DNA of 64,000 nucleotides from Flammeovirga sp. SJP92 (lineage in GTDB: Bacteria > Bacteroidota > Bacteroidia > Cytophagales > Flammeovirgaceae). The stretch lies in NCBI RefSeq assembly GCF_001583495.1, contig NZ_LQAQ01000043.1, positions 1 through 64,000 on the forward strand, given 5' to 3'. The notes under the pieces were generated by a model, which saw only the letters and a list, made by a program, of their open reading frames with translations, had not been told where the DNA came from and did not search any database. Shown in pieces: positions 1-64,000 of the stretch; position 1 is the stretch's first letter; each line of letters begins with the position of its first letter. Made by a program: the position numbers and the translations under genes.

Positions 1-2392
1 TACTAACGTTCGGTAGGGTAGAGATGAGGATGACATTATGATCATAGAGTGCTGTTTCCACTCTGACTGTCCAGGGGTAGTCGAAGATTTTCTCCCATGT
101 TTTCATTTCATCAGAACTTCTCCATAAACCACCATCGTTAATACCACTTTTCTTGCATCCAGCGGTGATATAGGCATTTCCTTTTTTATCAAAATGGATA
201 TCATTAATACCAAATGCACCTGAAATTTCCTTTGTAGAACCTACTTTTTGCCAAGTGTCACCGCTATCTTTTGATTTAAAAAGACCGCCATTTTTATTTT
301 GAACGGTAGCGAAAAGGACATTAGCTTTTTTAGGGTGAGTGGCGATGGCAGAAACGTCAGGGTCAATTGGAAGACCGTTATTGATACTTTCCCATGTATT
401 ACCGCCGTCTTTGGAACGGTGTATTCCAAAACCCGTTTGAGAATCGCCCACATACTCTAAGCCTCTCGCATTTTTTGGAACATGGAAATACATGATATCA
501 GGGTTTTCAATATTGAAAGTGATATTCAATTGATGAACAGACTGATCTCCACCGTGTGCTTTCACATCCCATTTCGGTATAGCTAAGCCATGTGAATGCC
601 ATGTTTTACCTGCATCCGTTGTTCTAAATAATTCTCCTCTGTTATGTTGTCTAAAGAACAGTGCGTATCTGATATTCGTATCGTTAGGATGAATAGCGAA
701 AGTACTTAAAGATTGCTCATGTTCAGTGAATTTATGTACAGAGGCCGATTGTGCACCTTTTCTGATTTCTTTACCAAGGTCATTGGTGATCCAAAGGCTA
801 TTTTCACCTGCCGCACAAAATACTTGATGAGGCAATTCGGGATGTTGGTAGAAACCGTGTCCTGGAAGGTTGGAATTACCACCTCCAACATAATTTCCAT
901 TGCCGATTTCTATATCATCAATATCTACCCACGTGTCTCCTTTGTCATAAGAAAACAATGAAATTTTGGCCATTTGTGTATGTAGAATACTTCCATCACA
1001 ATTAAAACGAACAAAGTTACAGCCCTTTCGATCATAAGGATCTCTTGCCATCCATCTTTTGAGGTATTTCAGATCAATATTATTACCAATCGGATTTTTT
1101 CTTTTTGTCCAATAGTCAGCATCTTTTGAATCAGCTTCCCAGTTTTGTCCATTTCTAAACGTTACAAACCAATGTTTCCCTCCATCTTTTGTTCTCCAAA
1201 GTTGACCAGGCATAAAATTATTTCTTGAGGCATTGGAGTACTCATTATTGACATAAATATTGTTGATGTCATTGGGGTCCACTTCTATGGTATTGAATCG
1301 TTGTGTGATAGCAGAAGGTAATTCGGGGAATGCCATTTTAGCCTCTTTATCCTTCATTCCGAAATAATAGGCAACTGCATGATAGTAGCTTTTCATGATC
1401 GATGAAATTGGCTTGAATTGTCGCATATCAATGGCAATATCTCCACTGATATTCACCCAGCTTTCACCTTCATTATCACTTCTGAAAATACCCCCTTTAT
1501 CATCTTTTACAGTCTTTCCATCTTTCTTCCAAGTGATATTGTTGATCACAAATAATGTGAGCTTTTTTGTCTTGGAATCATAGTGATGTGTGAAACTTCT
1601 CATCACTTCATGTCCTAAACCTTTTGATTTTTGTTGCCATGTTTTCCCACCATTTGTTGACTTATAGAAGCCTCTATTGGTACTTGCATAGATGGTTTTT
1701 GAAGCGTTAGGATCTACCAAAATTGATTCTACTTCCGTCTTAGGATGAATACCGTTGACAATCAGCTTCCAAGTTTTTCCACCGTTTGTCGTCTTGTAAA
1801 TTTGCCCTTGACTTTTGGGGTGAATATTAGCACCATGAGGTTTTAACTGAGGAAATAAAGCCCTGCCGAGTTCTCTCATTTTACCTCCGCCTACATACCA
1901 AACTTGATCGTCTTTTGGATCGACGGTGATACAGGCCATGAATTTTTTATCAAACTGAGGTTCAAGTATGTTCTGCCAAGTTGCCCCTTTATTATGTGTT
2001 ACATAAATGCCATTGTTGTTTCTGTCTGTACAAAAGCCGAAGTCAGGATTTTGCCTTGAAAAATCAACGCTTCTAAACTCTCTAGGTCCTCTCAAACCTT
2101 CATTTAGGCCAGGACCATCGGGATCTAATACACTTTCATACGTAAAACCGCCATCTGTAGATCGATAGGAGTTTCCCATATTTGGACCAATAAAAAGTAC
2201 TTTTGGATCTGTTGGGTGCCAAAAGGCGGATTTATTGTTGCCACTCATTCCCGGACCAAATTGATACCATTGATAGGAGGGGTCAGATGCGACATCTTTT
2301 TCTTTTAGAGAATGGAAAAAGTGCTCCCTATCTTGCCCGAAGCAAGACAGAGAACACACCATCCATAGGATTGGATAGAGTATTTTTTTCAT
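1..2392 (-). CDS. Asp-box beta-propeller (VPS10/sialidase-like) secreted protein, 3' end outside window
   Basis: The frame is open from an ATG at 2392 to the window edge (797 codons). I checked it at both ends and near 830 and saw no frameshift. The N-terminus MKKILYPILWMVCSLSCFGQ looks like an exported signal peptide. The next residues (QFGPGMSGNNKSAFWHPTD, then FIGPNMGNSYRSTDGGFTYE) align along the whole visible length with the downstream-numbered gene at 2395-5991, so the two are tandem paralogues. Repeated S-x-D-x-G-x-T-W Asp boxes indicate a multi-bladed propeller. Unlike its paralogue it has no N-terminal CBM-like module. Only 2 bp separate the genes, so they are probably cotranscribed from the SusC operon. 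The catalytic function is unknown. GH74, sialidase-like or lyase activity are all possible by fold. Whether a T9SS domain exists cannot be seen here. Confidence 0.85.
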   Translation of the reverse strand, partial: MKKILYPILWMVCSLSCFGQDREHFFHSLKEKDVASDPSYQWYQFGPGMSGNNKSAFWHPTDPKVLFIGPNMGNSYRSTDGGFTYESVLDPDGPGLNEGLRGPREFRSVDFSRQNPDFGFCTDRNNNGIYVTHNKGATWQNILEPQFDKKFMACITVDPKDDQVWYVGGGKMRELGRALFPQLKPHGANIHPKSQGQIYKTTNGGKTWKLIVNGIHPKTEVESILVDPNASKTIYASTNRGFYKSTNGGKTWQQKSKGLGHEVMRSFTHHYDSKTKKLTLFVINNITWKKDGKTVKDDKGGIFRSDNEGESWVNISGDIAIDMRQFKPISSIMKSYYHAVAYYFGMKDKEAKMAFPELPSAITQRFNTIEVDPNDINNIYVNNEYSNASRNNFMPGQLWRTKDGGKHWFVTFRNGQNWEADSKDADYWTKRKNPIGNNIDLKYLKRWMARDPYDRKGCNFVRFNCDGSILHTQMAKISLFSYDKGDTWVDIDDIEIGNGNYVGGGNSNLPGHGFYQHPELPHQVFCAAGENSLWITNDLGKEIRKGAQSASVHKFTEHEQSLSTFAIHPNDTNIRYALFFRQHNRGELFRTTDAGKTWHSHGLAIPKWDVKAHGGDQSVHQLNITFNIENPDIMYFHVPKNARGLEYVGDSQTGFGIHRSKDGGNTWESINNGLPIDPDVSAIATHPKKANVLFATVQNKNGGLFKSKDSGDTWQKVGSTKEISGAFGINDIHFDKKGNAYITAGCKKSGINDGGLWRSSDEMKTWEKIFDYPWTVRVETALYDHNVILISTLPNVS

Positions 2393-2394
2393 TT

Positions 2395-5300
2395 TTATTC
2401 TTTTAGGAATTTGAAATGTTTTTGATCGTTTTGTGTTTCAACAACAAGCAGATACATTCCTCTAGGGAGTGATTCTGTGTTGATGACTAACTTATTATTA
2501 TTGATAAATTGATTGCAATTATGAAGCTGACCATTGATATCAAATACAGTGGCATTTTGAAGGTATTCAATAGAATAATTTCCTTTAACATAGATTTTCC
2601 CAGAAGTAGGATTGGGATAAACAACCCAGTTAATGTCAATTTCAGTCGGAAGGTTTAAAGGTTCTTCAATGACAGAAACTGAGGTCATGGATTCTATTTC
2701 TGAACCTTTCAAACGAGCATAGATAGTAGTTGCACCTTCACCTTTTCCTTTCACTTTACCTGAAGTAGAAACAGTCGCTACACTTTCATCCTCACTAAAG
2801 TATTCAATACCTCTGAAGTAGGCGTTTTCTGGATAAACTACAGCTTTCAAAAGCTTTGTTGATCCGGGTTGGATTTCAATATTTTCTTCCTCAAAATAAA
2901 TCATTTCTGGTTCGATGATTTCTTCAGTATTCAAAGCCATGTACCAACCACTTCCATAGGTAGAAGCATAGTATTTTCCAGGTATAAATTGATCTATAGC
3001 AATATCATTTACTCTATCAGATTGACCATTTCCAGTATTGATTTTCTCCCACGTACCACCGGCGTCTTTTGATAAATAAACCCCAGCATTTCTTCTATTA
3101 ATAGTAGTGTTGGCCAAAGTAGAAACCATAATGACATTAGGATCATATTGGGCAATTTCAACACGGTTGGTCCATGGGTAATCAAATATTCTATTCCATG
3201 TTTCCATATTGTCTTCACTTACCCAAAGTCCACCATCATCAGCACCTCCATTTTTTGAACCTGAAGTGATGTATACTTTTCCGTTACTGAATCGAATGTC
3301 ATTGATGCCAAATGATTTTGAAATGTCTAAGGTAGAAGCCACTTTTTCCCATGTTGTACCTTGGTTTTCTGATTTGTACAAACCGCCATTGGAATGTTGA
3401 ACGCAGGCATAAATTGTGGTGGTTTTATCAGGGTCTAATGCAATTCTTGTAACATCAGGCTCATTGGGTAAACCACTATTGACCTCTTGCCAATTCACGC
3501 CTCCATCCGTAGATCTATGAACACCAAAACCTGTTACAGAATTACCGACAAACTCAATGTTGTTGGCTCTCTTTGGAACACAAAAATAAAGATTGTCAGT
3601 ATCGTTAGGATCAATGGTTAATTGCATTTGATGTACAGATTGATCACCACCTCCTTCTGCAATTTCCCATTCTGGAATAGCCACACCAATTGCTTCCCAA
3701 GTTGTACCAGCATCCAATGATCTTAAGCATTCTCCTCTGTGGTGTTGTCTAAAGAATAAAGCATAATGTTTGTCGGTATCATGGGGATCAATGGCATAAG
3801 AACTAATCGATTGCTCTGCATCAGTGAGGGATTTATATTGGGCTGCTTGAGCTCCTTCTCTGATATGATTTCCTTCGTCATTGGTGATCCAAAGAGAGTT
3901 TTCGCCTGCCATACAATACACCTCATTTAAGTCTGGGTGCTGGAAGAAACCATGTCCTGGAACATTGCTGTTTCCTGCTCCAACAAAATTATTTGAATTG
4001 GGCGTCACTTCAATATCATCTATGTCTACCCAAGTATCACCTTTATCATAAGACATCAATGAAACTTTAGCCATGTTGGCATGTAAAACCGTTCCGTCAG
4101 CACTAAAACGGGCAAAGTTGGTTCCTTTTCTTTCATAATCATCACGCACCATCCAATGCTTCAAGTAGTTAAGGCTGATATTGCTTCCCATAGGATTTCC
4201 TCTTCCTTCCCAATAGCTTTTGTCAGGAGAGTCGCTTTCCCAGTTTTTACCATTTCTTAGTGTGATGTACCAATGCTCACCACCATCTTTTGTTCTCCAA
4301 AGTTGTCCAGGTTTAAAGTTGTTTTTTGAAGCATTTGAATATTCATTGTTTAGGTAAATATTGTCCACATCATTCGGATCAACTTCTATGGTATTAAAAC
4401 GCTGTGTAATCTTTGTGGGAAGATTAGGATACTGTGCTACAGCATCATTATAGGAAAGTCCAAAAAAGTGTGCTACAGTGTTATAGTAGCTTTTTTTAAT
4501 GCCAGTATTTGATTCAAATTGGGTTAAATCCAATGCTAAATCACCATTGATTTTTTCCCAAGTTTCTCCTCTGTCTGTACTTTTGAAAATACCACCACCA
4601 GCATCTGTGACCGTTTGTCCATCTGCTTTCCAAACAATATCATTGATCACAAAAAGAATGTATTTGTTGGTGTTTTTATTATGAAAATAGGTCATGGCTC
4701 TCATCACATCATGATCAAAACCTTCCGTCTTTTTGACCCAGTTTTTACCACCATCTGTACTTTTATAAAAACCACGGTTTGTACTTGCAAATACGATAGA
4801 AGAATTCTTAGGATCTACCAAAACGGTTTCAACTTCCGTTTTAGCATGGATACCATTATTCATCAATGTCCAAGTCACACCTTTATCAATACTTTTCCAA
4901 ATCTTCCCTTGGCTAGCAGGATCAATATAAGTGCCGTGAGGATTGCTTTTAGGGAATAATACTCTACCAAAATCACGCATTTTTCCTCCACCAGCATACC
5001 AAATATCTTCATTATTCGGATCAACACAGACTGAAGAAACATAAACCCCATCAAAAGGATCACCATTGATCAGTTGCCACGTTTTTCCTTTGTTGACTGT
5101 TTTATAAATCCCAATATTTCGTCTATCCGTAGCAAAACCAAAATCAGGATTTTGTCTTGAAAAATCAATGCTGTAAAGTTCTCTAGGGCCACGTTCACCC
5201 GTATCCATTCCACTTGCATCAGCATTAAGCATGGATTCATACGTATGTCCTTTATCTTGAGTCCTGTATACGTTACCCATATTAGGACCGATAAAAAGTG

Positions 5301-5991
5301 TGTTTTCATCTGTCGGGTGCCAGAAAGCTACTTTATTATTGCCACTCATCCCTGGACCAAACTGCGTCCATTTAACATTAGGGTTTGAGGTGACTGTTTT
5401 GGTTTTAAGATCTTGGAAGAAATCATCTCCAAGTTTCTTGACTAAAAAATTATCGAATAATAATTCTCCTTTTCCGGAGGAGTGAGGGTGAAAAGAAAAA
5501 AGTACATAGCCATTAGGGTCACTAACAGAGGGAGTAAAGCTGAACTTGACTTGTACCCAATCTGTACTTTCTAATGCATCTATATTCACTTGACCAATCT
5601 TAGTACCATCGGCCGAGAAAAATTTAATATTCGAATTACGATTATCTGTTGCGTTTAATGATTTGTAGTAGAAAGAAACTTTATAAACTTTACCTTCTTC
5701 CCATTGTATATTTTTGAAAGTAGTAAAGTTACATTTTTGACCTGTAGCATTGAATTTAATCCTACAACTGTAATTCCCTTCAAATTGATCCGAATTGTAT
5801 CTTTCAAAAATGGGTAAACCATTGTATATACTCGATTCCCATTCGGTATCTACGTCGTTTTCAAACCCTGAGAAAAACAAGGTTTTAGGGTCAGATGTAG
5901 TAAGTGTAGCAAGTTGAATTCCATCATCGCTCCAAACAAAAGAGAGTGAAGCCAATGATAGTAGTATAAGTAATAAGTATTTCTTTTTCAT
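2395..5991 (-). CDS. CBM + Asp-box beta-propeller + Big2 protein with T9SS sorting domain
   Basis: 1198 residues. A Sec signal peptide (about 1-21) is followed by a jelly-roll CBM4/9-like region (about 35-190, beginning LFFSGFENDVDTEW). A long propeller region (about 195-1035) carries at least ten Asp boxes, for example KSTDGGKNW, KSTDRGETW, RSTDGGVNW and LSKDAGGTW. A Big2-like Ig domain (about 1037-1112) and a type A T9SS sorting domain (about 1122-1198, starting VVYPNPTSGKIYV) complete it. It should be secreted and attached to the cell surface. VPS10/sialidase-like propellers include GH74 xyloglucanases and sialidases, but I do not recognise the diagnostic sequences of either. In this locus it may be the glycan-cleaving or glycan-binding surface enzyme. 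It sits 214 bp below the SGBP-like gene, across a REPIN, and its paralogue starts 2 bp further on. Confidence 0.85.
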   Translation of the reverse strand: MKKKYLLLILLSLASLSFVWSDDGIQLATLTTSDPKTLFFSGFENDVDTEWESSIYNGLPIFERYNSDQFEGNYSCRIKFNATGQKCNFTTFKNIQWEEGKVYKVSFYYKSLNATDNRNSNIKFFSADGTKIGQVNIDALESTDWVQVKFSFTPSVSDPNGYVLFSFHPHSSGKGELLFDNFLVKKLGDDFFQDLKTKTVTSNPNVKWTQFGPGMSGNNKVAFWHPTDENTLFIGPNMGNVYRTQDKGHTYESMLNADASGMDTGERGPRELYSIDFSRQNPDFGFATDRRNIGIYKTVNKGKTWQLINGDPFDGVYVSSVCVDPNNEDIWYAGGGKMRDFGRVLFPKSNPHGTYIDPASQGKIWKSIDKGVTWTLMNNGIHAKTEVETVLVDPKNSSIVFASTNRGFYKSTDGGKNWVKKTEGFDHDVMRAMTYFHNKNTNKYILFVINDIVWKADGQTVTDAGGGIFKSTDRGETWEKINGDLALDLTQFESNTGIKKSYYNTVAHFFGLSYNDAVAQYPNLPTKITQRFNTIEVDPNDVDNIYLNNEYSNASKNNFKPGQLWRTKDGGEHWYITLRNGKNWESDSPDKSYWEGRGNPMGSNISLNYLKHWMVRDDYERKGTNFARFSADGTVLHANMAKVSLMSYDKGDTWVDIDDIEVTPNSNNFVGAGNSNVPGHGFFQHPDLNEVYCMAGENSLWITNDEGNHIREGAQAAQYKSLTDAEQSISSYAIDPHDTDKHYALFFRQHHRGECLRSLDAGTTWEAIGVAIPEWEIAEGGGDQSVHQMQLTIDPNDTDNLYFCVPKRANNIEFVGNSVTGFGVHRSTDGGVNWQEVNSGLPNEPDVTRIALDPDKTTTIYACVQHSNGGLYKSENQGTTWEKVASTLDISKSFGINDIRFSNGKVYITSGSKNGGADDGGLWVSEDNMETWNRIFDYPWTNRVEIAQYDPNVIMVSTLANTTINRRNAGVYLSKDAGGTWEKINTGNGQSDRVNDIAIDQFIPGKYYASTYGSGWYMALNTEEIIEPEMIYFEEENIEIQPGSTKLLKAVVYPENAYFRGIEYFSEDESVATVSTSGKVKGKGEGATTIYARLKGSEIESMTSVSVIEEPLNLPTEIDINWVVYPNPTSGKIYVKGNYSIEYLQNATVFDINGQLHNCNQFINNNKLVINTESLPRGMYLLVVETQNDQKHFKFLKE

Positions 5992-5996
5992 TTCAT
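5988..5996 (-). promoter_or_regulatory. ATGAAATGA initiation context
   Basis: The start codon at 5991 overlaps an upstream Met-Lys-stop triplet set in the string ATGAAATGA. The same string occurs at 12458-12466, 16921-16929, 19487-19495, 22328-22336 and 40758-40766, always just 5' of a sugar-utilisation gene. Its role is not established. It may only reflect the AT-rich start context of this lineage. Confidence 0.35.
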
Positions 5997-6005
5997 TTGT
6001 TATTT

Positions 6006-6200
6006 ACATAGGGGCAGACCTATGTGTCTGCCCGCCGAACCACAATCCGTCTATTTCGTCCACATATCCACCCGTCGAACCACAAGCCTTTCCATTTCTA
6101 TTACCCCAATTAATTTATCCATATAAAATGAATCATTAATAGAATACCGTCACGGTTAGGTATGTGGTACAGCGGGTAGACACATAGGTCTACCCCTACG
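6006..6200. repeat. REPIN-like pair of inverted REP hairpins
   Basis: The left unit (6006-6035) contains GGCAGAC-CTATGT-GTCTGCC, a 7-bp stem with a short loop. The right unit (6172-6200) is its inverted, slightly diverged partner (GCGGGTAGACACATAGGTC). Similarity extends inward through CCACAA/TGTGG segments. Related hairpins lie at 19371-19466 and 45263-45290. The pair sits inside the PUL operon between the SGBP-like gene and the first Asp-box gene, so it could stabilise or attenuate the transcript. No REP-associated transposase is in the window. Confidence 0.8.
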
Positions 6201-6205
6201 TTAGG

Positions 6206-7684
6206 TTAATGTTGAGAGAACACAAGGTGATCTACTAACAATTGTGGTGTTTCATTTGCTTCTGCAATGAAGTCAAACTGTACATTAGCATTAATGAATT
6301 CTTTGGAAATTGGCTCATTAGAGAAGTACGTGATTTTCACCCATTCACCATCTACCAATTGATCTTGGAAAGTTTTATTCATTGAACTACCCGAATCTTC
6401 ATCCTTCAATGTCACTTTTAAAACTCTGATGTTTCCAATGGCTTTAGCATAGAACTCAAAAGTATAATTGTATTCTGAAGTGATAGGGAAATAGCCCTCC
6501 GTCATCTCGATCGTTAGCTTTGATCCATTACCATTATTGTGCTGATAAGGTTCAAAATCAACTTGTAGATAATGATCGCCGTCCACTGCTGTACTACCAT
6601 CTTTAATGACAGACATTCCACCAGAACCTACCCATTTTCCATCATTGAATGGAGCGTAAGTACCGTTTTCAAAACTTCCATTCGTGAAGAAATTATGCTG
6701 ATAACCTTCTACCTCTTTGTCTGTAAATTCCTCCAGTTTCACACCATCAACAGATTGTACATCTCCGCTTTGATTGGCATGCGTGTAAGTCACATATAAC
6801 TTTGAGAAAGTAGGATCAACAAATAGAATTAAAGTATTATTTACTTCACCTGATGGGGCTAAATGATTAATTGCTATTGTGTTTCCATTTGCATCTTTGA
6901 TAGAGAAATTATTGATAGTGTTGTCGTTGATTTCATCCAAATCTAAATCTCTATTGAATTTTACAAAAATGTTTCCTTCTTCACTTTGTGTCATTTGATC
7001 CACTCTGAATGGGATTGTTGAAGGAACAACTTCAATTAAGCTATTTTTATAAAGCGTGCTGGCCGTTCCTTTTACAGGTTCTTTACGAGAAGCTGTAAGA
7101 CCAATGTCATAAATTCCAGGTTTCACAAACTCCATTCTTGCCACTGAATCAGTAAAGTTTTGATCTAAAGATGTATGCCATTTGAAGGTGTCAGGAGATC
7201 CTTTGCTTGTACTTTTGAAATTGACAAAAGCACCTGATTCCATAATGTATTTTCCGTTGGAAATAATATAATCACCCTCTACATCAATTACTTCAAAATC
7301 AGTAGTAATAGCTGAATCATAAACGGTTACATAGAATGTAGTATCGTAGTTTAATTCTTCATTACCAAAATCTAACTTGATTTTTACGGGTACAACACCT
7401 GTATTTTTAAATCTTACATGAGCGATATGTTCTGTTAATACAGTATCATCATTGTTGGTGAAATACGATGGTCCATCAATGGTCCATTCTCTAACATATT
7501 CACCTCTGGATGCATCTGTGAAAGAGAAATTTCCCCCCACAGTAGTAACAAGATCATTGGGATCAGATTCTGTACTGAAAACGTAGATATCTGTGATTTT
7601 ATCATACTCAAAGTCCGGCCTACAAGAGAAGGCTGTCATTAAGCAGAAAAGTATCGTAAAGATGTTTGTTCCTTTTAATTTCAT
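6206..7684 (-). CDS. SusE/F-like surface glycan-binding lipoprotein with PKD-like and CBM-like domains
   Basis: 492 residues with a lipoprotein signal (MKLKGTNIFTILFCLMTAFS before Cys21). The N-terminal half is built of PKD/Ig-like beta domains, including a stretch resembling KPGIYDIGLTASRKEP. The C-terminal part (about 325-490, starting FFTNGSFENGTYAPF) resembles a CBM4/9-type jelly roll. No catalytic motif is visible. It lies 11 bp downstream of susD. In Bacteroidota PULs this position is typically taken by an outer-membrane glycan-binding protein that works with SusCD, and I infer the same here. The ligand cannot be predicted. A promoter is unlikely between susD and this gene because of the spacing. 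Confidence 0.75.
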   Translation of the reverse strand: MKLKGTNIFTILFCLMTAFSCRPDFEYDKITDIYVFSTESDPNDLVTTVGGNFSFTDASRGEYVREWTIDGPSYFTNNDDTVLTEHIAHVRFKNTGVVPVKIKLDFGNEELNYDTTFYVTVYDSAITTDFEVIDVEGDYIISNGKYIMESGAFVNFKSTSKGSPDTFKWHTSLDQNFTDSVARMEFVKPGIYDIGLTASRKEPVKGTASTLYKNSLIEVVPSTIPFRVDQMTQSEEGNIFVKFNRDLDLDEINDNTINNFSIKDANGNTIAINHLAPSGEVNNTLILFVDPTFSKLYVTYTHANQSGDVQSVDGVKLEEFTDKEVEGYQHNFFTNGSFENGTYAPFNDGKWVGSGGMSVIKDGSTAVDGDHYLQVDFEPYQHNNGNGSKLTIEMTEGYFPITSEYNYTFEFYAKAIGNIRVLKVTLKDEDSGSSMNKTFQDQLVDGEWVKITYFSNEPISKEFINANVQFDFIAEANETPQLLVDHLVFSQH

Positions 7685-7695
7685 TTTACTTCAAT

Positions 7696-9351
7696 TTATA
7701 GGTTAGGATTAGAAAGTACTTCGTCAATTGGAATAGGGAAGTAGTTGTGATAATCTGGCGTATAACTCGCAGAAGCATCTTGGAATTCTTGTATTACTGC
7801 TTCACCATTTGGCCCCTCAGTGGCATCTTCAGGTAATTCATACAAGATCTGCTTATTCATGTAGTATTTCTTTTTCGCTAAACGATCATATTGCTCTTTG
7901 ATCACACCCCATCTTCTCATGTCAATCCAGCGCGTATCATGACCTTCAAACATCAATTCCAATGGTCTTTCAACATACATGATATGATCCATTAGTTTTT
8001 CCGCTGTATTGTACTCATTGTGGTCCAAAGGCATTACTGCCGAACGCGTTCTGATTCTGTTGATATAATGCACAGCTTCGAAAGTACCGGCACTACCGTT
8101 ATTTTTGATCAAGCATTCAGCATATAATAAATAAACATCAGCCAAACGGATCACTCTTTCATTAATTCCTGAAACAGTTTTTGTACCCAATGCTTCGTAT
8201 TCATCCCACCAATTCTGGAATTTTCTCAAGTAAGAAGACTCTTGGTTTTTGAAAGTTCCGTGTACATCTCTTGGTTCTTTTTGGTAATAATCAAAATCAT
8301 CATCCGCCATTACAATAGAATATTGTGAACGTAAAGAATGTGTTAAACCATCATTTCTAGGGTCAGTTGGGTCCATTTCATCTTTTTGGAAAAGCATTGT
8401 GATCCAGTAAGATGGCATAGATAAGCGGTTGCCATTGGCTCCACTTGGCGCTAAGAAAACACCTCTTCTTGTCCCTTCAGTACCTGTAGGTCCATCAACA
8501 ATAACTCCACCACCATTTGGTTTTTGAGTGTCTGAGAAAGAGACTTCAAAGATAGATTCAGAATTGAATTCATGTTCTTTATCAAAGTTCCAACTGATAT
8601 CTGAAGTCAATTGATATAAATCTTCTCTATCAATGATCATTTTGAATTCATTCTGTGCTTTTACGTACTCATGTTCATTGATATACACCTGACCTAAAAA
8701 AGCAGTAGCGGCACCCCAAGTAGCTCTTCCTTTGTACTTGTCTTCCCAAGTTTCAGGTAATCTCTCTTGAGCATAAGTCAAATCACTGATGATCAATTCA
8801 AGTACCTCTTCTTTAGGGCTCAATGGCTTCGCAATTTCTTCCTTATTCTGTGCTACAGTAGTATGAAGAATTACGGAACCATGATTATAAGTACTATACA
8901 ACCAATAGTAGCAAATACCTCTAATAAAGTGTGCCTCCGCCAAGAATAATTCTCTCGACTCATCACTGATTTCAATGATGTCCGGCACTCTATCCAACAC
9001 CTGATTAGCTCTAAGTATTGTCGTATACAGATCAGCCCATTTCAGTTTTACAATACCTGTATTGTCGTTGATAAGTAGCTTTGAAAGCTCTACATATTGG
9101 TCGTTCCAAATACTCGGGCGACCAATATCAGACCTTGTAGGCATTTGAGCGGCAGAGTTGCCTCCCATTGAACCGTGATTTTGTAAACCACTGTACGATG
9201 CCATCAATCCCATAAATGCTTCTTGTTCATTTTGCCAGAACTCACGCTCTTCTATGGTATTTTTATTTTCTATGTCAAACCAATTCTGACACCCAAAAAG
9301 AGCGAAAGTAATCAGTAATCCTATATTTATTTTTATTAGATTTTTCATCAT
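7696..9351 (-). CDS. SusD/RagB family nutrient-binding outer-membrane lipoprotein
   Basis: 551 residues with a lipoprotein signal ending ITFALFGC and followed by QNWFDIENKNTIEEREFW, the usual SusD opening. TPR-like helical segments include LFLAEAHFIRGICYYWLY. The C-terminal part has the SusD-family signature region, for example RVIRLADVYLLYAECLIKN and LMFEGHDTRWIDMRRWG. SusD lids the SusC transporter at the outer membrane and captures oligosaccharides. It begins 8 bp after susC stops, so the two are cotranscribed. Length and order are typical, and nothing is truncated. Met1 and Met2 are adjacent (MMKNL), so the start could be at 9351 or 9348. Confidence 0.95.
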   Translation of the reverse strand: MMKNLIKINIGLLITFALFGCQNWFDIENKNTIEEREFWQNEQEAFMGLMASYSGLQNHGSMGGNSAAQMPTRSDIGRPSIWNDQYVELSKLLINDNTGIVKLKWADLYTTILRANQVLDRVPDIIEISDESRELFLAEAHFIRGICYYWLYSTYNHGSVILHTTVAQNKEEIAKPLSPKEEVLELIISDLTYAQERLPETWEDKYKGRATWGAATAFLGQVYINEHEYVKAQNEFKMIIDREDLYQLTSDISWNFDKEHEFNSESIFEVSFSDTQKPNGGGVIVDGPTGTEGTRRGVFLAPSGANGNRLSMPSYWITMLFQKDEMDPTDPRNDGLTHSLRSQYSIVMADDDFDYYQKEPRDVHGTFKNQESSYLRKFQNWWDEYEALGTKTVSGINERVIRLADVYLLYAECLIKNNGSAGTFEAVHYINRIRTRSAVMPLDHNEYNTAEKLMDHIMYVERPLELMFEGHDTRWIDMRRWGVIKEQYDRLAKKKYYMNKQILYELPEDATEGPNGEAVIQEFQDASASYTPDYHNYFPIPIDEVLSNPNL

Positions 9352-9359
9352 TAGTAGTT

Positions 9360-12300
9360 TTAGAATTGTAATGAAAGACCTGCTCTGTAAGTAGCGGCAA
9401 CAGGATATTTACCTGTGTCAACACCACGATAGAAGACATTTTTTGAACCGACCTCTGGGTCGTAACCTGTATAATTTGTAAACACAAATGGATTTTGAGC
9501 ACTTACATACACTCTGAAATTATTGATGCCCAATTTGCTTACCGTTTGCTGTGGAAGAGTATAACCAAAAGTGATGTTTTGGATTTTCAAATAAGAACCA
9601 TCTTCTAAGAAGAAATCAGAATAAGTCCTGATGTTCATGTGAGATGAACTTCTTCTTGGAGTAGGGATATCTGAAGTAGGGTTCTCAGGTGACCAAGCGT
9701 TCACCAACTCTTTACTTGTCTTTTGCTGATGTGCATAAGCTCTTGGTCCGTTATAGATTTTAGCGCCATAAGAACCAAACAGCATCACGCTCAAATCAAA
9801 ACCTTTATAACCTAACGCTATTGAAAGACCTGCTTCCCAAAGTGGTGTACCGCTTCCTTGATATATTCTATCGTCTTGACCGATTTCACCGTCACCATTT
9901 ACATCCACATATTTCAAGTCACCGATTTTGGCAGTAGGAATCATTTTTTGATATTCAATTAATTCTTCTTCCGTTTTAATAGTTCCATCCGTTGGAATTA
10001 AGAAAAATGCACCTGCTTCATAACCTGGAATTAAGAAAGTAGTAGGTTCAGAAGAGTTGCCTAATGGACGTCCACCCGGAACGGATTCCATGGTAGGAGC
10101 CAAAGCAGTTACTTCGTTGAAGTTTCTAGTGAACGTACCATTTACAGTCAGTTTCAGTTTATTGATATGTGTATTATACCCTAATCCCAATTCAATACCT
10201 TGGTTGGTTAAGTTACCCACGTTTTGCCACATTTTATTGTAGCTTCCTGTGATGGTACCTCCTGCTGAAGGTGGAAGTTCTACAGGCAATAACATGTCTT
10301 TCTTCTCAGATCTATATAAATCAAAATTAAAGAAGAAACGACCAGAAAATAACTCACCATCTAAACCGATGTTTTGTGAAATGTTGGTTTCCCAAGTGAT
10401 GTTTTCATCCACATAAGTAGGATTCGTGGCACCAGGGTAAAGAATATCATTTTCACCAATTCCTAATACATAATCGACTTGTGGTGTAATGATGGAAACG
10501 TAAGGTAAATCAGCAATTAAGTTACCCAAACCTTGGCCTGCTTTATCGCTACCTGTTTCACCATAACCGGCTCTAAGTTTTAAATTACTGATGGTTGGTT
10601 TTAAAGCGTCAAAGAATTTTTCCTCACTGATGTTCCAACCTGCTGAGAACGACTTGAAGTTACCCCAGTTGTTGCTTGGATGGAATCTTGAAGAGCCGTC
10701 TCTACGAATACTCGCACTGACCATATATTTACCAGCGTAGCTATATTGCACACGACCTAATAAACCAATGTTAGAACTTGCCGCATAACGTTGATCTACT
10801 CCTCTGATATCTTGGGCTACGCCAAGGTTAGGAATATTGTTTGGCATATTCATGGCGTGTACCATACGTCTGTTGGCCTCAGCCGTTTCCCAAGTATTAC
10901 CTGCTAATAGACTTACATTATGTTTACCCCATTTTTTATTATAAGTGGCAGTATATTCTTGAATAGTTCTTAAGTTGAACGTATCAATAAAGCGAAGCTC
11001 ATTTAATGGTTTTGAAGCACGAGTAATGTACTCTCCATTGTTGCTGTAAACATCGAAAGTAGGGCTAAACCAATAATCATTCGTAGTGGAGTAAGAACCA
11101 CCAATGTTGGCATTCAGCTTTAGTCCTTTCAACACTTCATAAGTGATTTTAGCATTACCATTATAATTGTTACCCGTAGTTTCATTCGTTTCATTGATAC
11201 GCGCCAATAGGTTGGTCATTCTCTCAGGGTTCGCTCCTTCAATCACATATTCATCATTTCTGCTGATACCCGCTCTGTAAGGATCTTGACGAAGTGCTTG
11301 ATATTGAATATTATTCGGAGGGTTATCCTTATAGCTGTTTTGGTAACCCATATTGATTTGCACCTTCAATTTATTCTTTTCAAAAGTGGTATTCGCTCTC
11401 AACGTTTTTCTTTGATACGCCGAAGAAATTTGAATGCCCTGCTGATCAAATAAAGTACCGACAATCGAATACGTTAGGTTTTTTGAACCACCAGACAATC
11501 TCAATGAATGGTTTTGAATAGGGGCCATATCTACCTGAAGTTCTCTTAGCCAATCCGTATTGTAATGCATCGCATTCGGGTTGTTGTCCAATGGATTGGG
11601 AGTACTAGGATCACCTTTCCACATTAGGTGGTTGATATACATGGCGTCAGTTGTATTGGCTAAATGTATGTCAGAAGTGATTTTCTGCACACCGTAGTAC
11701 GAATCCAAAGTCACTGACATTTTTCCTTTTTCACCTCTTTTTGTTGTGATCAAAACTACACCCGCCGAAGCTCTTGAACCATAGATAGCCGCTGAAGCAC
11801 CATCCTTCAATACCTCAATGGATTCGATTTCCTGAGGAGCAATATTAGGATTGGTCGTATACGTCACACCATCCACTACATAAAGCGGTTCAGAACCTCC
11901 TTCTTGGAAAGAAGAAACACCTCTAATTGTAATTGTAGCATTTTCACCTGGAGCACCAGACTCAGAACTTACACTTACACCCGCCATTTGTCCCTGAATC
12001 GCCGTAGCCAAATCTGAAGTAGCCAAACTGTTGATCTGTTCAGACTTCACTTGTGCCACCGAACCGGTCACTTCACGTTTTTCTTGTTGGCCATAACCAA
12101 TAACAACTACCTCATCCAATGATTCTACATCAAGTTCCATTTGAAGGTTGATCTCTGACTTTTTGCTCACTTCGATTTCAGCAGGCTTATACCCGATATA
12201 TGAATAAACAAGGACACTGCCTTTTTCACTTACCATGATATTGTATCTACCGTCAAAATCAGTGACCGTACCAATTGTCGTTCCTTTAATCAAGACATTG

Positions 12301-12461
12301 ACTCCCGGTATAGGAGCTTGTTCTTCATCTACAATAGTACCGCTTACCTGAAAGGTTTTTTGAGCATAGAGTTTTGAGGTCATTCCAAGAGTAAATAGAA
12401 TACCTAGCAAAAACATTTTCCGAAATAGAAGTTGATAAATTACTGATAATTTTCTTTTCAT
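9360..12461 (-). CDS. SusC/RagA family TonB-dependent outer-membrane transporter
   Basis: 1033 residues. After a signal peptide ending SKLYAQ comes a carboxypeptidase-regulatory-like domain (about 38-110, FQVSGTIVDEEQAPIPGVNV). The SusC TonB-box/plug region follows (LDEVVVIGYGQQEKREVTGS), then the plug (SGAPGENATITIRGVSSF) and a 22-strand barrel ending in aromatic residues (YRAGLSLQF). It imports oligosaccharides with energy from TonB-ExbBD, capped by SusD. It is the first gene of the minus-strand PUL operon. The neighbouring HTCS gene lies 261 bp upstream on the same strand. The start codon overlaps ATGAAATGA, and a TAGCTTTG minus-7 element lies 31 nt upstream. Confidence 0.95.
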   Translation of the reverse strand: MKRKLSVIYQLLFRKMFLLGILFTLGMTSKLYAQKTFQVSGTIVDEEQAPIPGVNVLIKGTTIGTVTDFDGRYNIMVSEKGSVLVYSYIGYKPAEIEVSKKSEINLQMELDVESLDEVVVIGYGQQEKREVTGSVAQVKSEQINSLATSDLATAIQGQMAGVSVSSESGAPGENATITIRGVSSFQEGGSEPLYVVDGVTYTTNPNIAPQEIESIEVLKDGASAAIYGSRASAGVVLITTKRGEKGKMSVTLDSYYGVQKITSDIHLANTTDAMYINHLMWKGDPSTPNPLDNNPNAMHYNTDWLRELQVDMAPIQNHSLRLSGGSKNLTYSIVGTLFDQQGIQISSAYQRKTLRANTTFEKNKLKVQINMGYQNSYKDNPPNNIQYQALRQDPYRAGISRNDEYVIEGANPERMTNLLARINETNETTGNNYNGNAKITYEVLKGLKLNANIGGSYSTTNDYWFSPTFDVYSNNGEYITRASKPLNELRFIDTFNLRTIQEYTATYNKKWGKHNVSLLAGNTWETAEANRRMVHAMNMPNNIPNLGVAQDIRGVDQRYAASSNIGLLGRVQYSYAGKYMVSASIRRDGSSRFHPSNNWGNFKSFSAGWNISEEKFFDALKPTISNLKLRAGYGETGSDKAGQGLGNLIADLPYVSIITPQVDYVLGIGENDILYPGATNPTYVDENITWETNISQNIGLDGELFSGRFFFNFDLYRSEKKDMLLPVELPPSAGGTITGSYNKMWQNVGNLTNQGIELGLGYNTHINKLKLTVNGTFTRNFNEVTALAPTMESVPGGRPLGNSSEPTTFLIPGYEAGAFFLIPTDGTIKTEEELIEYQKMIPTAKIGDLKYVDVNGDGEIGQDDRIYQGSGTPLWEAGLSIALGYKGFDLSVMLFGSYGAKIYNGPRAYAHQQKTSKELVNAWSPENPTSDIPTPRRSSSHMNIRTYSDFFLEDGSYLKIQNITFGYTLPQQTVSKLGINNFRVYVSAQNPFVFTNYTGYDPEVGSKNVFYRGVDTGKYPVAATYRAGLSLQF

Positions 12462-12492
12462 TTCATTAAAAAATTTATTCTTAATAATGACT

Positions 12493-12527
12493 CAAAGCTA
12501 AGCGTACATCTGACACCTATTGCGTAC
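12493..12527 (-). promoter_or_regulatory. susC promoter with paired GTACGC direct repeats
   Basis: On the minus strand TAGCTTTG (12500-12493) matches the Bacteroidota minus-7 consensus TAnnTTTG and ends 31 nt before the susC ATG. Two GTACGC hexamers (12527-12522 and 12507-12502) lie immediately upstream, exactly 20 bp apart, or about two helical turns. This is suitable for an AraC-type dimer. HTCS binding here is inferred from position only. Confidence 0.5.
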
Positions 12528-12722
12528 GAATACCTCTAAAAAATGGGGGTGGTAAATATCTTGTTGGTAAATAAAAAAATCCCTTTTGAAATGGTCTGTA
12601 AATTATTTCCCCCTACTTTTTTAAAGTAGTATTCAAAGTCAAGTTAAGTTCAAGTAATACAGTGTTTTACGGTGTGTGTTTTTCATTTCATTTAAATTAA
12701 AATAGGGCGTAAATACATGGCG

Positions 12723-15700
12723 TTATTCTGTTTTTGCATCTTCAACTTCCTCTTCTTTTTTCTTTTTATTGCGTAAGAAATGAGAAGGCGGAACACCAAA
12801 TTCTTTCTTGAAACAGTTTCTGAAATATTTCAAATCACTAAATCCAACCTCATAGGTGACATCACTTACACCATACCTTCCCATTTTCAGTAATTGCGCG
12901 GCCCTTTTTAATCGGATATTTCGAATAAAGATTTTGGCCGTTTGTTCCGTCAATGCTTTTAATTTTTGATTCAATCGGAGAGGAGTAGTGCCATATTCAT
13001 AAGCCAACTTCTCAACGGTAAACTTAGGGTCAGAAATATTCTCCTCTACAATCGCTACCAAACGGTTCAAGAAGCGTTCATCGATGGAAGTAAAGGTCAC
13101 TTCACTTGGTTGCGTATCAATGTTTGTTCTAAAATTCTTTTGCAAACGTCTTCTATTTTCCACCAAAGTATTAATTCTCGCCATCAATACTTCTGTATTA
13201 AAAGGTTTGGTAACATAAGCATCCACGCCATATTCATAACCTTTTAGTTTACTGTCGCTTGAATTTTTGGCAGTAAGCAAAATGATCGGTAAATGACAAA
13301 CTTGTGCATCTTCACGGATTTTCTTAGTCAATTCATAACCGTCCATCACCGGCATCATGATGTCAGAAAGAATTAGATTTGGCATTACTTCTTTGGCCAA
13401 TTGGAATGCTTTTTCTCCATCTTCAGCCTTATAGACCTTGAAAGTATCTTTTAATAATTCATACAAAAGGTCTAGAATAGCAGGGTTGTCGTCTGCAATA
13501 ACAATTTTCGGTTTTGTAGTCAAACTTAATTCCTCTTCTTGAGCCGTTAACTCTTCTTCTTCCTCGCTTTCAATCATTAAGGTCTCTTCAGGAAGGGCCT
13601 CTATTTTGACGTCATTTTCATAAGCCACTTCATTGAGTGGGAATTTGATTTTGAACGTTGAACCTGCATTTTTCTCGCTTTCCACTTCAATGGTTCCATG
13701 ATGCAATTCCACTAAACTTTTAGTGAAAGACAATCCAATACCTGTTCCTTCGCTTTTACCTTTGGATTTAGAGTGATTTTCCACTTGATAAAAGGGTTCG
13801 AATAAATATTTTAAATGATCTTCTGAAATACCAAAACCCGTATCTTTCACTTCAATCACCACATCTTCATACTCTTGCTGAATAGTTAATTTCACCTGTC
13901 CAGCATAAGTAAATTTAAAGGCGTTGGATAATAGGTTATTCAGTATTTTTTTGAGTTTATCTTGATCAAAATAACCTTGAATAGAGTGTGTTTTGATGTC
14001 CAATGTGAAATCAACACGTTCATGATTGGCAAATTCCTTAAAAGAATGATAAATCTGCTCTGTAAATAATACCCAATCACCTTCTTTTACTTGAAGGGCT
14101 GTATGTCCTTGTTCCATCTTTCTGAAGTCCAGAAGTTGGTTGACAAGATTCATTAAGTGATTGACATTTTTATGAATCAACTTATAATATTTCTCTTTCT
14201 CCAAAGAGGAATAAGCACTTCCCTTACTAATAAGCTGTTCGATAGGTGTATGAATCAACGTCAAAGGCGTTCGCAATTCATGAGAAATATTAGTGAAGAA
14301 TTGCAACTTCATTTGGCTCAAATGCTCCAGTTTTTCTCTTTCAAATTGTTCTAATTCTAATTGATGTCTCTTTTTGACAGTAATCAGTGAGAACCTAGAG
14401 AAAAGGTAAACAAAGAAAATAATCGCTATAGCGTATAAGATTTTCGCCCAAACAGTAGCCCACCAAGGTGACGCAATTTCTAAGTCTAAGAACAATGATT
14501 TTGGATTCCAAATATTATCTCCATTGGAGGCTTTTACTTCTAAAGTGTAACTGCCTGGAGATAAGTTGGTGTATTTTGCAATTCTAAAATCAGCATCCGT
14601 TGTGATCCAATCCTTATCAAAACCATTCAGTTTATATTTGTATTTGTTTTTATAGGGAGAACCAAAATGCAAACCCGCAAACTGAACAGCAAAGCTATTT
14701 TGATCATGGTTCAGTTTTATACTCTGCGTATATTGTATGTTTTTACTCAAAATTGTATTGCCATCCAAAGTGTCATTGACATGGATAGTTTGGTTCAATA
14801 CGCTCAATTCAGTAAAAACAAGATCTCCGACCAAATAGTCATCAACAATCTCATGAGGAGTGAAATAATTGACACCATTGACACCGCCAAACATCAAATC
14901 ACCATTTTTTAATTTACACGAAGCCAAATCACTGAATTCATTATCCTGAAGGCCGTCACTGATATTGTAATTTTTGATTTCTCTAGAATCTAAATTGATT
15001 TTGGTGATGCCATTATTACTACTGATCCAAAGGTTTTGATAATCGTCTTCCAAAATCGATTTAATGATATTACTAGGAAGTCCATCTTTGATTGTGATAT
15101 GTTCAAAATTGATCTCCTCATCTTTGACATTTTCCGGGTTGAAAATACTTAATCCACCACCCATTGTCCCAATCCATATCTCACCATTGGAAGCTTCAAA
15201 AACAGGTAAAACATAATTGTAAGAAAGACTATTACTTTGGTTAGGTTGATTTTGATACAACTCAAATTCAGGTTTTTCTTTCAATTTTTGATCTTTAGGA
15301 ATGAAGACCAAACCTTGTGAAGAGCCAACCCAGAGGTTGCCATAGCTATCAATCAAAATACTACGAATCAGTTTCACTCTTTCATTTTTAAGGTCTTTCT
15401 GATTTGTAACACTCGTCCACTCAATTTTATTCCCTTTTTTAATGCCTCTAATTAAGCCATCTCCATATGTACCCAACCATATCACATTATTGCCATCACT
15501 TTTAATGGCAAAAGCAGGCGCATCTTCATTTTCTGTCAAAAGGTCTTGAGCAGTGATATCCTTTAGTTTTTCAAGGTTAAGATCAATATCGAGGTTATAC
15601 ACTTTTCCTTTTTTACGAATACCAATAATGAGTTGATCACCCCATTCCGTAATATCAAAAGTGGTATTGGTTTTTATTTTTTCAAAAGTCAATTTTTTAT

Positions 15701-16916
15701 AACCATGATCTAAGCCTTCAGTGCTGTTTTCAAGGACATTCAATGAACCACCTTGCGTACCAATCCAGATTCTGTTTTTACTGTCTTCGTAAATGGATCT
15801 GATTTTATTATATGAAATACTTGATTTGTCATTAGTTTTATAGATGTCTTTAAATCGTTTACCATTGGGATTGTATTTGATGATACCGCCTCCTTTAGTG
15901 CCAATCCAAATTACGCCTAACTTATCTTTAAACACTTCTGTAATGATGTTGATTTTTAGTGCATCAAAATTATCACTATGAATATGCTTTTTCTTGACAT
16001 AGGTTCCACTAACTTCATCATATTCCATAAAAAACAAACCTTTTCTAGTCCCGCCTAGCATGTGTTTGTTAGGATCAATACAGAGTGTATTAAAACGTTC
16101 TGTTGAAACTTTTCTCAGTGTTGATCTTTCTTCATTAAAAAGATACACGCCGTGTGGGCCACAAAAAAAGACGCCTTCTTCAGATTCCTTAATATCTTTG
16201 ATCGGTGTGACTTTTGCTTTTGAGATTTCTTTGAAACTATAAGAAGGCTGATTGTTGGAAGGTTTAATAGCGATTTGTAACCCCTTTTTCGTTCCTACCC
16301 ATAAGTTCCCATTTCTATCATTGAAAAGTTTAGCTACGTGATTGGATATGATGCTTTTAGAATTGTGATGATTGGCGTAATATTTTTTAGCCTTGAATTT
16401 ATCTTTAGTCAATTCCTCTGTTGGAATGCAGTTGAGACCTTTTGTAGTTCCTACCCATAAGTTACCGTCCTCATCCAATGCTAACGAATGAACATTGTTA
16501 GAACTAAGTATTTTTGATCCTTCTGTATTTCGAAAAGAAGTCATTTCACCTGTCTCCAAATTCAAACGGCAAATCCCAGAATTCAGTAATCCTATCCAAA
16601 GATTATTGTATTGATCTTCTTGAAAACAACTAATGATATTAGACGTCAATTGATGGGTGTCCATACTATAGTTTGTGAAATTGTAACCGTCAAATCTACT
16701 AATTCCGGCGTTGGTTCCAAACCACATCAAACCCTTGCTGTCTTGATAAATACTCGTAATATCATTTTGCACTAAACCGTTTTTTGTAGAGTACCATTGT
16801 ATGTCAAAGACGATCTCATTTTCCTGGGCAAAAGATATATGCGAGAAAAATGAAAGTAGTAATAGGGTAATTTTAGCAATTATAGTCCTGTTGATGACGG
16901 AGTAGTTGTTTTTCAT
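12723..16916 (-). CDS. Hybrid two-component system sensor histidine kinase/response regulator (HTCS)
   Basis: 1397 residues. A signal peptide is followed by a periplasmic sensor of Reg_prop propeller blades (for example DSKGLMWFGTNAGISRFDGY and DEDGNLWVGTTKGL). A Y_Y_Y domain (about 735-810) and a membrane segment (about 820-845) come next. The cytoplasmic part has a HisKA helix with phospho-acceptor H879 in NISHELRTPL, an HATPase domain (NNLLSNAFKFT, DTGFGI, GTGIGLS), and a receiver domain with D1185 in LSDIMMPVMDG and the KPF lysine. It ends with an AraC DNA-binding domain (about 1275-1385). All catalytic residues seem present. An acidic linker rich in Glu separates HATPase from receiver. 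HTCS proteins sense PUL oligosaccharides in the periplasm and switch on adjacent susCD. It heads the PUL, upstream of susC on the same strand. Confidence 0.95.
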   Translation of the reverse strand: MKNNYSVINRTIIAKITLLLLSFFSHISFAQENEIVFDIQWYSTKNGLVQNDITSIYQDSKGLMWFGTNAGISRFDGYNFTNYSMDTHQLTSNIISCFQEDQYNNLWIGLLNSGICRLNLETGEMTSFRNTEGSKILSSNNVHSLALDEDGNLWVGTTKGLNCIPTEELTKDKFKAKKYYANHHNSKSIISNHVAKLFNDRNGNLWVGTKKGLQIAIKPSNNQPSYSFKEISKAKVTPIKDIKESEEGVFFCGPHGVYLFNEERSTLRKVSTERFNTLCIDPNKHMLGGTRKGLFFMEYDEVSGTYVKKKHIHSDNFDALKINIITEVFKDKLGVIWIGTKGGGIIKYNPNGKRFKDIYKTNDKSSISYNKIRSIYEDSKNRIWIGTQGGSLNVLENSTEGLDHGYKKLTFEKIKTNTTFDITEWGDQLIIGIRKKGKVYNLDIDLNLEKLKDITAQDLLTENEDAPAFAIKSDGNNVIWLGTYGDGLIRGIKKGNKIEWTSVTNQKDLKNERVKLIRSILIDSYGNLWVGSSQGLVFIPKDQKLKEKPEFELYQNQPNQSNSLSYNYVLPVFEASNGEIWIGTMGGGLSIFNPENVKDEEINFEHITIKDGLPSNIIKSILEDDYQNLWISSNNGITKINLDSREIKNYNISDGLQDNEFSDLASCKLKNGDLMFGGVNGVNYFTPHEIVDDYLVGDLVFTELSVLNQTIHVNDTLDGNTILSKNIQYTQSIKLNHDQNSFAVQFAGLHFGSPYKNKYKYKLNGFDKDWITTDADFRIAKYTNLSPGSYTLEVKASNGDNIWNPKSLFLDLEIASPWWATVWAKILYAIAIIFFVYLFSRFSLITVKKRHQLELEQFEREKLEHLSQMKLQFFTNISHELRTPLTLIHTPIEQLISKGSAYSSLEKEKYYKLIHKNVNHLMNLVNQLLDFRKMEQGHTALQVKEGDWVLFTEQIYHSFKEFANHERVDFTLDIKTHSIQGYFDQDKLKKILNNLLSNAFKFTYAGQVKLTIQQEYEDVVIEVKDTGFGISEDHLKYLFEPFYQVENHSKSKGKSEGTGIGLSFTKSLVELHHGTIEVESEKNAGSTFKIKFPLNEVAYENDVKIEALPEETLMIESEEEEELTAQEEELSLTTKPKIVIADDNPAILDLLYELLKDTFKVYKAEDGEKAFQLAKEVMPNLILSDIMMPVMDGYELTKKIREDAQVCHLPIILLTAKNSSDSKLKGYEYGVDAYVTKPFNTEVLMARINTLVENRRRLQKNFRTNIDTQPSEVTFTSIDERFLNRLVAIVEENISDPKFTVEKLAYEYGTTPLRLNQKLKALTEQTAKIFIRNIRLKRAAQLLKMGRYGVSDVTYEVGFSDLKYFRNCFKKEFGVPPSHFLRNKKKKEEEVEDAKTE

Positions 16917-17440
16917 AAATTCATTTCATTAATGTGGATAGAGTATCTAAAAAATCTTCTCAAAAGCATTGTTTATAGCCCTTTTGAAGTGTTAGTGAAC
17001 GAATCACTCATTCATGTGGTGTAATTATTTACAAGGGTGAAATTAGTATTATTTATCCCTATTTTTCGCCCAATAGGGTACTTTTTCAAAATAACACCCG
17101 TTAATCAGCACTAAAATCAAGTGGTTCTATTTTCAAGGGTAGTCGTATTTAGTTTAAAAAATGATTCTTATACAAAAATAAGGTTTATGTATTAATATTA
17201 TCTATTGATGTAATGAATCCATAGGTTGTTAAAGGATAATATTTACTAAAAATTACTATTGTATGGCTTGATGTTCTCAAAAAGGTCAATCTCTCATTAA
17301 AACCACTTGTTTTTCGATCGGTAAATTATTACCCCAATTGATTTACTAAAATTCTCTAGCCTTCCCATCGTATCAATCTACATTTGTTTCAAGCAATACG
17401 GAAAATGTATTTCTGATTGTTTTTTGAAATTAAATCTAAC
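16917..17440. other. Divergent intergenic region between HTCS and the GH29 genes
   Basis: This AT-rich stretch has no gene-like frame. It holds ATGAAATGA (16921-16929, minus strand) just upstream of the HTCS start. A TACATTTG string at 17379-17386 matches a plus-strand minus-7 element but is about 280 nt from the next ATG. It probably contains the outward promoters for both transcripts. No clear terminator was seen. Confidence 0.4.
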
Positions 17441-17650
17441 TTAAGTACTAGGACAGAAGTAAAAGGACAAAATATCGTGCACCATGACTGAAGTCATGGG
17501 CAGGTGATATTGACGCCACCAACACTGAAGTGTTGCTTACGTTTCCAACTTTCAAGACTTCAGTCTTGATTAGGTTGGACTATCACCTGCCCATAGTTTT
17601 AACTATGGTGCACGAAACATTCGTTTGTTTTTGCCTTAGTGCTCCTTTAA
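17441..17650. repeat. TTAA-bounded MITE-like element containing a cloverleaf palindrome cluster
   Basis: The left end, TTAAGTACTAGGACA (17441), resembles the ends of the elements at 32596 and 62035. The inverted right end reads TTAAAGGAGCACTAAGGCA. Inside, 17476-17614 can fold into a multi-arm cross. The outer stem pairs CGTGCACCAT with ATGGTGCACG. A second stem pairs GGGCAGGTGATA (17498-17509) with TATCACCTGCCC (17581-17592). Local hairpins include CATGACTGAAGTCATG, AACACTGAAGTGTT, AAGACTTCAGTCTT and CATAGTTTTAACTATG. No open reading frame fits inside. Confidence 0.75.
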
Positions 17651-17848
17651 AAAATAAGAGAGTATGAAATTAATGAAAACACTTTCGCTGTCTGTTATGT
17701 GTGCATTGGGTGCTTGCCAAATGCAACCAAAACAGCAGGAACTAATCCTTTAAAAAATAAGAGAGTATGAAATTAATGAAAACACTTTCGCTGTCTGTTA
17801 TGTGTGCATTGGGTGCTTGCCAAATGCAACCAAAACAGCAGGAACTAA
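17643..17848 (+). repeat. Perfect 103-bp tandem duplication spanning the start of the GH29 gene
   Basis: 17643-17745 and 17746-17848 appear identical base for base. Each copy carries TCCTTTAAAAAATAAGAGAG, the ATG and the lipoprotein signal-peptide codons. Because 103 is not a multiple of three, the first copy reads out of frame with the gene and stops at 17753. A recent slippage or recombination event is likely. An assembly artefact is also possible. Confidence 0.9.
17664..17753 (+). pseudogene. Orphan 29-codon lipoprotein leader ORF created by the tandem duplication
   Basis: The ATG at 17664 has the same upstream sequence as the true GH29 start at 17767. It encodes 29 residues (MKLMKTLSLSVMCALGACQM, then nine more) and ends at TAA 17751-17753, 13 bp before the real start codon. 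It contains the complete lipobox LGAC, so a tiny acylated peptide could be made. It could also act as a translated leader that affects initiation of the downstream gene. More simply it may be a non-functional remnant. Confidence 0.6.
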
Positions 17849-19368
17849 AATCAACAGAAAAATTTACGGAAGATTGGGAGTCATTGGCCAAAGTGAATAA
17901 ATCACCAGATTGGTTTAGAGATGCCAAGTTTGGAATTTATACACACTGGGGACCAATTTCGGGTGCTTTTGTTAATATGAAGCCAAAACAAAAATTGGCA
18001 GGATGGCATGGTATGATGATGTACGGTAAAAACGGTATTCCAAATTGGAAATCCGGTGAATTGCCTAAACATAAAGACGGAACGGTCAATGATAGTCCAA
18101 CTACAAACTACTTACACCACGTAGAGCAATTTGGTGATCCTGCTGAATTCGGTTATAAATATTTAATTGAAAATTTCAAGCCTACAGGATTTGACCCACA
18201 AAAATGGGCTGAATTATTTGAAAAATCAGGAGCAAAATACGCTGGACCAGTAGCAATGCACCATGATAATTTCGCTATGTGGGATAGTAAAGCGACACGT
18301 TGGAACTCTGTTAATTATGGAGGAATAGATGTTTCTAAAGAGCTAAAATCTGAAGTGGAGAAAAGAGGGATGAAGTTTATCGCATCTTTCCATCATGCCT
18401 TTACTTGGAAATATTTTGCACCTGCACATGAATACGGTGGTGTTGATCCAGAAGATTACGATTTATACACTGATCCACATGATTTCTATAACAATGAACC
18501 TACAGAAAGATTCTATAAAGAATGGTGGGCGAAGTTGAAAGAATATATCGACAACTATCAACCTGACATCATTTGGTTTGACTGGTGGTTGGAAAATATG
18601 AACGAAGAAAGCAGAAAGAAATTCTTGGCGTATTACTACAACAAAGGTGAGGAGTGGAACAAAGAAGTTGCCGTACTTTTTAAAGAAGAAACTTTCCCGG
18701 AAATTTCAGCAATCCGTGATTACGAAAGAGGAAGACCAAATCAACCCAAACAAGATGCTTGGATCACGGATACTTCTCCAGGAACATGGTTCTACAGATC
18801 AAATGCAAAATTCGTTTCATCAGATGAACTTGTTGATATTTTGATTGATATCGTAGCCAAAAATGGTAACATGTTATTAAATGTTCCTCCAAATCCTGAT
18901 GGTACAATTCCAGTTGAAATGGAAAACCTTTTAGTTGATATGGGTGAATGGTTAGCGGTAAATGGTGATGCGATCTATGGTACTAGACCTTGGACTATTT
19001 TCGGTGAAGGTCCTACTAGACTTCCTGCTGGTGGTCACAAGATTGAAAGAAAGAAAATCAGATACAAAGAAACGGATATTCGTTTCACAAAAAAGAGCAA
19101 TAGTGAATTCTATGCTTTAGTGATGGATACTCCAAAAGGTGATATCAAAATCAAGTCATTAAGTACAGCAATCGGACTTTTAAATAACAAGATTGAGAAA
19201 GTAACGCTTTTAGGAAGTGATGAGGAATTGCAATGGGAGAGAACAGATGAAGGTCTGATCATCAAGCGTCCTAAATCATTCCCTACAGAATTTGCACATG
19301 CATTCAGAATCTTGAGTGAAGGTTACAGAGAAACTGAACTTGGAGGAGAATTCGAGCAAACATTATAA
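17767..19368 (+). CDS. GH29 family alpha-L-fucosidase, lipoprotein
   Basis: 533 residues. The N-terminus MKLMKTLSLSVMCALGACQ gives a lipoprotein signal with lipobox LGAC, so the enzyme is membrane-anchored facing the periplasm or surface. The GH29 TIM barrel begins WFRDAKFGIYTHWGP, with the fucose-binding His60, then AMHHDNFAMWDS (H165-H166). The nucleophile position is D272 in DIIWFDWW. The C-terminal beta domain ends near residue 520. The family removes terminal alpha-L-fucose with retention. Its start region is duplicated in tandem just upstream. The next GH29 gene begins 124 bp later on the same strand, after a hairpin repeat. Linkage specificity cannot be read from sequence. Confidence 0.9.
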   Translation: MKLMKTLSLSVMCALGACQMQPKQQELKSTEKFTEDWESLAKVNKSPDWFRDAKFGIYTHWGPISGAFVNMKPKQKLAGWHGMMMYGKNGIPNWKSGELPKHKDGTVNDSPTTNYLHHVEQFGDPAEFGYKYLIENFKPTGFDPQKWAELFEKSGAKYAGPVAMHHDNFAMWDSKATRWNSVNYGGIDVSKELKSEVEKRGMKFIASFHHAFTWKYFAPAHEYGGVDPEDYDLYTDPHDFYNNEPTERFYKEWWAKLKEYIDNYQPDIIWFDWWLENMNEESRKKFLAYYYNKGEEWNKEVAVLFKEETFPEISAIRDYERGRPNQPKQDAWITDTSPGTWFYRSNAKFVSSDELVDILIDIVAKNGNMLLNVPPNPDGTIPVEMENLLVDMGEWLAVNGDAIYGTRPWTIFGEGPTRLPAGGHKIERKKIRYKETDIRFTKKSNSEFYALVMDTPKGDIKIKSLSTAIGLLNNKIEKVTLLGSDEELQWERTDEGLIIKRPKSFPTEFAHAFRILSEGYRETELGGEFEQTL

Positions 19369-19370
19369 CC

Positions 19371-19466
19371 GTTGAGGTTGTACCATGTGTCTACTCTCCA
19401 TATGCATTTATCCACAAATTGTGTCTATCCATATTTCGAATTGGGTAGACACATGGTTTCCTCAAC
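19371..19466. repeat. Inverted-repeat (degenerate REPIN-like) hairpin between the two GH29 genes
   Basis: The left arm at 19371-19394 (GTTGAGGTTGTACCATGTGT then CTAC) pairs with the right arm at 19445-19466 (GTAGACACATGGTTTCCTCA then AC), apart from a two-base bulge and mismatches. The CATGTGTCTAC core resembles the REP unit at 6172-6200. It starts 2 bp after the fucosidase stop and may protect or end that transcript. Confidence 0.65.
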
Positions 19467-19491
19467 GTAACTGATCTAAATATGATATGAA

Positions 19492-21018
19492 ATGAAGTAC
19501 ACTATGATCAAAGCCCTAGCAATTAGCTTAATATTTTTTGTTATCTACAGTTTTTCAATGATTCAATCTCATTCTGAAAAACCGCAACATTACGCCTATG
19601 ATACAAATTGGGAATCCGTACAAAGCTATGAGGTTCCGCAGTGGTTTAAAGATGCGAAGTTGGGGATTTTTGTCGAATGGGGTATTTTTAATGTACCAAA
19701 AATCAAAACTCCTTTTTATGCCCGATGGATGGATTTTGATAGCGTACAATACAATGCTAATGGTAAAGTAATCAACAGAGGCCCTCATCCTTTACATGAT
19801 TTTCATAAAGCAAATTATGGAGCCACTGTACGATACGAGGATTTTATACCTCAGTATACCGCCCAGTCTTTTAATGCAGATGAATGGGCTAGTCTTTTCA
19901 AAAAATCTGGTGCTAAATATATTATCTCGGTCGCGGAACACCATGACGGTTTTGCGATGTACAATTCAAATCACACCACTTTTAACAGTGTCAATCAAGG
20001 TCCCAAAAGAGACCTTACAAAAGAATTAATGCAAGCCTCTAAAAAGCAGAACTTAAAAGTAGGCTTGTCTTCTCACTTTGCTTACAATTGGAATTTTTAC
20101 AGCTCAAAATCAGACATTCAAAAGGCGAATAGAATATTGGATTTGGCGTCTCAATTTCCAACACAACCTGTTAGTCAGACTTTTATTGATCATTGGTGGA
20201 ATAGAACTATTGATATTATAGATCAATATGAACCTGATTTGATGTGGTTTGACTTCTTTATGAATAAAAATGAATTCAAACCTTACCATGAAAGATTGGC
20301 TTTGTATTATTATAACAAAGGCATCGACTGGGAAAAAGGAGTCGTGTTGCAATCCCAAGACAAATACAGCAATGCTCTTCCAAAAGGTACAAATGTGATG
20401 AATTTCAATTACTCAAAAGTAAAAGAAATCAAAGAGGAAAAGTGGCAAGCGAATATTCAACTCGCTAAATTTTCAAATTACACGACGGATGAAGTAAAAA
20501 ACAAGAAAACAAGAAGAGTCATCGAAGACTTTATTGATATCATCAGTAAAAATGGGAACGTACTTTTACATATATATCCTAATGCTGACGGTACTATTTC
20601 TGAAGCTCAAAAAGAGATTTTAGAAAATGTGGGGGAGTGGGTAAATATAAACCAGGATGCAATTTTTGGGGCTTCCACTTGGATCACTTATGGCAAAGGG
20701 TCATTGACCACTTACAAAGGTTCTTTCTCAAAACAATTCAAACTCAATTACTCTACACAAGACAATTACCGTTTCACCAAAAACAATGGGAAGTTGTATG
20801 TCTTTTTGATGAGTAATTCAGAGGATGGAGTGCTTGAGGTCACTGATTTGGCCAATACAGATGCTCAATATAATATCCGACGGATAAAATTGTTAGGTAG
20901 TGAAGAGAAAGTTGAATGGAAACAGTCAGATCAAGGACTATCAATATTTATCTCGAAAAACAGACCTAGTAAATATGCTCGTGTTTTTGAAATCGAATTT
21001 GAAAACAAAATCCTATAA
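19492..21018 (+). CDS. GH29 family alpha-L-fucosidase-like protein with an altered active-site motif
   Basis: 508 residues with an N-terminal hydrophobic segment (AISLIFFVIYSFSMIQSHS), either a signal peptide or an anchor. The GH29 barrel is recognisable: WFKDAKLGIFVEWGIF, AEHHDGFAMYNSNH, and D254 in DLMWFDFF at the nucleophile position. In the first motif the conserved His of HWG is replaced by Glu (E62). The neighbouring GH29 keeps His there. That His contacts fucose in characterised enzymes, so this paralogue may prefer another sugar or be non-catalytic. Its start overlaps ATGAAATGA. galM follows 15 bp after its stop and is probably cotranscribed. Confidence 0.85.
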   Translation: MKYTMIKALAISLIFFVIYSFSMIQSHSEKPQHYAYDTNWESVQSYEVPQWFKDAKLGIFVEWGIFNVPKIKTPFYARWMDFDSVQYNANGKVINRGPHPLHDFHKANYGATVRYEDFIPQYTAQSFNADEWASLFKKSGAKYIISVAEHHDGFAMYNSNHTTFNSVNQGPKRDLTKELMQASKKQNLKVGLSSHFAYNWNFYSSKSDIQKANRILDLASQFPTQPVSQTFIDHWWNRTIDIIDQYEPDLMWFDFFMNKNEFKPYHERLALYYYNKGIDWEKGVVLQSQDKYSNALPKGTNVMNFNYSKVKEIKEEKWQANIQLAKFSNYTTDEVKNKKTRRVIEDFIDIISKNGNVLLHIYPNADGTISEAQKEILENVGEWVNINQDAIFGASTWITYGKGSLTTYKGSFSKQFKLNYSTQDNYRFTKNNGKLYVFLMSNSEDGVLEVTDLANTDAQYNIRRIKLLGSEEKVEWKQSDQGLSIFISKNRPSKYARVFEIEFENKIL

Positions 21019-21033
21019 ATAGAATTAACTGAA

Positions 21034-22155
21034 ATGAAATTACGCTTTATTACCCTATTTTTTCTGTTCATTACACAACTCGGTTTTGCTCAGAAAAAAC
21101 GTTTTACCCTTACTCAGAAAGAGTGGGGAAAAGACGGTACAGAGAAGATATTTTTATTGGATATTAAAAATCCAAACGGCATGCACATCCAGCTTACCAA
21201 CTATGGAGCTATTTTAGTAAAAGCTGAAGTGCCTGATCGAAATCAAAAAATGGAAGATGTTGTATTGGGTTTTGACAACTTAGCCCAATACCAAAAGCCT
21301 AACCCTCTTTTTGGAGCAACCGTTGGTCGTTTTGCCAATCGAATTAGAAATGGTGAATTCGAGATAGAGGGCGTGAAATACCAATTGAATACGAAAGGGG
21401 AAAAACACGCCATTCATGGTGGCGGTGAGTTTAGTAGTGCAGTTTGGAAAGTGGCAAGCACCTTCAAAGATAAACATAAAGCAGGAGTTGTATTTTCCTA
21501 TTTTTCGAAAGATGGTTCCAATGGTTTTCCTGGTAATGTACAATCCAAGGTAACTTATACTTTGACAGATAAAAATGAAATAAAAATTGACTTTGAAGCT
21601 ACTACTGACAAGGATACGCACATCAGTATGACCAATCATTCTTATTTTAATTTAAATGGAATGAAGAATACGATTCTGGATCAAAAAATTAAAATTGACG
21701 CCAATTCAATCACTGCAATTGATAAAGATATTGTGCCAACAGGTCAATTAGAGGATATTCGAAATACAGAAAAGGATTTGACTGTTCAAAAAGCAATTGG
21801 AGAGAATATCTTCAAACTGAGTAATAACGGCTATCATTTCTGTTATGTTTTTAATAAAGAAAATGGAAAAGCCAAAAAGGTTATAGAGATTGTGGATCCT
21901 GCTTCAGGAAGAACTTTGAATGTTATTACAACTCAACCTTCAGTACAATTTTACACGGGTAACTCTTTAGATGGAAAGTTTGTAGGAAAAGAAGCTAAAG
22001 CTTATGGAAAACATATTGCTTTCTGCTTGGAAACACAACACCTACCTGATACTCCAAATCACCTTAATTTCCCTTCTTCATTAGTGAAAGCGGGGGAAAC
22101 TTACAAGGAAACAGTGATCTATCAGTTCGGCATAGATCAAAAATTGAATAATTAA
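21034..22155 (+). CDS. galM: Aldose 1-epimerase (mutarotase), exported
   Basis: 373 residues. The signal peptide MKLRFITLFFLFITQLGFAQ precedes a galactose-mutarotase fold. Family motifs seen are NPLFGATVGRFANRI, the HAIHGGGEF loop, the MTNHSYFNLNG segment with its catalytic His, and the C-terminal ETQHLPDTPNHLNFPS with the catalytic Glu region. It interconverts alpha and beta anomers of hexoses such as galactose. Export suggests it acts on sugar released by the GH2 and GH29 enzymes of the same locus. It is 15 bp downstream of the second GH29 gene. A short TGAATTCA palindrome followed by seven T lies just after the stop and may act as a weak terminator. Confidence 0.9.
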   Translation: MKLRFITLFFLFITQLGFAQKKRFTLTQKEWGKDGTEKIFLLDIKNPNGMHIQLTNYGAILVKAEVPDRNQKMEDVVLGFDNLAQYQKPNPLFGATVGRFANRIRNGEFEIEGVKYQLNTKGEKHAIHGGGEFSSAVWKVASTFKDKHKAGVVFSYFSKDGSNGFPGNVQSKVTYTLTDKNEIKIDFEATTDKDTHISMTNHSYFNLNGMKNTILDQKIKIDANSITAIDKDIVPTGQLEDIRNTEKDLTVQKAIGENIFKLSNNGYHFCYVFNKENGKAKKVIEIVDPASGRTLNVITTQPSVQFYTGNSLDGKFVGKEAKAYGKHIAFCLETQHLPDTPNHLNFPSSLVKAGETYKETVIYQFGIDQKLNN

Positions 22156-22353
22156 TGATTGAGATGATGAATTCATTTTTTTAATCTGTATTTTAGACTT
22201 CCTAACGAAAAGACTTACAGGGTATTTTTACTAAGAATTAGGGGTAAATAACAATTATTGGTTCCTATTCAATGTCTACTAATTACATGATAAAGAAGTG
22301 AATAGATAATTTTGATCATTCTCAAACATGAAATGAATGTATACTTATTAAGC

Positions 22354-25300
22354 ATGAAATTTAAAACTACTTTTTTATTAGCAAGCGTACTCATGATTTG
22401 CATTTCATCTGTATATGCAAACATTACTGCTCCACTTTTATCACTTTCTTCTGCAAGCAATTTAGTTCCTAATCACCAATTCAAAGACGGTGATGGAAAT
22501 CCTTCTTTAGAAGAATGGTCCAATACAGTGGCTACATCTCCTAACAGCATTACCGCTGTAGCAGGAACAGGAGACAATCATCAAGTTCTTATTTCCAAAA
22601 GCGACGTTTCTGGAAGCTGGAGTGATGTGAAAATGGGTATTACTTGGCAGGATATTGACTTTAGCAGTCAAGAAGGAAATGTAAACCTTATTTTATCCGC
22701 AAAGGTAAAAGCATCTAATGATGATGGTGCAATGTTCAGATTTTATTTCCGTTATAGAACAAAAGACGGAGACGGTAAAACCGTAAACAACAACGTTTAT
22801 TCTGATGTTTTTGACCTTACGAGTTCAGAACAGGATTTTATTGTTCCAATCGAAATCCCAAATGATGCTTTCCAATGGAACCTTGATATTCAATTTGGCG
22901 GTAGTAAAAGTGGTGCGGTGGCCGATATCTATTTTTACGAGCCTTCATTGACGTTAGATACTGATGAGGAAGAAAAACCACAAGAACCAAGCGATCCAGA
23001 TAATCTTATTCCAGATGATAAATTTGCAGACGCTTTAGGAAACCCAACACTGGCCGTTTGGTCCAATACAGTGGCTACAGCTCCTAACACTATTCAAGCT
23101 ATTGAAGGTACAACCAATTATAATAAAGTACTGATCAATAAAGTGGATGCAATAACAGGAAACTGGAGTACGTTGGTAATGTCTTTACCTTGGCAAAACA
23201 TTAGCCTACCTCAAGAGACTGAAAATGTAGCCTTTGAGCTATCTGCCAAAGCAACAGCATCCAATGATGATGGAGTCAAATTCAGGTTCAACTTCAGATA
23301 CAGAACTCCAGATGGTGAGGGAGGCTTTACAAACCATGATGTCAATTCTAATCAATTTACATTGGCATCAACTGAAAAAACATTTTTAACCTCTTTTGAA
23401 ATTCCAAAAGATGCCTATCAATGGAATGTGGCAGTTCAATTTGGAGGAGTTGACAGTGGTGCTCCAGGTGAAATTACTTTTTCTCATCCATTGTTGAAAA
23501 TTGTAGAAGCAAGTGGTCCTACAGATGAGGAATTAGTTGCTTCAGCAAAAGAAAACCTAGCCATCACCTATGCAAGTGGAGAAGATGCTACCACTGTCAC
23601 TCAAGACATCACACTTCCAACAGTCGGAGAAAATGAAGTGGCGGTAAGCTGGACTTCTTCTAATTCAGATGTCATTTCAAATGCGGGTGTTGTGACACAA
23701 CAGGAGGCAGATACTGACGTAGTATTGACAGCTACTTTAACTAAAAATGACGCTTCTGATACAAAAGAATTTACGGTTAAGGTACTAGCGAAAGAACCTA
23801 CAGATGAAGAGTTAGTGGCTTTAGCAAAAGAGAATTTAAAGATTACTTATGCTGATGATGAAGGAGCTAATACAGTGACTCAAGATATTACGCTCCCAGT
23901 TGTTGGAGAAAATGAAGTGGCTGTAAGCTGGTCTTCTTCTAATATTGCTGTGGTGACAGATGCAGGTGTAGTAACGCAACAAGAGAATGACATGGACGTG
24001 GTACTGACTGCAACATTAACAAGGAATGATGCAACAGATACGAAAGAGTTTACAATTACAGTATTAGGCGTTGGCACAATTCCTCCAACAGATGAAGAGC
24101 TAGTAGCCCTAGCAAAAGAAAACTTAGAAATTACGTATGTAGAGGGAGAGGATGAAACATCTGTGACGCAAGATCTTACATTGTCGACAGAAGGTGAAAA
24201 TGCAGTAGTAATTACTTGGTCCTCTTCTAATACCACAGTGATTTCAGACGAAGGAGTAGTTACACAGCAAGATACAGATATTGATGTTATACTAACGGCT
24301 ACACTTTCAAAAAACGATGCATCGGATACGAAAGAATTTACAGTGAAAGTATTGGCTTATGTACCTACAGATGAAGAGTTAGTGGCTTTAGCAAAGGAGA
24401 ATTTAGAAATTACATTTGCAGAGGGAGAAGATGAAAATACCGTCACTCAAGATATTACACTACCGATAAATGTTGAAAATGATGTAATCGTAAGTTGGTC
24501 TTCTTCTGATACTTCAATCCTTTCAGATGCCGGTGTAGTGACTCAGCCATCATCAGATACAGATGTAGTTTTAACAGCTACTTTATCAAAAAATGAAGCT
24601 TCAGATACTAAGGTTTTTACTGTAAAAGTAATTGGAGAAAATGAGCCTGATCTTCCAAAAGATGACAACTTAATTCCAAATTATAGGTTTGCAGATGTGG
24701 AAGGAGCACCATCCTTTGAAGAATGGACAAAAAATACTGCAGAATCTCCTAATTCACTAGACGTTGTAGCAGGGCAGGACGGTTATAATGTTGCTGTTAT
24801 AGATAAACAAAATAATGAAGGGAATTGGAATGCATTAATCATTGGTCTTCCTTGGCAAAATATAGACTACTCTGATCAGGAAGATTCAGTGACTTTTAAA
24901 TTGTCAGCTAAAGTAAAAGCATCGAATGATGATGGAGCCATTTTCAGATTTTATTTCAGATACAGAACTAAAGATGAAAATGACGAACAGGTAAATAATG
25001 ATATTTATTCGGACAAATTTACATTGACATCTACAGAAGAGGTTTATTCTGCAATATTAAAGTTGCCAAAAGATGCGTATCAATGGAACTTGTCCGTACA
25101 ATTTGGTGGAGAGGAAAGCGGAGCACCTGCAGTGATTTCATTCTCATACCCTTCTTTCATGGTAGATGAAGAGGATCAAGGTCCAACGGATCAGGAATTA
25201 CTTGCCGAAGCAGTTGAAGCTCTTGAAATCATATTTGAAACTGGAGATACGGCGGATGCTGTTACTCAAAATGTCACATTTGTGTCAGAAGGTTTAAATA

Positions 25301-26256
25301 ATACTTCATTGAATTGGGATGCAAGCGCTCATTCCAACATATCAAACACAGGTGAAGTGACAATTTCGGATAACGCTGTTACAGCTAACATTATCGCTAC
25401 GGTTTCATTGGGTGATTTATCAGCACAAAAAACGTTTACTTTAACAACAGTTGCTACTTCTGATGATGTGATTGTAGACAGAGTAACGGGAAGATTAGAA
25501 GTAGGATATGCAGAAGGTGATAATGAAAATGCAGTTAGTCAATCGGTTACATTACCAACTTATGATGATGAATATGTAGATGTTCAAATCGCTTGGTCAT
25601 CAAGTAATGAAGCTGTGATTTCAAATACTGGTGAGTTGACAGTACCCCTTGAAGTAACAGAAGTAACACTTACGGCTATAATTTCTTTAAATGAGACATC
25701 ATCAACGAAAGATTTTGTATTGACGGTACTCAACAATGAAGAGGAATTAATTCAAGAAGCTTTTGATGCTTTAGAAATTGTTTTTGCCGAAGGAGATAGT
25801 GCACAAAGTGTAACAACTGATATCACTCTGAAAACTGAAGGAATGAACAATTCAACAATTGAATGGATTTCTGACAGAACTACAATCACGAGTGAAGGAG
25901 TGGTGACAAGATCATTTAGAGATATAACAACAAACTTAACTGCCACAATTCAATTGGGTTCATCTACTTTAATCAAAGAATTTGAAGTAATTGTAATGGC
26001 AGAAGAGCAAATAACTTCAGTGGATAACGATAAAGCTATATTGAAACTTTATCCTAATCCAACTTTTGGAGATATCACTGTTGAATCTTCACTTCCAATC
26101 CAAGTGATTGAAGTATTTAACTTGATTGGTGTAAAAGTGAAAACGGTTGAATTGAATCAATACTCACAACAAAAAACTCTTAATTTAGATGATATTCCAA
26201 ATGGACAATACATCTTAAGAGTCAATAATCAGCCTATTAAATTTATTAAAAAGTAG
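22354..26256 (+). CDS. Multimodular CBM-like/Ig-like surface protein with T9SS sorting domain
   Basis: About 1300 residues from the ATG at 22354, chosen because it gives a clean signal peptide (MKFKTTFLLASVLMICISSV). ATG 22333 and an upstream TTG are in-frame alternatives. Three related jelly-roll-like modules begin with NLVPNHQFKDGDGNPSL, NLIPDDKFADALGNPTL and NLIPNYRFADVEGAPSF. Between and after them are about seven Ig-like units of the aBig type (TDEELVALAKENLEITY and variants), four of them nearly identical in tandem. The last 75 residues are a type A T9SS domain (KLYPNPTFGDITVES). No catalytic signature is visible. It is probably a glycan-binding scaffold or adhesin on the cell surface. 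A strong terminator follows at 26336. Confidence 0.8.
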   Translation: MKFKTTFLLASVLMICISSVYANITAPLLSLSSASNLVPNHQFKDGDGNPSLEEWSNTVATSPNSITAVAGTGDNHQVLISKSDVSGSWSDVKMGITWQDIDFSSQEGNVNLILSAKVKASNDDGAMFRFYFRYRTKDGDGKTVNNNVYSDVFDLTSSEQDFIVPIEIPNDAFQWNLDIQFGGSKSGAVADIYFYEPSLTLDTDEEEKPQEPSDPDNLIPDDKFADALGNPTLAVWSNTVATAPNTIQAIEGTTNYNKVLINKVDAITGNWSTLVMSLPWQNISLPQETENVAFELSAKATASNDDGVKFRFNFRYRTPDGEGGFTNHDVNSNQFTLASTEKTFLTSFEIPKDAYQWNVAVQFGGVDSGAPGEITFSHPLLKIVEASGPTDEELVASAKENLAITYASGEDATTVTQDITLPTVGENEVAVSWTSSNSDVISNAGVVTQQEADTDVVLTATLTKNDASDTKEFTVKVLAKEPTDEELVALAKENLKITYADDEGANTVTQDITLPVVGENEVAVSWSSSNIAVVTDAGVVTQQENDMDVVLTATLTRNDATDTKEFTITVLGVGTIPPTDEELVALAKENLEITYVEGEDETSVTQDLTLSTEGENAVVITWSSSNTTVISDEGVVTQQDTDIDVILTATLSKNDASDTKEFTVKVLAYVPTDEELVALAKENLEITFAEGEDENTVTQDITLPINVENDVIVSWSSSDTSILSDAGVVTQPSSDTDVVLTATLSKNEASDTKVFTVKVIGENEPDLPKDDNLIPNYRFADVEGAPSFEEWTKNTAESPNSLDVVAGQDGYNVAVIDKQNNEGNWNALIIGLPWQNIDYSDQEDSVTFKLSAKVKASNDDGAIFRFYFRYRTKDENDEQVNNDIYSDKFTLTSTEEVYSAILKLPKDAYQWNLSVQFGGEESGAPAVISFSYPSFMVDEEDQGPTDQELLAEAVEALEIIFETGDTADAVTQNVTFVSEGLNNTSLNWDASAHSNISNTGEVTISDNAVTANIIATVSLGDLSAQKTFTLTTVATSDDVIVDRVTGRLEVGYAEGDNENAVSQSVTLPTYDDEYVDVQIAWSSSNEAVISNTGELTVPLEVTEVTLTAIISLNETSSTKDFVLTVLNNEEELIQEAFDALEIVFAEGDSAQSVTTDITLKTEGMNNSTIEWISDRTTITSEGVVTRSFRDITTNLTATIQLGSSTLIKEFEVIVMAEEQITSVDNDKAILKLYPNPTFGDITVESSLPIQVIEVFNLIGVKVKTVELNQYSQQKTLNLDDIPNGQYILRVNNQPIKFIKK
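23518..24634 (+). repeat. Four tandem Ig-module coding repeats
   Basis: Units start at 23518, 23797, 24085 and 24364, each about 279-288 bp and each opening with P-T-D-E-E-L-V codons. They differ by scattered synonymous and conservative changes, so duplication is not very recent. They are prone to recombination and copy-number change. Confidence 0.8.
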
Positions 26257-26335
26257 GAGGCAATTCATACATATCTAGTGTTTTCCTTGAGGAATTAATC
26301 TTGGATATGTTCTAAGAAATAAGAGAGACTAATTT

Positions 26336-26374
26336 AACAGCCTGAGTGATTGATTTCATTCAGGCTGTTTTTTT
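26336..26374 (+). terminator. Rho-independent terminator of the multimodular surface protein gene
   Basis: AACAGCCTGA (26336-26345) pairs perfectly with TCAGGCTGTT (26360-26369), followed by a run of T. It is 80 bp after the stop codon. Confidence 0.85.
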
Positions 26375-26500
26375 GAGTTGAACTTTTTGGATAACAAATG
26401 GCTGTATAATATGGATTTTGAGGGCGTTACAATACAGTAATCCTACAGTAATGTATACTTAAACGATCATTACAAAATACTTACCTTTTGATTGTAATTA

Positions 26501-26600
26501 GAAAATCATTTAGGCGAGAGGAATGGAATTTAGCTTTTGACTTCAAAGCCTAGCTTTTTTTGCTTCGTTTTTTCAGCAATGGAAAAATGAAAAAGAAGGA
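26501..26600. repeat. Dispersed intergenic repeat, inverted copy at 61717-61815
   Basis: The string TTTAGCTTTTGACTTC with the flanking AAATCATTTAGG and TTTTGCTTCGTTTTT blocks recurs in reverse complement around 61740-61812. Identity is high in blocks with small gaps. It has no ORF. The family is non-coding and of unknown function. Confidence 0.65.
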
Positions 26601-26669
26601 AGCTTGGAAGGAATACCTTTAAGCCTGTAGAAATGTCAATTAATGTTTTACGACGGTTTGTTTACACTG

Positions 26670-26705
26670 AAAAAGAAAAGCCTTAGGAAATCATCCTAAG
26701 GCTTT
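26670..26705 (-). terminator. Rho-independent terminator of the GH2 gene
   Basis: AAAGCCTTAGGA (26677-26688) and TCCTAAGGCTTT (26694-26705) form a perfect 12-bp stem with a 5-nt loop. On the minus strand a T-rich tail follows. It lies 64 bp past the GH2 stop. Confidence 0.8.
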
Positions 26706-26768
26706 ACACACACTATTTAAATTATTTTTAGCTACAGAGTATTTCTATGAATGTTAGTGAAAAAGGTC

Positions 26769-29261
26769 TTATAAATCTTTTTGACCTGCTTTGGTTTCCA
26801 CGGTAATAACTGCTTTTTTCAAACCTTTACCTGAAGCTGAAATTGTAATTGTACCACCATCGCCTTGGTTGGCTCTTGCAATTACTAACGCCATTCCATT
26901 AAAAAATTTCAGTTTCTTACTATTAGGTAAAACCAAAGAAGAAGGATCTCCGTTTCCAGTGGCTTCAAAAGTACCGTCACCATTTACCGCAAATTGGATT
27001 TGACCATTGAATGTTGCACAAAAATTGCCTTCTGCATCCAATGCTCTCGCAGTTACAAAAACAAGGTCTTCACCATCTTCAGATGAAATAACTTTACGAT
27101 CTGCTGTTAACTCGATTGATTTTGCTTTCGAAGTGGTTTTGATGATTTCTTCACCGACAACTTGACCATTGATGTAGGCAACAGCCTTCAATTCTCCTTT
27201 TTCATAAGGCACATCCCATCTCAATCGGTAAGGTGAAGGGAAGTCTGTTGGACCTTCATAATACATGAATTTTACTGGGACAATTCCTTTATCTACGCCT
27301 TTGATTTTCTTTCCTAAACTTTTTCCATTTAAGAATAGCTCTACAGCTTCAGCATTGGTATAAGCAAACACCGGAATTTCTTGTCCTTCAAAACCTTTCC
27401 AATTCCAATGAGGAAGTAGGTGAACCATTGGCGTTTCAGTCCATTGACTTTGATATAAATAGAAACGGTCTTTCTTAAAACCACATAGATCAACAGGACC
27501 AAAGAAAGAAGATTTGTTAGGCCAGTCATCATTCCAATAACCGTTTGTGGAATTGTCTCTACCACCATATGGAGTTGGTTCGCCCAAGTAGTCAAAGCCT
27601 GTCCACATAAACTCACCCAAAATGCTTGGATTTTCTTCCAAAAACTTAAATTCCATATCAGGAGGGTAAGACCAAATTGGGCCAATGATGTCATAACCTG
27701 TCACCTGATGATCCGTATTTTTTTCATATTTTTCTAAAAACGGTGCATGGTAAACACCTCTAGAACTTGTGATCGATTCTGTCTCCGAACCGTATACAAT
27801 CCAATCCGGATAGTTCTTTTTGATCTCAGCATACTTCGCCGCTTTGTAGTTAAAACCAACAATATCTACATGATGTGCTAGCTTGTTTTTGATTGAATTT
27901 TCATATTGATTGAAGCCAGCCGTGTTAGGTCTTGAAGGATCTTCCTCGTGACAAATTTTCCCTAGATTTTGTGCGACTTTCCAACCGTCTTTTACTTTCT
28001 GCTCTCTGATTTCATTTCCAATACTCCACATAATAATGGAAGGGTGGTTTCGGTCTCTACGAATCATATCTCTCAAATCACGCTCGTGCCATTCCTTAAA
28101 AACAGTATGATAACCATTTTCAATTTTTTGGATTCCCCATTCATCAAAAGCCTCATCCAATACCAGAATACCCATTTTATCACAAGCTTCCAATTGTTCT
28201 CTACTTGGAGGATTGTGTGAAGTCCTGATTGCATTCACACCCATCTCTTTCATAATCTCCAACTGACGTTCTGTTGCTCTTTTGTTGACCGCAGTACCCA
28301 AAGGTCCTAAATCATGGTGAAGACAAACCCCTTTCATCTCCGTTCTTTTTCCATTTAAGAAGAAACCATCATTGGGTGTGAATTTGATATCACGAACTCC
28401 AAATTTTGTGATATAATGATCCAATACATTTCCATCTACATCTTTCAATTCAGTCATTAACTGATACAAATGAGGCTCTTCTAGTGTCCACAACTGAGGG
28501 TGAATCAAATTAAATGATTGTTCATTGATAATCGTTTTACTGCCTTCCGCAATCGTTTTTTGATTCAAAACCTTTACCGTTTCTCCTTGTTCATTTCGTA
28601 TTTGTTGAGCAATTGAAACAACCTTATCCGTTTCCGCATAGTTTTGAATTTCCAATTTTATATCAACAGTAGCTACTTTAGAGGAAACGTTATTGGCTTT
28701 TACAAAAGTACCCCAATGAGCGATTCTAATATCTTCATGAACATTCAACCATACTTTTCTATAAATACCAGCACCAGGATACCATCTCGAAGAAAGATCT
28801 TCAGGTTTTGCTTTTACAGCGATAATATTTTCCCCTTCTTGTTTTAAATAAGGCGTCATGTCATACTCAAAACCTAAATAACCAAAAGGCCTTTTCCCTA
28901 AGTAATGACCATTAATCCATACCTCAGAGTTTTTCATTACACCTTCAAACTCTACCGCTATATTTTTACCTTTTTGTGTATTCGTCAGTGTAAAACTTTT
29001 TCTATACCAACCTTCTCCGTGAAAAGGTAATCCACCACAACGAGCATTATATTCTACCGAAAACGGACCTTCAATGGCCCAATCATGAGGGATCTGAACA
29101 GTTCTCCATTTCGAATCGTCGAGTGTAGGTGATTGCCCTTCCTTTACTTCACCTTTATAAAACTTCCAATCTTTATTGAAGTCAGTATGTCCTGTAGACT
29201 GCCCGAAAATCGTGGTAGAGCAGAATAGCAAAACAAAGAAATTAATTAAGTAATATTTCAT
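26769..29261 (-). CDS. GH2 family beta-galactosidase, exported
   Basis: 830 residues with signal peptide MKYYLINFFVLLFCSTTIFG. The domain order is a jelly-roll sugar-binding domain (about 25-180, DWAIEGPFSVEYNARCGG), an Ig-like domain, a TIM barrel (about 300-600), then DUF4982- and Ig-like C-terminal domains. The acid/base is E417 in MWSIGNEI and the nucleophile E493 in VYGSETES. RTSHNPPSREQLEACDKMG is the expected family loop. Retaining GH2 enzymes of this architecture are usually beta-galactosidases. It is convergent with the surface-protein gene and divergent from the sulfatase. In the PUL it would take galactose from fucosylated or desulfated oligosaccharides. Confidence 0.9.
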   Translation of the reverse strand: MKYYLINFFVLLFCSTTIFGQSTGHTDFNKDWKFYKGEVKEGQSPTLDDSKWRTVQIPHDWAIEGPFSVEYNARCGGLPFHGEGWYRKSFTLTNTQKGKNIAVEFEGVMKNSEVWINGHYLGKRPFGYLGFEYDMTPYLKQEGENIIAVKAKPEDLSSRWYPGAGIYRKVWLNVHEDIRIAHWGTFVKANNVSSKVATVDIKLEIQNYAETDKVVSIAQQIRNEQGETVKVLNQKTIAEGSKTIINEQSFNLIHPQLWTLEEPHLYQLMTELKDVDGNVLDHYITKFGVRDIKFTPNDGFFLNGKRTEMKGVCLHHDLGPLGTAVNKRATERQLEIMKEMGVNAIRTSHNPPSREQLEACDKMGILVLDEAFDEWGIQKIENGYHTVFKEWHERDLRDMIRRDRNHPSIIMWSIGNEIREQKVKDGWKVAQNLGKICHEEDPSRPNTAGFNQYENSIKNKLAHHVDIVGFNYKAAKYAEIKKNYPDWIVYGSETESITSSRGVYHAPFLEKYEKNTDHQVTGYDIIGPIWSYPPDMEFKFLEENPSILGEFMWTGFDYLGEPTPYGGRDNSTNGYWNDDWPNKSSFFGPVDLCGFKKDRFYLYQSQWTETPMVHLLPHWNWKGFEGQEIPVFAYTNAEAVELFLNGKSLGKKIKGVDKGIVPVKFMYYEGPTDFPSPYRLRWDVPYEKGELKAVAYINGQVVGEEIIKTTSKAKSIELTADRKVISSEDGEDLVFVTARALDAEGNFCATFNGQIQFAVNGDGTFEATGNGDPSSLVLPNSKKLKFFNGMALVIARANQGDGGTITISASGKGLKKAVITVETKAGQKDL

Positions 29262-29575
29262 CGTTATTCATTTAATGATAATGTGAACATTGTTTCTATT
29301 GATTCATGAGCAATTTAATTAGTTCGGTTATGTGTAATCATGTAGGATTAATTAGAAAAAAATACCCCCCTTTTATCCTTACTATTATTAGGTTTTTTAG
29401 AAGGTGAAAACGCTATTTTATTTTTAAATGATAATTCAAATGAAACCAGTAATAATCCATTAGCTCGTTAGGGACAATAAGGTTATAAATGTCAATTAGT
29501 AGTAATTATCCTGCATAATAGGAGGGGATTTTCGGCAATTAGGATTAACGGCCTATGACTACCTAAATATTCTCT
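29262..29575. other. Divergent promoter region between GH2 and sulfatase
   Basis: This gene-free AT-rich stretch must hold both outward promoters. A C-rich tract (ATACCCCCCTTTTA) lies near 29362. No palindrome longer than a few bases was seen, and no minus-7 match was found for GH2. Confidence 0.35.
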
Positions 29576-29583
29576 TAGCTTTG
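29576..29583 (+). promoter_or_regulatory. Minus-7 promoter element of the sulfatase gene
   Basis: TAGCTTTG here is identical to the proposed susC minus-7 box. It ends 30 nt before the chosen sulfatase ATG, against 31 nt at susC. The shared sequence and spacing support both assignments. Confidence 0.5.
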
Positions 29584-29613
29584 GAACAAATCGAATTTAT
29601 AAATGCAGTTGAA

Positions 29614-31125
29614 ATGAAATTATTATATCCATTTTTTTTAAGCTCGATACTATTACTTTTTATATCGTGTAATCAAAAAGAAGAAAAAAAGACATTTGAG
29701 AAACCTAATATTATTTGGGTGATGCTGGAAGATATTTCACATGACTTTGAATGTTATGGAATGCCTGCAGTGAAGACACCAACTTTTAATGCATTAGCAG
29801 AGGAAGGTACAATTTATTATAACTGTTTTGGAACAGCATCCATTTGTTCTACCAACAGATCAGCAATGATGGTGGGTGCACACCAAAGGTTGACCAACAC
29901 TCATCATCATAGAAGTAACAGAGATGAACCTTTGTCAGCACCATTCAAACCTTTTACTTATCAGTTGAAAAAACAAGGATATACTACAATCCTTGGACAC
30001 ACCAATGTAAGAGGAAAAGGACGAAAGATTGATGTCAACTTCAAGCATAATAAAATAGGAGATTGGGATAAGGATTTTGGATTGTTTGATAAATACGATG
30101 AGTTTACGGTAGAAGATCAACCGTTTTTTGCTCAGATACAATTGAACGTTACTCATAGAGGAGATTGGTGGGATCAAGTAAGAGAAGAATCTGCTCATCC
30201 CGTAAATCCGGCAGATGTACAACTGCCACCTGAATACGCAGACCACCCGGCCATTCGTTTGGATTGGGCAAAATATTTGGATCAGGTTGAGTATGCAGAT
30301 GCTGAAATGCAGATGTTGATCGATGAATTAAAAGAGAAAGGCATTTACGAAAATACAGTCATTATTGTAATTGGAGATAACGGTAGATGTAACATCAAAG
30401 GAAAAGGATATTTGTTTGATTCAGGTTCAAGAATTCCTTTGATCATCAAATGGCCAGAAGGATATGAGCATGATGAGGAATCACGTCAGATCATTGCGAG
30501 TACAGATATTACAGCGACGATCTTGGATATTGCAGGTGTTGAACTACCAGACTATCTCACGGGACAATCATTTATTGATGAGAATTTTGATAGAAAAAAC
30601 GTGTATTCTTTCAGAGGTTTATGGGACGAAATACCAGAGCAGTCATGTTCTATTTCAAACGAAGAATTCAGATACATTAGGAATGATAGACCTGATATTC
30701 CTTACGATGCTCACCAAGGTTACTTGGAATGGTACCGTCCAGCAGTGCACGTGATGAGAGCATTGAATGAAAGAGGAGAATTGAATGATATTCAGCAGAA
30801 ATGGTTTTCAGCATCAAAACCCAACGAAGAACTTTACAATATCAAAAATGATCCTTTTGAAGTACACAACTTGGCGAACAATCCAGAATACCGAGATGTA
30901 TTGAAGAAGATGAGAAAAGAAGCTTTGGCAGAAGACAAAAGAATGACGCCAGTTTCTAGCTTCTTTGACCCCAAGCCTGTTCCAGGTTTAGCACCTATTG
31001 AATTCATAAAAGAGTACCACTCCGAAGCTTACAATAAAATGCTTGCAGGTGAGGAAATCGGTCATAGTAAATACATGAAATTATATAAAAAGCACTTAAA
31101 AGAACAGAACAATAAAACTAGATAA
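29614..31125 (+). CDS. S1-type (probably S1_8-like) sulfatase lipoprotein
   Basis: 503 residues from the ATG at 29614, chosen over an upstream TTG because it opens a lipoprotein signal (MKLLYPFFLSSILLLFISC). The sulfatase fold starts KPNIIWVMLEDISHDF. The formylglycine site reads SICSTNRSAMM, with C78 as the expected modified residue. The usual CxPxR has Thr in place of Pro. The following TNTHHHRSNR loop and the metal-site region VIIVIGDNGR are typical of the family. It would hydrolyse sulfate esters on the PUL substrate, outside the cytoplasm. The TTG 33 bp upstream overlaps the TAGCTTTG promoter box, which argues against that start. Confidence 0.85.
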   Translation: MKLLYPFFLSSILLLFISCNQKEEKKTFEKPNIIWVMLEDISHDFECYGMPAVKTPTFNALAEEGTIYYNCFGTASICSTNRSAMMVGAHQRLTNTHHHRSNRDEPLSAPFKPFTYQLKKQGYTTILGHTNVRGKGRKIDVNFKHNKIGDWDKDFGLFDKYDEFTVEDQPFFAQIQLNVTHRGDWWDQVREESAHPVNPADVQLPPEYADHPAIRLDWAKYLDQVEYADAEMQMLIDELKEKGIYENTVIIVIGDNGRCNIKGKGYLFDSGSRIPLIIKWPEGYEHDEESRQIIASTDITATILDIAGVELPDYLTGQSFIDENFDRKNVYSFRGLWDEIPEQSCSISNEEFRYIRNDRPDIPYDAHQGYLEWYRPAVHVMRALNERGELNDIQQKWFSASKPNEELYNIKNDPFEVHNLANNPEYRDVLKKMRKEALAEDKRMTPVSSFFDPKPVPGLAPIEFIKEYHSEAYNKMLAGEEIGHSKYMKLYKKHLKEQNNKTR

Positions 31126-31139
31126 CAAACAGACTATTA

Positions 31140-31208
31140 CATTGTAAACTAAGTTTTCGAAGATTTATAACATTTAGAAATCAGTAGACTCCCGCTTAGT
31201 TTACAGTG
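31140..31208. repeat. Short inverted-repeat element, ends CATTGTAAACTAAG
   Basis: CATTGTAAACTAAG (31140-31153) pairs with CTTAGTTTACAGTG (31195-31208), with one mismatch. The interior (GATTTATAACATTTAGAAAT) matches the inverted right end of the larger element at 61644-62032. It begins 15 bp past the sulfatase stop and could fold into a hairpin in that transcript. Confidence 0.7.
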
Positions 31209-31323
31209 TACTACACTTATTTTACACACTTTAAGCTTTACTTAAGCATTGGTCTAAATGAAAATTTAGATTATAAATAGACGATCTAGTGTGACTACTT
31301 GACATAGCATATCAATTTTACCA

Positions 31324-31352
31324 AAAGGCCTTAATTTTTAAGGTCTTTTTTT
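31324..31352 (+). terminator. Rho-independent terminator downstream of the sulfatase
   Basis: AAGGCCTTAA (31325-31334) pairs with TTAAGGTCTT (31338-31347), with one G-T wobble and a 3-nt loop, followed by T residues. It is about 200 bp after the sulfatase stop. The rest of the 31126-31478 gap holds the repeat at 31140 and a TATATTCG minus-7-like box at 31413. Confidence 0.65.
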
Positions 31353-31478
31353 AATCCTATTTAAAAATGTTAATTAATATATTCTGCTTCATCTTTTTCA
31401 TATTTCAATATTTATATTCGGTAAATAAGCTGGTTTATACCGACTTAATAGTGTCAAAAACTTTAATCTAATAAGACG

Positions 31479-32312
31479 ATGATGAACATTGAGAAAATCA
31501 AAAACTACAATCAAAAACTCCTTGCATTTATTGGAACATTAGTTCTCCTAATTGTGATTATTGGGTTCTTATCTTTATTGGTATTTGTGCTGAGTGAGAT
31601 AGGTAGTTCCTTTACAAGGGAAGAAAATAATATGGGGATAATTGCTCAGGAAGAAGTACAAGAACTTGAACAAGAAAACAAGAGGAAACAAGTAATCTCT
31701 TACAATTTACCTCAACTTGTAGATACTGTAAATCTTATATATATGATTCCAGTATCGCATAAAACCTTAAAAAAGGCAGAAGATATTAATGAAGATGATA
31801 CATCACCCCGAAGTTCTAGTTATAGTAAAACAAGTGCTAGGTATTCAAAAAGGTACAATGGCAATTTCAATAACCTTTTGATTTATGATCATATGAAAGG
31901 GGAGACGACTAAGCTTTATCAAGGCAGAATGCATTTTGATTACATTAAAACAGAATATTTTGAGGACGATATTCTTCTTTTGTTCAAAGCATCCACAAAA
32001 GATACAAACAAAGATGGAGTGATTGATCATAAAGATTTAAAGTCTCTGTTACTTTATTCTTTAAAAGATAAAAAGTTAAGAACAGTCACCTTAGAAAAAA
32101 CAGATATATATCAATACAGTTTTGTTGAAGATAAAAAAGAGCTCTTGATTGAATTTGGTATTGATTATAATAAAGATGGAAAGTATAATGCTTCTGTAGA
32201 ACCGACTCTGATTAAGAAATACGATTATAAAAATGATCAACTTCTTGATGTAATTGATCCCACTCTTACAGACGAGTTACAGAAACAACTTCAAGGAACG
32301 CTTTCAAAATAA
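31479..32312 (+). CDS. Membrane-anchored hypothetical protein with two EF-hand-like calcium loops
   Basis: 277 residues, not recognised. One membrane segment is near the N-terminus (about 15-40, LLAFIGTLVLLIVIIGFLSL). It is followed by a charged linker and a soluble domain that should face the periplasm. Two canonical EF-hand-type loops are visible: DTNKDGVIDHKD (about 170-181) and DYNKDGKYNASVEP (about 228-241). Such loops bind calcium in calmodulin-like and dockerin-like proteins. The surrounding strands read like a TolB- or propeller-like periplasmic protein, which is only a guess. A possible minus-7 box TATATTCG (31413-31420) lies 58 nt upstream. It stands alone on its strand. Confidence 0.75.
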   Translation: MMNIEKIKNYNQKLLAFIGTLVLLIVIIGFLSLLVFVLSEIGSSFTREENNMGIIAQEEVQELEQENKRKQVISYNLPQLVDTVNLIYMIPVSHKTLKKAEDINEDDTSPRSSSYSKTSARYSKRYNGNFNNLLIYDHMKGETTKLYQGRMHFDYIKTEYFEDDILLLFKASTKDTNKDGVIDHKDLKSLLLYSLKDKKLRTVTLEKTDIYQYSFVEDKKELLIEFGIDYNKDGKYNASVEPTLIKKYDYKNDQLLDVIDPTLTDELQKQLQGTLSK

Positions 32313-32555
32313 TTTTGAACGAAGCTCTTTCAATAATTTTGATTATCAATATGGATGAATATAAACAAGTTTATTTATTCGATTTTTAGACTTTAAATTA
32401 TTCTTATTACAATGAAAAATATCCAATTAGGATTTGTTTGGATATAAATAATGTTCAATATGAAACATTATGATGTTAAACTAAGTATAAATATTCAGAA
32501 GTTAGATGAATGCACTTTAAAAAGTGATTAAAGAATTGAGAGAGTTAAGTTCATG

Positions 32556-32592
32556 AAACACCTCGTTGGTCTTGTCAGCGAGGTGTTTTTTT
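32556..32592 (+). terminator. Strong Rho-independent terminator
   Basis: AAACACCTCG (32556-32565) pairs perfectly with CGAGGTGTTT (32579-32588), followed by T residues. It is 244 bp beyond the EF-hand gene, with no ORF between. It either ends a long 3' UTR or an unannotated small RNA. Confidence 0.8.
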
Positions 32593-32595
32593 ATT

Positions 32596-32841
32596 TTAAG
32601 TACAAATTCAAAATTATCTAATACTAATTCTATTTATTGTTTTGCGATTACTTCCTTCAAAAAACTTTCAATAGAACCACTATTAATACGTTTTTTAGCG
32701 TTATACTAATTCTATTTATTGTTTTGCGATTACTTCCTTCAAAAAACTTTCAATAGAACCACTATTAATACGTTTTTTAGCGTTGTACTCACAAAAAATA
32801 AATTAGAATGAACTATGATTTATTTTTGACTTAGTACTTAA
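32596..32841. repeat. TTAA-bounded MITE-like element with internal 82-bp tandem duplication
   Basis: The terminal inverted repeats are TTAAGTACAAATTCAAAA (32596) and, at the other end, the complement of TTAAGTACTAAGTCAAAA (ends 32841). The interior matches the reverse complement of the 163-bp element at 62035-62197. An 82-bp block is repeated exactly: 32621-32702 and 32703-32784. Without the extra copy this element would be 164 bp. No ORF lies inside. It ends 41 bp from the stop of the decarboxylase gene. Confidence 0.85.
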
Positions 32842-32881
32842 ATAGACAGTACTATAAGCTATTTCTCATTGCCTTTAACAT

Positions 32882-34126
32882 TCAGGGTTGATGAAAATTA
32901 ACATTATACCCCTTTAAATCTTCCACCAAAGGAGCTAATTTCTCTATAGTCACATGTTCCATAATTACCACTTTATACCAAGATGGATTATGGTGAACAT
33001 CAGGTACAAGTCCATATTTTGAAGCAATCTCTGGGGCAATTCCTTTTGCTTTCATGGTAATAATGTTAGATGCTTCACTTCTAAAATAGGAGATTCCAAT
33101 TTCGTCTAATTTATGTGTGAACCAATCACCTCTTTTACTTAAAATATAGATTTTCTCACGCATACCATAAGGACCATACGTCAAAAGTATCATCCAAATA
33201 GCAATTGCATTGGCTCCTGATCTACTGCCTATCATTGTGAAATCATCGCCTTGTACATAATCTGCTTTTGTATTGCCGTATTTCATCCAATCTTTTCTCA
33301 CTAAGAAAAGTCCAGTGCCGTAAGGTGCTTGAAGCATTTTATGGGCGTCTAGGGTAACGGATGAAATGTCTTCATTTCGGAAATCTAGATTATGTTGTTT
33401 ATGAGAGAACGGAAAGAAGAAACCGCCGTAAGCACCATCAATATGAAGTTTAAATTCAAGCTTTTTAGCTTTAAGTGTAGTTGTATAAATGTTTACATCA
33501 TCTACTGATCCAAACATTGTAGTCATCATATTGGCAATTACAATGAAGTATTTCTTACCATCCGCTAACGCTTGTTCAATATTTTCATTTAAGGAATCTT
33601 GAAGTAACGCTCTTTCATTTTCAGAGACTTTAACCTGATAATAGGAAAGTGATAAGATGTTGGATGCCTTAGCCATGGAATAATGACTGTCTTGAGAGGC
33701 AATGATCGCTATTTCTTCATTGGTAGCATTAAACTCTTCTTTAAAATAATTTCTGTAAATCCAGATGGCCTGCATATTGGCTTCTGTTCCACCTGCTGCA
33801 ACGTAGCCGTCAATACTTTTGGGTTGTCCTTTTAAGATGTCAACACCACATATTTCAATAAGTTCTCTTTCAATGTCTTGAGTGCCTTTGAAAAAGCTCT
33901 CGCTTTCCCCTTGTGTATGACAGCCAATATGGTTAGGATTGTGTAAGAGTGAAGTGATGAAAGGAGCTTCTTTTAGAAAAGGAGCATCTTCCGGAAAGAC
34001 TTTACTGTCAAGATGTGATCCTGGTACACCGAGTGAGTTGTTTCCAAAATAATCCCTGTTTTCTTTTAAGGCGTTAAAAATTCGTTGCCTGATTTCTTCT
34101 TTAGTTTTCTTTTCCCAAATATGCAT
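32882..34126 (-). CDS. Group II pyridoxal-phosphate-dependent decarboxylase
   Basis: 414 residues from the ATG at 34126. An upstream in-frame TTG at 34156 overlaps the promoter box and is rejected. The PLP fold is clear: SIDGYVAAGGTEANMQAIW, the aspartate region LHIDGAYGGFFFPF, and the Schiff-base lysine K263 in LDAHKMLQAPYGTG. Members remove the alpha-carboxyl group from amino acids such as tyrosine, histidine, glutamate or aspartate. The substrate is not determinable by eye. There is no signal peptide, so it is cytosolic. It is monocistronic, with a 19-bp stem hairpin upstream and a MITE downstream. The C-terminus is shorter than in eukaryotic glutamate decarboxylases. Confidence 0.85.
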   Translation of the reverse strand: MHIWEKKTKEEIRQRIFNALKENRDYFGNNSLGVPGSHLDSKVFPEDAPFLKEAPFITSLLHNPNHIGCHTQGESESFFKGTQDIERELIEICGVDILKGQPKSIDGYVAAGGTEANMQAIWIYRNYFKEEFNATNEEIAIIASQDSHYSMAKASNILSLSYYQVKVSENERALLQDSLNENIEQALADGKKYFIVIANMMTTMFGSVDDVNIYTTTLKAKKLEFKLHIDGAYGGFFFPFSHKQHNLDFRNEDISSVTLDAHKMLQAPYGTGLFLVRKDWMKYGNTKADYVQGDDFTMIGSRSGANAIAIWMILLTYGPYGMREKIYILSKRGDWFTHKLDEIGISYFRSEASNIITMKAKGIAPEIASKYGLVPDVHHNPSWYKVVIMEHVTIEKLAPLVEDLKGYNVNFHQP

Positions 34127-34153
34127 TTCGATGGTTAGTAAGATTGTGGAATG

Positions 34154-34161
34154 CAAAAATA
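34154..34161 (-). promoter_or_regulatory. Minus-7 promoter element of the decarboxylase gene
   Basis: TATTTTTG on the minus strand matches TAnnTTTG exactly. It ends 27 nt before the ATG at 34126. That is the same spacing class as the susC and sulfatase promoters. Confidence 0.5.
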
Positions 34162-34214
34162 CGAAAAAAATCAGGGATTAGGTTAGTTAGGATAAAGTAT
34201 GATTTAAAATAGAA

Positions 34215-34268
34215 GAGGGAAAGAGTAGTTCATTATTGCATGTAACATTATGAACTACTCTTTCCCTC
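34215..34268. terminator. Long perfect hairpin between GH94 and decarboxylase
   Basis: GAGGGAAAGAGTAGTTCAT (34215-34233) pairs without mismatch with ATGAACTACTCTTTCCCTC (34250-34268), leaving a 16-nt loop. It is 24 bp past the GH94 stop and so probably ends that operon. The following T-run on the minus strand is weak, so an RNA-stabilising role is also possible. Confidence 0.65.
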
Positions 34269-34292
34269 AAGAGCAATTTTATTGTTTCAAAC

Positions 34293-36752
34293 TTATTTCA
34301 TTTTAACAATAACATCATGTTTTCCTTCTCCAAGAATTGGAACAATATTGCCTTCTATCTTTTCACCATTGACCACAATTTCAGCAACACCTTTACTCGA
34401 TCCATTAGGGTTTTGAATTGTAATCTTGTAAGTGCCGCCTCTAAATTTACGGTTGATGGTATATTCCTTCCAATCTGTTGGGATACACGGATCAATCAAT
34501 AAACCATTGTACTCAGGCTGAACCCCTAAAATATAGTGCATCAGCGTATAGAAATTCCATGCGGCAGTTCCTGACAGCCAACTGTTTTTTCCTTCACCAG
34601 GAATGTAAGCATCTTTACCAGCAATCATTTGACAATACACGTAAGGCTCTACTTTATGTAACTGTTGAATCTCTTCTAAATAAGAAGGGCAAATCTTTTT
34701 GAAGTAATCAAAAGCTTGATCACCTCTTCCCAGTTTTGTTTCACCAATCACAATCCAAGGGTTATTATGACAGAAAATACCTGCATTTTCCTTGTATCCT
34801 TTTGGATAGGTAGAGATTTCACCGTATTCAATTTTATACTCTGTAAAAGCAGGGTTATTCAGTACAATTCCATAAGGGGTATCCAATCTTTCTTTTACAC
34901 TATCTAAGGCTTTCTCAACCATTCCATCTTCCAAACCGATTTCTGCCATTGAGCACCAACCTTGAGATTCAATAAAGATTTTGCCTTCCTCATTTTCATC
35001 AGACCCTACTTTATTTCCATAGAAATCATATGCTCTCAAGAACCAATTGCCGTCCCAACCTTTCGTTTTTACAGCGTTTTTCATGGCTTCCACGAACTTC
35101 GATGCTCTTTCAGCTTCCTCCGTTTTGCCTAATTCTTTACATAGTTGAATGTACTCAGTACCATATACAACAAAGAGACCAGCAATCATCACAGATTCAG
35201 CTTTTGAGCCTTCAGTATTGTTTTCTGTTGTTTGGAAAGATTCATTCGGATCTGTAGAGAAGCAGTTCAAGTTCAGGCAGTCGTTCCAGTCTGCTCTACC
35301 AATTAATGGTAATCCATTAGGCCCTAAATTATTAATGACATGATTGAAAGAAATCGTTAAGTGATCAAATAACGTTTGGGCAAGGTCAGGATTATTATCA
35401 AACGGAACCATCTCTTCTAAAATAGAGAAATCTCCAGACTCTTTGATGTAACTTACTGTACCTAAAATCAGCCACATTGGATCATCATTAAACCCTCCAC
35501 CAATGGCATCATTTCCTCTTTTTGTTAATGGTTGATATTGGTGATAACAACCGCCGTCAGGGAATTGAGTAGATGCAATGTCAATAATTCTTTCCCTTGC
35601 TCTTTCTGGAACCTGATGAACGAAACCAATTAAATCTTGATTGGAATCTCTAAAGCCCATACCACGACCGATTCCTACTTCAAAGAATGAAGCGGATCTT
35701 GACATATTGAATGTGACCATGCACTGGTATTGATTCCAGATATTGACCATTCTATTTAAACGATCGTCTTCATGCTCTAATGAAATAATCGAAAGTAAAT
35801 TGGTCCAATAATCGGCAAGTTCTGTTAAAGCTTGATCCACTTTTTCCACTGAATCAAACTTCCCAATCAATTCTTTGGCTTTTGTCTTATTAATTACCCC
35901 TTTGCTTTCCCATTTTTCATCTTCCTTATTTTCAACGTAACCCAAGATGAAAATCAAGTCTGTACTTTCACCAGCTTTCAATGTGATTTCCTTATAATGA
36001 GAAGCGATAGGCGACCACCCGTGAGCTTCAGAATTTCTTGGAGCACCATCTAAAACAGCTTGTGGATTAGAAAATTCATTGTACAATCCGATGAATGATT
36101 CTCTATCTGTATCATACCCATCAATTTCAGCATTCAAGTGATAGAAAGCATAATGATTTCTTCGCTCTTTGTATTCTGTTTTATGGTATAAAGTAGCACC
36201 ATCAATCTCTACTTCACCTGTAGATAAGTTTCTCTGTAGGTTGTTTTGATCGTCTTCAGCATTCCAGAGACACCATTCATTATATGAAAATAACTTGAAA
36301 GTTTTCTCTGTATTACTATTATTCTTTAACGTCATCTTTTGGATTTCACACCAATGACCTAACGGAATAAAGAACGTAACTTCAGCTTCTAGCTCATTCT
36401 TTACCCCTTTGATTTTTGTGTAACTTAAACCGTGACGGCATTCGTATTCATCCAGTTCCGTTTTCACAGGTTTCCAACCTGGAGACCACATTGTATCTCC
36501 TTCTTTGATATAGAAATAACGACCGCCATTATCCATCGGTACATTGTTGTATCTATACCTATTCAATCTTCTGAACTTGGCATCTTTGTAAAAAGAGTAC
36601 CCGCCGGCCGTATTGGAAACTAATGAGAAAAAGTCTTCATTTCCTAAATAGTTGATCCACGGAAATGGAGTGGCAGGGTTGGTGATGACATATTCTTTTT
36701 TAGCGTCATCAAAATAACCGAATTTCTTGTTTTTTGCAGTTGTAACTGTCAT
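34293..36752 (-). CDS. GH94 family beta-glucan disaccharide phosphorylase (cellobiose- or laminaribiose-type)
   Basis: 819 residues with no signal peptide, so cytosolic. It has an N-terminal supersandwich domain and an (alpha/alpha)6 barrel. The motif [16 protein letters not shown] holds the general acid (D491, position comparable to the cellobiose phosphorylase Asp). [17 protein letters not shown] and [17 protein letters not shown] are other family motifs. GH94 enzymes phosphorolyse beta-linked disaccharides to glucose 1-phosphate plus a sugar, saving ATP. It is the last of three genes with 10-11 bp spacings after the GH3 enzyme and the GPH transporter. Context supports a beta-gluco-oligosaccharide, but beta-1,3 versus beta-1,4 cannot be told apart. 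Confidence 0.9.
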
Positions 36753-36763
36753 TTTATTTAATT

Positions 36764-38416
36764 TTATAATGCTTTTTCTAGTACGTTTTCATGGGAGTTA
36801 TTTCCTTCCGTCTCTCTCCTCTTATTTAATTCAACATTGATTTTTTGGAGGAAAAAGTCATTGAGAGGATAAAAAGTCATAAGTCCTGCTCCAACAAGCG
36901 CCACAAGGGCAGGAGCCCAGCTCATCAGTATTTTAATGCCAGGAATAGCGCCTTCAATTGTGGTATGATCAAGTCCATCATAATGATACGCACTTAATAC
37001 AAAACCAATAATAGCGGCCGCAATTCCACCTCCGAACTTAGTGGCAAAGGATCCCGCGGAGTAAATAAGACCTGTTGCTCTTCTGCCATTGGTGTATTCT
37101 GAGTAATCGGCGGCATCTCCTAGCATTGCAAAGAATAGTGTTGGTAATATTGCTGAAGCAAATTCAGAAATAATGCCCAATGTAAAGATGGCACTGATGT
37201 CGGTAGTTCCACAAAAGATAAGTAATGCATTGAACAAAGCGGAAAGTAATAAAGCATAAATGAAAAGCTTTTTCTTACCGTATTTTTTACCCAATGAAGC
37301 CGTAGCCATTGCTCCTCCAATTGAAGCGATAGTTAGCCCAATCATATAAGAAGCAGCAAGTAGTTGATCATTAAGATAATGAGTGAAGTAAATCACAACA
37401 ATACCCTGTTTGATTGAATTATAGATATTGAATAATAATCCGATGATCAATAAAATCAGCCAAGGTTTATTATTTATTAAATCCAAAAAGTCTTTTTTCA
37501 AATCTGTTTTTTGACTTTTAGGAGGTGCTATTCTCTCTTTTGTGCTATAAAAAGTGACAAACATGAATAAGGTCAAAAACACACTCATGATATAAATAGC
37601 TGTGCTGTATCCTTTTTTCTGATTGATGATAGAAAAGCTTTCTTTTGTTAGGTTTTCCTCACCATTTACAGCAAAAGTATATTCAAAGTCGGCTTCCATA
37701 AGGAAACTTTTACTTGGTGTAATACTTTGATCTTCAATATTGGCATCAACCCATTGAAAAGTAGCTATACCATTTTCAGTTTTGATATTCGCATTCGGAA
37801 CATCATTTGGTGCTGAAACAGTGACCAAATAACTGTCTACTGTCTTTTGTTTTAATTGAATTGTAGGGCTCACATTACCAAATGTAGCTACTAAATACAA
37901 TAAAGCACCTTGCACTACCATACCACCTGTAAACGCGCCTACCATTCTAAAACTTCCCAATGATGTTCTCTCTTTGTCATTTCCAGTCATTACCGCCATG
38001 AGTGCTCCGTAAGGAATGTTATTGGCAGTATAAATCAAGGTGAAAAGAATGTACGTTACATACGCATAGATTACTTTTCCATCATCGTTTAAATCTGGAG
38101 TAGTAAAAAGAAGGGCCAAAATAGCACCCAAAGGAATGGCTGTCCATAAGATCCATGGACGAAATTTTCCATACTTGGATTCAGTCCTGTCACCGATTAT
38201 ACCCATAAAGACATCACTAAGCCCATCACTTGATCTTGCTACAAGCATCAGAACCCCCACAACTGCAGGAGCAATGCCAAAGACATCAGTATAAAAAATT
38301 AATAAAAATGTTGCTACACCTCTCCAAGCAATATTGGCGGCTCCATCCCCCAGAGCATAACCAATTTTTTCCTTTAGTGGTAAAGGTTGATTGGAGGTCG
38401 TTAATTCTGTTTTCAT
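36764..38416 (-). CDS. GPH-family (glycoside-pentoside-hexuronide) sugar:cation symporter with large periplasmic insert
   Basis: 550 residues. The N-terminus [20 protein letters not shown] and the loop [17 protein letters not shown] are characteristic of GPH symporters. Twelve membrane segments can be drawn. Between segments 5 and 6 (about residues 185-270) lies a hydrophilic stretch, on the periplasmic side by inside-out counting, with beta-rich sequence such as [17 protein letters not shown]. Most GPH transporters are about 450-500 residues, so this insert explains the extra length. The gene lies between the GH3 and GH94 genes (10 and 11 bp gaps) and likely brings the GH94 substrate across the inner membrane. 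Confidence 0.85.
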
Positions 38417-38426
38417 AAGTTAGATT

Positions 38427-40733
38427 TTAGAGTTGCTTTGTGTCCGATAGCTGAAACTTCTGTTGAAGATTTCCACAAGAAATTATAAATTCCCCTGCTT
38501 CGACTACGGGTTTGTTATCATGCCCAATAAAAGAAAGATCGTTTTTATTGATAGTGAATTTCACTGTTGTAGTTTCTCCAGCTTTTAAATTTATTTTCTC
38601 AAATTTTCTTAGTCTTTTGACCGATGGTGATAAAGAAGCTACAACGTCTGTAGTATAAAGATGTACAACCTCTTTTCCTTCACGTTGACCTGTATTTGTC
38701 ACTTTTATACTTACTTCAAGCTCATCGTCTGTAGAAATTGTTGTTTCAGAAAGTGCCAGGTCCTCATATTTAAAAGTAGTATAGCTTAAACCGTAACCAA
38801 ATGCATATTGTGCTTTGATTTCGTGATTGTTGTTAATGTTACCGTCGTTGTGTGCTGTTGATGCAGAAAACTTATGATAATAAGGAATCAAATCGTTGAC
38901 ATACCTTGGATAAGTATAAGGCAGTTTTCCAGAAGGGTTGACTTTGCCATATAAAATATCAGCAAATGCGTTACCGCCTTCATTACCAGGTAAATACAAT
39001 TGCACTACAGCTTTTACTTTATCTTCAAATGATGAAATTATTCTTGGTCTACCTTCATTCAATACTAAAATAACGGGCTTTTTAGTAGCGATCATTGCAT
39101 TTGCTAATGCCAATTGATTTGCTGATAGAGTAAGATCATCTAAATCCCCTGGTTTTTCAGTGTAAGAATTTTCTCCAAGACAAAGTACAATGTAATCAAC
39201 ATTTTTAGCAGCTTTTACTGCTTTTTGAATATCTACAATTTCATCTGCTCTATAATCAGGATTTCCTTCTGGGTAACGTACACCTTCTTCAAATAAAATA
39301 CTGTTGCTTTGTGCTTTTAGTGCTTCAACAATTGTATTATGATTAGCGGCGTGTTTGTTTGTGTATTCCCCTTGCCAAGTGTATGTCCAGCCTCCATTCA
39401 AGCTTCTCATCGAGTTTGCATTAGGACCTGTTACTAAGATTTTAGCATCTTTTTTTAATGGAAGAATATCTTTTTCATTTTTCAATAGAGTAATAGACTC
39501 ATGAGCAGAGACCTTAGCTAACTGATGATGCTTTTCTTTCCCGTACTCAGGGTAGTTTTTATAGTCCGTGTAAGGATTCTCAAATAACCCTAATTCGATC
39601 TTCATTTGTAAGATACGTCTTACAGATTCATTAATTCGCTCTTCAGAAATTTCACCTTCTTTTACTAATTCAATTACGTTTTTAGTGAATTCAACGTCAT
39701 AAGGGACCATCGACATATCAATACCAGCTAAAATAGCCAACTTTGCTGCTTCTTTTTGAGTGGCTGCAATATGGTGTCTTTCAACCAAATTATTAATATC
39801 AAACCAATCCGTTACAATAACACCTTCAAAACCTAGCTCACCTCTTAATATATCTGTCAACAGCTTTTTGCTGGCATGTACAGGCATTCCATTGATTTCA
39901 CCAGAATTTACCATTACACTTTTTGCTCCTGCTTTAACCGCTGCTTCAAAAGGAGGGAGGAAATATTCTCTTAGAAATGTTTCAGGAATCCAGGCAGGAG
40001 TTCTGTCTTTGCCACTTTTTGGAGCACCGTACCCAATATAATGTTTCAAACATGACGCGACATGATTAGGGTGACTAACATCTCCTCCTTCATAACCCTT
40101 TACGGAAGCTACTCCCATGACAGATTGCAAGTATGGATCTTCACCATAGGCTTCCCACATTCTTGGCCATCTTGGATCAATGCCTAAATCTAATGTTGGG
40201 TTAAAAGTCCAAGGAATACCACAAGCTTTCGTTTCATAAGCAATTACTTCAGATGATTTTCGAACTAACTCAGGATTCCAAGATGCGGCCATACTGATTT
40301 CTTGAGGAAACATAGTAGCACCTGCACTATACATACCATGGATTGCATCGATTCCATAAAGTACTGGAATCTTCAAACGAGTATTATTGATAGCAATATC
40401 TTGGATAGACTTAATCACTTCATACCATTCTTTTGGAGTTCTCACTTCACCTGCTGTATTCAGGACAGAACCGACGTGATGATTAATGATAATGTCTTTT
40501 ACTTTTTCTTGGTCCAAAGCCCAAGGCTTTTTCATGTTGAAAGGACTGTCACCCTTTGATACCACCTCTAGAGTAACCTGAGTCATCTGACCCACTTTCT
40601 CTTCTAAGGTCATTTGAGCTAATAGCTTTTCTACTTTTTCATTCTCAATATTTGTTTTATTTCCATTTGCAGAGTAAAGTCCGATACTAATCGCTACAAA
40701 AAGAAAGACTGCTGCTATTTTGAGTTTGTTCAT
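38427..40733 (-). CDS. bglX: GH3 family beta-glucosidase, exported
   Basis: 768 residues with signal peptide MNKLKIAAVFLFVAISIGLY. The (beta/alpha)8 domain includes VPVLYGIDAIHG-like sequence (KIPVLYGIDAIHGMYSAGAT), and CLKHYIGYGAPKSGKDRTPA. The nucleophile is D309 in GVIVTDWFDINN. An alpha/beta sandwich follows (KILVTGPNANSMRSLNGG), then a fibronectin-III-like C-terminal domain. It hydrolyses terminal beta-glucose from oligosaccharides in the periplasm. It is first in the operon with the GPH transporter and GH94. An 11-bp direct repeat lies about 105-135 nt upstream. The bglX symbol is by similarity of architecture only. Confidence 0.88.
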   Translation of the reverse strand: MNKLKIAAVFLFVAISIGLYSANGNKTNIENEKVEKLLAQMTLEEKVGQMTQVTLEVVSKGDSPFNMKKPWALDQEKVKDIIINHHVGSVLNTAGEVRTPKEWYEVIKSIQDIAINNTRLKIPVLYGIDAIHGMYSAGATMFPQEISMAASWNPELVRKSSEVIAYETKACGIPWTFNPTLDLGIDPRWPRMWEAYGEDPYLQSVMGVASVKGYEGGDVSHPNHVASCLKHYIGYGAPKSGKDRTPAWIPETFLREYFLPPFEAAVKAGAKSVMVNSGEINGMPVHASKKLLTDILRGELGFEGVIVTDWFDINNLVERHHIAATQKEAAKLAILAGIDMSMVPYDVEFTKNVIELVKEGEISEERINESVRRILQMKIELGLFENPYTDYKNYPEYGKEKHHQLAKVSAHESITLLKNEKDILPLKKDAKILVTGPNANSMRSLNGGWTYTWQGEYTNKHAANHNTIVEALKAQSNSILFEEGVRYPEGNPDYRADEIVDIQKAVKAAKNVDYIVLCLGENSYTEKPGDLDDLTLSANQLALANAMIATKKPVILVLNEGRPRIISSFEDKVKAVVQLYLPGNEGGNAFADILYGKVNPSGKLPYTYPRYVNDLIPYYHKFSASTAHNDGNINNNHEIKAQYAFGYGLSYTTFKYEDLALSETTISTDDELEVSIKVTNTGQREGKEVVHLYTTDVVASLSPSVKRLRKFEKINLKAGETTTVKFTINKNDLSFIGHDNKPVVEAGEFIISCGNLQQKFQLSDTKQL

Positions 40734-41072
40734 ATTAAAAAAGAATAATTACGTACTTCATTTCATCTACACAATTATACCCTATTAATACTTTTATAGC
40801 CTATTTCTTGTTTATCAAAATTCTTCAAAATGTAAAAATGTCGTAATGCAATCGAGTTAATGTCGTAATAATTTTAAAGTTCGAGAATTGCATTTTCCAA
40901 TACTTTAAAAAATATAACATTTAGTAGATGTTACGGTTTTGAATACGTTAATGAGGTTTAGTGATTTTTTTAGGTGATAAATCTGTTTTTAAGTGATAAA
41001 AACGATAATTCTAAATAAAATTGAATAATGAATTAATTATTTGTATTTTGAAGTAAAATAATAAACAGAAAC
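40734..41072. promoter_or_regulatory. Divergent intergenic region with direct repeats upstream of the GH3 operon
   Basis: AATGTCGTAAT occurs at 40837-40847 and 40859-40869, 22 bp apart, so on one face of the helix. GTGATAAA occurs at 40974-40981 and 40993-41000. ATGAAATGA (minus strand, 40766-40758) lies 24 nt before the GH3 start. Toward the plus strand, TTG (41021) and TATTTTG (41044-41050) look like a promoter for the PH-domain gene, ending 22 nt before its ATG. Which regulator binds is unknown. Confidence 0.45.
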
Positions 41073-41495
41073 ATGAATAAATACAATTCAAAAATCAATT
41101 ATCCTCTAGCTATTTTTACCATTGGCTCAATGCTAATACCAACAGTTTTATTCGCATTTACAGCCAAGTGGTTTATGCTATTATTGTTTGGACTTCTTAC
41201 TGCATTTGTTGTTCATATGTTTATGAATACCTTCTATATTATTGATGGAAATATGTTGCAAATAAAAAGTGGAATATTAGTCAATATCAAAATTCCGATT
41301 GATGCAATCTCAAAGGTTAAAAAGACCAATTCTTTGTTGAGTTCTCCAGCATTGTCTTTTGACCGATTAGATATTCGATACACCAAATACAGCAATGTAT
41401 TGATCTCTCCAAAAAACAAGATAGAATTTATAGAAAAACTGTTAGAGTCGAATCCTTCTATTGATGTAGACCAAAAAATAATGTCTGTTCATTAG
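41073..41495 (+). CDS. Small membrane protein with bacterial PH-like domain
   Basis: 140 residues. Two membrane segments (about 12-30 and 33-52, LAIFTIGSMLIPTVLFAF and WFMLLLFGLLTAFVVHMF) precede a bacterial PH-like beta domain. The visible pattern is NTFYIIDGNMLQIKSGILVN, then the turn IPIDAISKVKKTNSLLSSPA, then LDIRYTKYSNVLISPKNKIE. Proteins of this kind (YdbT/YdbS-like) are of unknown role at the membrane. It has its own likely promoter (41021-41050) and its own terminator (41531). It is not part of the sbcC transcript. Confidence 0.75.
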   Translation: MNKYNSKINYPLAIFTIGSMLIPTVLFAFTAKWFMLLLFGLLTAFVVHMFMNTFYIIDGNMLQIKSGILVNIKIPIDAISKVKKTNSLLSSPALSFDRLDIRYTKYSNVLISPKNKIEFIEKLLESNPSIDVDQKIMSVH

Positions 41496-41530
41496 ATTAT
41501 TCTTTCTCCAAACAATTATCTATTTTTATG

Positions 41531-41558
41531 TGCTTTTCTTTACAGAGAAGCATTTTTT
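41531..41558 (+). terminator. Rho-independent terminator of the PH-domain gene
   Basis: TGCTTTTCT (41531-41539) pairs with AGAGAAGCA (41544-41552), with one wobble, followed by T6. It is 36 bp past the stop. Confidence 0.75.
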
Positions 41559-41594
41559 GTCATGCTAGTTTTAGCACCCCAATTGAAATAGGTA

Positions 41595-44500
41595 ATGAAA
41601 ATTCTAAAAATCGAACTTCAAAACATCAATTCTTTAAAATCAGAGAGTCCAATTGTGATTGATTTTGAAGATAGTGCATTTCTTGACACCAATCTTTTTG
41701 CAATAACAGGAAAGACAGGTTCTGGAAAATCAACGATTCTTGATGCCATTACAATTGCTTTGTATGGAAAAGTAGCTCGATTAAATAAAACCAGTATTTA
41801 CGAAGTAGTTTCAAAGGGGAGTACAGCAGGTTATACTCGTGTTACTTTTGAAAATGAAGGAATAATCTATTCTGCATTTAGATCAATGTCCATTCTTACT
41901 AAAACTTTTAAAGTAAGAAAGAAGCCTGTGGACGAATATGAGTTAAGTATTCAATCCGGGGAAAGAAAAGGGGAGATTGTTGCGTCTTCAAAGACAGAAA
42001 TGACTAATGAAATCAAAAATATTGTCAAACTTTCTTTTGAACAATTTTGTAAGTCAGTATTGATTGCTCAAGGTGACTTTACTTCATTTCTGAATGCCTC
42101 AGAAGTTAAAAAAGGGGAATTACTTCAAGAAATCACAGGAGAGGATATTTATAAGCAGATTGGTTATGAAGTCCAGAACCGTGTTTCTACTGAAAAAATT
42201 AAACTGGAAAACTTAAAAGCAAAAGTCAATAATGATCACCTGCTTAGTGATGATGATAAGAAAAAATTAGAGGAAAGAGTTTTATTACTTCCTGCATTAG
42301 AACTCGAACTTGATCAGAAAATAAAAAAGACAGCTGAAAAGGTTGCTGTTTTTGAGGAGCAAAAGGAATTGAAAAGCGAAGAAGAAGTATTGCAGACTTC
42401 TTTTGAAGCATTTAAAGAGAAACAAGAAAACAATCAAACTCTTTTAGTACAACTTTCAGAAGTAGAAAAGCTTGCTCCTGTTTTCCAAAAAATTAACCTG
42501 TTGGAGAGAAGTGAAAATCAGCATCAAGAAAAAAAGTTGGCCTCCTCAGAACTCTCAAAGTCAATTAAATTAGCACAGGAAAATTTAAAGAAATCCCAAA
42601 AACTTTATCAAGAACACTATCAAGATCTGAAAGAGACAAAACTTGATCTAGAAAAATGGAAGCCTATTTATCAGAAGGCTGAAAAAATTGAAAATGAAAT
42701 TGTAGCTGAAAATAATTCATTACAGAAATCTAAACTAAGTTTTGAGGAAAAAAAGGCTCAAGTTGAAATAAAAGAAAAAGAACTTCAAACGCTATCTGAA
42801 AGCATTACTACTTTAGAAAGAAGAGTGAGTATTGGTGAAGGGTATATTCTTGAAAACGAAAGGTATAAGGAATTAGAACATCATTTTGAAGAATGGAGTG
42901 TGATTTCATTAGATTGGAAAAATGCAATTGACCAAAGAATAAAGAATAGTGAGAAACTTAAAACAGCTACTGAAACTCTTGAAGAAGTTCGCTTAAAACT
43001 AAATGAGAAATCAAACCTTCAACTTCAAGTAAAAAAACAATTTGAATCATTAGAAAATCAAGCAGACAGATATGAAGAGGTTGAAAAAAATATACTAGAA
43101 GCTTTAGAGGTTTTAGATGTTCAAAAATCGAATAAAAACGCATTAGAAAATGCTTTAAAGATTGCACAAAGCTATGAAAAAATAAAGAAGGAGATTCTTG
43201 ACACGGAAAAAGTTATTGAGGAATATCATGAACAAAAAACTTTAGTATCTAATGATATTCTCAAGGTCTCAGAAGGAAAAGAAATAGCGAAACAAAGTTT
43301 TGATGATCAGTTCAAAATCTTATCGTTACAGAAAGAGATTTTATCTTTTGAAAAGGAGCGTGAAAAGTTAGTGGAAGGTCAGGCTTGTAAACTTTGTGGA
43401 TCAAAAGAACATCCTTATGTGGAGGAGTATAAGGATAAATCTTTGATTCAAACCGAAGAAAGTGAATTAGTAAAAAGAGAAAAGGAATTAGCTGAAATTA
43501 CCAAAGAAGAACAAGGATTGATTTTAGAGGAAACTCGTCTTATTGAATCCATAAAAAATAAGGAGAGTGATTTTATAAAATTAAAAGAAAACCTGGCAGA
43601 GAGTAAAATCAATTTTGAGTCCTTGCAACTCGATTTTTCTATTAATGCTTCCTCAGAAATGAATGATGAGTTAGAAATCATTCTTCAATCAATCAAAACT
43701 AAATCTCAGAAAATTGAAGACTTGAAGATTGAGAAAGAGGCTATTTCAAAGTCAGTGAAGGAAGCGAAATCATTACAAGAGAGGTTGCAATTGAATGCCT
43801 TGGAAATCTCAAAACTATCTGAGCAGAAAAATCACTTTACTCAATCTATTGAAACACTTGAAGTAGAAATTAAAAGTTTAAGTGAGACGGTAGAAAAATC
43901 AAAAGCAAAGATTAAAGTTCAATTAGAAAAATACAATTACGATATCAATGAATATTCTGATTGGGTGTCGACTTTCAATGATTTTAAAACAAAATGTAGA
44001 AACTACTTGGATGCCTTAGAGAAGTTGAAAAACTTGAAGAGTGAGGTGGAAAATAATCAGGTATTGGAAAAAGAAAAACAGAGTGTTCTTGTTACAGATC
44101 AAAATGATTGCATCAAAATAGAAGAAGAACTGAATGGTATAATTCTAAAAATTGATGAACTGAAGAAAAACAGGGGTGTAATTTTACCTTGGGAAATAAA
44201 ACTTCAGGAAGAAAATAAAAGACTTGAGGATTTACTTCAGTTGAAAACGACTCAAAAAGAAAAGTCTGAAAAGGAAAAAGTTGCAGAGGAAAAGGAGCTG
44301 AAAGGACTAGAAGCAAAACAAGAAGTTACACAAAAAGATATTAATGTACTTTCTTCTGAAATCAATGAACTCGAATTATCTATTAATGAATGGTTGAAGA
44401 CATCTGATTTTGATAATATCTCAGAAATCAAATCTAAAGCTATTTCTGAAGCGGAGTTAAAAGATTTGAGAGCTATTAAAGATGAAATCACTAGGGAAGA

Positions 44501-45266
44501 AATTCAGTTGAAAGAAAGGAAGAGAGCTTTCGATGAAAAAAAGACAATTATTAGTAATAAGCTTGCTAGCATTCATGAAAAAGAAGATGACTTAGTACTG
44601 CAACTAGAAGACGATAAAAAAACGCTTGCTTCTATATTGGAAGAAAAAGGGGAAGCAAAAGCTACTTTAGAAAAAGATCAATTGCTACGAAATGATCAAA
44701 CGGAATTGGTAGAAAAAATTGGTGTACAAGAAGAGGAGTATTTAAGGTGGTCAAGGTTGAAATCTGCTTTGGGTGGCACAAATGATTCCTTCAATAAATT
44801 TGCTCAGCATTTGACCTTGAAAAACCTATTGATTCTAGCCAATAGACATCTTTCTAAAATGAACAAAAGATATACTTTGCATTTGAAGCCAATTGAATTT
44901 GGAACAAATGCAATCCCCAAATCTTTCTTGACTTTTGAAATGATTGATCATCATTTAGCGGATATGCATAGGTCAGTGGATACAGCAAGTGGCGGAGAGA
45001 AGTTTATGATTAGTTTGTCACTAGCTTTAGGTTTGTCGGATCTTTCCAGTAAGAACGTACAAATTGATTCATTATTTATAGATGAAGGTTTTGGAACGTT
45101 GGATGAAACAACGTTAGAAGATGTGATTTACGCCTTGAATACCTTGCAAACTGATGGGAAAATGATTGGTGTGATTTCCCATGTAAAAACATTAAATGAA
45201 AGGCTAGGTACACAAATCAATGTAACAAAACATAGCGGAGGAATAAGCACCGTCAATATCAAGTAG
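41595..45266 (+). CDS. sbcC: DNA double-strand break repair/exonuclease ATPase SbcC (Rad50-like)
   Basis: 1223 residues. Walker A (TGKTGSGKSTILD, about 38-50) is at the N-terminus. Very long Lys/Glu-rich coiled coils run from about 190 to 1060. Their apex has a zinc hook, ACKLCGSKEHPY (C598 and C601). The C-terminal lobe has the ABC signature TASGGEKFMISLSLALGLS and Walker B LFIDEGFGTLD. With the nuclease SbcD it forms a complex that opens hairpins and processes broken ends. No sbcD is within the window, although the pair is often adjacent. Its TAG stop (45264-45266) lies inside a REP hairpin, so the repeat has become part of the 3' end of the gene. Confidence 0.93.
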   Translation: MKILKIELQNINSLKSESPIVIDFEDSAFLDTNLFAITGKTGSGKSTILDAITIALYGKVARLNKTSIYEVVSKGSTAGYTRVTFENEGIIYSAFRSMSILTKTFKVRKKPVDEYELSIQSGERKGEIVASSKTEMTNEIKNIVKLSFEQFCKSVLIAQGDFTSFLNASEVKKGELLQEITGEDIYKQIGYEVQNRVSTEKIKLENLKAKVNNDHLLSDDDKKKLEERVLLLPALELELDQKIKKTAEKVAVFEEQKELKSEEEVLQTSFEAFKEKQENNQTLLVQLSEVEKLAPVFQKINLLERSENQHQEKKLASSELSKSIKLAQENLKKSQKLYQEHYQDLKETKLDLEKWKPIYQKAEKIENEIVAENNSLQKSKLSFEEKKAQVEIKEKELQTLSESITTLERRVSIGEGYILENERYKELEHHFEEWSVISLDWKNAIDQRIKNSEKLKTATETLEEVRLKLNEKSNLQLQVKKQFESLENQADRYEEVEKNILEALEVLDVQKSNKNALENALKIAQSYEKIKKEILDTEKVIEEYHEQKTLVSNDILKVSEGKEIAKQSFDDQFKILSLQKEILSFEKEREKLVEGQACKLCGSKEHPYVEEYKDKSLIQTEESELVKREKELAEITKEEQGLILEETRLIESIKNKESDFIKLKENLAESKINFESLQLDFSINASSEMNDELEIILQSIKTKSQKIEDLKIEKEAISKSVKEAKSLQERLQLNALEISKLSEQKNHFTQSIETLEVEIKSLSETVEKSKAKIKVQLEKYNYDINEYSDWVSTFNDFKTKCRNYLDALEKLKNLKSEVENNQVLEKEKQSVLVTDQNDCIKIEEELNGIILKIDELKKNRGVILPWEIKLQEENKRLEDLLQLKTTQKEKSEKEKVAEEKELKGLEAKQEVTQKDINVLSSEINELELSINEWLKTSDFDNISEIKSKAISEAELKDLRAIKDEITREEIQLKERKRAFDEKKTIISNKLASIHEKEDDLVLQLEDDKKTLASILEEKGEAKATLEKDQLLRNDQTELVEKIGVQEEEYLRWSRLKSALGGTNDSFNKFAQHLTLKNLLILANRHLSKMNKRYTLHLKPIEFGTNAIPKSFLTFEMIDHHLADMHRSVDTASGGEKFMISLSLALGLSDLSSKNVQIDSLFIDEGFGTLDETTLEDVIYALNTLQTDGKMIGVISHVKTLNERLGTQINVTKHSGGISTVNIK

Positions 45267-45290
45267 GGGCAGACCTATGTGTCTGCCCGA
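45263..45290 (+). repeat. Solo REP hairpin overlapping the sbcC stop codon
   Basis: The unit contains GGGCAGACCTATGTGTCTGC and is nearly identical to the left REP at 6006-6035. The stem GGCAGAC/GTCTGCC has a CTATGT loop. The stop codon TAG is formed by the repeat itself (GTAGGGGC). It may serve as an RNA 3' end structure. Confidence 0.8.
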
Positions 45291-45403
45291 AAAGGTAAAT
45301 GGATGCAAAACAATACACCGAAAATTAATCATTTCCCTAATGGTTAATAAAATTGAATTTCGATTTATATATGAACCATTTTTCATATATTACGTCCTAT
45401 TCA

Positions 45404-45820
45404 ATGATGAGTAAGAAATTTTTATATATCGCTAATACTTCGATTGCATTTATCACATGTATGATCACCTTTTTGCTGATGAGCGAAAAGGAGAAGGAAA
45501 AGTGTTGTAATATAAAAGAGGATACTCCAAAGATTGAGATCATTAAAGAGATCAGAAAGATCTCAACACAAGGCAATCAAACACAATGTTGCCTACCACA
45601 AGATAGCCAGCCTTTAGCGAACACCGCGATCTCAATTCACTCACCATTTAGTCCTTTATTTCTGAGTGCATTCGATAATGATACGACTACCGTTATCGCT
45701 TCTCAAAAGAAGATTCGAAAAGAAAAGAAGGATGAGAAGAAAGTAAAAGACTATAGAGTAGCATTTTTATCCAAACGATTCAGCCATTATATAATATGGC
45801 TCTGTAGACTACTGCTTTAA
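45404..45820 (+). CDS. Hypothetical small membrane protein with paired cysteines
   Basis: 138 residues from ATG 45404 (45407 is equally possible), not recognised. An N-terminal membrane segment (about 5-27, YIANTSIAFITCMITFLLMS) is followed by two Cys-Cys pairs (EKCCNI, TQCCLP). A Lys/Glu-rich stretch (KIRKEKKDEKKVKDY) and a hydrophobic C-terminal tail (IIWLCRLLL) complete it. The cysteines could bind metal or form disulfides. It could be a sensor or accessory membrane protein, but no family is evident. Its reality rests on a long frame with protein-like structure and on occupying otherwise empty space. Confidence 0.5.
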   Translation: MMSKKFLYIANTSIAFITCMITFLLMSEKEKEKCCNIKEDTPKIEIIKEIRKISTQGNQTQCCLPQDSQPLANTAISIHSPFSPLFLSAFDNDTTTVIASQKKIRKEKKDEKKVKDYRVAFLSKRFSHYIIWLCRLLL

Positions 45821-45848
45821 ACTATTTCCATTATAGACTAAAAATAGG

Positions 45849-45962
45849 TACAATTAACATTGTATATATCTTGTTTTTAGTATTCAAAATTCAATACATC
45901 TATTATATAAGTATGGTTGTGGCCTTTTATCTCATTAACTTGATAAAAGCGTAACCTTGTAC
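45849..45962. promoter_or_regulatory. Palindromic operator-like site and multi-tier hairpin upstream of the MATE gene
   Basis: TACAATTAACATTGTA (45849-45864) is a perfect 6-bp inverted repeat with a 4-nt spacer, of the sort bound by a dimeric repressor. Further down, 45911-45962 folds as GTA/TAC, GGTT/AACC and CTTTTATC/GATAAAAG in nested order with a 10-nt loop. It could be a leader RNA structure. I cannot match it to a riboswitch class. Confidence 0.35.
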
Positions 45963-46029
45963 GTGAATATTTTAAAATTTACTGTACTCTAACAGCCATT
46001 GGATTGAATGATTTCATATCAAAAATTTA

Positions 46030-47358
46030 ATGAAAAAAGATTTAACGAAAGGTAATGTATTTCAAAATATTATTACTCTAGCGTTGCCGATTATTACGTC
46101 CTCATTTTTACAGTTTGCCTATAATTTTACAGACATGATATGGGTAGGGAAATTGGGTAGTGATTCGGTAGCGGCAGTAGGAACATCTGCCTTTTTCCTA
46201 CAACTATGTTGGGCCATTGCGTCTGTATTTATACTCGGAACAGGTATTTCTGTTTCACAACAGATTGGTGCCAAGAACTATGGAAGAGCTGAAAAAATTA
46301 GTAGGGAATCATTGATAGGGTTAGGTGCTGTGGTAACATTGATGCTTGTCCTGATCCAGACCATTCCTGAGTATCTAATAGGTTTCTTTAATTTAAATAA
46401 TAATACAGTTGAAGAACTTTCAGTTTCCTATTTAAAAGTAGCAGGTTTAGGCCTTTTCTTCTCACAAGCAGTTTTTCTATTTACCTCAATCAGTAACAGT
46501 AGAGGAGATAGTAAAGCACCCATGAAAATTACCATGATTGGGGTTGTCATTAATATCATATTGGACCCGATCTTCATCTTCTTACTTGACTTTGGAGTTA
46601 TAGGTGCCGGAATTGCTACAGTGATTTCTCAGTTTATTTCTTTCCTTATTTTCTATAGAAGGTCATTTACAAACTTCTTCGGAAAAGGAAAGTTTGAATT
46701 GACATTTGATGAGATTTCGAATACGGTACGTTTGGGAGTACCCACTTCCATCCAAAGAATTGTCTTTACAGTGATTGGAATTATCATGGCAAGAATCGTA
46801 GCCCAATGGGGAAGTGATGCCATTGCAGCGCAGAAAATTGGCTTACAGATTGAGTCCATGACATTTATGATTACAGGTGGTTTGATGGGGGCAATGCTTT
46901 CCTTTACAGGACAGAATTATGGAGCCAAAGCGTATGATAGAGTCCATGAAGGCTATCAGACAGCAATCAAAATTGCTGTAGTATTGGGCTTATTAATGGG
47001 GACACTTTTCTATTGCTTTCCAGAATTCTTTGTCCGCTGGTTTGTGACTGAAGAAACAACGGTTGCAATTGGAGCAAGTTATTTAAGGATTATAGGCTTG
47101 TCTCAAGTATTTATGACGGTAGAAATGGTGACATCAGGAATTATTAATGGATTGGGGAAAACGAAAATTCCAGCTTCTATTAATATCACTATGACGGTGA
47201 TCAGAGTTCCAATGGCACTTTATTTATCACAAGAACATCTGTTTGGAATTAATGGCGTTTGGATGTCCATTGCCATCAGTACACTTCTAAGAGCGATTAG
47301 CCTTAGTGTAGCGTATTATTCCATTCAGAAAAAAATGACCCTTTCAGCGACTTACTAA
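46030..47358 (+). CDS. MATE family multidrug/metabolite efflux protein
   Basis: 442 residues with 12 predicted membrane segments in two homologous halves. Typical MATE features include the N-terminal NIITLALPIITSSFLQFAYN followed by TDMIWVGKLGSDSVAAVG, and the mid region DPIFIFLLDFGVIGAGIATV. The family exports cationic drugs or metabolites with H+ or Na+ in exchange. The stop is only 7 bp before the gshAB ATG, so the genes are cotranscribed. The coupling to glutathione synthesis may point to thiol or conjugate export, which is inference only. A palindrome and hairpin lie upstream. Confidence 0.9.
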   Translation: MKKDLTKGNVFQNIITLALPIITSSFLQFAYNFTDMIWVGKLGSDSVAAVGTSAFFLQLCWAIASVFILGTGISVSQQIGAKNYGRAEKISRESLIGLGAVVTLMLVLIQTIPEYLIGFFNLNNNTVEELSVSYLKVAGLGLFFSQAVFLFTSISNSRGDSKAPMKITMIGVVINIILDPIFIFLLDFGVIGAGIATVISQFISFLIFYRRSFTNFFGKGKFELTFDEISNTVRLGVPTSIQRIVFTVIGIIMARIVAQWGSDAIAAQKIGLQIESMTFMITGGLMGAMLSFTGQNYGAKAYDRVHEGYQTAIKIAVVLGLLMGTLFYCFPEFFVRWFVTEETTVAIGASYLRIIGLSQVFMTVEMVTSGIINGLGKTKIPASINITMTVIRVPMALYLSQEHLFGINGVWMSIAISTLLRAISLSVAYYSIQKKMTLSATY

Positions 47359-47365
47359 AAAAATT

Positions 47366-49654
47366 ATGCACACGATACAAAACATATTAAAAGATAATAG
47401 AACTGAACGCATCTTTGAAGGTAACTTCGGTTTAGAAAAAGAAAACGTTAGAATTACAAAAGACGGCAAAATGGCTACTACGTCTCATCCTGCTGTTTTT
47501 GGAAATAAATTAACACATCCTTATATCACTACTGATTTTTCTGAAAGCCAGGTAGAAATGATTACACCTCCTTTGCCGAGTATAAAAGAGGCTCTTGGAT
47601 TTTTAGAAACGATACATGATGTAGTGACTGAAAATTTAGGGGATGAATTGTTATGGCCTCAAAGTACGCCTCCTGAATTACCTGAGAATGAAGATGAAAT
47701 CAAAATTGCTGATTTTGGTGAGGCAGGGAAAGAAAATGAGGAATATAGAAATCACTTAGCGACCAAATACGGAAAAAAGAAGCAGTTGCTTTCAGGTATT
47801 CATTATAACTTTTCTTTAGAAGATAAGAACATTCAGTTTTTATATCAGCAATATGAAGGGGATGTGACGTATGAGGAATTTAGAGAGGAGTTATATCTGA
47901 AAATCACTAGAAACTTCCTTCGTTATCGTTGGTATTTGATTGCCCTTTTAGGCAACAGCCCCGCTTTACATAATACTTATTTGAAATGTTGTATTGATAA
48001 ACTTCCAAAAGCAACAAAAGACAGCCATCATTTTGATCATGCAGTCTCAATGCGTTCAACAGTTTGTGGTTATAAAAATATCGATGATTTGGTATTGGAT
48101 TATAGTTCGATGAAGAATTATAAACAAAGCATTAATGATGCAGTTGAAAGCGGAATTTTGAATAGCAATAAAGAAAATTATACACCTATTCGATTGAAAG
48201 AAGTCAATGGAAAGCTGAAATATGTAGAGGTGCGATTGTTGGATTTGGACCCTCATGAGAAAATTGGAATTAGTGAAGATACAGCGAAGATCATTCACCT
48301 TTTCTTGCTTTTCTGTTTATATAAAGAGGGAAAAGAAATCACAAAAGAGGAACAAGTTCAGGCTACCATGAACCAAGAAATCGTAGCGAGTGAAGGTTTG
48401 TCAGAGGATGCTCAAATTGTAGTAGAGGATCATAAAGTGAAATTAAATGATGCTATTCAAAGCCTTACTGCTGAGATTTTGGATATGTTTGTCGCTTTTG
48501 CTCCAAAAGAGTATACTTCTACTTTCAGAAAATTAATGATGCTTTCTGAAGATAGAAAAGTGCGTCCTTCTTGTCAAACTTTAAAAGAGATCCAAGGGAA
48601 GGAATACATTCAGTGGCATTTGGAAAAAGCAATCGAATACAAAGAAGCTTCTGAAGACGTTCAATTCAAATTCCATGGTTTAGAAGATATGGAATTGTCC
48701 ACTCAATTGGTGTTAAGAGAGTCGATTTTAAGAGGTGTGAATTTTGAAATCATGGATCGTACAGAAAACTTTATCAAATTGAATCGATTGGGTAAAGAAG
48801 AATATGTGATGCAAGCCACTCGAACTTCATTGGACAATTATGTGAGTGTTTTGATGATGGAAAACAAAGTCATGACCAAAAAGGTAATTGAAAATGTTGG
48901 CATTAGAACACCAAAGGGGGAGCAATACACTTCTGTAGAGAAAGCGAAAAGTGACTTTGTTTTTTATGAAGGACAGTCAATTGTGATCAAACCGAAATCA
49001 ACCAATTTTGGATTAGGAATTAGCATTTTAAAGGAAAATCAAGATAAAGCCCTTTTTGATAGAGCTATTGAAATCGCTTTTGAACATGACAACTCTATTT
49101 TGATAGAAGAGTTTGTGACTGGAAAAGAATATCGAATCTTTATTATAAACGATGAAGTGGTAGGTATTCTCCACCGAGTTCCTGCCAATGTAAAAGGTGA
49201 TGGAAAATCAACGGTAAGAGAATTAGTGATTGAGAAAAACAAAGATCCTTTAAGGGGTAAAGGTTATAAAACGCCTTTAGAGAAAATTGCTCTTGGTGAA
49301 GCGGAAGAGATGTTTTTAAAGACGCAAGGTTACGATTTTGATTTTGTCCCATCTAAAGATCAAATCATTTACCTAAGAGAGAATTCAAATATTTCTACAG
49401 GAGGAGACAGTATTGATTATACGGATGATATTCCTGACTCTTATAAGAAAATTGCGGTTGAAGCGGCAAAAGCATTGGATGTCAAAATCACGGGTTTGGA
49501 TATGATGATTGATGATATCAATGAAGAAGCCACGAATGATAATTATGCTATTATAGAAATGAACTTTAATCCGGCTATTCATATTCATTGCTATCCTTAT
49601 AAAGGAGAGAATAGGCGATTGAATGCTAAAGTTTTGGATGCTTTGGGGTATTAA
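47366..49654 (+). CDS. gshAB: Bifunctional glutamate-cysteine ligase/glutathione synthetase
   Basis: 762 residues, the usual length for GshF/GshAB fusions. The N-terminal part (about 1-430) is a gamma-glutamylcysteine ligase, with GNFGLEKENVRITKDGKMAT and GIHYNFSLED. The C-terminal part (about 480-762) is an ATP-grasp glutathione synthetase, with SIVIKPKSTNFGLGISIL, ILIEEFVTGKEYRIFIIND and IEMNFNPAIHIHCYPY. It makes glutathione from glutamate, cysteine and glycine in two ATP-driven steps. It is cytosolic. It starts 7 bp after the MATE gene, and a strong terminator ends the transcript at 49675-49713. Confidence 0.93.
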   Translation: MHTIQNILKDNRTERIFEGNFGLEKENVRITKDGKMATTSHPAVFGNKLTHPYITTDFSESQVEMITPPLPSIKEALGFLETIHDVVTENLGDELLWPQSTPPELPENEDEIKIADFGEAGKENEEYRNHLATKYGKKKQLLSGIHYNFSLEDKNIQFLYQQYEGDVTYEEFREELYLKITRNFLRYRWYLIALLGNSPALHNTYLKCCIDKLPKATKDSHHFDHAVSMRSTVCGYKNIDDLVLDYSSMKNYKQSINDAVESGILNSNKENYTPIRLKEVNGKLKYVEVRLLDLDPHEKIGISEDTAKIIHLFLLFCLYKEGKEITKEEQVQATMNQEIVASEGLSEDAQIVVEDHKVKLNDAIQSLTAEILDMFVAFAPKEYTSTFRKLMMLSEDRKVRPSCQTLKEIQGKEYIQWHLEKAIEYKEASEDVQFKFHGLEDMELSTQLVLRESILRGVNFEIMDRTENFIKLNRLGKEEYVMQATRTSLDNYVSVLMMENKVMTKKVIENVGIRTPKGEQYTSVEKAKSDFVFYEGQSIVIKPKSTNFGLGISILKENQDKALFDRAIEIAFEHDNSILIEEFVTGKEYRIFIINDEVVGILHRVPANVKGDGKSTVRELVIEKNKDPLRGKGYKTPLEKIALGEAEEMFLKTQGYDFDFVPSKDQIIYLRENSNISTGGDSIDYTDDIPDSYKKIAVEAAKALDVKITGLDMMIDDINEEATNDNYAIIEMNFNPAIHIHCYPYKGENRRLNAKVLDALGY

Positions 49655-49674
49655 AATTTAATTGGAATAGGAGA

Positions 49675-49713
49675 ATGGCACAATAATGATATGATTTATT
49701 GTGTCATTTTTTT
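49675..49713 (+). terminator. Rho-independent terminator of the MATE-gshAB operon
   Basis: ATGGCACAATAA (49675-49686) pairs with TTATTGTGTCAT (49696-49707), with one wobble, followed by T6. Confidence 0.85.
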
Positions 49714-49735
49714 ATCAGAAAAATCAATTAAATAA

Positions 49736-50221
49736 ATGAAAGAAACTATCGAAATTGCTAACTATAACTTCTGGGCCAATCAAAGAATTGCAGATTGGTT
49801 ACTCTCTAATGATGCTGAATTATTAGACAAAGAATGTCAGTCAAGTTTTCATACAATTGGAAAGACAATCAATCATATATGGGAAGCTCAAATTTTTTAT
49901 CTTTCTCTTATGAAAGAAATTCCTTTTCAAAAAGAATGGGACGATACAACACTGGGAGCTATTAATGGGTTGGTGAAACATTCTGAAGATTTTGCAATAT
50001 ATGTATCCCAAATGACAGAAAAGGATGGTTTGAGTATTAGAAACGTGAAAACGAGAGCTTATTCTTCAGATAATAATTTTACACAAATTCAACTTGTCCA
50101 ACACTGTATGAATCATAGTACTTTTCATAGAGGACAACTTATTACTATGGGACATCAGTTAGGATTGAGCAAGGCACCACCTACTGATTTGTTATTCAAT
50201 TGGATCCAAAATGATAAATAA
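49736..50221 (+). CDS. DinB family protein (metal-binding four-helix bundle)
   Basis: 161 residues, matching the usual 150-170. The three-His metal site is suggested by TIGKTINHIWEAQ (His in helix 2) and MNHSTFHRGQLITM (two His in the last helices). The N-terminus IANYNFWANQRIADWL is the classic DinB opening. Family members include DNA-damage-inducible proteins of unknown reaction and bacillithiol or mycothiol transferases. Which thiol, if any, it uses is unknown. Given its place just after glutathione synthesis, a thiol-transferase role is attractive but unproven. It has 22 bp after the previous terminator. Confidence 0.85.
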   Translation: MKETIEIANYNFWANQRIADWLLSNDAELLDKECQSSFHTIGKTINHIWEAQIFYLSLMKEIPFQKEWDDTTLGAINGLVKHSEDFAIYVSQMTEKDGLSIRNVKTRAYSSDNNFTQIQLVQHCMNHSTFHRGQLITMGHQLGLSKAPPTDLLFNWIQNDK

Positions 50222-50264
50222 CCTAACTGTTTAAAATATACAATTTCCTGTATTCTTCTCTTTC

Positions 50265-50272
50265 TACATTTG
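50265..50272 (+). promoter_or_regulatory. Minus-7 promoter element of the VOC-AraC pair
   Basis: TACATTTG matches the TAnnTTTG consensus and ends 23 nt before the VOC ATG at 50296. No clear minus-33 TTTG was found at the expected spacing. Confidence 0.45.
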
Positions 50273-50295
50273 CATCATACTAAACATAAAGTAAG

Positions 50296-50685
50296 ATGAA
50301 AATAGAACACATTGCCATTTGGACAAAAGACTTAGAACGCCTAAGAGCATTTTATATGCGTTACTTTGGAATGGCATCAAACGAGAAATACATCAATCCT
50401 AAAAAAGGCTTTTCTTCCTATTTCCTTTCTATGAAAGGAGAAAATACACGCTTAGAAATAATGCACAATGATTGTATAAAAGAACACCTTGGAACAGAAG
50501 ACAGGGTGGGTATTACACATCTTGCATTTTCTGTTGGGAGTCGAATGAAAGTAGATGAAATGACTGAGAAGTTTAGAAAAGAGGGCTATGAAGTTTTTGG
50601 AGAACCAAGAATTACAGGGGATGGTTATTATGAAAGTGTTATTTTAGATCCTGATGGAAATAAATTGGAATTAGTAGCAGAATAG
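50296..50685 (+). CDS. VOC-family (glyoxalase/bleomycin-resistance) protein
   Basis: 129 residues, a single VOC module. Paired beta-alpha-beta-beta-beta units are visible: MKIEHIAIWTKDLERLRAFY and GITHLAFSVGSRMKVDEM. Candidate metal ligands are His5, Glu in RLEIMH, His in THLAF and the final Glu in DGNKLELVAE. The length and motifs fit lactoylglutathione lyase-like and fosfomycin/bleomycin resistance-like proteins. The substrate is unknown. The stop is 4 bp before the TTG start of the AraC regulator, indicating translational coupling and suggesting shared function or autoregulation. Confidence 0.85.
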   Translation: MKIEHIAIWTKDLERLRAFYMRYFGMASNEKYINPKKGFSSYFLSMKGENTRLEIMHNDCIKEHLGTEDRVGITHLAFSVGSRMKVDEMTEKFRKEGYEVFGEPRITGDGYYESVILDPDGNKLELVAE

Positions 50686-50689
50686 ATTT

Positions 50690-51457
50690 TTGATAAAAAT
50701 TGAATCATATAAGTCTTCCAAATACCCAGATTTGATAGAACGAATCTGGGTTTTGGAGAATAATGAGGAAGATATAGAAACCTACAATCCGCCAAGTCAA
50801 TATTTCAATCTTATTATTCCTATAGAAGGCACTCTCATTATTAGAAATCAAATTGAAATACAATCTCCTTATTTGGAAGGTTTGAGTTTACAACCGTCTG
50901 CCTATTCCTATCCCAAAGGGACAAAATTAATTGGAGTGAGGTTTTACCCTTATGCCATTCAATCCTTCTTTACTATTGACGCAAAGAAGGTGATCAACTC
51001 ATTAGTATCAATTGTTATAGATACAATTTCAGAAAGAAATTTTATAGTAGATCTCGAAAGTTTACTTTCCAATTTATATAGGGAAAATAAGAACCAAGAA
51101 CTATTGAAAGAATTTTACTGGAATTATAGAAGAGGAGACAATTCAATTTCAATAGAACATTTCTGCCAAAAACATAATACCAATTACACTACTCTTAATC
51201 GACTCTTTTCAAAAGCCATTGGAATTTCTCCCAAAAAACTAGAACGTTTAATTAAGTTTCGGAAATCTCTTTGTAGTTTGATTGATGAAAATGATGATCT
51301 TACTGAAGTAGGGCTAGACTCAGGCTATTTTGATCAAGCTCATTTCATTAAAGAGTTTAAATTTTTTGTAGGAAAAACTCCTTCAAATTTTAAAAAGGTT
51401 ATCCAGAAGGCTGATCAAGATACCCAAGTGATAAATTATAATTTTAGACTTTTCTGA
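50690..51457 (+). CDS. AraC family transcriptional regulator
   Basis: 255 residues starting from TTG at 50690, 4 bp after the VOC stop. No in-frame ATG near that point gives as complete a domain. The N-terminal part (about 1-140, with IPIEGTLIIRNQIEIQSPYL) is a ligand-sensing DUF6597-like domain. The C-terminal part (about 150-245) is an AraC-type two-HTH domain: ISIEHFCQKHNTNYTTLNRL, the second helix region VGLDSGYFDQAHFIKEFKFF and the terminal VGKTPSNFKK. It is likely a regulator of its own pair. A role in the xylose cluster 280 bp downstream is possible but only by proximity. Confidence 0.85.
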   Translation: MIKIESYKSSKYPDLIERIWVLENNEEDIETYNPPSQYFNLIIPIEGTLIIRNQIEIQSPYLEGLSLQPSAYSYPKGTKLIGVRFYPYAIQSFFTIDAKKVINSLVSIVIDTISERNFIVDLESLLSNLYRENKNQELLKEFYWNYRRGDNSISIEHFCQKHNTNYTTLNRLFSKAIGISPKKLERLIKFRKSLCSLIDENDDLTEVGLDSGYFDQAHFIKEFKFFVGKTPSNFKKVIQKADQDTQVINYNFRLF

Positions 51458-51739
51458 TTTCTAAAGCATTATTTAGTATCAAATCCCCTTTATATCTCAA
51501 TAGTATTATACCCGCTAAAACCACCCTATTTTCTACCTTTTTATTTTCTTGATTTCCACCCTAAAACACTCGTTTTTCCACTTTTTTAAAGTTCCGGGAG
51601 CGGTTGCGAACACGGTTTCATCTCAGAAACAAGTGTAAATATTTGTGATGAAATGGCCTTTCAAGCTAAATAGCAGTCGTAGATCAAGAACAAAGAAAAA
51701 ATATATCAATTGTTTCAAAGAATTTTTTAACAGTAAGAA

Positions 51740-53089
51740 ATGATGAATACAACTTTAGAATCAAAAGTAACTTTGGGTGATGTTGAACACTTCAAAGGCA
51801 TTGAGAAAATCAAGTATGAAGGTCCAGAATCGAAAAATCCTTTAGCGTTCCGTTTTTATGACGAAAACAGAGTAGTAGCGGGCAAAACAATGAAGGAACA
51901 CTTCAAATTCGCAGGTGCTTACTGGCATAACATGTGCGGAGAAGGTTCTGATCCATTCGGTCCGGGTACACGTTTATTCCCTTACAAAGATATTAAAGAT
52001 CCAGTAGAGAAAGCGAAAGTGAAAATGGACTTTGCTTTTGAATTCTTTACAAAACTAGGCTTGCCTTACTATTGTTTCCATGATTTCGATTTAGTAGATG
52101 AAGGATCAACTGTTCTTGAGTCGGAAAAAAGATTAGAAGCAATTGTTGATTACGCTAAGCAAAAGCAAGCAGCATCAGGTGTGAAGTTATTATGGGGGAC
52201 TGCAAACGCATTCTCTAACCCTCGTTATATGAATGGTGCTTCTACTAACCCTGATTTCAATGTTGTAGCTCAAGCAGGTACTCAAGTGAAGAATGCTTTA
52301 GATGCAACTATCGCATTAGGTGGTGAAAACTACGTATTCTGGGGTGGCCGTGAAGGTTATATGAGTCTGTTGAATACAGATATGAAGAGAGAGCAAGAGC
52401 ACATGGCTCAGTTCTTACATATGGCAAAAGATTATGCTAGAAAGCAAGGATTTACAGGTAATTTCTTTATTGAGCCTAAGCCGGCTGAGCCATCAAAACA
52501 CCAATATGACTTTGATTCAGCAACTGTATTAGGTTTCTTAAAACAATACGGTTTAGATAAAGATTTCTTCTTGAACTTAGAAGTAAACCACGCAACATTG
52601 GCTAATCATACATTCACTCACGAATTACAAGTGGCTGTTGATGCTGGTAAATTAGGTTCAATTGATGCGAACAGAGGTGATTACCAAAACGGTTGGGATA
52701 CAGATCAATTCCCGAACAACTTATATGAAATCATTGAGGCGATGTTGATCATCCTTCCTGCAGGTGGTTTCCAAGGTGGTGGAGTTAACTTCGATGCAAA
52801 AGTAAGAAGAAACTCAACTGATTTGGTTGATATGTTCTATGCTCACATTGGTGGAATGGATATTTTTGCAAGAGCATTATTAATCGCTAATGATATCTTA
52901 GAAAATTCTGAATATAATCAGATGCGTACTGATCGTTATTCTTCATTCGATAGCGGTGAGGGTAAATTATTCGAAGATGGTAAATTATCATTAGAAGATT
53001 TAAGAAACATCGCAATTAAGACAGGTGAACCAGTTCCTACGAGCGGTCGTCAGGAATACTTCGAGAACCTGATTAATATGTATATTTAA
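51740..53089 (+). CDS. xylA: Xylose isomerase
   Basis: 449 residues, the class II length. Family motifs are [20 protein letters not shown], the active-site [13 protein letters not shown] (H114, D117), the metal site in [17 protein letters not shown], and [13 protein letters not shown]. It converts D-xylose to D-xylulose in the cytosol with two divalent metals. Met1 and Met2 are adjacent (51740 or 51743). The 282 bp upstream contain CCACCCTA repeats (51521 and 51556) and GGAGCGGTTGCGAACACGG (51597), which could be operator sequence. A weak terminator-like stem (53104-53134) follows. Confidence 0.95.
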
Positions 53090-53103
53090 CTGAAGGTGAA
53101 GAA

Positions 53104-53137
53104 GGGCAGTTGATGGAATTTTCATCAATTGTCCTTT
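53104..53137 (+). terminator. Imperfect hairpin after xylA
   Basis: GGGCAGTTGATG (53104-53115) pairs with CATCAATTGTCC (53123-53134), with two G-T wobbles. The T-run after it is short, so it may be an attenuator or partial terminator before the symporter gene. Confidence 0.55.
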
Positions 53138-53299
53138 GCTTTCAAGCTGTAAACCAGCAACTCTATTAAAAACCAACTATACTTACTACTCTAATTTTTT
53201 GAGTCTCTACAAAAGAGTAAAACAAAAATATTTACGCTTTTCTCAGACAGGGTCGTGAAATGAACTGATTAAAGCTTTAAACTACAGAATTAAACAGAA

Positions 53300-54721
53300 A
53301 TGGAAGAGAATCTATTACTTAAAAATGAACCATCTGAAGGTATAACTTCAGAAAATGGAAAGATTGACTTTAAATTTATTTTGATTGTGACTTTAGTAGC
53401 AGCACTCGGTGGACTGCTCTTTGGTTATGATACCGCCGTTATTTCTGGTGCAATTGGATCACTGGAAACGTTCTTCAATTTAACGGCAGCACAAAAAGGC
53501 TGGGCGGCGTCAAGTGCTTTAGTGGGATGTATTGTAGGTGCAGGCATGGCAGGACGATTGGCGAATCAATTAGGTAGAAAGAAATCACTAATTATTGCCG
53601 GTGTTTTATTTTTTATCTCAGCGTTTGGTTCAGCAATTCCTGAATCATTTACAACGTTCATTATTTTTAGAATTGTAGGAGGTGTTGGTGTTGGTATTGC
53701 ATCTATGTTATCACCTATGTATATAGCTGAAATCGCACCATCTGAGTACAGAGGACGATTGGTGTCATGTAATCAGTTTGCCATTATATTTGGTATGTTG
53801 GTGGTTTATTTTGTGAATTACTTCATTGCATTACAAGGTGATACTTCATGGAATGAAACCATTGGCTGGCGTTACATGTTTGGATCAGAATGTATTCCAG
53901 CAGTATTATTTACAGGGCTTTTGTTTATTGTACCAGAAAGCCCACGCTGGTTAGTAATGAAAAACAGAGAACAAGAAGCTTTAGTTATTTTAGAAAAAAT
54001 CTCAGCGAATGCTTCTTTAAAAATAAATGAGATCAAGCACTCATTACATCAAGATCAAAATCAAGCAAAAGTGAGTATTACAGAGCAACCTTTCTTGATG
54101 ATCGTAGTGATTGGTGTAGCATTATCAGTATTCCAGCAGATTACGGGTATTAATGTATTCTTGTATTATGCACCAGAAATTTTCAAACAATTGGGTGGAG
54201 GAAATACAGATACAGCATTACTACAGACTATTGTTGTTGGAGCAGTAAACTTACTTTTCACAGTAATTGCCATTTTCTCAGTGGACCGTTTTGGAAGAAA
54301 GCCATTGATGATGATTGGAGCATTGGGAATGGGTGTTTCTATTTCAGCAATTGGTACTGCCGCTTATTTTGGAAATACGGATGTATGGTTACTGTTCTTT
54401 GTATTAGGTTACATTGCTTGTTTTGCTTTATCATTAGGACCAGTGACTTGGGTTTTATTATCAGAGATTTTCCCGAATGCCATTCGTTCAACAGGTTTAG
54501 CAATTGCAGTAGCGTTCCAATGGATATTTAATTTTATTGTTTCTCAAACGTTCCCAATGATGATGGACAACGACTATCTCTTTTCAACGTTTCACGGAGC
54601 ATTCCCATTCTGGGTATACGGAGCAATGTGTTTGGTGACTATACTTTTTGTTTGGAAAATGGTGCCGGAGACAAAAGGGAAGTCATTAGAAGAAATGGAA
54701 ACAATTTGGAATAAAAAATAA
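53300..54721 (+). CDS. xylE: Sugar porter family MFS transporter, probably D-xylose:H+ symporter
   Basis: 473 residues with 12 membrane segments. Signatures of the sugar porter family are seen: GGLLFGYDTAVISGAIGS (helix 1), RIVGGVGVGIASMLSPMYIA, APSEYRGRLVSCNQF, PESPRWLVMKNREQEA, QQITGINVFLYYAPEIF and VDRFGRKPLMM, ending PETKGKSLEEME. It lies between xylA and xylB, so D-xylose is the likely substrate. It begins 10 bp before xylB and probably shares a transcript with it. A GTGAAATGA string lies upstream in its leader. Confidence 0.88.
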   Translation: MEENLLLKNEPSEGITSENGKIDFKFILIVTLVAALGGLLFGYDTAVISGAIGSLETFFNLTAAQKGWAASSALVGCIVGAGMAGRLANQLGRKKSLIIAGVLFFISAFGSAIPESFTTFIIFRIVGGVGVGIASMLSPMYIAEIAPSEYRGRLVSCNQFAIIFGMLVVYFVNYFIALQGDTSWNETIGWRYMFGSECIPAVLFTGLLFIVPESPRWLVMKNREQEALVILEKISANASLKINEIKHSLHQDQNQAKVSITEQPFLMIVVIGVALSVFQQITGINVFLYYAPEIFKQLGGGNTDTALLQTIVVGAVNLLFTVIAIFSVDRFGRKPLMMIGALGMGVSISAIGTAAYFGNTDVWLLFFVLGYIACFALSLGPVTWVLLSEIFPNAIRSTGLAIAVAFQWIFNFIVSQTFPMMMDNDYLFSTFHGAFPFWVYGAMCLVTILFVWKMVPETKGKSLEEMETIWNKK

Positions 54722-54731
54722 GAATAAAAAT

Positions 54732-56240
54732 ATGCAGTTTTTAGGTTTAGATATAGGAAGTTCTTCCGTAAAAGTATCAGCAATTAATGAGTTGGGAGAA
54801 GTAGTAGCTTCAGCACAGTATCCTGATCAGGAAATGAAGATTGATGCACCTCAGCCAGGTTTTGCAGAGCAAGATCCAGCAATGTGGTGGGAGGCAATTC
54901 AGCAAGGTATAGCAAGATTGCATCAGGATTCTAATTTTTCTCCGAACGAAATTGGTGCAATTGGTATTACTTATCAGATGCACGGTTTGGTAATGGTTGA
55001 CGAAAGTAAAGAAGTAATCCGCCCTTCTATTATTTGGTGTGACAGCCGTGCAGTTGGAATTGGAGAGGAAGCTTTTAAAGCTTTAGGAGAGAAATTCTGC
55101 TTGGAAAACTTCATGAATTCGCCGGGTAATTTTACAGCTTCAAAATTGAAGTGGGTGAAGGAAAATGAACCTGAAAACTTTGAGAAGTGTTTCAAATTTA
55201 TGCTTCCAGGCGACTATATCGCCATGAAACTTTCTGGTGTGATCAATACTACAATCGGAGGTTTATCGGAAGGTATTCTTTGGAACTTTAAAGAAAATAG
55301 ACTGAATACAGAACTTTTAGAACAATATGGAATTCCTTTCAGCTTAGTTCCAGAAGTGAAAAATACATTTGATCAGCATTCAACCGTTACAGACGATGTA
55401 GCAGTTCAATTAGGATTAAATGCAGGTATTCCAATTACATATAAAGCAGGAGATCAACCGAACAATGCTCTTTCATTGAATGTATTGAACCCAGGTGAAA
55501 TTGCAGCTACTGGAGGTACTTCAGGTGTGGTTTATGGTGTGACGGAAGAAACAAAGTGTGATTTGAAATCACGTGTGAATCCTTTCGGCCATGTGAATCA
55601 TAGAGAAGATCTAAACCGTTTAGGCGTTTTATTATGTATTAATGGAACTGGTATTGCCAATTCATGGTTGCAGAAAAATATTGCTTCAAACTGTTCTTAT
55701 GAAGAGTTAAATGAAAAAGCACAGCAGTCGCCAATCGGTAGTAATGGTATTAGTTACTTACCGTTTGGAAATGGAGCGGAGAGAGTATTAGAAAATCAAT
55801 CTATTGGAGCATCTTATGCAGGATTGGACTTCAACAGACACGATCAAAAAGATATGATCCGTGCTACTCAAGAGGGGATTGTGTTCTCATTCCAGTATGG
55901 TATTGAAGTAATGAAAGAGATGGGCTTAGATCCAAAAGTGATCAGAGCAGGACATGCTAACATGTTTTTGAGTCCATTATTCAGACAAACGTTAGCCAAT
56001 ATTGCGGATGCACCAATTGAGTTAGTAAATACTGATGGTGCAAGAGGAGCGGCAACAGCTTCAGCAGTGGGATCAGGTCATTTCAAATCTTTTGAAGAAG
56101 CATTTAAATCTTTAAAAGTATTGGAAACAATCTATCCTCAAAAAGAAGAACAAGAACAAACAGAAAAAGCTTACCAACTTTGGAAGAAAGAATTAGTTAA
56201 GCATCTGAATATAGATCAAAATATTTTACAATCTAATTAA
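54732..56240 (+). CDS. xylB: Xylulokinase
   Basis: 502 residues of the FGGY kinase family. The N-terminus FLGLDIGSSSVKVSAINE binds phosphate. Middle motifs are GITYQMHGLVMVDESKEVIR and WCDSRAVGIG. The C-terminal domain has the catalytic-base motif YKAGDQPNNALSLNV and the ATP site AATGGTSGVVYG, then RAGHANMFLSPLF and TDGARGAATASA. It phosphorylates D-xylulose to xylulose 5-phosphate using ATP. It lies 10 bp after the symporter and 8 bp before the transaldolase gene, so all three share an operon. Confidence 0.93.
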   Translation: MQFLGLDIGSSSVKVSAINELGEVVASAQYPDQEMKIDAPQPGFAEQDPAMWWEAIQQGIARLHQDSNFSPNEIGAIGITYQMHGLVMVDESKEVIRPSIIWCDSRAVGIGEEAFKALGEKFCLENFMNSPGNFTASKLKWVKENEPENFEKCFKFMLPGDYIAMKLSGVINTTIGGLSEGILWNFKENRLNTELLEQYGIPFSLVPEVKNTFDQHSTVTDDVAVQLGLNAGIPITYKAGDQPNNALSLNVLNPGEIAATGGTSGVVYGVTEETKCDLKSRVNPFGHVNHREDLNRLGVLLCINGTGIANSWLQKNIASNCSYEELNEKAQQSPIGSNGISYLPFGNGAERVLENQSIGASYAGLDFNRHDQKDMIRATQEGIVFSFQYGIEVMKEMGLDPKVIRAGHANMFLSPLFRQTLANIADAPIELVNTDGARGAATASAVGSGHFKSFEEAFKSLKVLETIYPQKEEQEQTEKAYQLWKKELVKHLNIDQNILQSN

Positions 56241-56248
56241 ACAAAGCA

Positions 56249-56923
56249 ATGAAATTTTTTATTGATACAGCGAACTTAAACGATATTGAGCAAGCGTATG
56301 ACATGGGTATTTTGGATGGTGTAACTACCAACCCTTCTTTAATGGCAAAAGAGAATATTGTTGGCGAGGAGAATATTATTGCTCATTATAAAAAAATCTG
56401 TGATATCGTTGAGGATAAAGTTTCAGCTGAAGTGTTGTCAACGGATTTAGAAGGGATGATTAAAGAAGGTGAAATGTTGGCTAGTATTTCTCCAAAAATT
56501 GTAGTGAAGATCCCAATGATCAAAGACGGTTTAAAGGCAATTAAACATTTTGCTAAAAAAGGAATCAGAACAAACTGTACTTTAATTTTCTCTGCAGGTC
56601 AAGCATTATTAGCTGCAAAAGCAGGTGCATCTTACGTTTCTCCGTTTATTGGTAGATTGGATGACATCTCTCAAGATGGTATGTTGTTGATCGAAGAAAT
56701 CAAAACTATTTTTGATCAATATCCAGAGCATTTAAATACTGAAATCTTAGCGGCTTCAGTGCGTCATTCAATGCACTTATTGAGCTGTGCGAAAGTAGGA
56801 GCAGATGTTGCCACTTGCCCGCTTAAAGTTTTTGAAGCGTTATTAAACCACCCTCTTACAGACAAAGGTTTAGCACAGTTTATCAAAGATGCTGAATCTA
56901 TGACAGCGGCTGTAGAGGCATAG
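56249..56923 (+). CDS. tal: Short-form transaldolase (TalC/fructose-6-phosphate aldolase family)
   Basis: 224 residues, the compact bacterial type. The N-terminus MKFFIDTANLNDIEQAYDMG and GVTTNPSLMAKE, and the Schiff-base lysine K87 in KIVVKIPMIKDG, are characteristic. GIRTNCTLIFSAGQALLAAK and YVSPFIGRLDD are later family motifs. Such proteins are transaldolases or fructose-6-phosphate aldolases, and the two are hard to separate by sequence. In this setting, between xylB and tkt, a transaldolase role in the non-oxidative pentose phosphate pathway is likely. It is 8 bp after xylB. Confidence 0.9.
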   Translation: MKFFIDTANLNDIEQAYDMGILDGVTTNPSLMAKENIVGEENIIAHYKKICDIVEDKVSAEVLSTDLEGMIKEGEMLASISPKIVVKIPMIKDGLKAIKHFAKKGIRTNCTLIFSAGQALLAAKAGASYVSPFIGRLDDISQDGMLLIEEIKTIFDQYPEHLNTEILAASVRHSMHLLSCAKVGADVATCPLKVFEALLNHPLTDKGLAQFIKDAESMTAAVEA

Positions 56924-57014
56924 AAAGTATTAGAGAAGAGGTAGAAGTGAAGAGGTTTAGTGTTGTATACTCTTTCTTGTGCCCAATCTATAGATTAACT
57001 ATTACAAACTTGAT

Positions 57015-57047
57015 GTGAGGAGTATAAAAATATTTTATACTTCTCAC
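57015..57047. other. Near-perfect 15-bp stem hairpin between tal and tkt
   Basis: GTGAGGAGTATAAAA (57015-57029) and TTTTATACTTCTCAC (57033-57047) pair with one G-T wobble and a 3-nt centre. It sits about 100 bp from both genes and may act as a terminator-attenuator or an operator. No T-run follows. Confidence 0.6.
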
Positions 57048-57149
57048 TACTCTCCTCAGGACTGGATCTCAAAAAAGTATATGCTAATTAGTCTACTGAA
57101 TTTTTGAACAGGCCTTATTATTACTATTTACTCTTTATTAGATAAGAAA

Positions 57150-59177
57150 ATGATTTCAATAGAAAATAAGTGTGCGGATAATATAAGAATTCTATCAGCA
57201 GCAATGGTAGAACAAGCAAAATCAGGCCATCCAGGTGGTGCTATGGGTGGTGCTGATTTTATCAATATTCTTTATAGCGAATATTTAAAATTTGATCCAC
57301 AAGATCCGCATTGGCATGCAAGAGACCGTTTCTTTTTGGATCCAGGACATATGTCAGCGATGCTTTATGGACAGTTGGCATTATTGGGGAAATACTCTAT
57401 TGAAGAATTAAAGCAATTCAGACAGTGGGGAAGTCCTACATCAGGTCACCCGGAAGTGGACGTGGATCGAATGATTGAGAATACATCAGGACCTTTAGGA
57501 CAAGGCCATGTTTTTGCCGTAGGTTCAGCAATTTCAGAAAGATTCTTGGCTTCACGATTTGGTAAAGTAGTAGAGCATAAAACATATGCTTACATCTCTG
57601 ATGGAGGTATTCAAGAAGAAATTTCACAAGGTGCAGGTAGAATTGCAGGTCACTTAGGTTTAAGTAACTTGATTTTATTCTATGATGCCAATGATATTCA
57701 ATTATCAACAACTGTAGAGGAAGTAACAACAGAAGATACAGCAAAGAAGTATGAAGCTTGGCATTGGAATGTTATCACAATCAATGGTAATGATTCTACT
57801 GAAATTAGAAAAGCATTAGATGCCGCTCATGCCGAAAGAGAACGCCCAACTTTGATTATTGGTAAGACGATAATGGGAAAAGGTGCTGTTCAAGAAGGAG
57901 GAGAAAATTTTGAGGGGAAATGTTCTACACACGGTCAGCCTCTTTCAAAATCAGGTGCAAGCTTTGAGCAAACTATTAAAAATTTAGGGGGAGATCCTGA
58001 TAACGCTTTTGAAATTTTTGATGAAGTAGCTTCTTATTACCAAAAGGTAATTGACATTAAAGAAGATCAAGCACGTCAAGCAAAAGCACAGGAAGAAAGC
58101 TGGAAAGAGGAATACCCTCAACTAGCGGAGAAGTTGGAGAAATTCTATGCAAGAGATACTTCAAGTGTAGATTGGGCAAACATCACACAAGTGGAAGGTG
58201 CAGCAACAAGAGCAGCATCAGGTAAAGTAATGTCTCATCTAGCGACTCGTTTAGATAACATGATTGTGGCTTCTGCAGATTTAGCGGATAGTGATAAAAC
58301 GGAAGCTTTCTTGAAGAAAACAACTCCATTCCAGAAAGGTGATTTCTCTGGAGCGTTCCTTCAAGCAGGTGTTTCTGAGTTGACAATGGCGGCAATCATG
58401 GTAGGTATGGGCTTACATGGAGGTGTGATTCCAGTTTGTGCTACATTCTTCGTATTCTCGGATTACATGAAGCCGGTATTAAGAATTGCTTCTCTGATGA
58501 AAACACCAGTGATCTTTATGTGGACTCACGATTCATTCAGAGTGGGTGAGGATGGACCAACGCACCAACCTATTGAGCAAGAAGCACAACTTCGATTATT
58601 AGAAAAATTAAAAAATCACTCTGGGAAAAGAAGCTTTATTGCATTGCGTCCAGCAGATTGTTTTGAAACGACAGAAGCTTGGAAATTTGCAGTAGAATCA
58701 GTGGACCGCCCTGTAGGTCTTATTTTCTCAAGACAAAATATTAATGAAGTGGCTCCAAGCACTCAACGTTTGGAAGACCAATCAAAATTGAATAAAGGTG
58801 GATATGTTGCGGTTCAAAATGCTGCGAATGTAGATATTCAATTAATTGCAAATGGATCGGAAGTAGGGACGTTAGCAGAAGTTGCAAAAATATTGAAATC
58901 AAAATATGATCTTTCATCTAAAGTAGTTTCTGTGCCATCTGAAGGATTATTCAGAGATCAGCCTAAAGATTACCAGAATGAAGTCATTTCAGAAGGTGTG
59001 AAATCTGTAGGTTTAACGGCAGGGTTACCAATTACTTTAGAGCAATTGGTCGATGGAGAAGTATATGGATTAGATCATTTTGGATACTCAGCACCTGCTT
59101 CAGTCTTGGATGAAAAATTTGGTTTTAAACCAGAAGGACTGGCAGAAAAAATTGCTCAACAACTAGAAATGGTATAG
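57150..59177 (+). CDS. tkt: Transketolase
   Basis: 675 residues, full length. Thiamine-diphosphate domain motifs are GHPGGAMGGADFINI and RDRFFLDPGHMSAMLYGQ. The cofactor motif of other transketolases (GDGxxxEG) is replaced here by SDGGIQEEISQGAG, a common variant. The second domain carries WTHDSFRVGEDGPTHQPIEQ, and the third has an alpha/beta fold. It transfers two-carbon units between xylulose 5-phosphate and aldoses. It completes the xylose cluster but is 226 bp from tal, with a hairpin between, so it may have its own promoter. A terminator follows at 59266. Confidence 0.95.
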   Translation: MISIENKCADNIRILSAAMVEQAKSGHPGGAMGGADFINILYSEYLKFDPQDPHWHARDRFFLDPGHMSAMLYGQLALLGKYSIEELKQFRQWGSPTSGHPEVDVDRMIENTSGPLGQGHVFAVGSAISERFLASRFGKVVEHKTYAYISDGGIQEEISQGAGRIAGHLGLSNLILFYDANDIQLSTTVEEVTTEDTAKKYEAWHWNVITINGNDSTEIRKALDAAHAERERPTLIIGKTIMGKGAVQEGGENFEGKCSTHGQPLSKSGASFEQTIKNLGGDPDNAFEIFDEVASYYQKVIDIKEDQARQAKAQEESWKEEYPQLAEKLEKFYARDTSSVDWANITQVEGAATRAASGKVMSHLATRLDNMIVASADLADSDKTEAFLKKTTPFQKGDFSGAFLQAGVSELTMAAIMVGMGLHGGVIPVCATFFVFSDYMKPVLRIASLMKTPVIFMWTHDSFRVGEDGPTHQPIEQEAQLRLLEKLKNHSGKRSFIALRPADCFETTEAWKFAVESVDRPVGLIFSRQNINEVAPSTQRLEDQSKLNKGGYVAVQNAANVDIQLIANGSEVGTLAEVAKILKSKYDLSSKVVSVPSEGLFRDQPKDYQNEVISEGVKSVGLTAGLPITLEQLVDGEVYGLDHFGYSAPASVLDEKFGFKPEGLAEKIAQQLEMV

Positions 59178-59265
59178 CTAAAATAGATTCTGCGATAAGA
59201 ACATTGGAAAGGAATTTACATTCACGAAACCTAAGCCAGTAAATACCTTTCCGGTTTTACTCTGT

Positions 59266-59299
59266 AAAAATGGACCCTCTATGAGGATCCATTTTTTTT
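59266..59299 (+). terminator. Rho-independent terminator of tkt
   Basis: ATGGACCCTC (59270-59279) pairs with GAGGATCCAT (59283-59292), with one mismatch and a 3-nt loop, followed by T7. Confidence 0.8.
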
Positions 59300-59332
59300 G
59301 TTCTAAAATCCAATATATATTTCAAATGACTC

Positions 59333-60472
59333 CTATAAAAACTCAGTAGTAATACTATCATTGTTTTCACCAAGAAAAGGAGACCCTTTCGTATTTTTAA
59401 TCACTTTACCATCAATTTTAATCGGACAGCGCGTAGTTTGATATTGATAATTGTCAGACATTTCAACAGTTTGCAGCATGTCCAGTACCTTAAATCCATC
59501 ATGCTCAAAAAGTCTTTCCCAATTCATCACATCGGCACACCAAATATCTGCGGGTTCTAAAATTGAAAGCCAGTGTTCTGTCGTATTTGTTTTCAGATGA
59601 TTGGCTAATTTTTGTTTGATTTCATCTCTTTGATCATACCAAGAGTTGAATTCTTGGTACTCCAATAAGTCCGGACAATCTAACAGTTCACCCAATTTGG
59701 GAATAGCTCCCATGGCTAGTGAAAGAAAACCGTTGGATGTTTCATAAATTCCATATGGAGCACCCAAGTAGGCATGGGCATTATTACTTTCCGTTCGTTG
59801 TGTAGGTTGTCCTCCGTCATGATAGAAAGTAGTGACGGTTTCAAATTGAAGATCAAGCATTGATTCAAGCATATTGACGCTCACTTTGCAACCTTTTCCT
59901 GTTTTTCCTTTTTGAACTAAACCTGCTAAAATTCCTTGTGCTAGATGTCCACCCGATAACATATCAGCCATAGCCAAACCTAATGGAACAGGTCCTTTGT
60001 TGGCGTTACCACTTAATGTTGTAACACCCGAAATTGCTTGAATTAGCAAATCTTGTCCCGGCTTCTTTTTCCAAGGACCTTCAGTACCATAGCCAGAGAT
60101 TTCACCGTAGACGATATTGGGATTTAAAACTTTGACGGTGTCATAATCTAAACCTAGTCTTTGTATCACTCCTGGTCGAAAGTTGTGCACCAATACATCT
60201 GCTTTTGAAATCAATTGCAGTACTTTTTTCTTATCAAGGTTATTTTTTAAATCAGCACAGAAGCTCTCTTTATTTCTATTGATTGCCCTGAAGATAGAAG
60301 ACTCCCCGTTCATGTTTACATTTGAAATATACATTGAACGACAAGAATCTCCCGTTTCCGGCTTCTCCACCTTAATTACTCTAGCACCAAGATCTGCGAG
60401 TTTTAAAGTACAGCATGGACCGGAAAGGTATTGGCTGAGATCAATAATGAGTACGTCTTGTAGTGGTTTCAT
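59333..60472 (-). CDS. Class III CoA-transferase (CaiB/BaiF family), second of a tandem pair
   Basis: 379 residues. It is aligned throughout with the preceding gene (positions of motifs match from residue 1 to about 180). CaiB/BaiF motifs include [20 protein letters not shown] near the start, the [17 protein letters not shown] segment and the catalytic Asp D170 in [15 protein letters not shown]. The family moves CoA between carboxylic acids, for example formyl-CoA:oxalate or carnitine-type donors, in the cytosol. The acids used here are unknown. Its ATG overlaps the upstream stop (ATGA), so the two are translationally coupled and may form a heteromer. Confidence 0.88.
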
Positions 60473-61617
60473 TTCATTAAATTAAATTCTTTTGAAATCT
60501 GTTCAGTATGTTCACCCACACGAGGAGCTGCAGTTTTTGAGAACAGCTTTTGATCGTTGATTTGAATGGGAGATCGGGTCGTATGTACTTTTTCACCATT
60601 GGTCAGCGTAACCACTTGATCAAAAGACAAGACTTTATAACCTTCATGTTCGAGAAGGTTTTTGTAATCCAATACCTCAGCACACCAAATATCTTCAGCT
60701 TCCATTTTCTTGATCCAATGTTCAGATGAATGAGAGGCAAAAAAGTGCTTTAATATAAACATAATTTCATCTCTATTTTCAAACCATAAATCAGGATCTT
60801 GGTATTGCAGAAGTTGTTCGCATTCCAATACCTCACCTAGTTTAATCAATGATCCCATGGCTAACACAATATGTCCATCGGAAGTAGGGTATACTCCGTA
60901 AGGGGCACTTAAATAGGCGTGGGCATTTCCTTCTTTTGTTCTTTCAGGCAGGGCTTTTGGTTCATTCAAATAGGTAGTGATCACCTCAAATTGAAAATCA
61001 AGCATTGATTCTAAAAGGCTCACTTCGATTAATGCTCCTTTCCCAGTTTTATTTCTTCTGACTAATCCCGCCAAAATTCCTTGAGTAAGGTGTGTGCCAC
61101 AATAAATATCAGCTACAGCCAATCCCATTGCAGTTGGCGTGTCATTTCTATCACCTGTAAGGTGAGTGAGGCCTGAAACACTCTGTGCCAGAAGGTCTTG
61201 TCCTGGTTTTTTTACCCAAGGCCCTTCAGTTCCATATCCCGTGACCGAAGCGTAAATCAGTGCAGGGTTGATCGCTTTGACAGTAGTATAATCCAATCCA
61301 ATTTTTTCCATTACGCCAGGTCGGAAGTTATGCGTCATTACATCGGCTTGAGCGATCAACTTTTTGACGTTTTCAAGATCTTCAGGATCTTTCAAGTTGG
61401 CGGCATAGGATTCTTTATTTCGATTGACAGTATGAAATACCAAACTGCTATTGTCAACAAATAGGTTTTTGATTGCGATTTGCCTTCCACCTTCACCATG
61501 GATTGGGCGTTCTATTTTAATCACTCTAGCACCTAAATCTGCTAGTTTTAAGCCAGCGGAGGGGCCTGCCATAAATTGACAGAATTCAAGTACTAGAATT
61601 CCTTCTAATGGAAGCAT
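60469..61617 (-). CDS. Class III CoA-transferase (CaiB/BaiF family), first of a tandem pair
   Basis: 382 residues from ATG 61617. An upstream ATG at 61674 is in frame, but its 19 codons read through the CACTGTAAACTAAG repeat arm, so 61617 is preferred. It matches the next gene in length and motifs: [40 protein letters not shown], and catalytic D170 in [15 protein letters not shown]. It carries out a CoA transfer between carboxylic acids in the cytosol, substrates unknown. The next gene overlaps its end by 4 bp. The upstream gap to the solute-binding-like gene is 586 bp, almost entirely repeat DNA, so promoter position is unclear. Confidence 0.87.
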
Positions 61618-61643
61618 TTTATATAAATTAAGATTGTAAAATG

Positions 61644-62032
61644 CACTGTAAACTAAGTTATCATCAACTTTCAAATGATGATCCTACTATCATTTAAGGT
61701 CCTACTTTCAATCATCTTTCTTCTTCATTTTTGTCTTGAAACAAAAACGAAGCAAAAAATTCAAGGCTTAGAAGTCAAAAGCTAAATTTCATTCCTTTCA
61801 CCTAAATGATTTTAAACTCGCTAAAGCTCAAACAAGAAAATCATTCTTAACGGCTCAATACATGAAATTCTTAACACTTTTCCCTTCAAGGCCGATAAAA
61901 GTACTACCATACAAATTTTGTAGTAAGACCACTAGTACGAATGTTAAAGGGAAGTGTTATTTGTGGTCTATTGATCATCAGAAATCTCCTGATTTCTAAA
62001 CACTATAAATATTTGAAACGTAGTTTACAGTG
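61644..62032. repeat. Inverted-repeat bounded element with ends CACTGTAAACTAAG
   Basis: The left end (61644-61657) and the inverted right end (GTAGTTTACAGTG, 62020-62032) match with one difference. The right part is homologous, inverted, to the short element at 31140-31208. The left interior (61717-61815) is homologous, inverted, to 26501-26600. A further internal pair, AACACTTTTCCCTT and AAGGGAAGTGTT near 61876 and 61948, can fold as well. It has no ORF of its own. It directly abuts the next MITE. Confidence 0.7.
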
Positions 62033-62034
62033 AA

Positions 62035-62197
62035 TTAAGTACTAAGCCAAAAATAAATGATAATTAATTCTTAGTTATTTTTTGTGAGTACAACGCTCAA
62101 AAACGTATAAATAGTGGTTCTATTTAAAGTTTTTGCAAGGCAGTAATCGGAAAAAATAATATGAATTAGTATTATATAATTTTGTCTTAGTACTTAA
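62035..62197. repeat. TTAA-bounded 163-bp MITE-like element
   Basis: The 18-bp terminal inverted repeats are TTAAGTACTAAGCCAAAA (62035-62052) and the complement of TTAAGTACTAAGACAAAA (62180-62197), differing at one base. The interior matches the reverse complement of the element at 32596-32841. It has no ORF. It ends 6 bp before the stop codon of the next gene at 62204. Confidence 0.85.
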
Positions 62198-62203
62198 GAT
62201 TAT

Positions 62204-63352
62204 TTATTCGTTGGTAACACAAAGTGACTCTTCGTAAATACTATTCAAGAGATCAAGTAATTTTCTTTCATCACCTCCATGCATCATATATTCTCTGATT
62301 GGTGCACCTGCACGATCTTGGAAATACATATGTCCGTGATACCTTGGTCTTAAAAAGGCTCTGTCTAATGCAGGTAGAGTGTCTTTGAAAAACTGATCTG
62401 ATACTGCGTTGGTATGTTCATCCAACCAAGCAGCTCTATGTCCAGGTTGACCGCCATTATCGAAGAAAATGCCTTTTTGATTGTCTGGGTGAGCGGCATA
62501 TTCAGCAAACTTACTTGCCCATTCTACTTCTTTACATTTAGACGAAATTGCTAATCCGGTACCGCCTAAAGTTGAAATCAATTTTTGCTCATTGATGGCC
62601 ACCATATCATGAAACTTCAATAGTTTTCTAGCATATCCTTTTCTAGAATAATTCGTGTATCCATAAGCAAAAGGAGAATAGATGTACTCATCAGTTTGTG
62701 TCATTTTTTCATACACTGTAATGGGGTTCCAATCATAGCTTTCAGGTCGAATATTTTCACCCAGATCTCTTAACATTCTCAATGCTTTCAAGCCGACTTC
62801 ATCAGATATTACTTTATCTTTTGAAACACAGACATCTTCACCTAAAGTTGAACAGACCATGTAAAAGCTCATCAATGTATCTTGTGGAATACCTGGTATG
62901 GCTACTTTACCCGTTTTCGATAATTCGACTAAATCATCCCATGTTTCAGGTAATTTCAAACCTTCTTTCTCAAAAAGATCAGGACGGCTAGCAGCAACAG
63001 GAGTAGCAGCATCAATAGCTAACGCCCATTGCTGTTGGTCATAACTGTAACTTTCATGAGATCGGCCAACACTGTTTTCAGCTTGGTCATCCAAAAAAGC
63101 TTTACTGAGTAATGTATTTAGGGGTTGAATTACTTGAGTTCTTGCTGCAAAACCAGCCCATGGGTGATCAATAATTAAGAAATCAAATCTTTCTGCCAAC
63201 TGATCGATAGGTTCATCAGCAAAAGCTTGCAATGATCTTTTCTCCCATTTTATATCTACTTCAGGATGAAGTTCTGAAAAACGCTGTGCACAGGCTACAA
63301 TGGATGTAAAACCTCTTGAGTGGTTCCAAGTAATGCCTTTTAATTGTTTCAT
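62204..63352 (-). CDS. Solute-binding-fold protein (family 1) lacking a signal peptide
   Basis: 382 residues. It resembles the extracellular solute-binding proteins of sugar ABC transporters: ACAQRFSELHPEVDIKWEKR, LPETWDDLVELSKTGKVAIP, LGGTGLAISSKCKEVEWASK and FFDNGGQPGHRAAWLDE. It begins MKQLKGITWNHSRGFTSIVA, with no hydrophobic signal or lipobox, and no transporter genes adjoin it. It may be cytosolic and could bind a small ligand or serve as an enzyme-associated binding protein. The upstream aldehyde dehydrogenase gene is 24 bp away on the same strand, so cotranscription is likely. Confidence 0.75.
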   Translation of the reverse strand: MKQLKGITWNHSRGFTSIVACAQRFSELHPEVDIKWEKRSLQAFADEPIDQLAERFDFLIIDHPWAGFAARTQVIQPLNTLLSKAFLDDQAENSVGRSHESYSYDQQQWALAIDAATPVAASRPDLFEKEGLKLPETWDDLVELSKTGKVAIPGIPQDTLMSFYMVCSTLGEDVCVSKDKVISDEVGLKALRMLRDLGENIRPESYDWNPITVYEKMTQTDEYIYSPFAYGYTNYSRKGYARKLLKFHDMVAINEQKLISTLGGTGLAISSKCKEVEWASKFAEYAAHPDNQKGIFFDNGGQPGHRAAWLDEHTNAVSDQFFKDTLPALDRAFLRPRYHGHMYFQDRAGAPIREYMMHGGDERKLLDLLNSIYEESLCVTNE

Positions 63353-63376
63353 ATTTATTTTGTTTTATAAAATAGT

Positions 63377-64000
63377 TTATTCATAATTCATATAGATGGC
63401 TCTCTTCTGCAGGTACTGTTCAATACCATAAATGCCATCTTCGCCACCAATACCACTTGTTTTATGCCCTGAGTGAAAGCCTTGTATATAACCTACAATT
63501 CCCTTGTTGATGAAAATAGTGCCTACTTGAAGTTCATTGATTGACTTCATAATTGTTTTATGATTTTGAGTGAAAAGGTAAGCGGATAAACCTTCCTCTC
63601 TTTCATTTAATGTCGCCTTCGCTTCCTCATAACCTGAGACTTTCATGATGGGCAGTACCGGGCCAAACAATTCATTTTGAAGTGTAGCATGGTCTTTCTT
63701 GACATTGGTTAAAATGGTAGGTTCGTACCAGTTCCCGTTTTCAAAATAATCACCCTCTGGCTTTTTACCACCAAGCACTAATTCAGCACCTTGCTCCACG
63801 TTTTCCATCACTAATTCATGTACTCGGCTTAACCCTTTGGTACTGACATTGGGTCCCATATTCACATTGGTCATTGGATCACCTACAGTAATTTGCTTCG
63901 TTCTTTCAATGACCTTTTCAGTAAATTCATCCGCAATTTTTTCATGAACAAAAAGCATTTCATTACAAATACAAACCTGTCCACAGTTAGCGTATCTTGA
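63377..64000 (-). CDS. Aldehyde dehydrogenase, C-terminal part (gene enters from right edge)
   Basis: 207 codons are visible, in frame to the window end. The first visible residues, [14 protein letters not shown], contain the catalytic cysteine of NAD(P)-dependent aldehyde dehydrogenases in the GQVC motif, as in AldA-type lactaldehyde/glycolaldehyde dehydrogenases. [20 protein letters not shown] is the conserved ELFGPV region. The usual C-terminal [16 protein letters not shown] follows. It oxidises an aldehyde to an acid in the cytosol. Lactaldehyde from fucose breakdown is one possible substrate, unconfirmed. The N-terminal part is outside the window. It precedes the solute-binding-fold gene by 24 bp. 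Confidence 0.88.

Follow-up and report, generated by a model that had tools for sequence, protein, structure and literature searches.

What opens the glycan backbone in a PUL whose recognisable enzymes are of exo type? The question is raised by a stretch of 64,000 nucleotides from Flammeovirga sp. SJP92 (contig NZ_LQAQ01000043.1, hereafter the window), in which two paralogous genes with many Asp boxes lie near susC and susD. Carbon stored in sulfated seaweed glycans is degraded slowly, and PUL annotations often lack the enzymes needed to open such glycans. The original prediction, made from the letters of the window, was that the two proteins could be an uncharacterised backbone-cleaving propeller family.

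Tandem Asp-box genes and their surroundings

The ORF list of the window confirms the two paralogues, an ORF of 797 aa and another of 1198 aa, both on the minus strand and 2 bp apart. Gene 1 (G1) is open at the start of the window, which is also the contig start, and runs on into contig C42 through a 44-base identical overlap, the joined frame being 859 aa long. Flammeovirga sp. EKP202 carries a contiguous 859-aa counterpart (L009, 10001-12580) with 95% identity over the shared 797 aa. Full-length G1 has ten Asp-box-like motifs, of which 9 lie within the window, and gene 2 (G2) likewise has 10, against means of 0.04 (G1) and 0.07 (G2) in 2000 shuffled controls each. Both N-termini are signal-peptide-like as judged by eye, and G1 and G2 are probably secreted. 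The CBM-like, Big2 and T9SS domains anticipated for one paralogue were placed by Pfam in G2, while Pfam found no appended domains in G1.

2..2392, minus strand: G1, N-terminal 797 of 859 aa, predicted GH74-like double propeller
2395..5991, minus strand: G2, with signal peptide (by eye), CBM_4_9-like domain, predicted GH74-like double propeller, Big_2 and T9SS type A tail
5500..5880, minus strand: CBM_4_9-like domain of G2, aa 38-164 (Pfam E 2e-6, 28.6 bits, cut-off 25.9)
2926..5424, minus strand: double-propeller core of G2, aa 190-1022 (predicted fold and profile alignment)
2716..2895, minus strand: Big_2 domain of G2, aa 1033-1092 (Pfam)
2416..2622, minus strand: Por_Secre_tail / T9SS type A sorting domain of G2, aa 1124-1192 (Pfam, NCBIfam)

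The gene order on the minus strand is susC, susD, a 492-aa lipoprotein-like gene, G2 and G1. The pair does lie behind susCD on the same strand, with the 492-aa gene, absent from the original prediction, in between. This gene has no Pfam match; a gene in the neighbourhood of another family member (L067) resembles it at 28% identity across 319 aa. The window susD is 30% identical to the Pfam SusD of a Flavobacterium locus (L012).

6206..7684, minus strand: 492-aa lipoprotein-like gene after susD, candidate surface glycan-binding protein (lipobox by eye)
7696..9351, minus strand: susD (NCBIfam, two SusD models at E 3e-13 and 3e-6, both under their curated cut-offs)
9360..12461, minus strand: susC (NCBIfam)
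12723..16916, minus strand: hybrid two-component regulator with Reg_prop sensor (Pfam)
17767..21018, plus strand: two GH29 genes, 17767-19368 and 19492-21018 (Pfam)
26769..29261, minus strand: GH2 (Pfam)
29581..31125, plus strand: sulfatase (Pfam)

Past G1 and outside the window, C42 encodes two sulfatases by similarity, one of which is also among the PF00884 matches listed, and a third paralogue of 878 aa, bringing the cluster to three paralogues in total. No recognisable endo-enzyme was found in the window among ORFs of at least 150 aa using Pfam, susC and susD being named by NCBIfam. The absence of an endo-hydrolase or lyase noted earlier holds on this scale, save for the first ~400 residues of a 1314-aa aBig_2/T9SS protein at 22312-26256, which are without any match.

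Relationship to GH74

The best Pfam match of both proteins is Sortilin-Vps10 (PF15902, E 8e-33 and 9e-34), yet it is fragmentary, the best stretches spanning ~115 of 446 profile positions. The NCBIfam model NF045728 (F510_1955 family glycosylhydrolase) scored 125.3 and 113.2 bits, under its cut-off of 175. Both are best library matches that have Asp-box repeats in common with the window proteins and cover parts of the propellers only.

Two AF2 models of G2 (pLDDT 68.5 and 71.9) were compared with the PDB. All top 24 matches of one model and all top 25 of the second were GH74 structures, and for the second the first match after the GH74 set was nearly 7 orders of magnitude weaker. The second model matched GH74 with query TM-scores of 0.56-0.59 and target TM-scores of 0.61-0.68 (E 1e-29 to 6e-22), Gemin5, an unrelated double propeller, reaching 0.49 by query. 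Sortilin, a single ten-bladed propeller with 10CC domains, gave E about 1e-13 to 1e-12 and TM 0.15-0.24, far below GH74, so that no clear match to a non-catalytic family was found. AF2 confidence was moderate overall and low at residues 690-729 (block means 31-59), the region of Glu697 and Glu726 discussed below. G1 and G2 are predicted to have a GH74-type double propeller; the tandem seven-bladed Asp-box arrangement is read from these moderate-confidence models rather than from a direct count of blades.

Profile comparison points the same way. The best PDB matches of a 13-sequence family profile were GH74 xyloglucanases (E 3e-24). When 34 members were aligned with 5 Bacteroidota GH74 sequences in hhalign, the match (probability 99.8, E 1.5e-29, 20% identity) extended over 665 columns and was collinear over both propellers, while runs with single clades in local mode shifted the first propeller (D-type B) or missed the second site (L061 clade). 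By fold and profile comparison the family does have enzyme relatives, namely GH74. GH74 includes endo- and exo-xyloglucanases such as PoXEG74, Xgh74A and OXG-RCBH, and its hydrolysis of xyloglucan is inverting. With identity as low as 20% in the profile alignment (~14-16% in fold alignments), the present family is more likely a distinct one of that clan than GH74 itself, from which it also differs in its long insertions and sulfatase-rich neighbourhoods.

Other enzymes that open sulfated algal glycans were compared as well. GH150 lambda-carrageenase shares a propeller domain (Pfam Beta-prop_CGLA), but neither window protein has a CGLA Pfam match at E up to 1. A GH150 enzyme elsewhere in the same genome was considered and rejected, as there was no PF25290 match there by a method that does detect PF25290 in three other genomes (G154, G730, G731); the family's 14 control genomes likewise gave no PF25290 match. 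In the portions of the sources available, PL24 and PL25 ulvan lyases are seven-bladed propellers and PL40 is a toroid (PMC12915356), FdlA fucoidan lyase is a beta-helix (PMC9410043), on which ground an FdlA-type identity was rejected, and GH195 is related to GH99 (PMC13063451).

Residues at the GH74 catalytic positions

The catalytic residues of PoXEG74 are given as D70 and D477 in the available text of PMC10317168. They lie in the N-terminal and the second propeller, respectively, and correspond to Asp84 and Asp472 in the numbering of the GH74 sequence L068, with the index counted by hand on the 6mgj alignment. Asp84 aligned with position 237 of G2 in 13/16 hhalign runs, as did Asp472 with position 697.

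5281..5283, minus strand: Asn237 of G2, aligned with the first catalytic Asp of GH74; D-type members have Asp here
3901..3903, minus strand: Glu697 of G2, aligned with the second catalytic Asp of GH74
3814..3816, minus strand: Glu726 of G2, candidate replacement carboxylate
2180..2182, minus strand: Asn71 of G1, equivalent to Asn237 of G2
803..805, minus strand: Glu530 of G1, equivalent to Glu697 of G2
716..718, minus strand: Glu559 of G1, equivalent to Glu726 of G2

The second position is occupied by an acid, as in GH74, but by Glu instead of Asp in 34/34 members. Of these, 13 were fetched after the hypothesis was formed; all 13 belong to genomes from the same family as the window and are not independent of the members known before. 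These 13 held-out members were drawn from 24 listed matches; the 11 omitted were three own copies, seven from G920, G822 and G847 that seemed to be close copies of members already included, plus one from G879 that has two in-frame stops. The first position is Asp, as in GH74, in 18/34 members and Asn in the remaining 16. G1, G2 and the third paralogue belong to this Asn clade, and because Asn stands at the position of D70 in both window proteins their classical acid pair is incomplete. Two further positions separate the clades: Glu726 is found in 16/16 Asn-type members vs 0/18 Asp-type members, which have Ala, Gln or Met there, and D/E656 has the same distribution. Just four core columns (D258, 328, 659 and E697) have D/E in every one of the 34 members, and the basic columns H225, K/R366, R579, K/R597, R748 and K/R983 are invariant in a 21-member set.

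Five distant relatives from MAGs (L014-L018), four titled Gemmatimonas or Gemmatimonadetes and one unclassified, share an identity of only 21-26% and for that reason were left out when conservation was counted. L014-L017 (three Gemmatimonadota and one unclassified MAG) were placed in alignment A1, where they show Ser/Ala and His at the positions of the two GH74 catalytic residues; L018 was not aligned.

The conserved acids of the homologues fall on GH74 catalytic positions, and together with the GH74-type fold they support the proposed catalytic type for the family. For the window pair the proposal stands in part, with Glu retained at the second position and the first acid replaced. On the best reading, the family is related to GH74, probably cleaves glycans and includes a derived clade of changed or lost mechanism.

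Copy number and gene neighbourhoods

Four genomes hold 4-5 family copies each, and the Flammeovirga sp. SJP92 genome also carries D-type copies on contigs C78 and C36. A sulfatase lies within 10 kb at 10/14 independent family loci vs 2.8 expected (P 3.8e-5; presence tallied by hand, probability computed assuming random positions), and GH29 lies near 3/14 vs 0.5 expected (P 0.011). The copy on C36 (L061, a 7.7 kb contig) was excluded from the neighbourhood count. At the other four loci no sulfatase was found among the PF00884 matches listed within the 7.6-9.9 kb examined per side; two of the four, L027 and L029, had no recognised PUL-type neighbour, one neighbour having been Pfam-scanned for L027. 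At two Flavobacterium loci, L012 and L013, the homologue adjoins a GH150 lambda-carrageenase and belongs to the Asn clade; given this dedicated endo-enzyme, the homologue need not be the backbone cleaver there.

Possible function

Starting from the predicted fold relationship, the positions and conservation of the residues and the operon context, we infer with moderate confidence that G1 and G2 are secreted, GH74-related tandem Asp-box propellers whose substrate would be a sulfated algal glycan, cut in the inter-propeller cleft and most likely at internal positions of the chain. G1 would act as a bare core, and G2, given its CBM-like domain and T9SS tail, would be expected to be exported, after which it would either stay attached to the cell surface or be set free. 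The fragments would be taken up through SusC/D and trimmed by the GH29, GH2 and sulfatase enzymes. Invariant Glu697 would stand in for one GH74 catalytic Asp. As the other is Asn237 in the Asn clade, its function would be met either by Asn237 with a helping carboxylate or by the clade-specific Glu726. A more specific and more tentative proposal is that of a new GH74-clan hydrolase family for the opening of sulfated algal glycans, patchy in marine Bacteroidota. In the window's clade a catalytic carboxylate would have moved with the fold kept: Asp237 of the N-terminal propeller would have become Asn, and in the second propeller, on the neighbouring blade, Ala/Gln/Met726 would have become Glu. 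If true, a GH74-clan family masked by a sortilin/BNR repeat name would fill an annotation gap, and the two active-site types would make it possible to test directly how a catalytic acid is lost or moved in a propeller hydrolase.

Loss of activity, which we consider somewhat unlikely, would make the Asn clade a catalytically dead, glycan-binding offshoot that uses the former catalytic cleft to bind sulfated chains and pass them to SusC/D, the D-type members elsewhere in the genome being the enzymes. Asn replaces the catalytic Asp throughout the clade, a GH74 D70A mutant served for a ligand complex (in the available text of PMC10317168; D60A in the PDB title), D-type copies are present in the same genome, and a GH150 endo-enzyme sits beside two clade members. 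However, a mere binder would not need the retained Glu697, nor the clade-wide Glu726 and D/E656, and GH95 offers a precedent, as given in the consulted part of PMC8245568, for Asn as a general base activated by a carboxylate. G1 and G2 may thus represent an unstudied group of either seaweed-sugar-cutting or sugar-gripping proteins.

Lyase activity on uronic-acid-containing sulfated glycans, on a propeller scaffold like that of PL24 and PL25, is improbable in our judgement. It would suit the glucuronate isomerase (UxaC) gene with GH2- and GH29-like genes near L025 and the Alginate_lyase2 domain gene near L033, but the matches throughout are to double-propeller GH74, with acids at hydrolase positions. 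Least probable is that G1 and G2 lack both enzyme activity and a carbohydrate role, being Asp-box propellers of the Vps10/sortilin or YCF48 kind: the leading Pfam match and the distant relatives lacking the acids are as this would have it, whereas the fold comparison, the PUL context and the conserved acid speak against it. In the open-access literature, as far as its text was available to the search, no description of the family or reported activity for any member was found.

Occurrence in viral and plasmid sequences

In viral contigs, 42 pattern matches to the family yielded 0 confirmed members. Plasmid searches with a G1-type query returned one record with at least 80% query coverage, Persicobacter CP012852. 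With a D-type query two records had at least 80% coverage, the second at 19.5% identity among the matches listed.

Tandem propeller genes and their locus

The original prediction placed two Asp-box propeller genes in tandem at the start of the window, and the open reading frames bear this out, lying on the same strand with a spacing of 2 bp. The many Asp boxes it reported were recovered as 10 Asp-box-like motifs in gene 1 at full length and 10 in gene 2, where shuffling gave means of 0.04 and 0.07, and the extra domains proposed for gene 2 were matched by Pfam and NCBIfam profiles as CBM_4_9, Big_2 and a T9SS tail. The first base of the window is also that of contig C43, in a genome of 8.5 Mb, and the gene 1 frame is open at that edge. 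A 44-base stretch at the window start recurs without mismatch at the end of another contig of the same genome, C42. Read across this join, gene 1 is 859 aa, as is the contiguous counterpart in Flammeovirga sp. EKP202. This strain carries the same cluster order on a single contig, and the cluster studied here spans the C42/C43 contig break. The nearest relatives found were from Flammeovirga, at 95-97% identity. On C42, beyond the window, some opposite-strand genes come before the genes in the last line below.

2..2392 (-): gene 1, cut by the contig start
2395..5991 (-): gene 2, 1198 aa
Upstream of gene 2: 492-aa lipoprotein-like gene, susD, susC, hybrid two-component regulator
Contig C42, about 183.9-190.2 kb (loci L006/L030): a pair of sulfatase genes and a third, 878-aa propeller paralogue

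Relation to GH74

With a 13-sequence profile (alignment A1, the window proteins and relatives), the best PDB matches were GH74 xyloglucanases (E 3e-24). For gene 2, two AF2 models (pLDDT 68.5 and 71.9, pTM 0.61 and 0.70) gave PDB fold matches that were all GH74 in the top 24 and top 25, respectively; with the second model, E changed from 5.8e-22 for the last GH74 to 3.7e-15 for 2ymu, a highly repetitive propeller. TM by query for that model was 0.56-0.59 with GH74 and 0.49 with Gemin5, an unrelated double propeller, so that fold alone is not decisive. Thirty-four aligned family members were also compared by hhalign with five Bacteroidota GH74 genes; 4 of the 296 genomes searched for these had a match at E 1e-30 or better, and one of the genes had GH74 as its best PDB matches. 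The best alignment was collinear across both propellers (probability 99.8, E 1.5e-29, 20% identity), and in a 21-member run the collinear alignment reached 4.8e-27 and the next 4.2e-18. Shifted alignments also occur, as expected with propellers. Pfam assigns the proteins to Sortilin-Vps10, and the nearest NCBIfam entry is F510_1955 glycosylhydrolase, with a score under the cut-off; the two profiles match piecewise, and neither is taken as the identity of the proteins.

Candidate active site

An excerpt of PMC10317168 gives D70 and D477 as the catalytic residues of the xyloglucanase PoXEG74, and the PDB title of its mutant 6mgl names D60A. Xgh74A chains 2cn2 and 2cn3 show a D-to-A difference at the first site, which aligned with family position 237 (gene 2 numbering). 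Counted by hand, the first-site equivalent in the 6mgj chain is residue 38 (ARTDIGG), and adding 407 leads to residue 445 (ALGDVSGF); their counterparts in L068, the Bacteroidota GH74 gene used for reference numbering, are Asp84 and Asp472. hhalign was run 16 times, pairing each of four subsets with four settings. Thirteen runs placed Asp84 at position 237, and 13 placed Asp472 at position 697. The exceptions were three local modes with the D-type B clade for the first site and three with the L061 clade for the second.

Position 697 is Glu in 34/34 members. Thirteen of these joined the set once the hypothesis had been formed, and their genomes all belong to the window's own taxonomic family. 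Only four core columns are acidic throughout: D258, D/E328, D/E659 and E697. At position 237, 18 members have Asp and 16 Asn. Ser or Ala stands at the first site and His at the second in the four distant relatives aligned, of which three are Gemmatimonadota and one is an unclassified MAG. The Asn type forms a single group in a quick midpoint-rooted tree, including gene 1, gene 2, the third paralogue, Flavobacterium proteins and others. Every Asn-type member has Glu726 (16/16), whereas no Asp-type member does (0/18, with A, M or Q there). Because Asp is the residue in GH74 as well as in two of the family's three clades, Asn237 is probably derived, and would therefore represent one change, not 16.

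In the secondary structure of the second model, N237 and E697 lie in loops between strands that we assign as strands two and three of each propeller's first blade. E726 would lie in the loop ahead of the next blade's first strand. Model confidence is low at residues 690-729, a stretch that takes in both E697 and E726. All three residues would be on the face opposite the Asp boxes, the active face according to an excerpt of PMC2716378.

Distribution and gene neighbourhoods

With a gene 1-type query and a cut-off of E 1e-20, the family turned up in 3/395 genomes sampled from the phylum and 2/395 from the class; with a D-type query and a cut-off of E 1e-60 it turned up in 10/241 genomes of the order. 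The own genome is counted each time, and all 10 belong to its own taxonomic family. Among the matches listed, the own genome has five copies (six rows, one being the gene 1 tail), and three others have five, four and four (G154, G182 and G571). Gene presence was tallied by hand at 14 independent loci in these four genomes. A sulfatase lies within 10 kb at 10 of these loci among the matches listed (2.8 expected, P 3.8e-5), and a GH29 gene near three (0.5 expected, P 0.011). Around two of the four sulfatase-less loci (L027, L029) no PUL genes were recognised. Further neighbours include GH2, GH28, GH140-like, GH42-like and PhoD-like genes. In Flavobacterium algicola (L012, 9995-15768) a GH150 lambda-carrageenase gene comes immediately after a homologue; in F. 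fluviatile (L013, 9995-17138) an IS110-type transposase gene stands between the homologue and GH150, the latter assigned through 97% identity. GH150 had no match in the own genome.

At D-type loci L026, L060, L062 and L066, GH28, GH29, GH140-like (apiosidase-like) and sulfatase genes recur, though not every gene at each, which suggests a further sulfated, perhaps pectin-like, substrate. Loci L014-L018 (Gemmatimonadota and an unclassified MAG) hold several large Asp-box proteins close together, with frames of about 850-1250 aa; the four of them in the alignment are those without acids of the GH74 type.

Proposed function

The most economical reading is that these proteins are probably secreted glycan hydrolases whose two propellers would form a cleft like that of GH74. 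Both acids of the pair (Asp237, Glu697) are retained in the D-type clades; the window's clade has Glu697, Asn237 and Glu726 at the candidate active site. Asn237 alone does not exclude catalysis, since in GH95 an Asn is the carboxylate-activated general base, according to an excerpt of PMC8245568. Alternatively, in the window's clade the carboxylate may have moved to Glu726, or activity may have been lost. For a secreted, GH74-like hydrolase, the GH74 relation and secretion together suggest endo action. A sulfated algal glycan is the probable substrate, and the GH29, GH2 and sulfatase set of the window would fit one containing fucose or galactose; GH29 also includes L-galactosidases. Among the open-access papers listed, literature searches turned up none on such a GH74-related double-propeller family, which may already carry a CAZy number. 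We read it as a family of the GH74 clan in which the catalytic pair is altered.

Other genes in the window

22312-26256 (+): 1314-aa protein, seven aBig_2 domains and T9SS tail, between GH29 and GH2 genes
34293-40733 (-): separate cluster, GH94 - MFS transporter - GH3

The first ~400 residues of the 1314-aa protein match no Pfam family, and against PDB only its Ig-like part matches (an arabinanase), with the tail matching weakly; it could hide another catalytic domain. The GH94 cluster apparently encodes a pathway for beta-glucan disaccharides, with no relation to the propeller genes.
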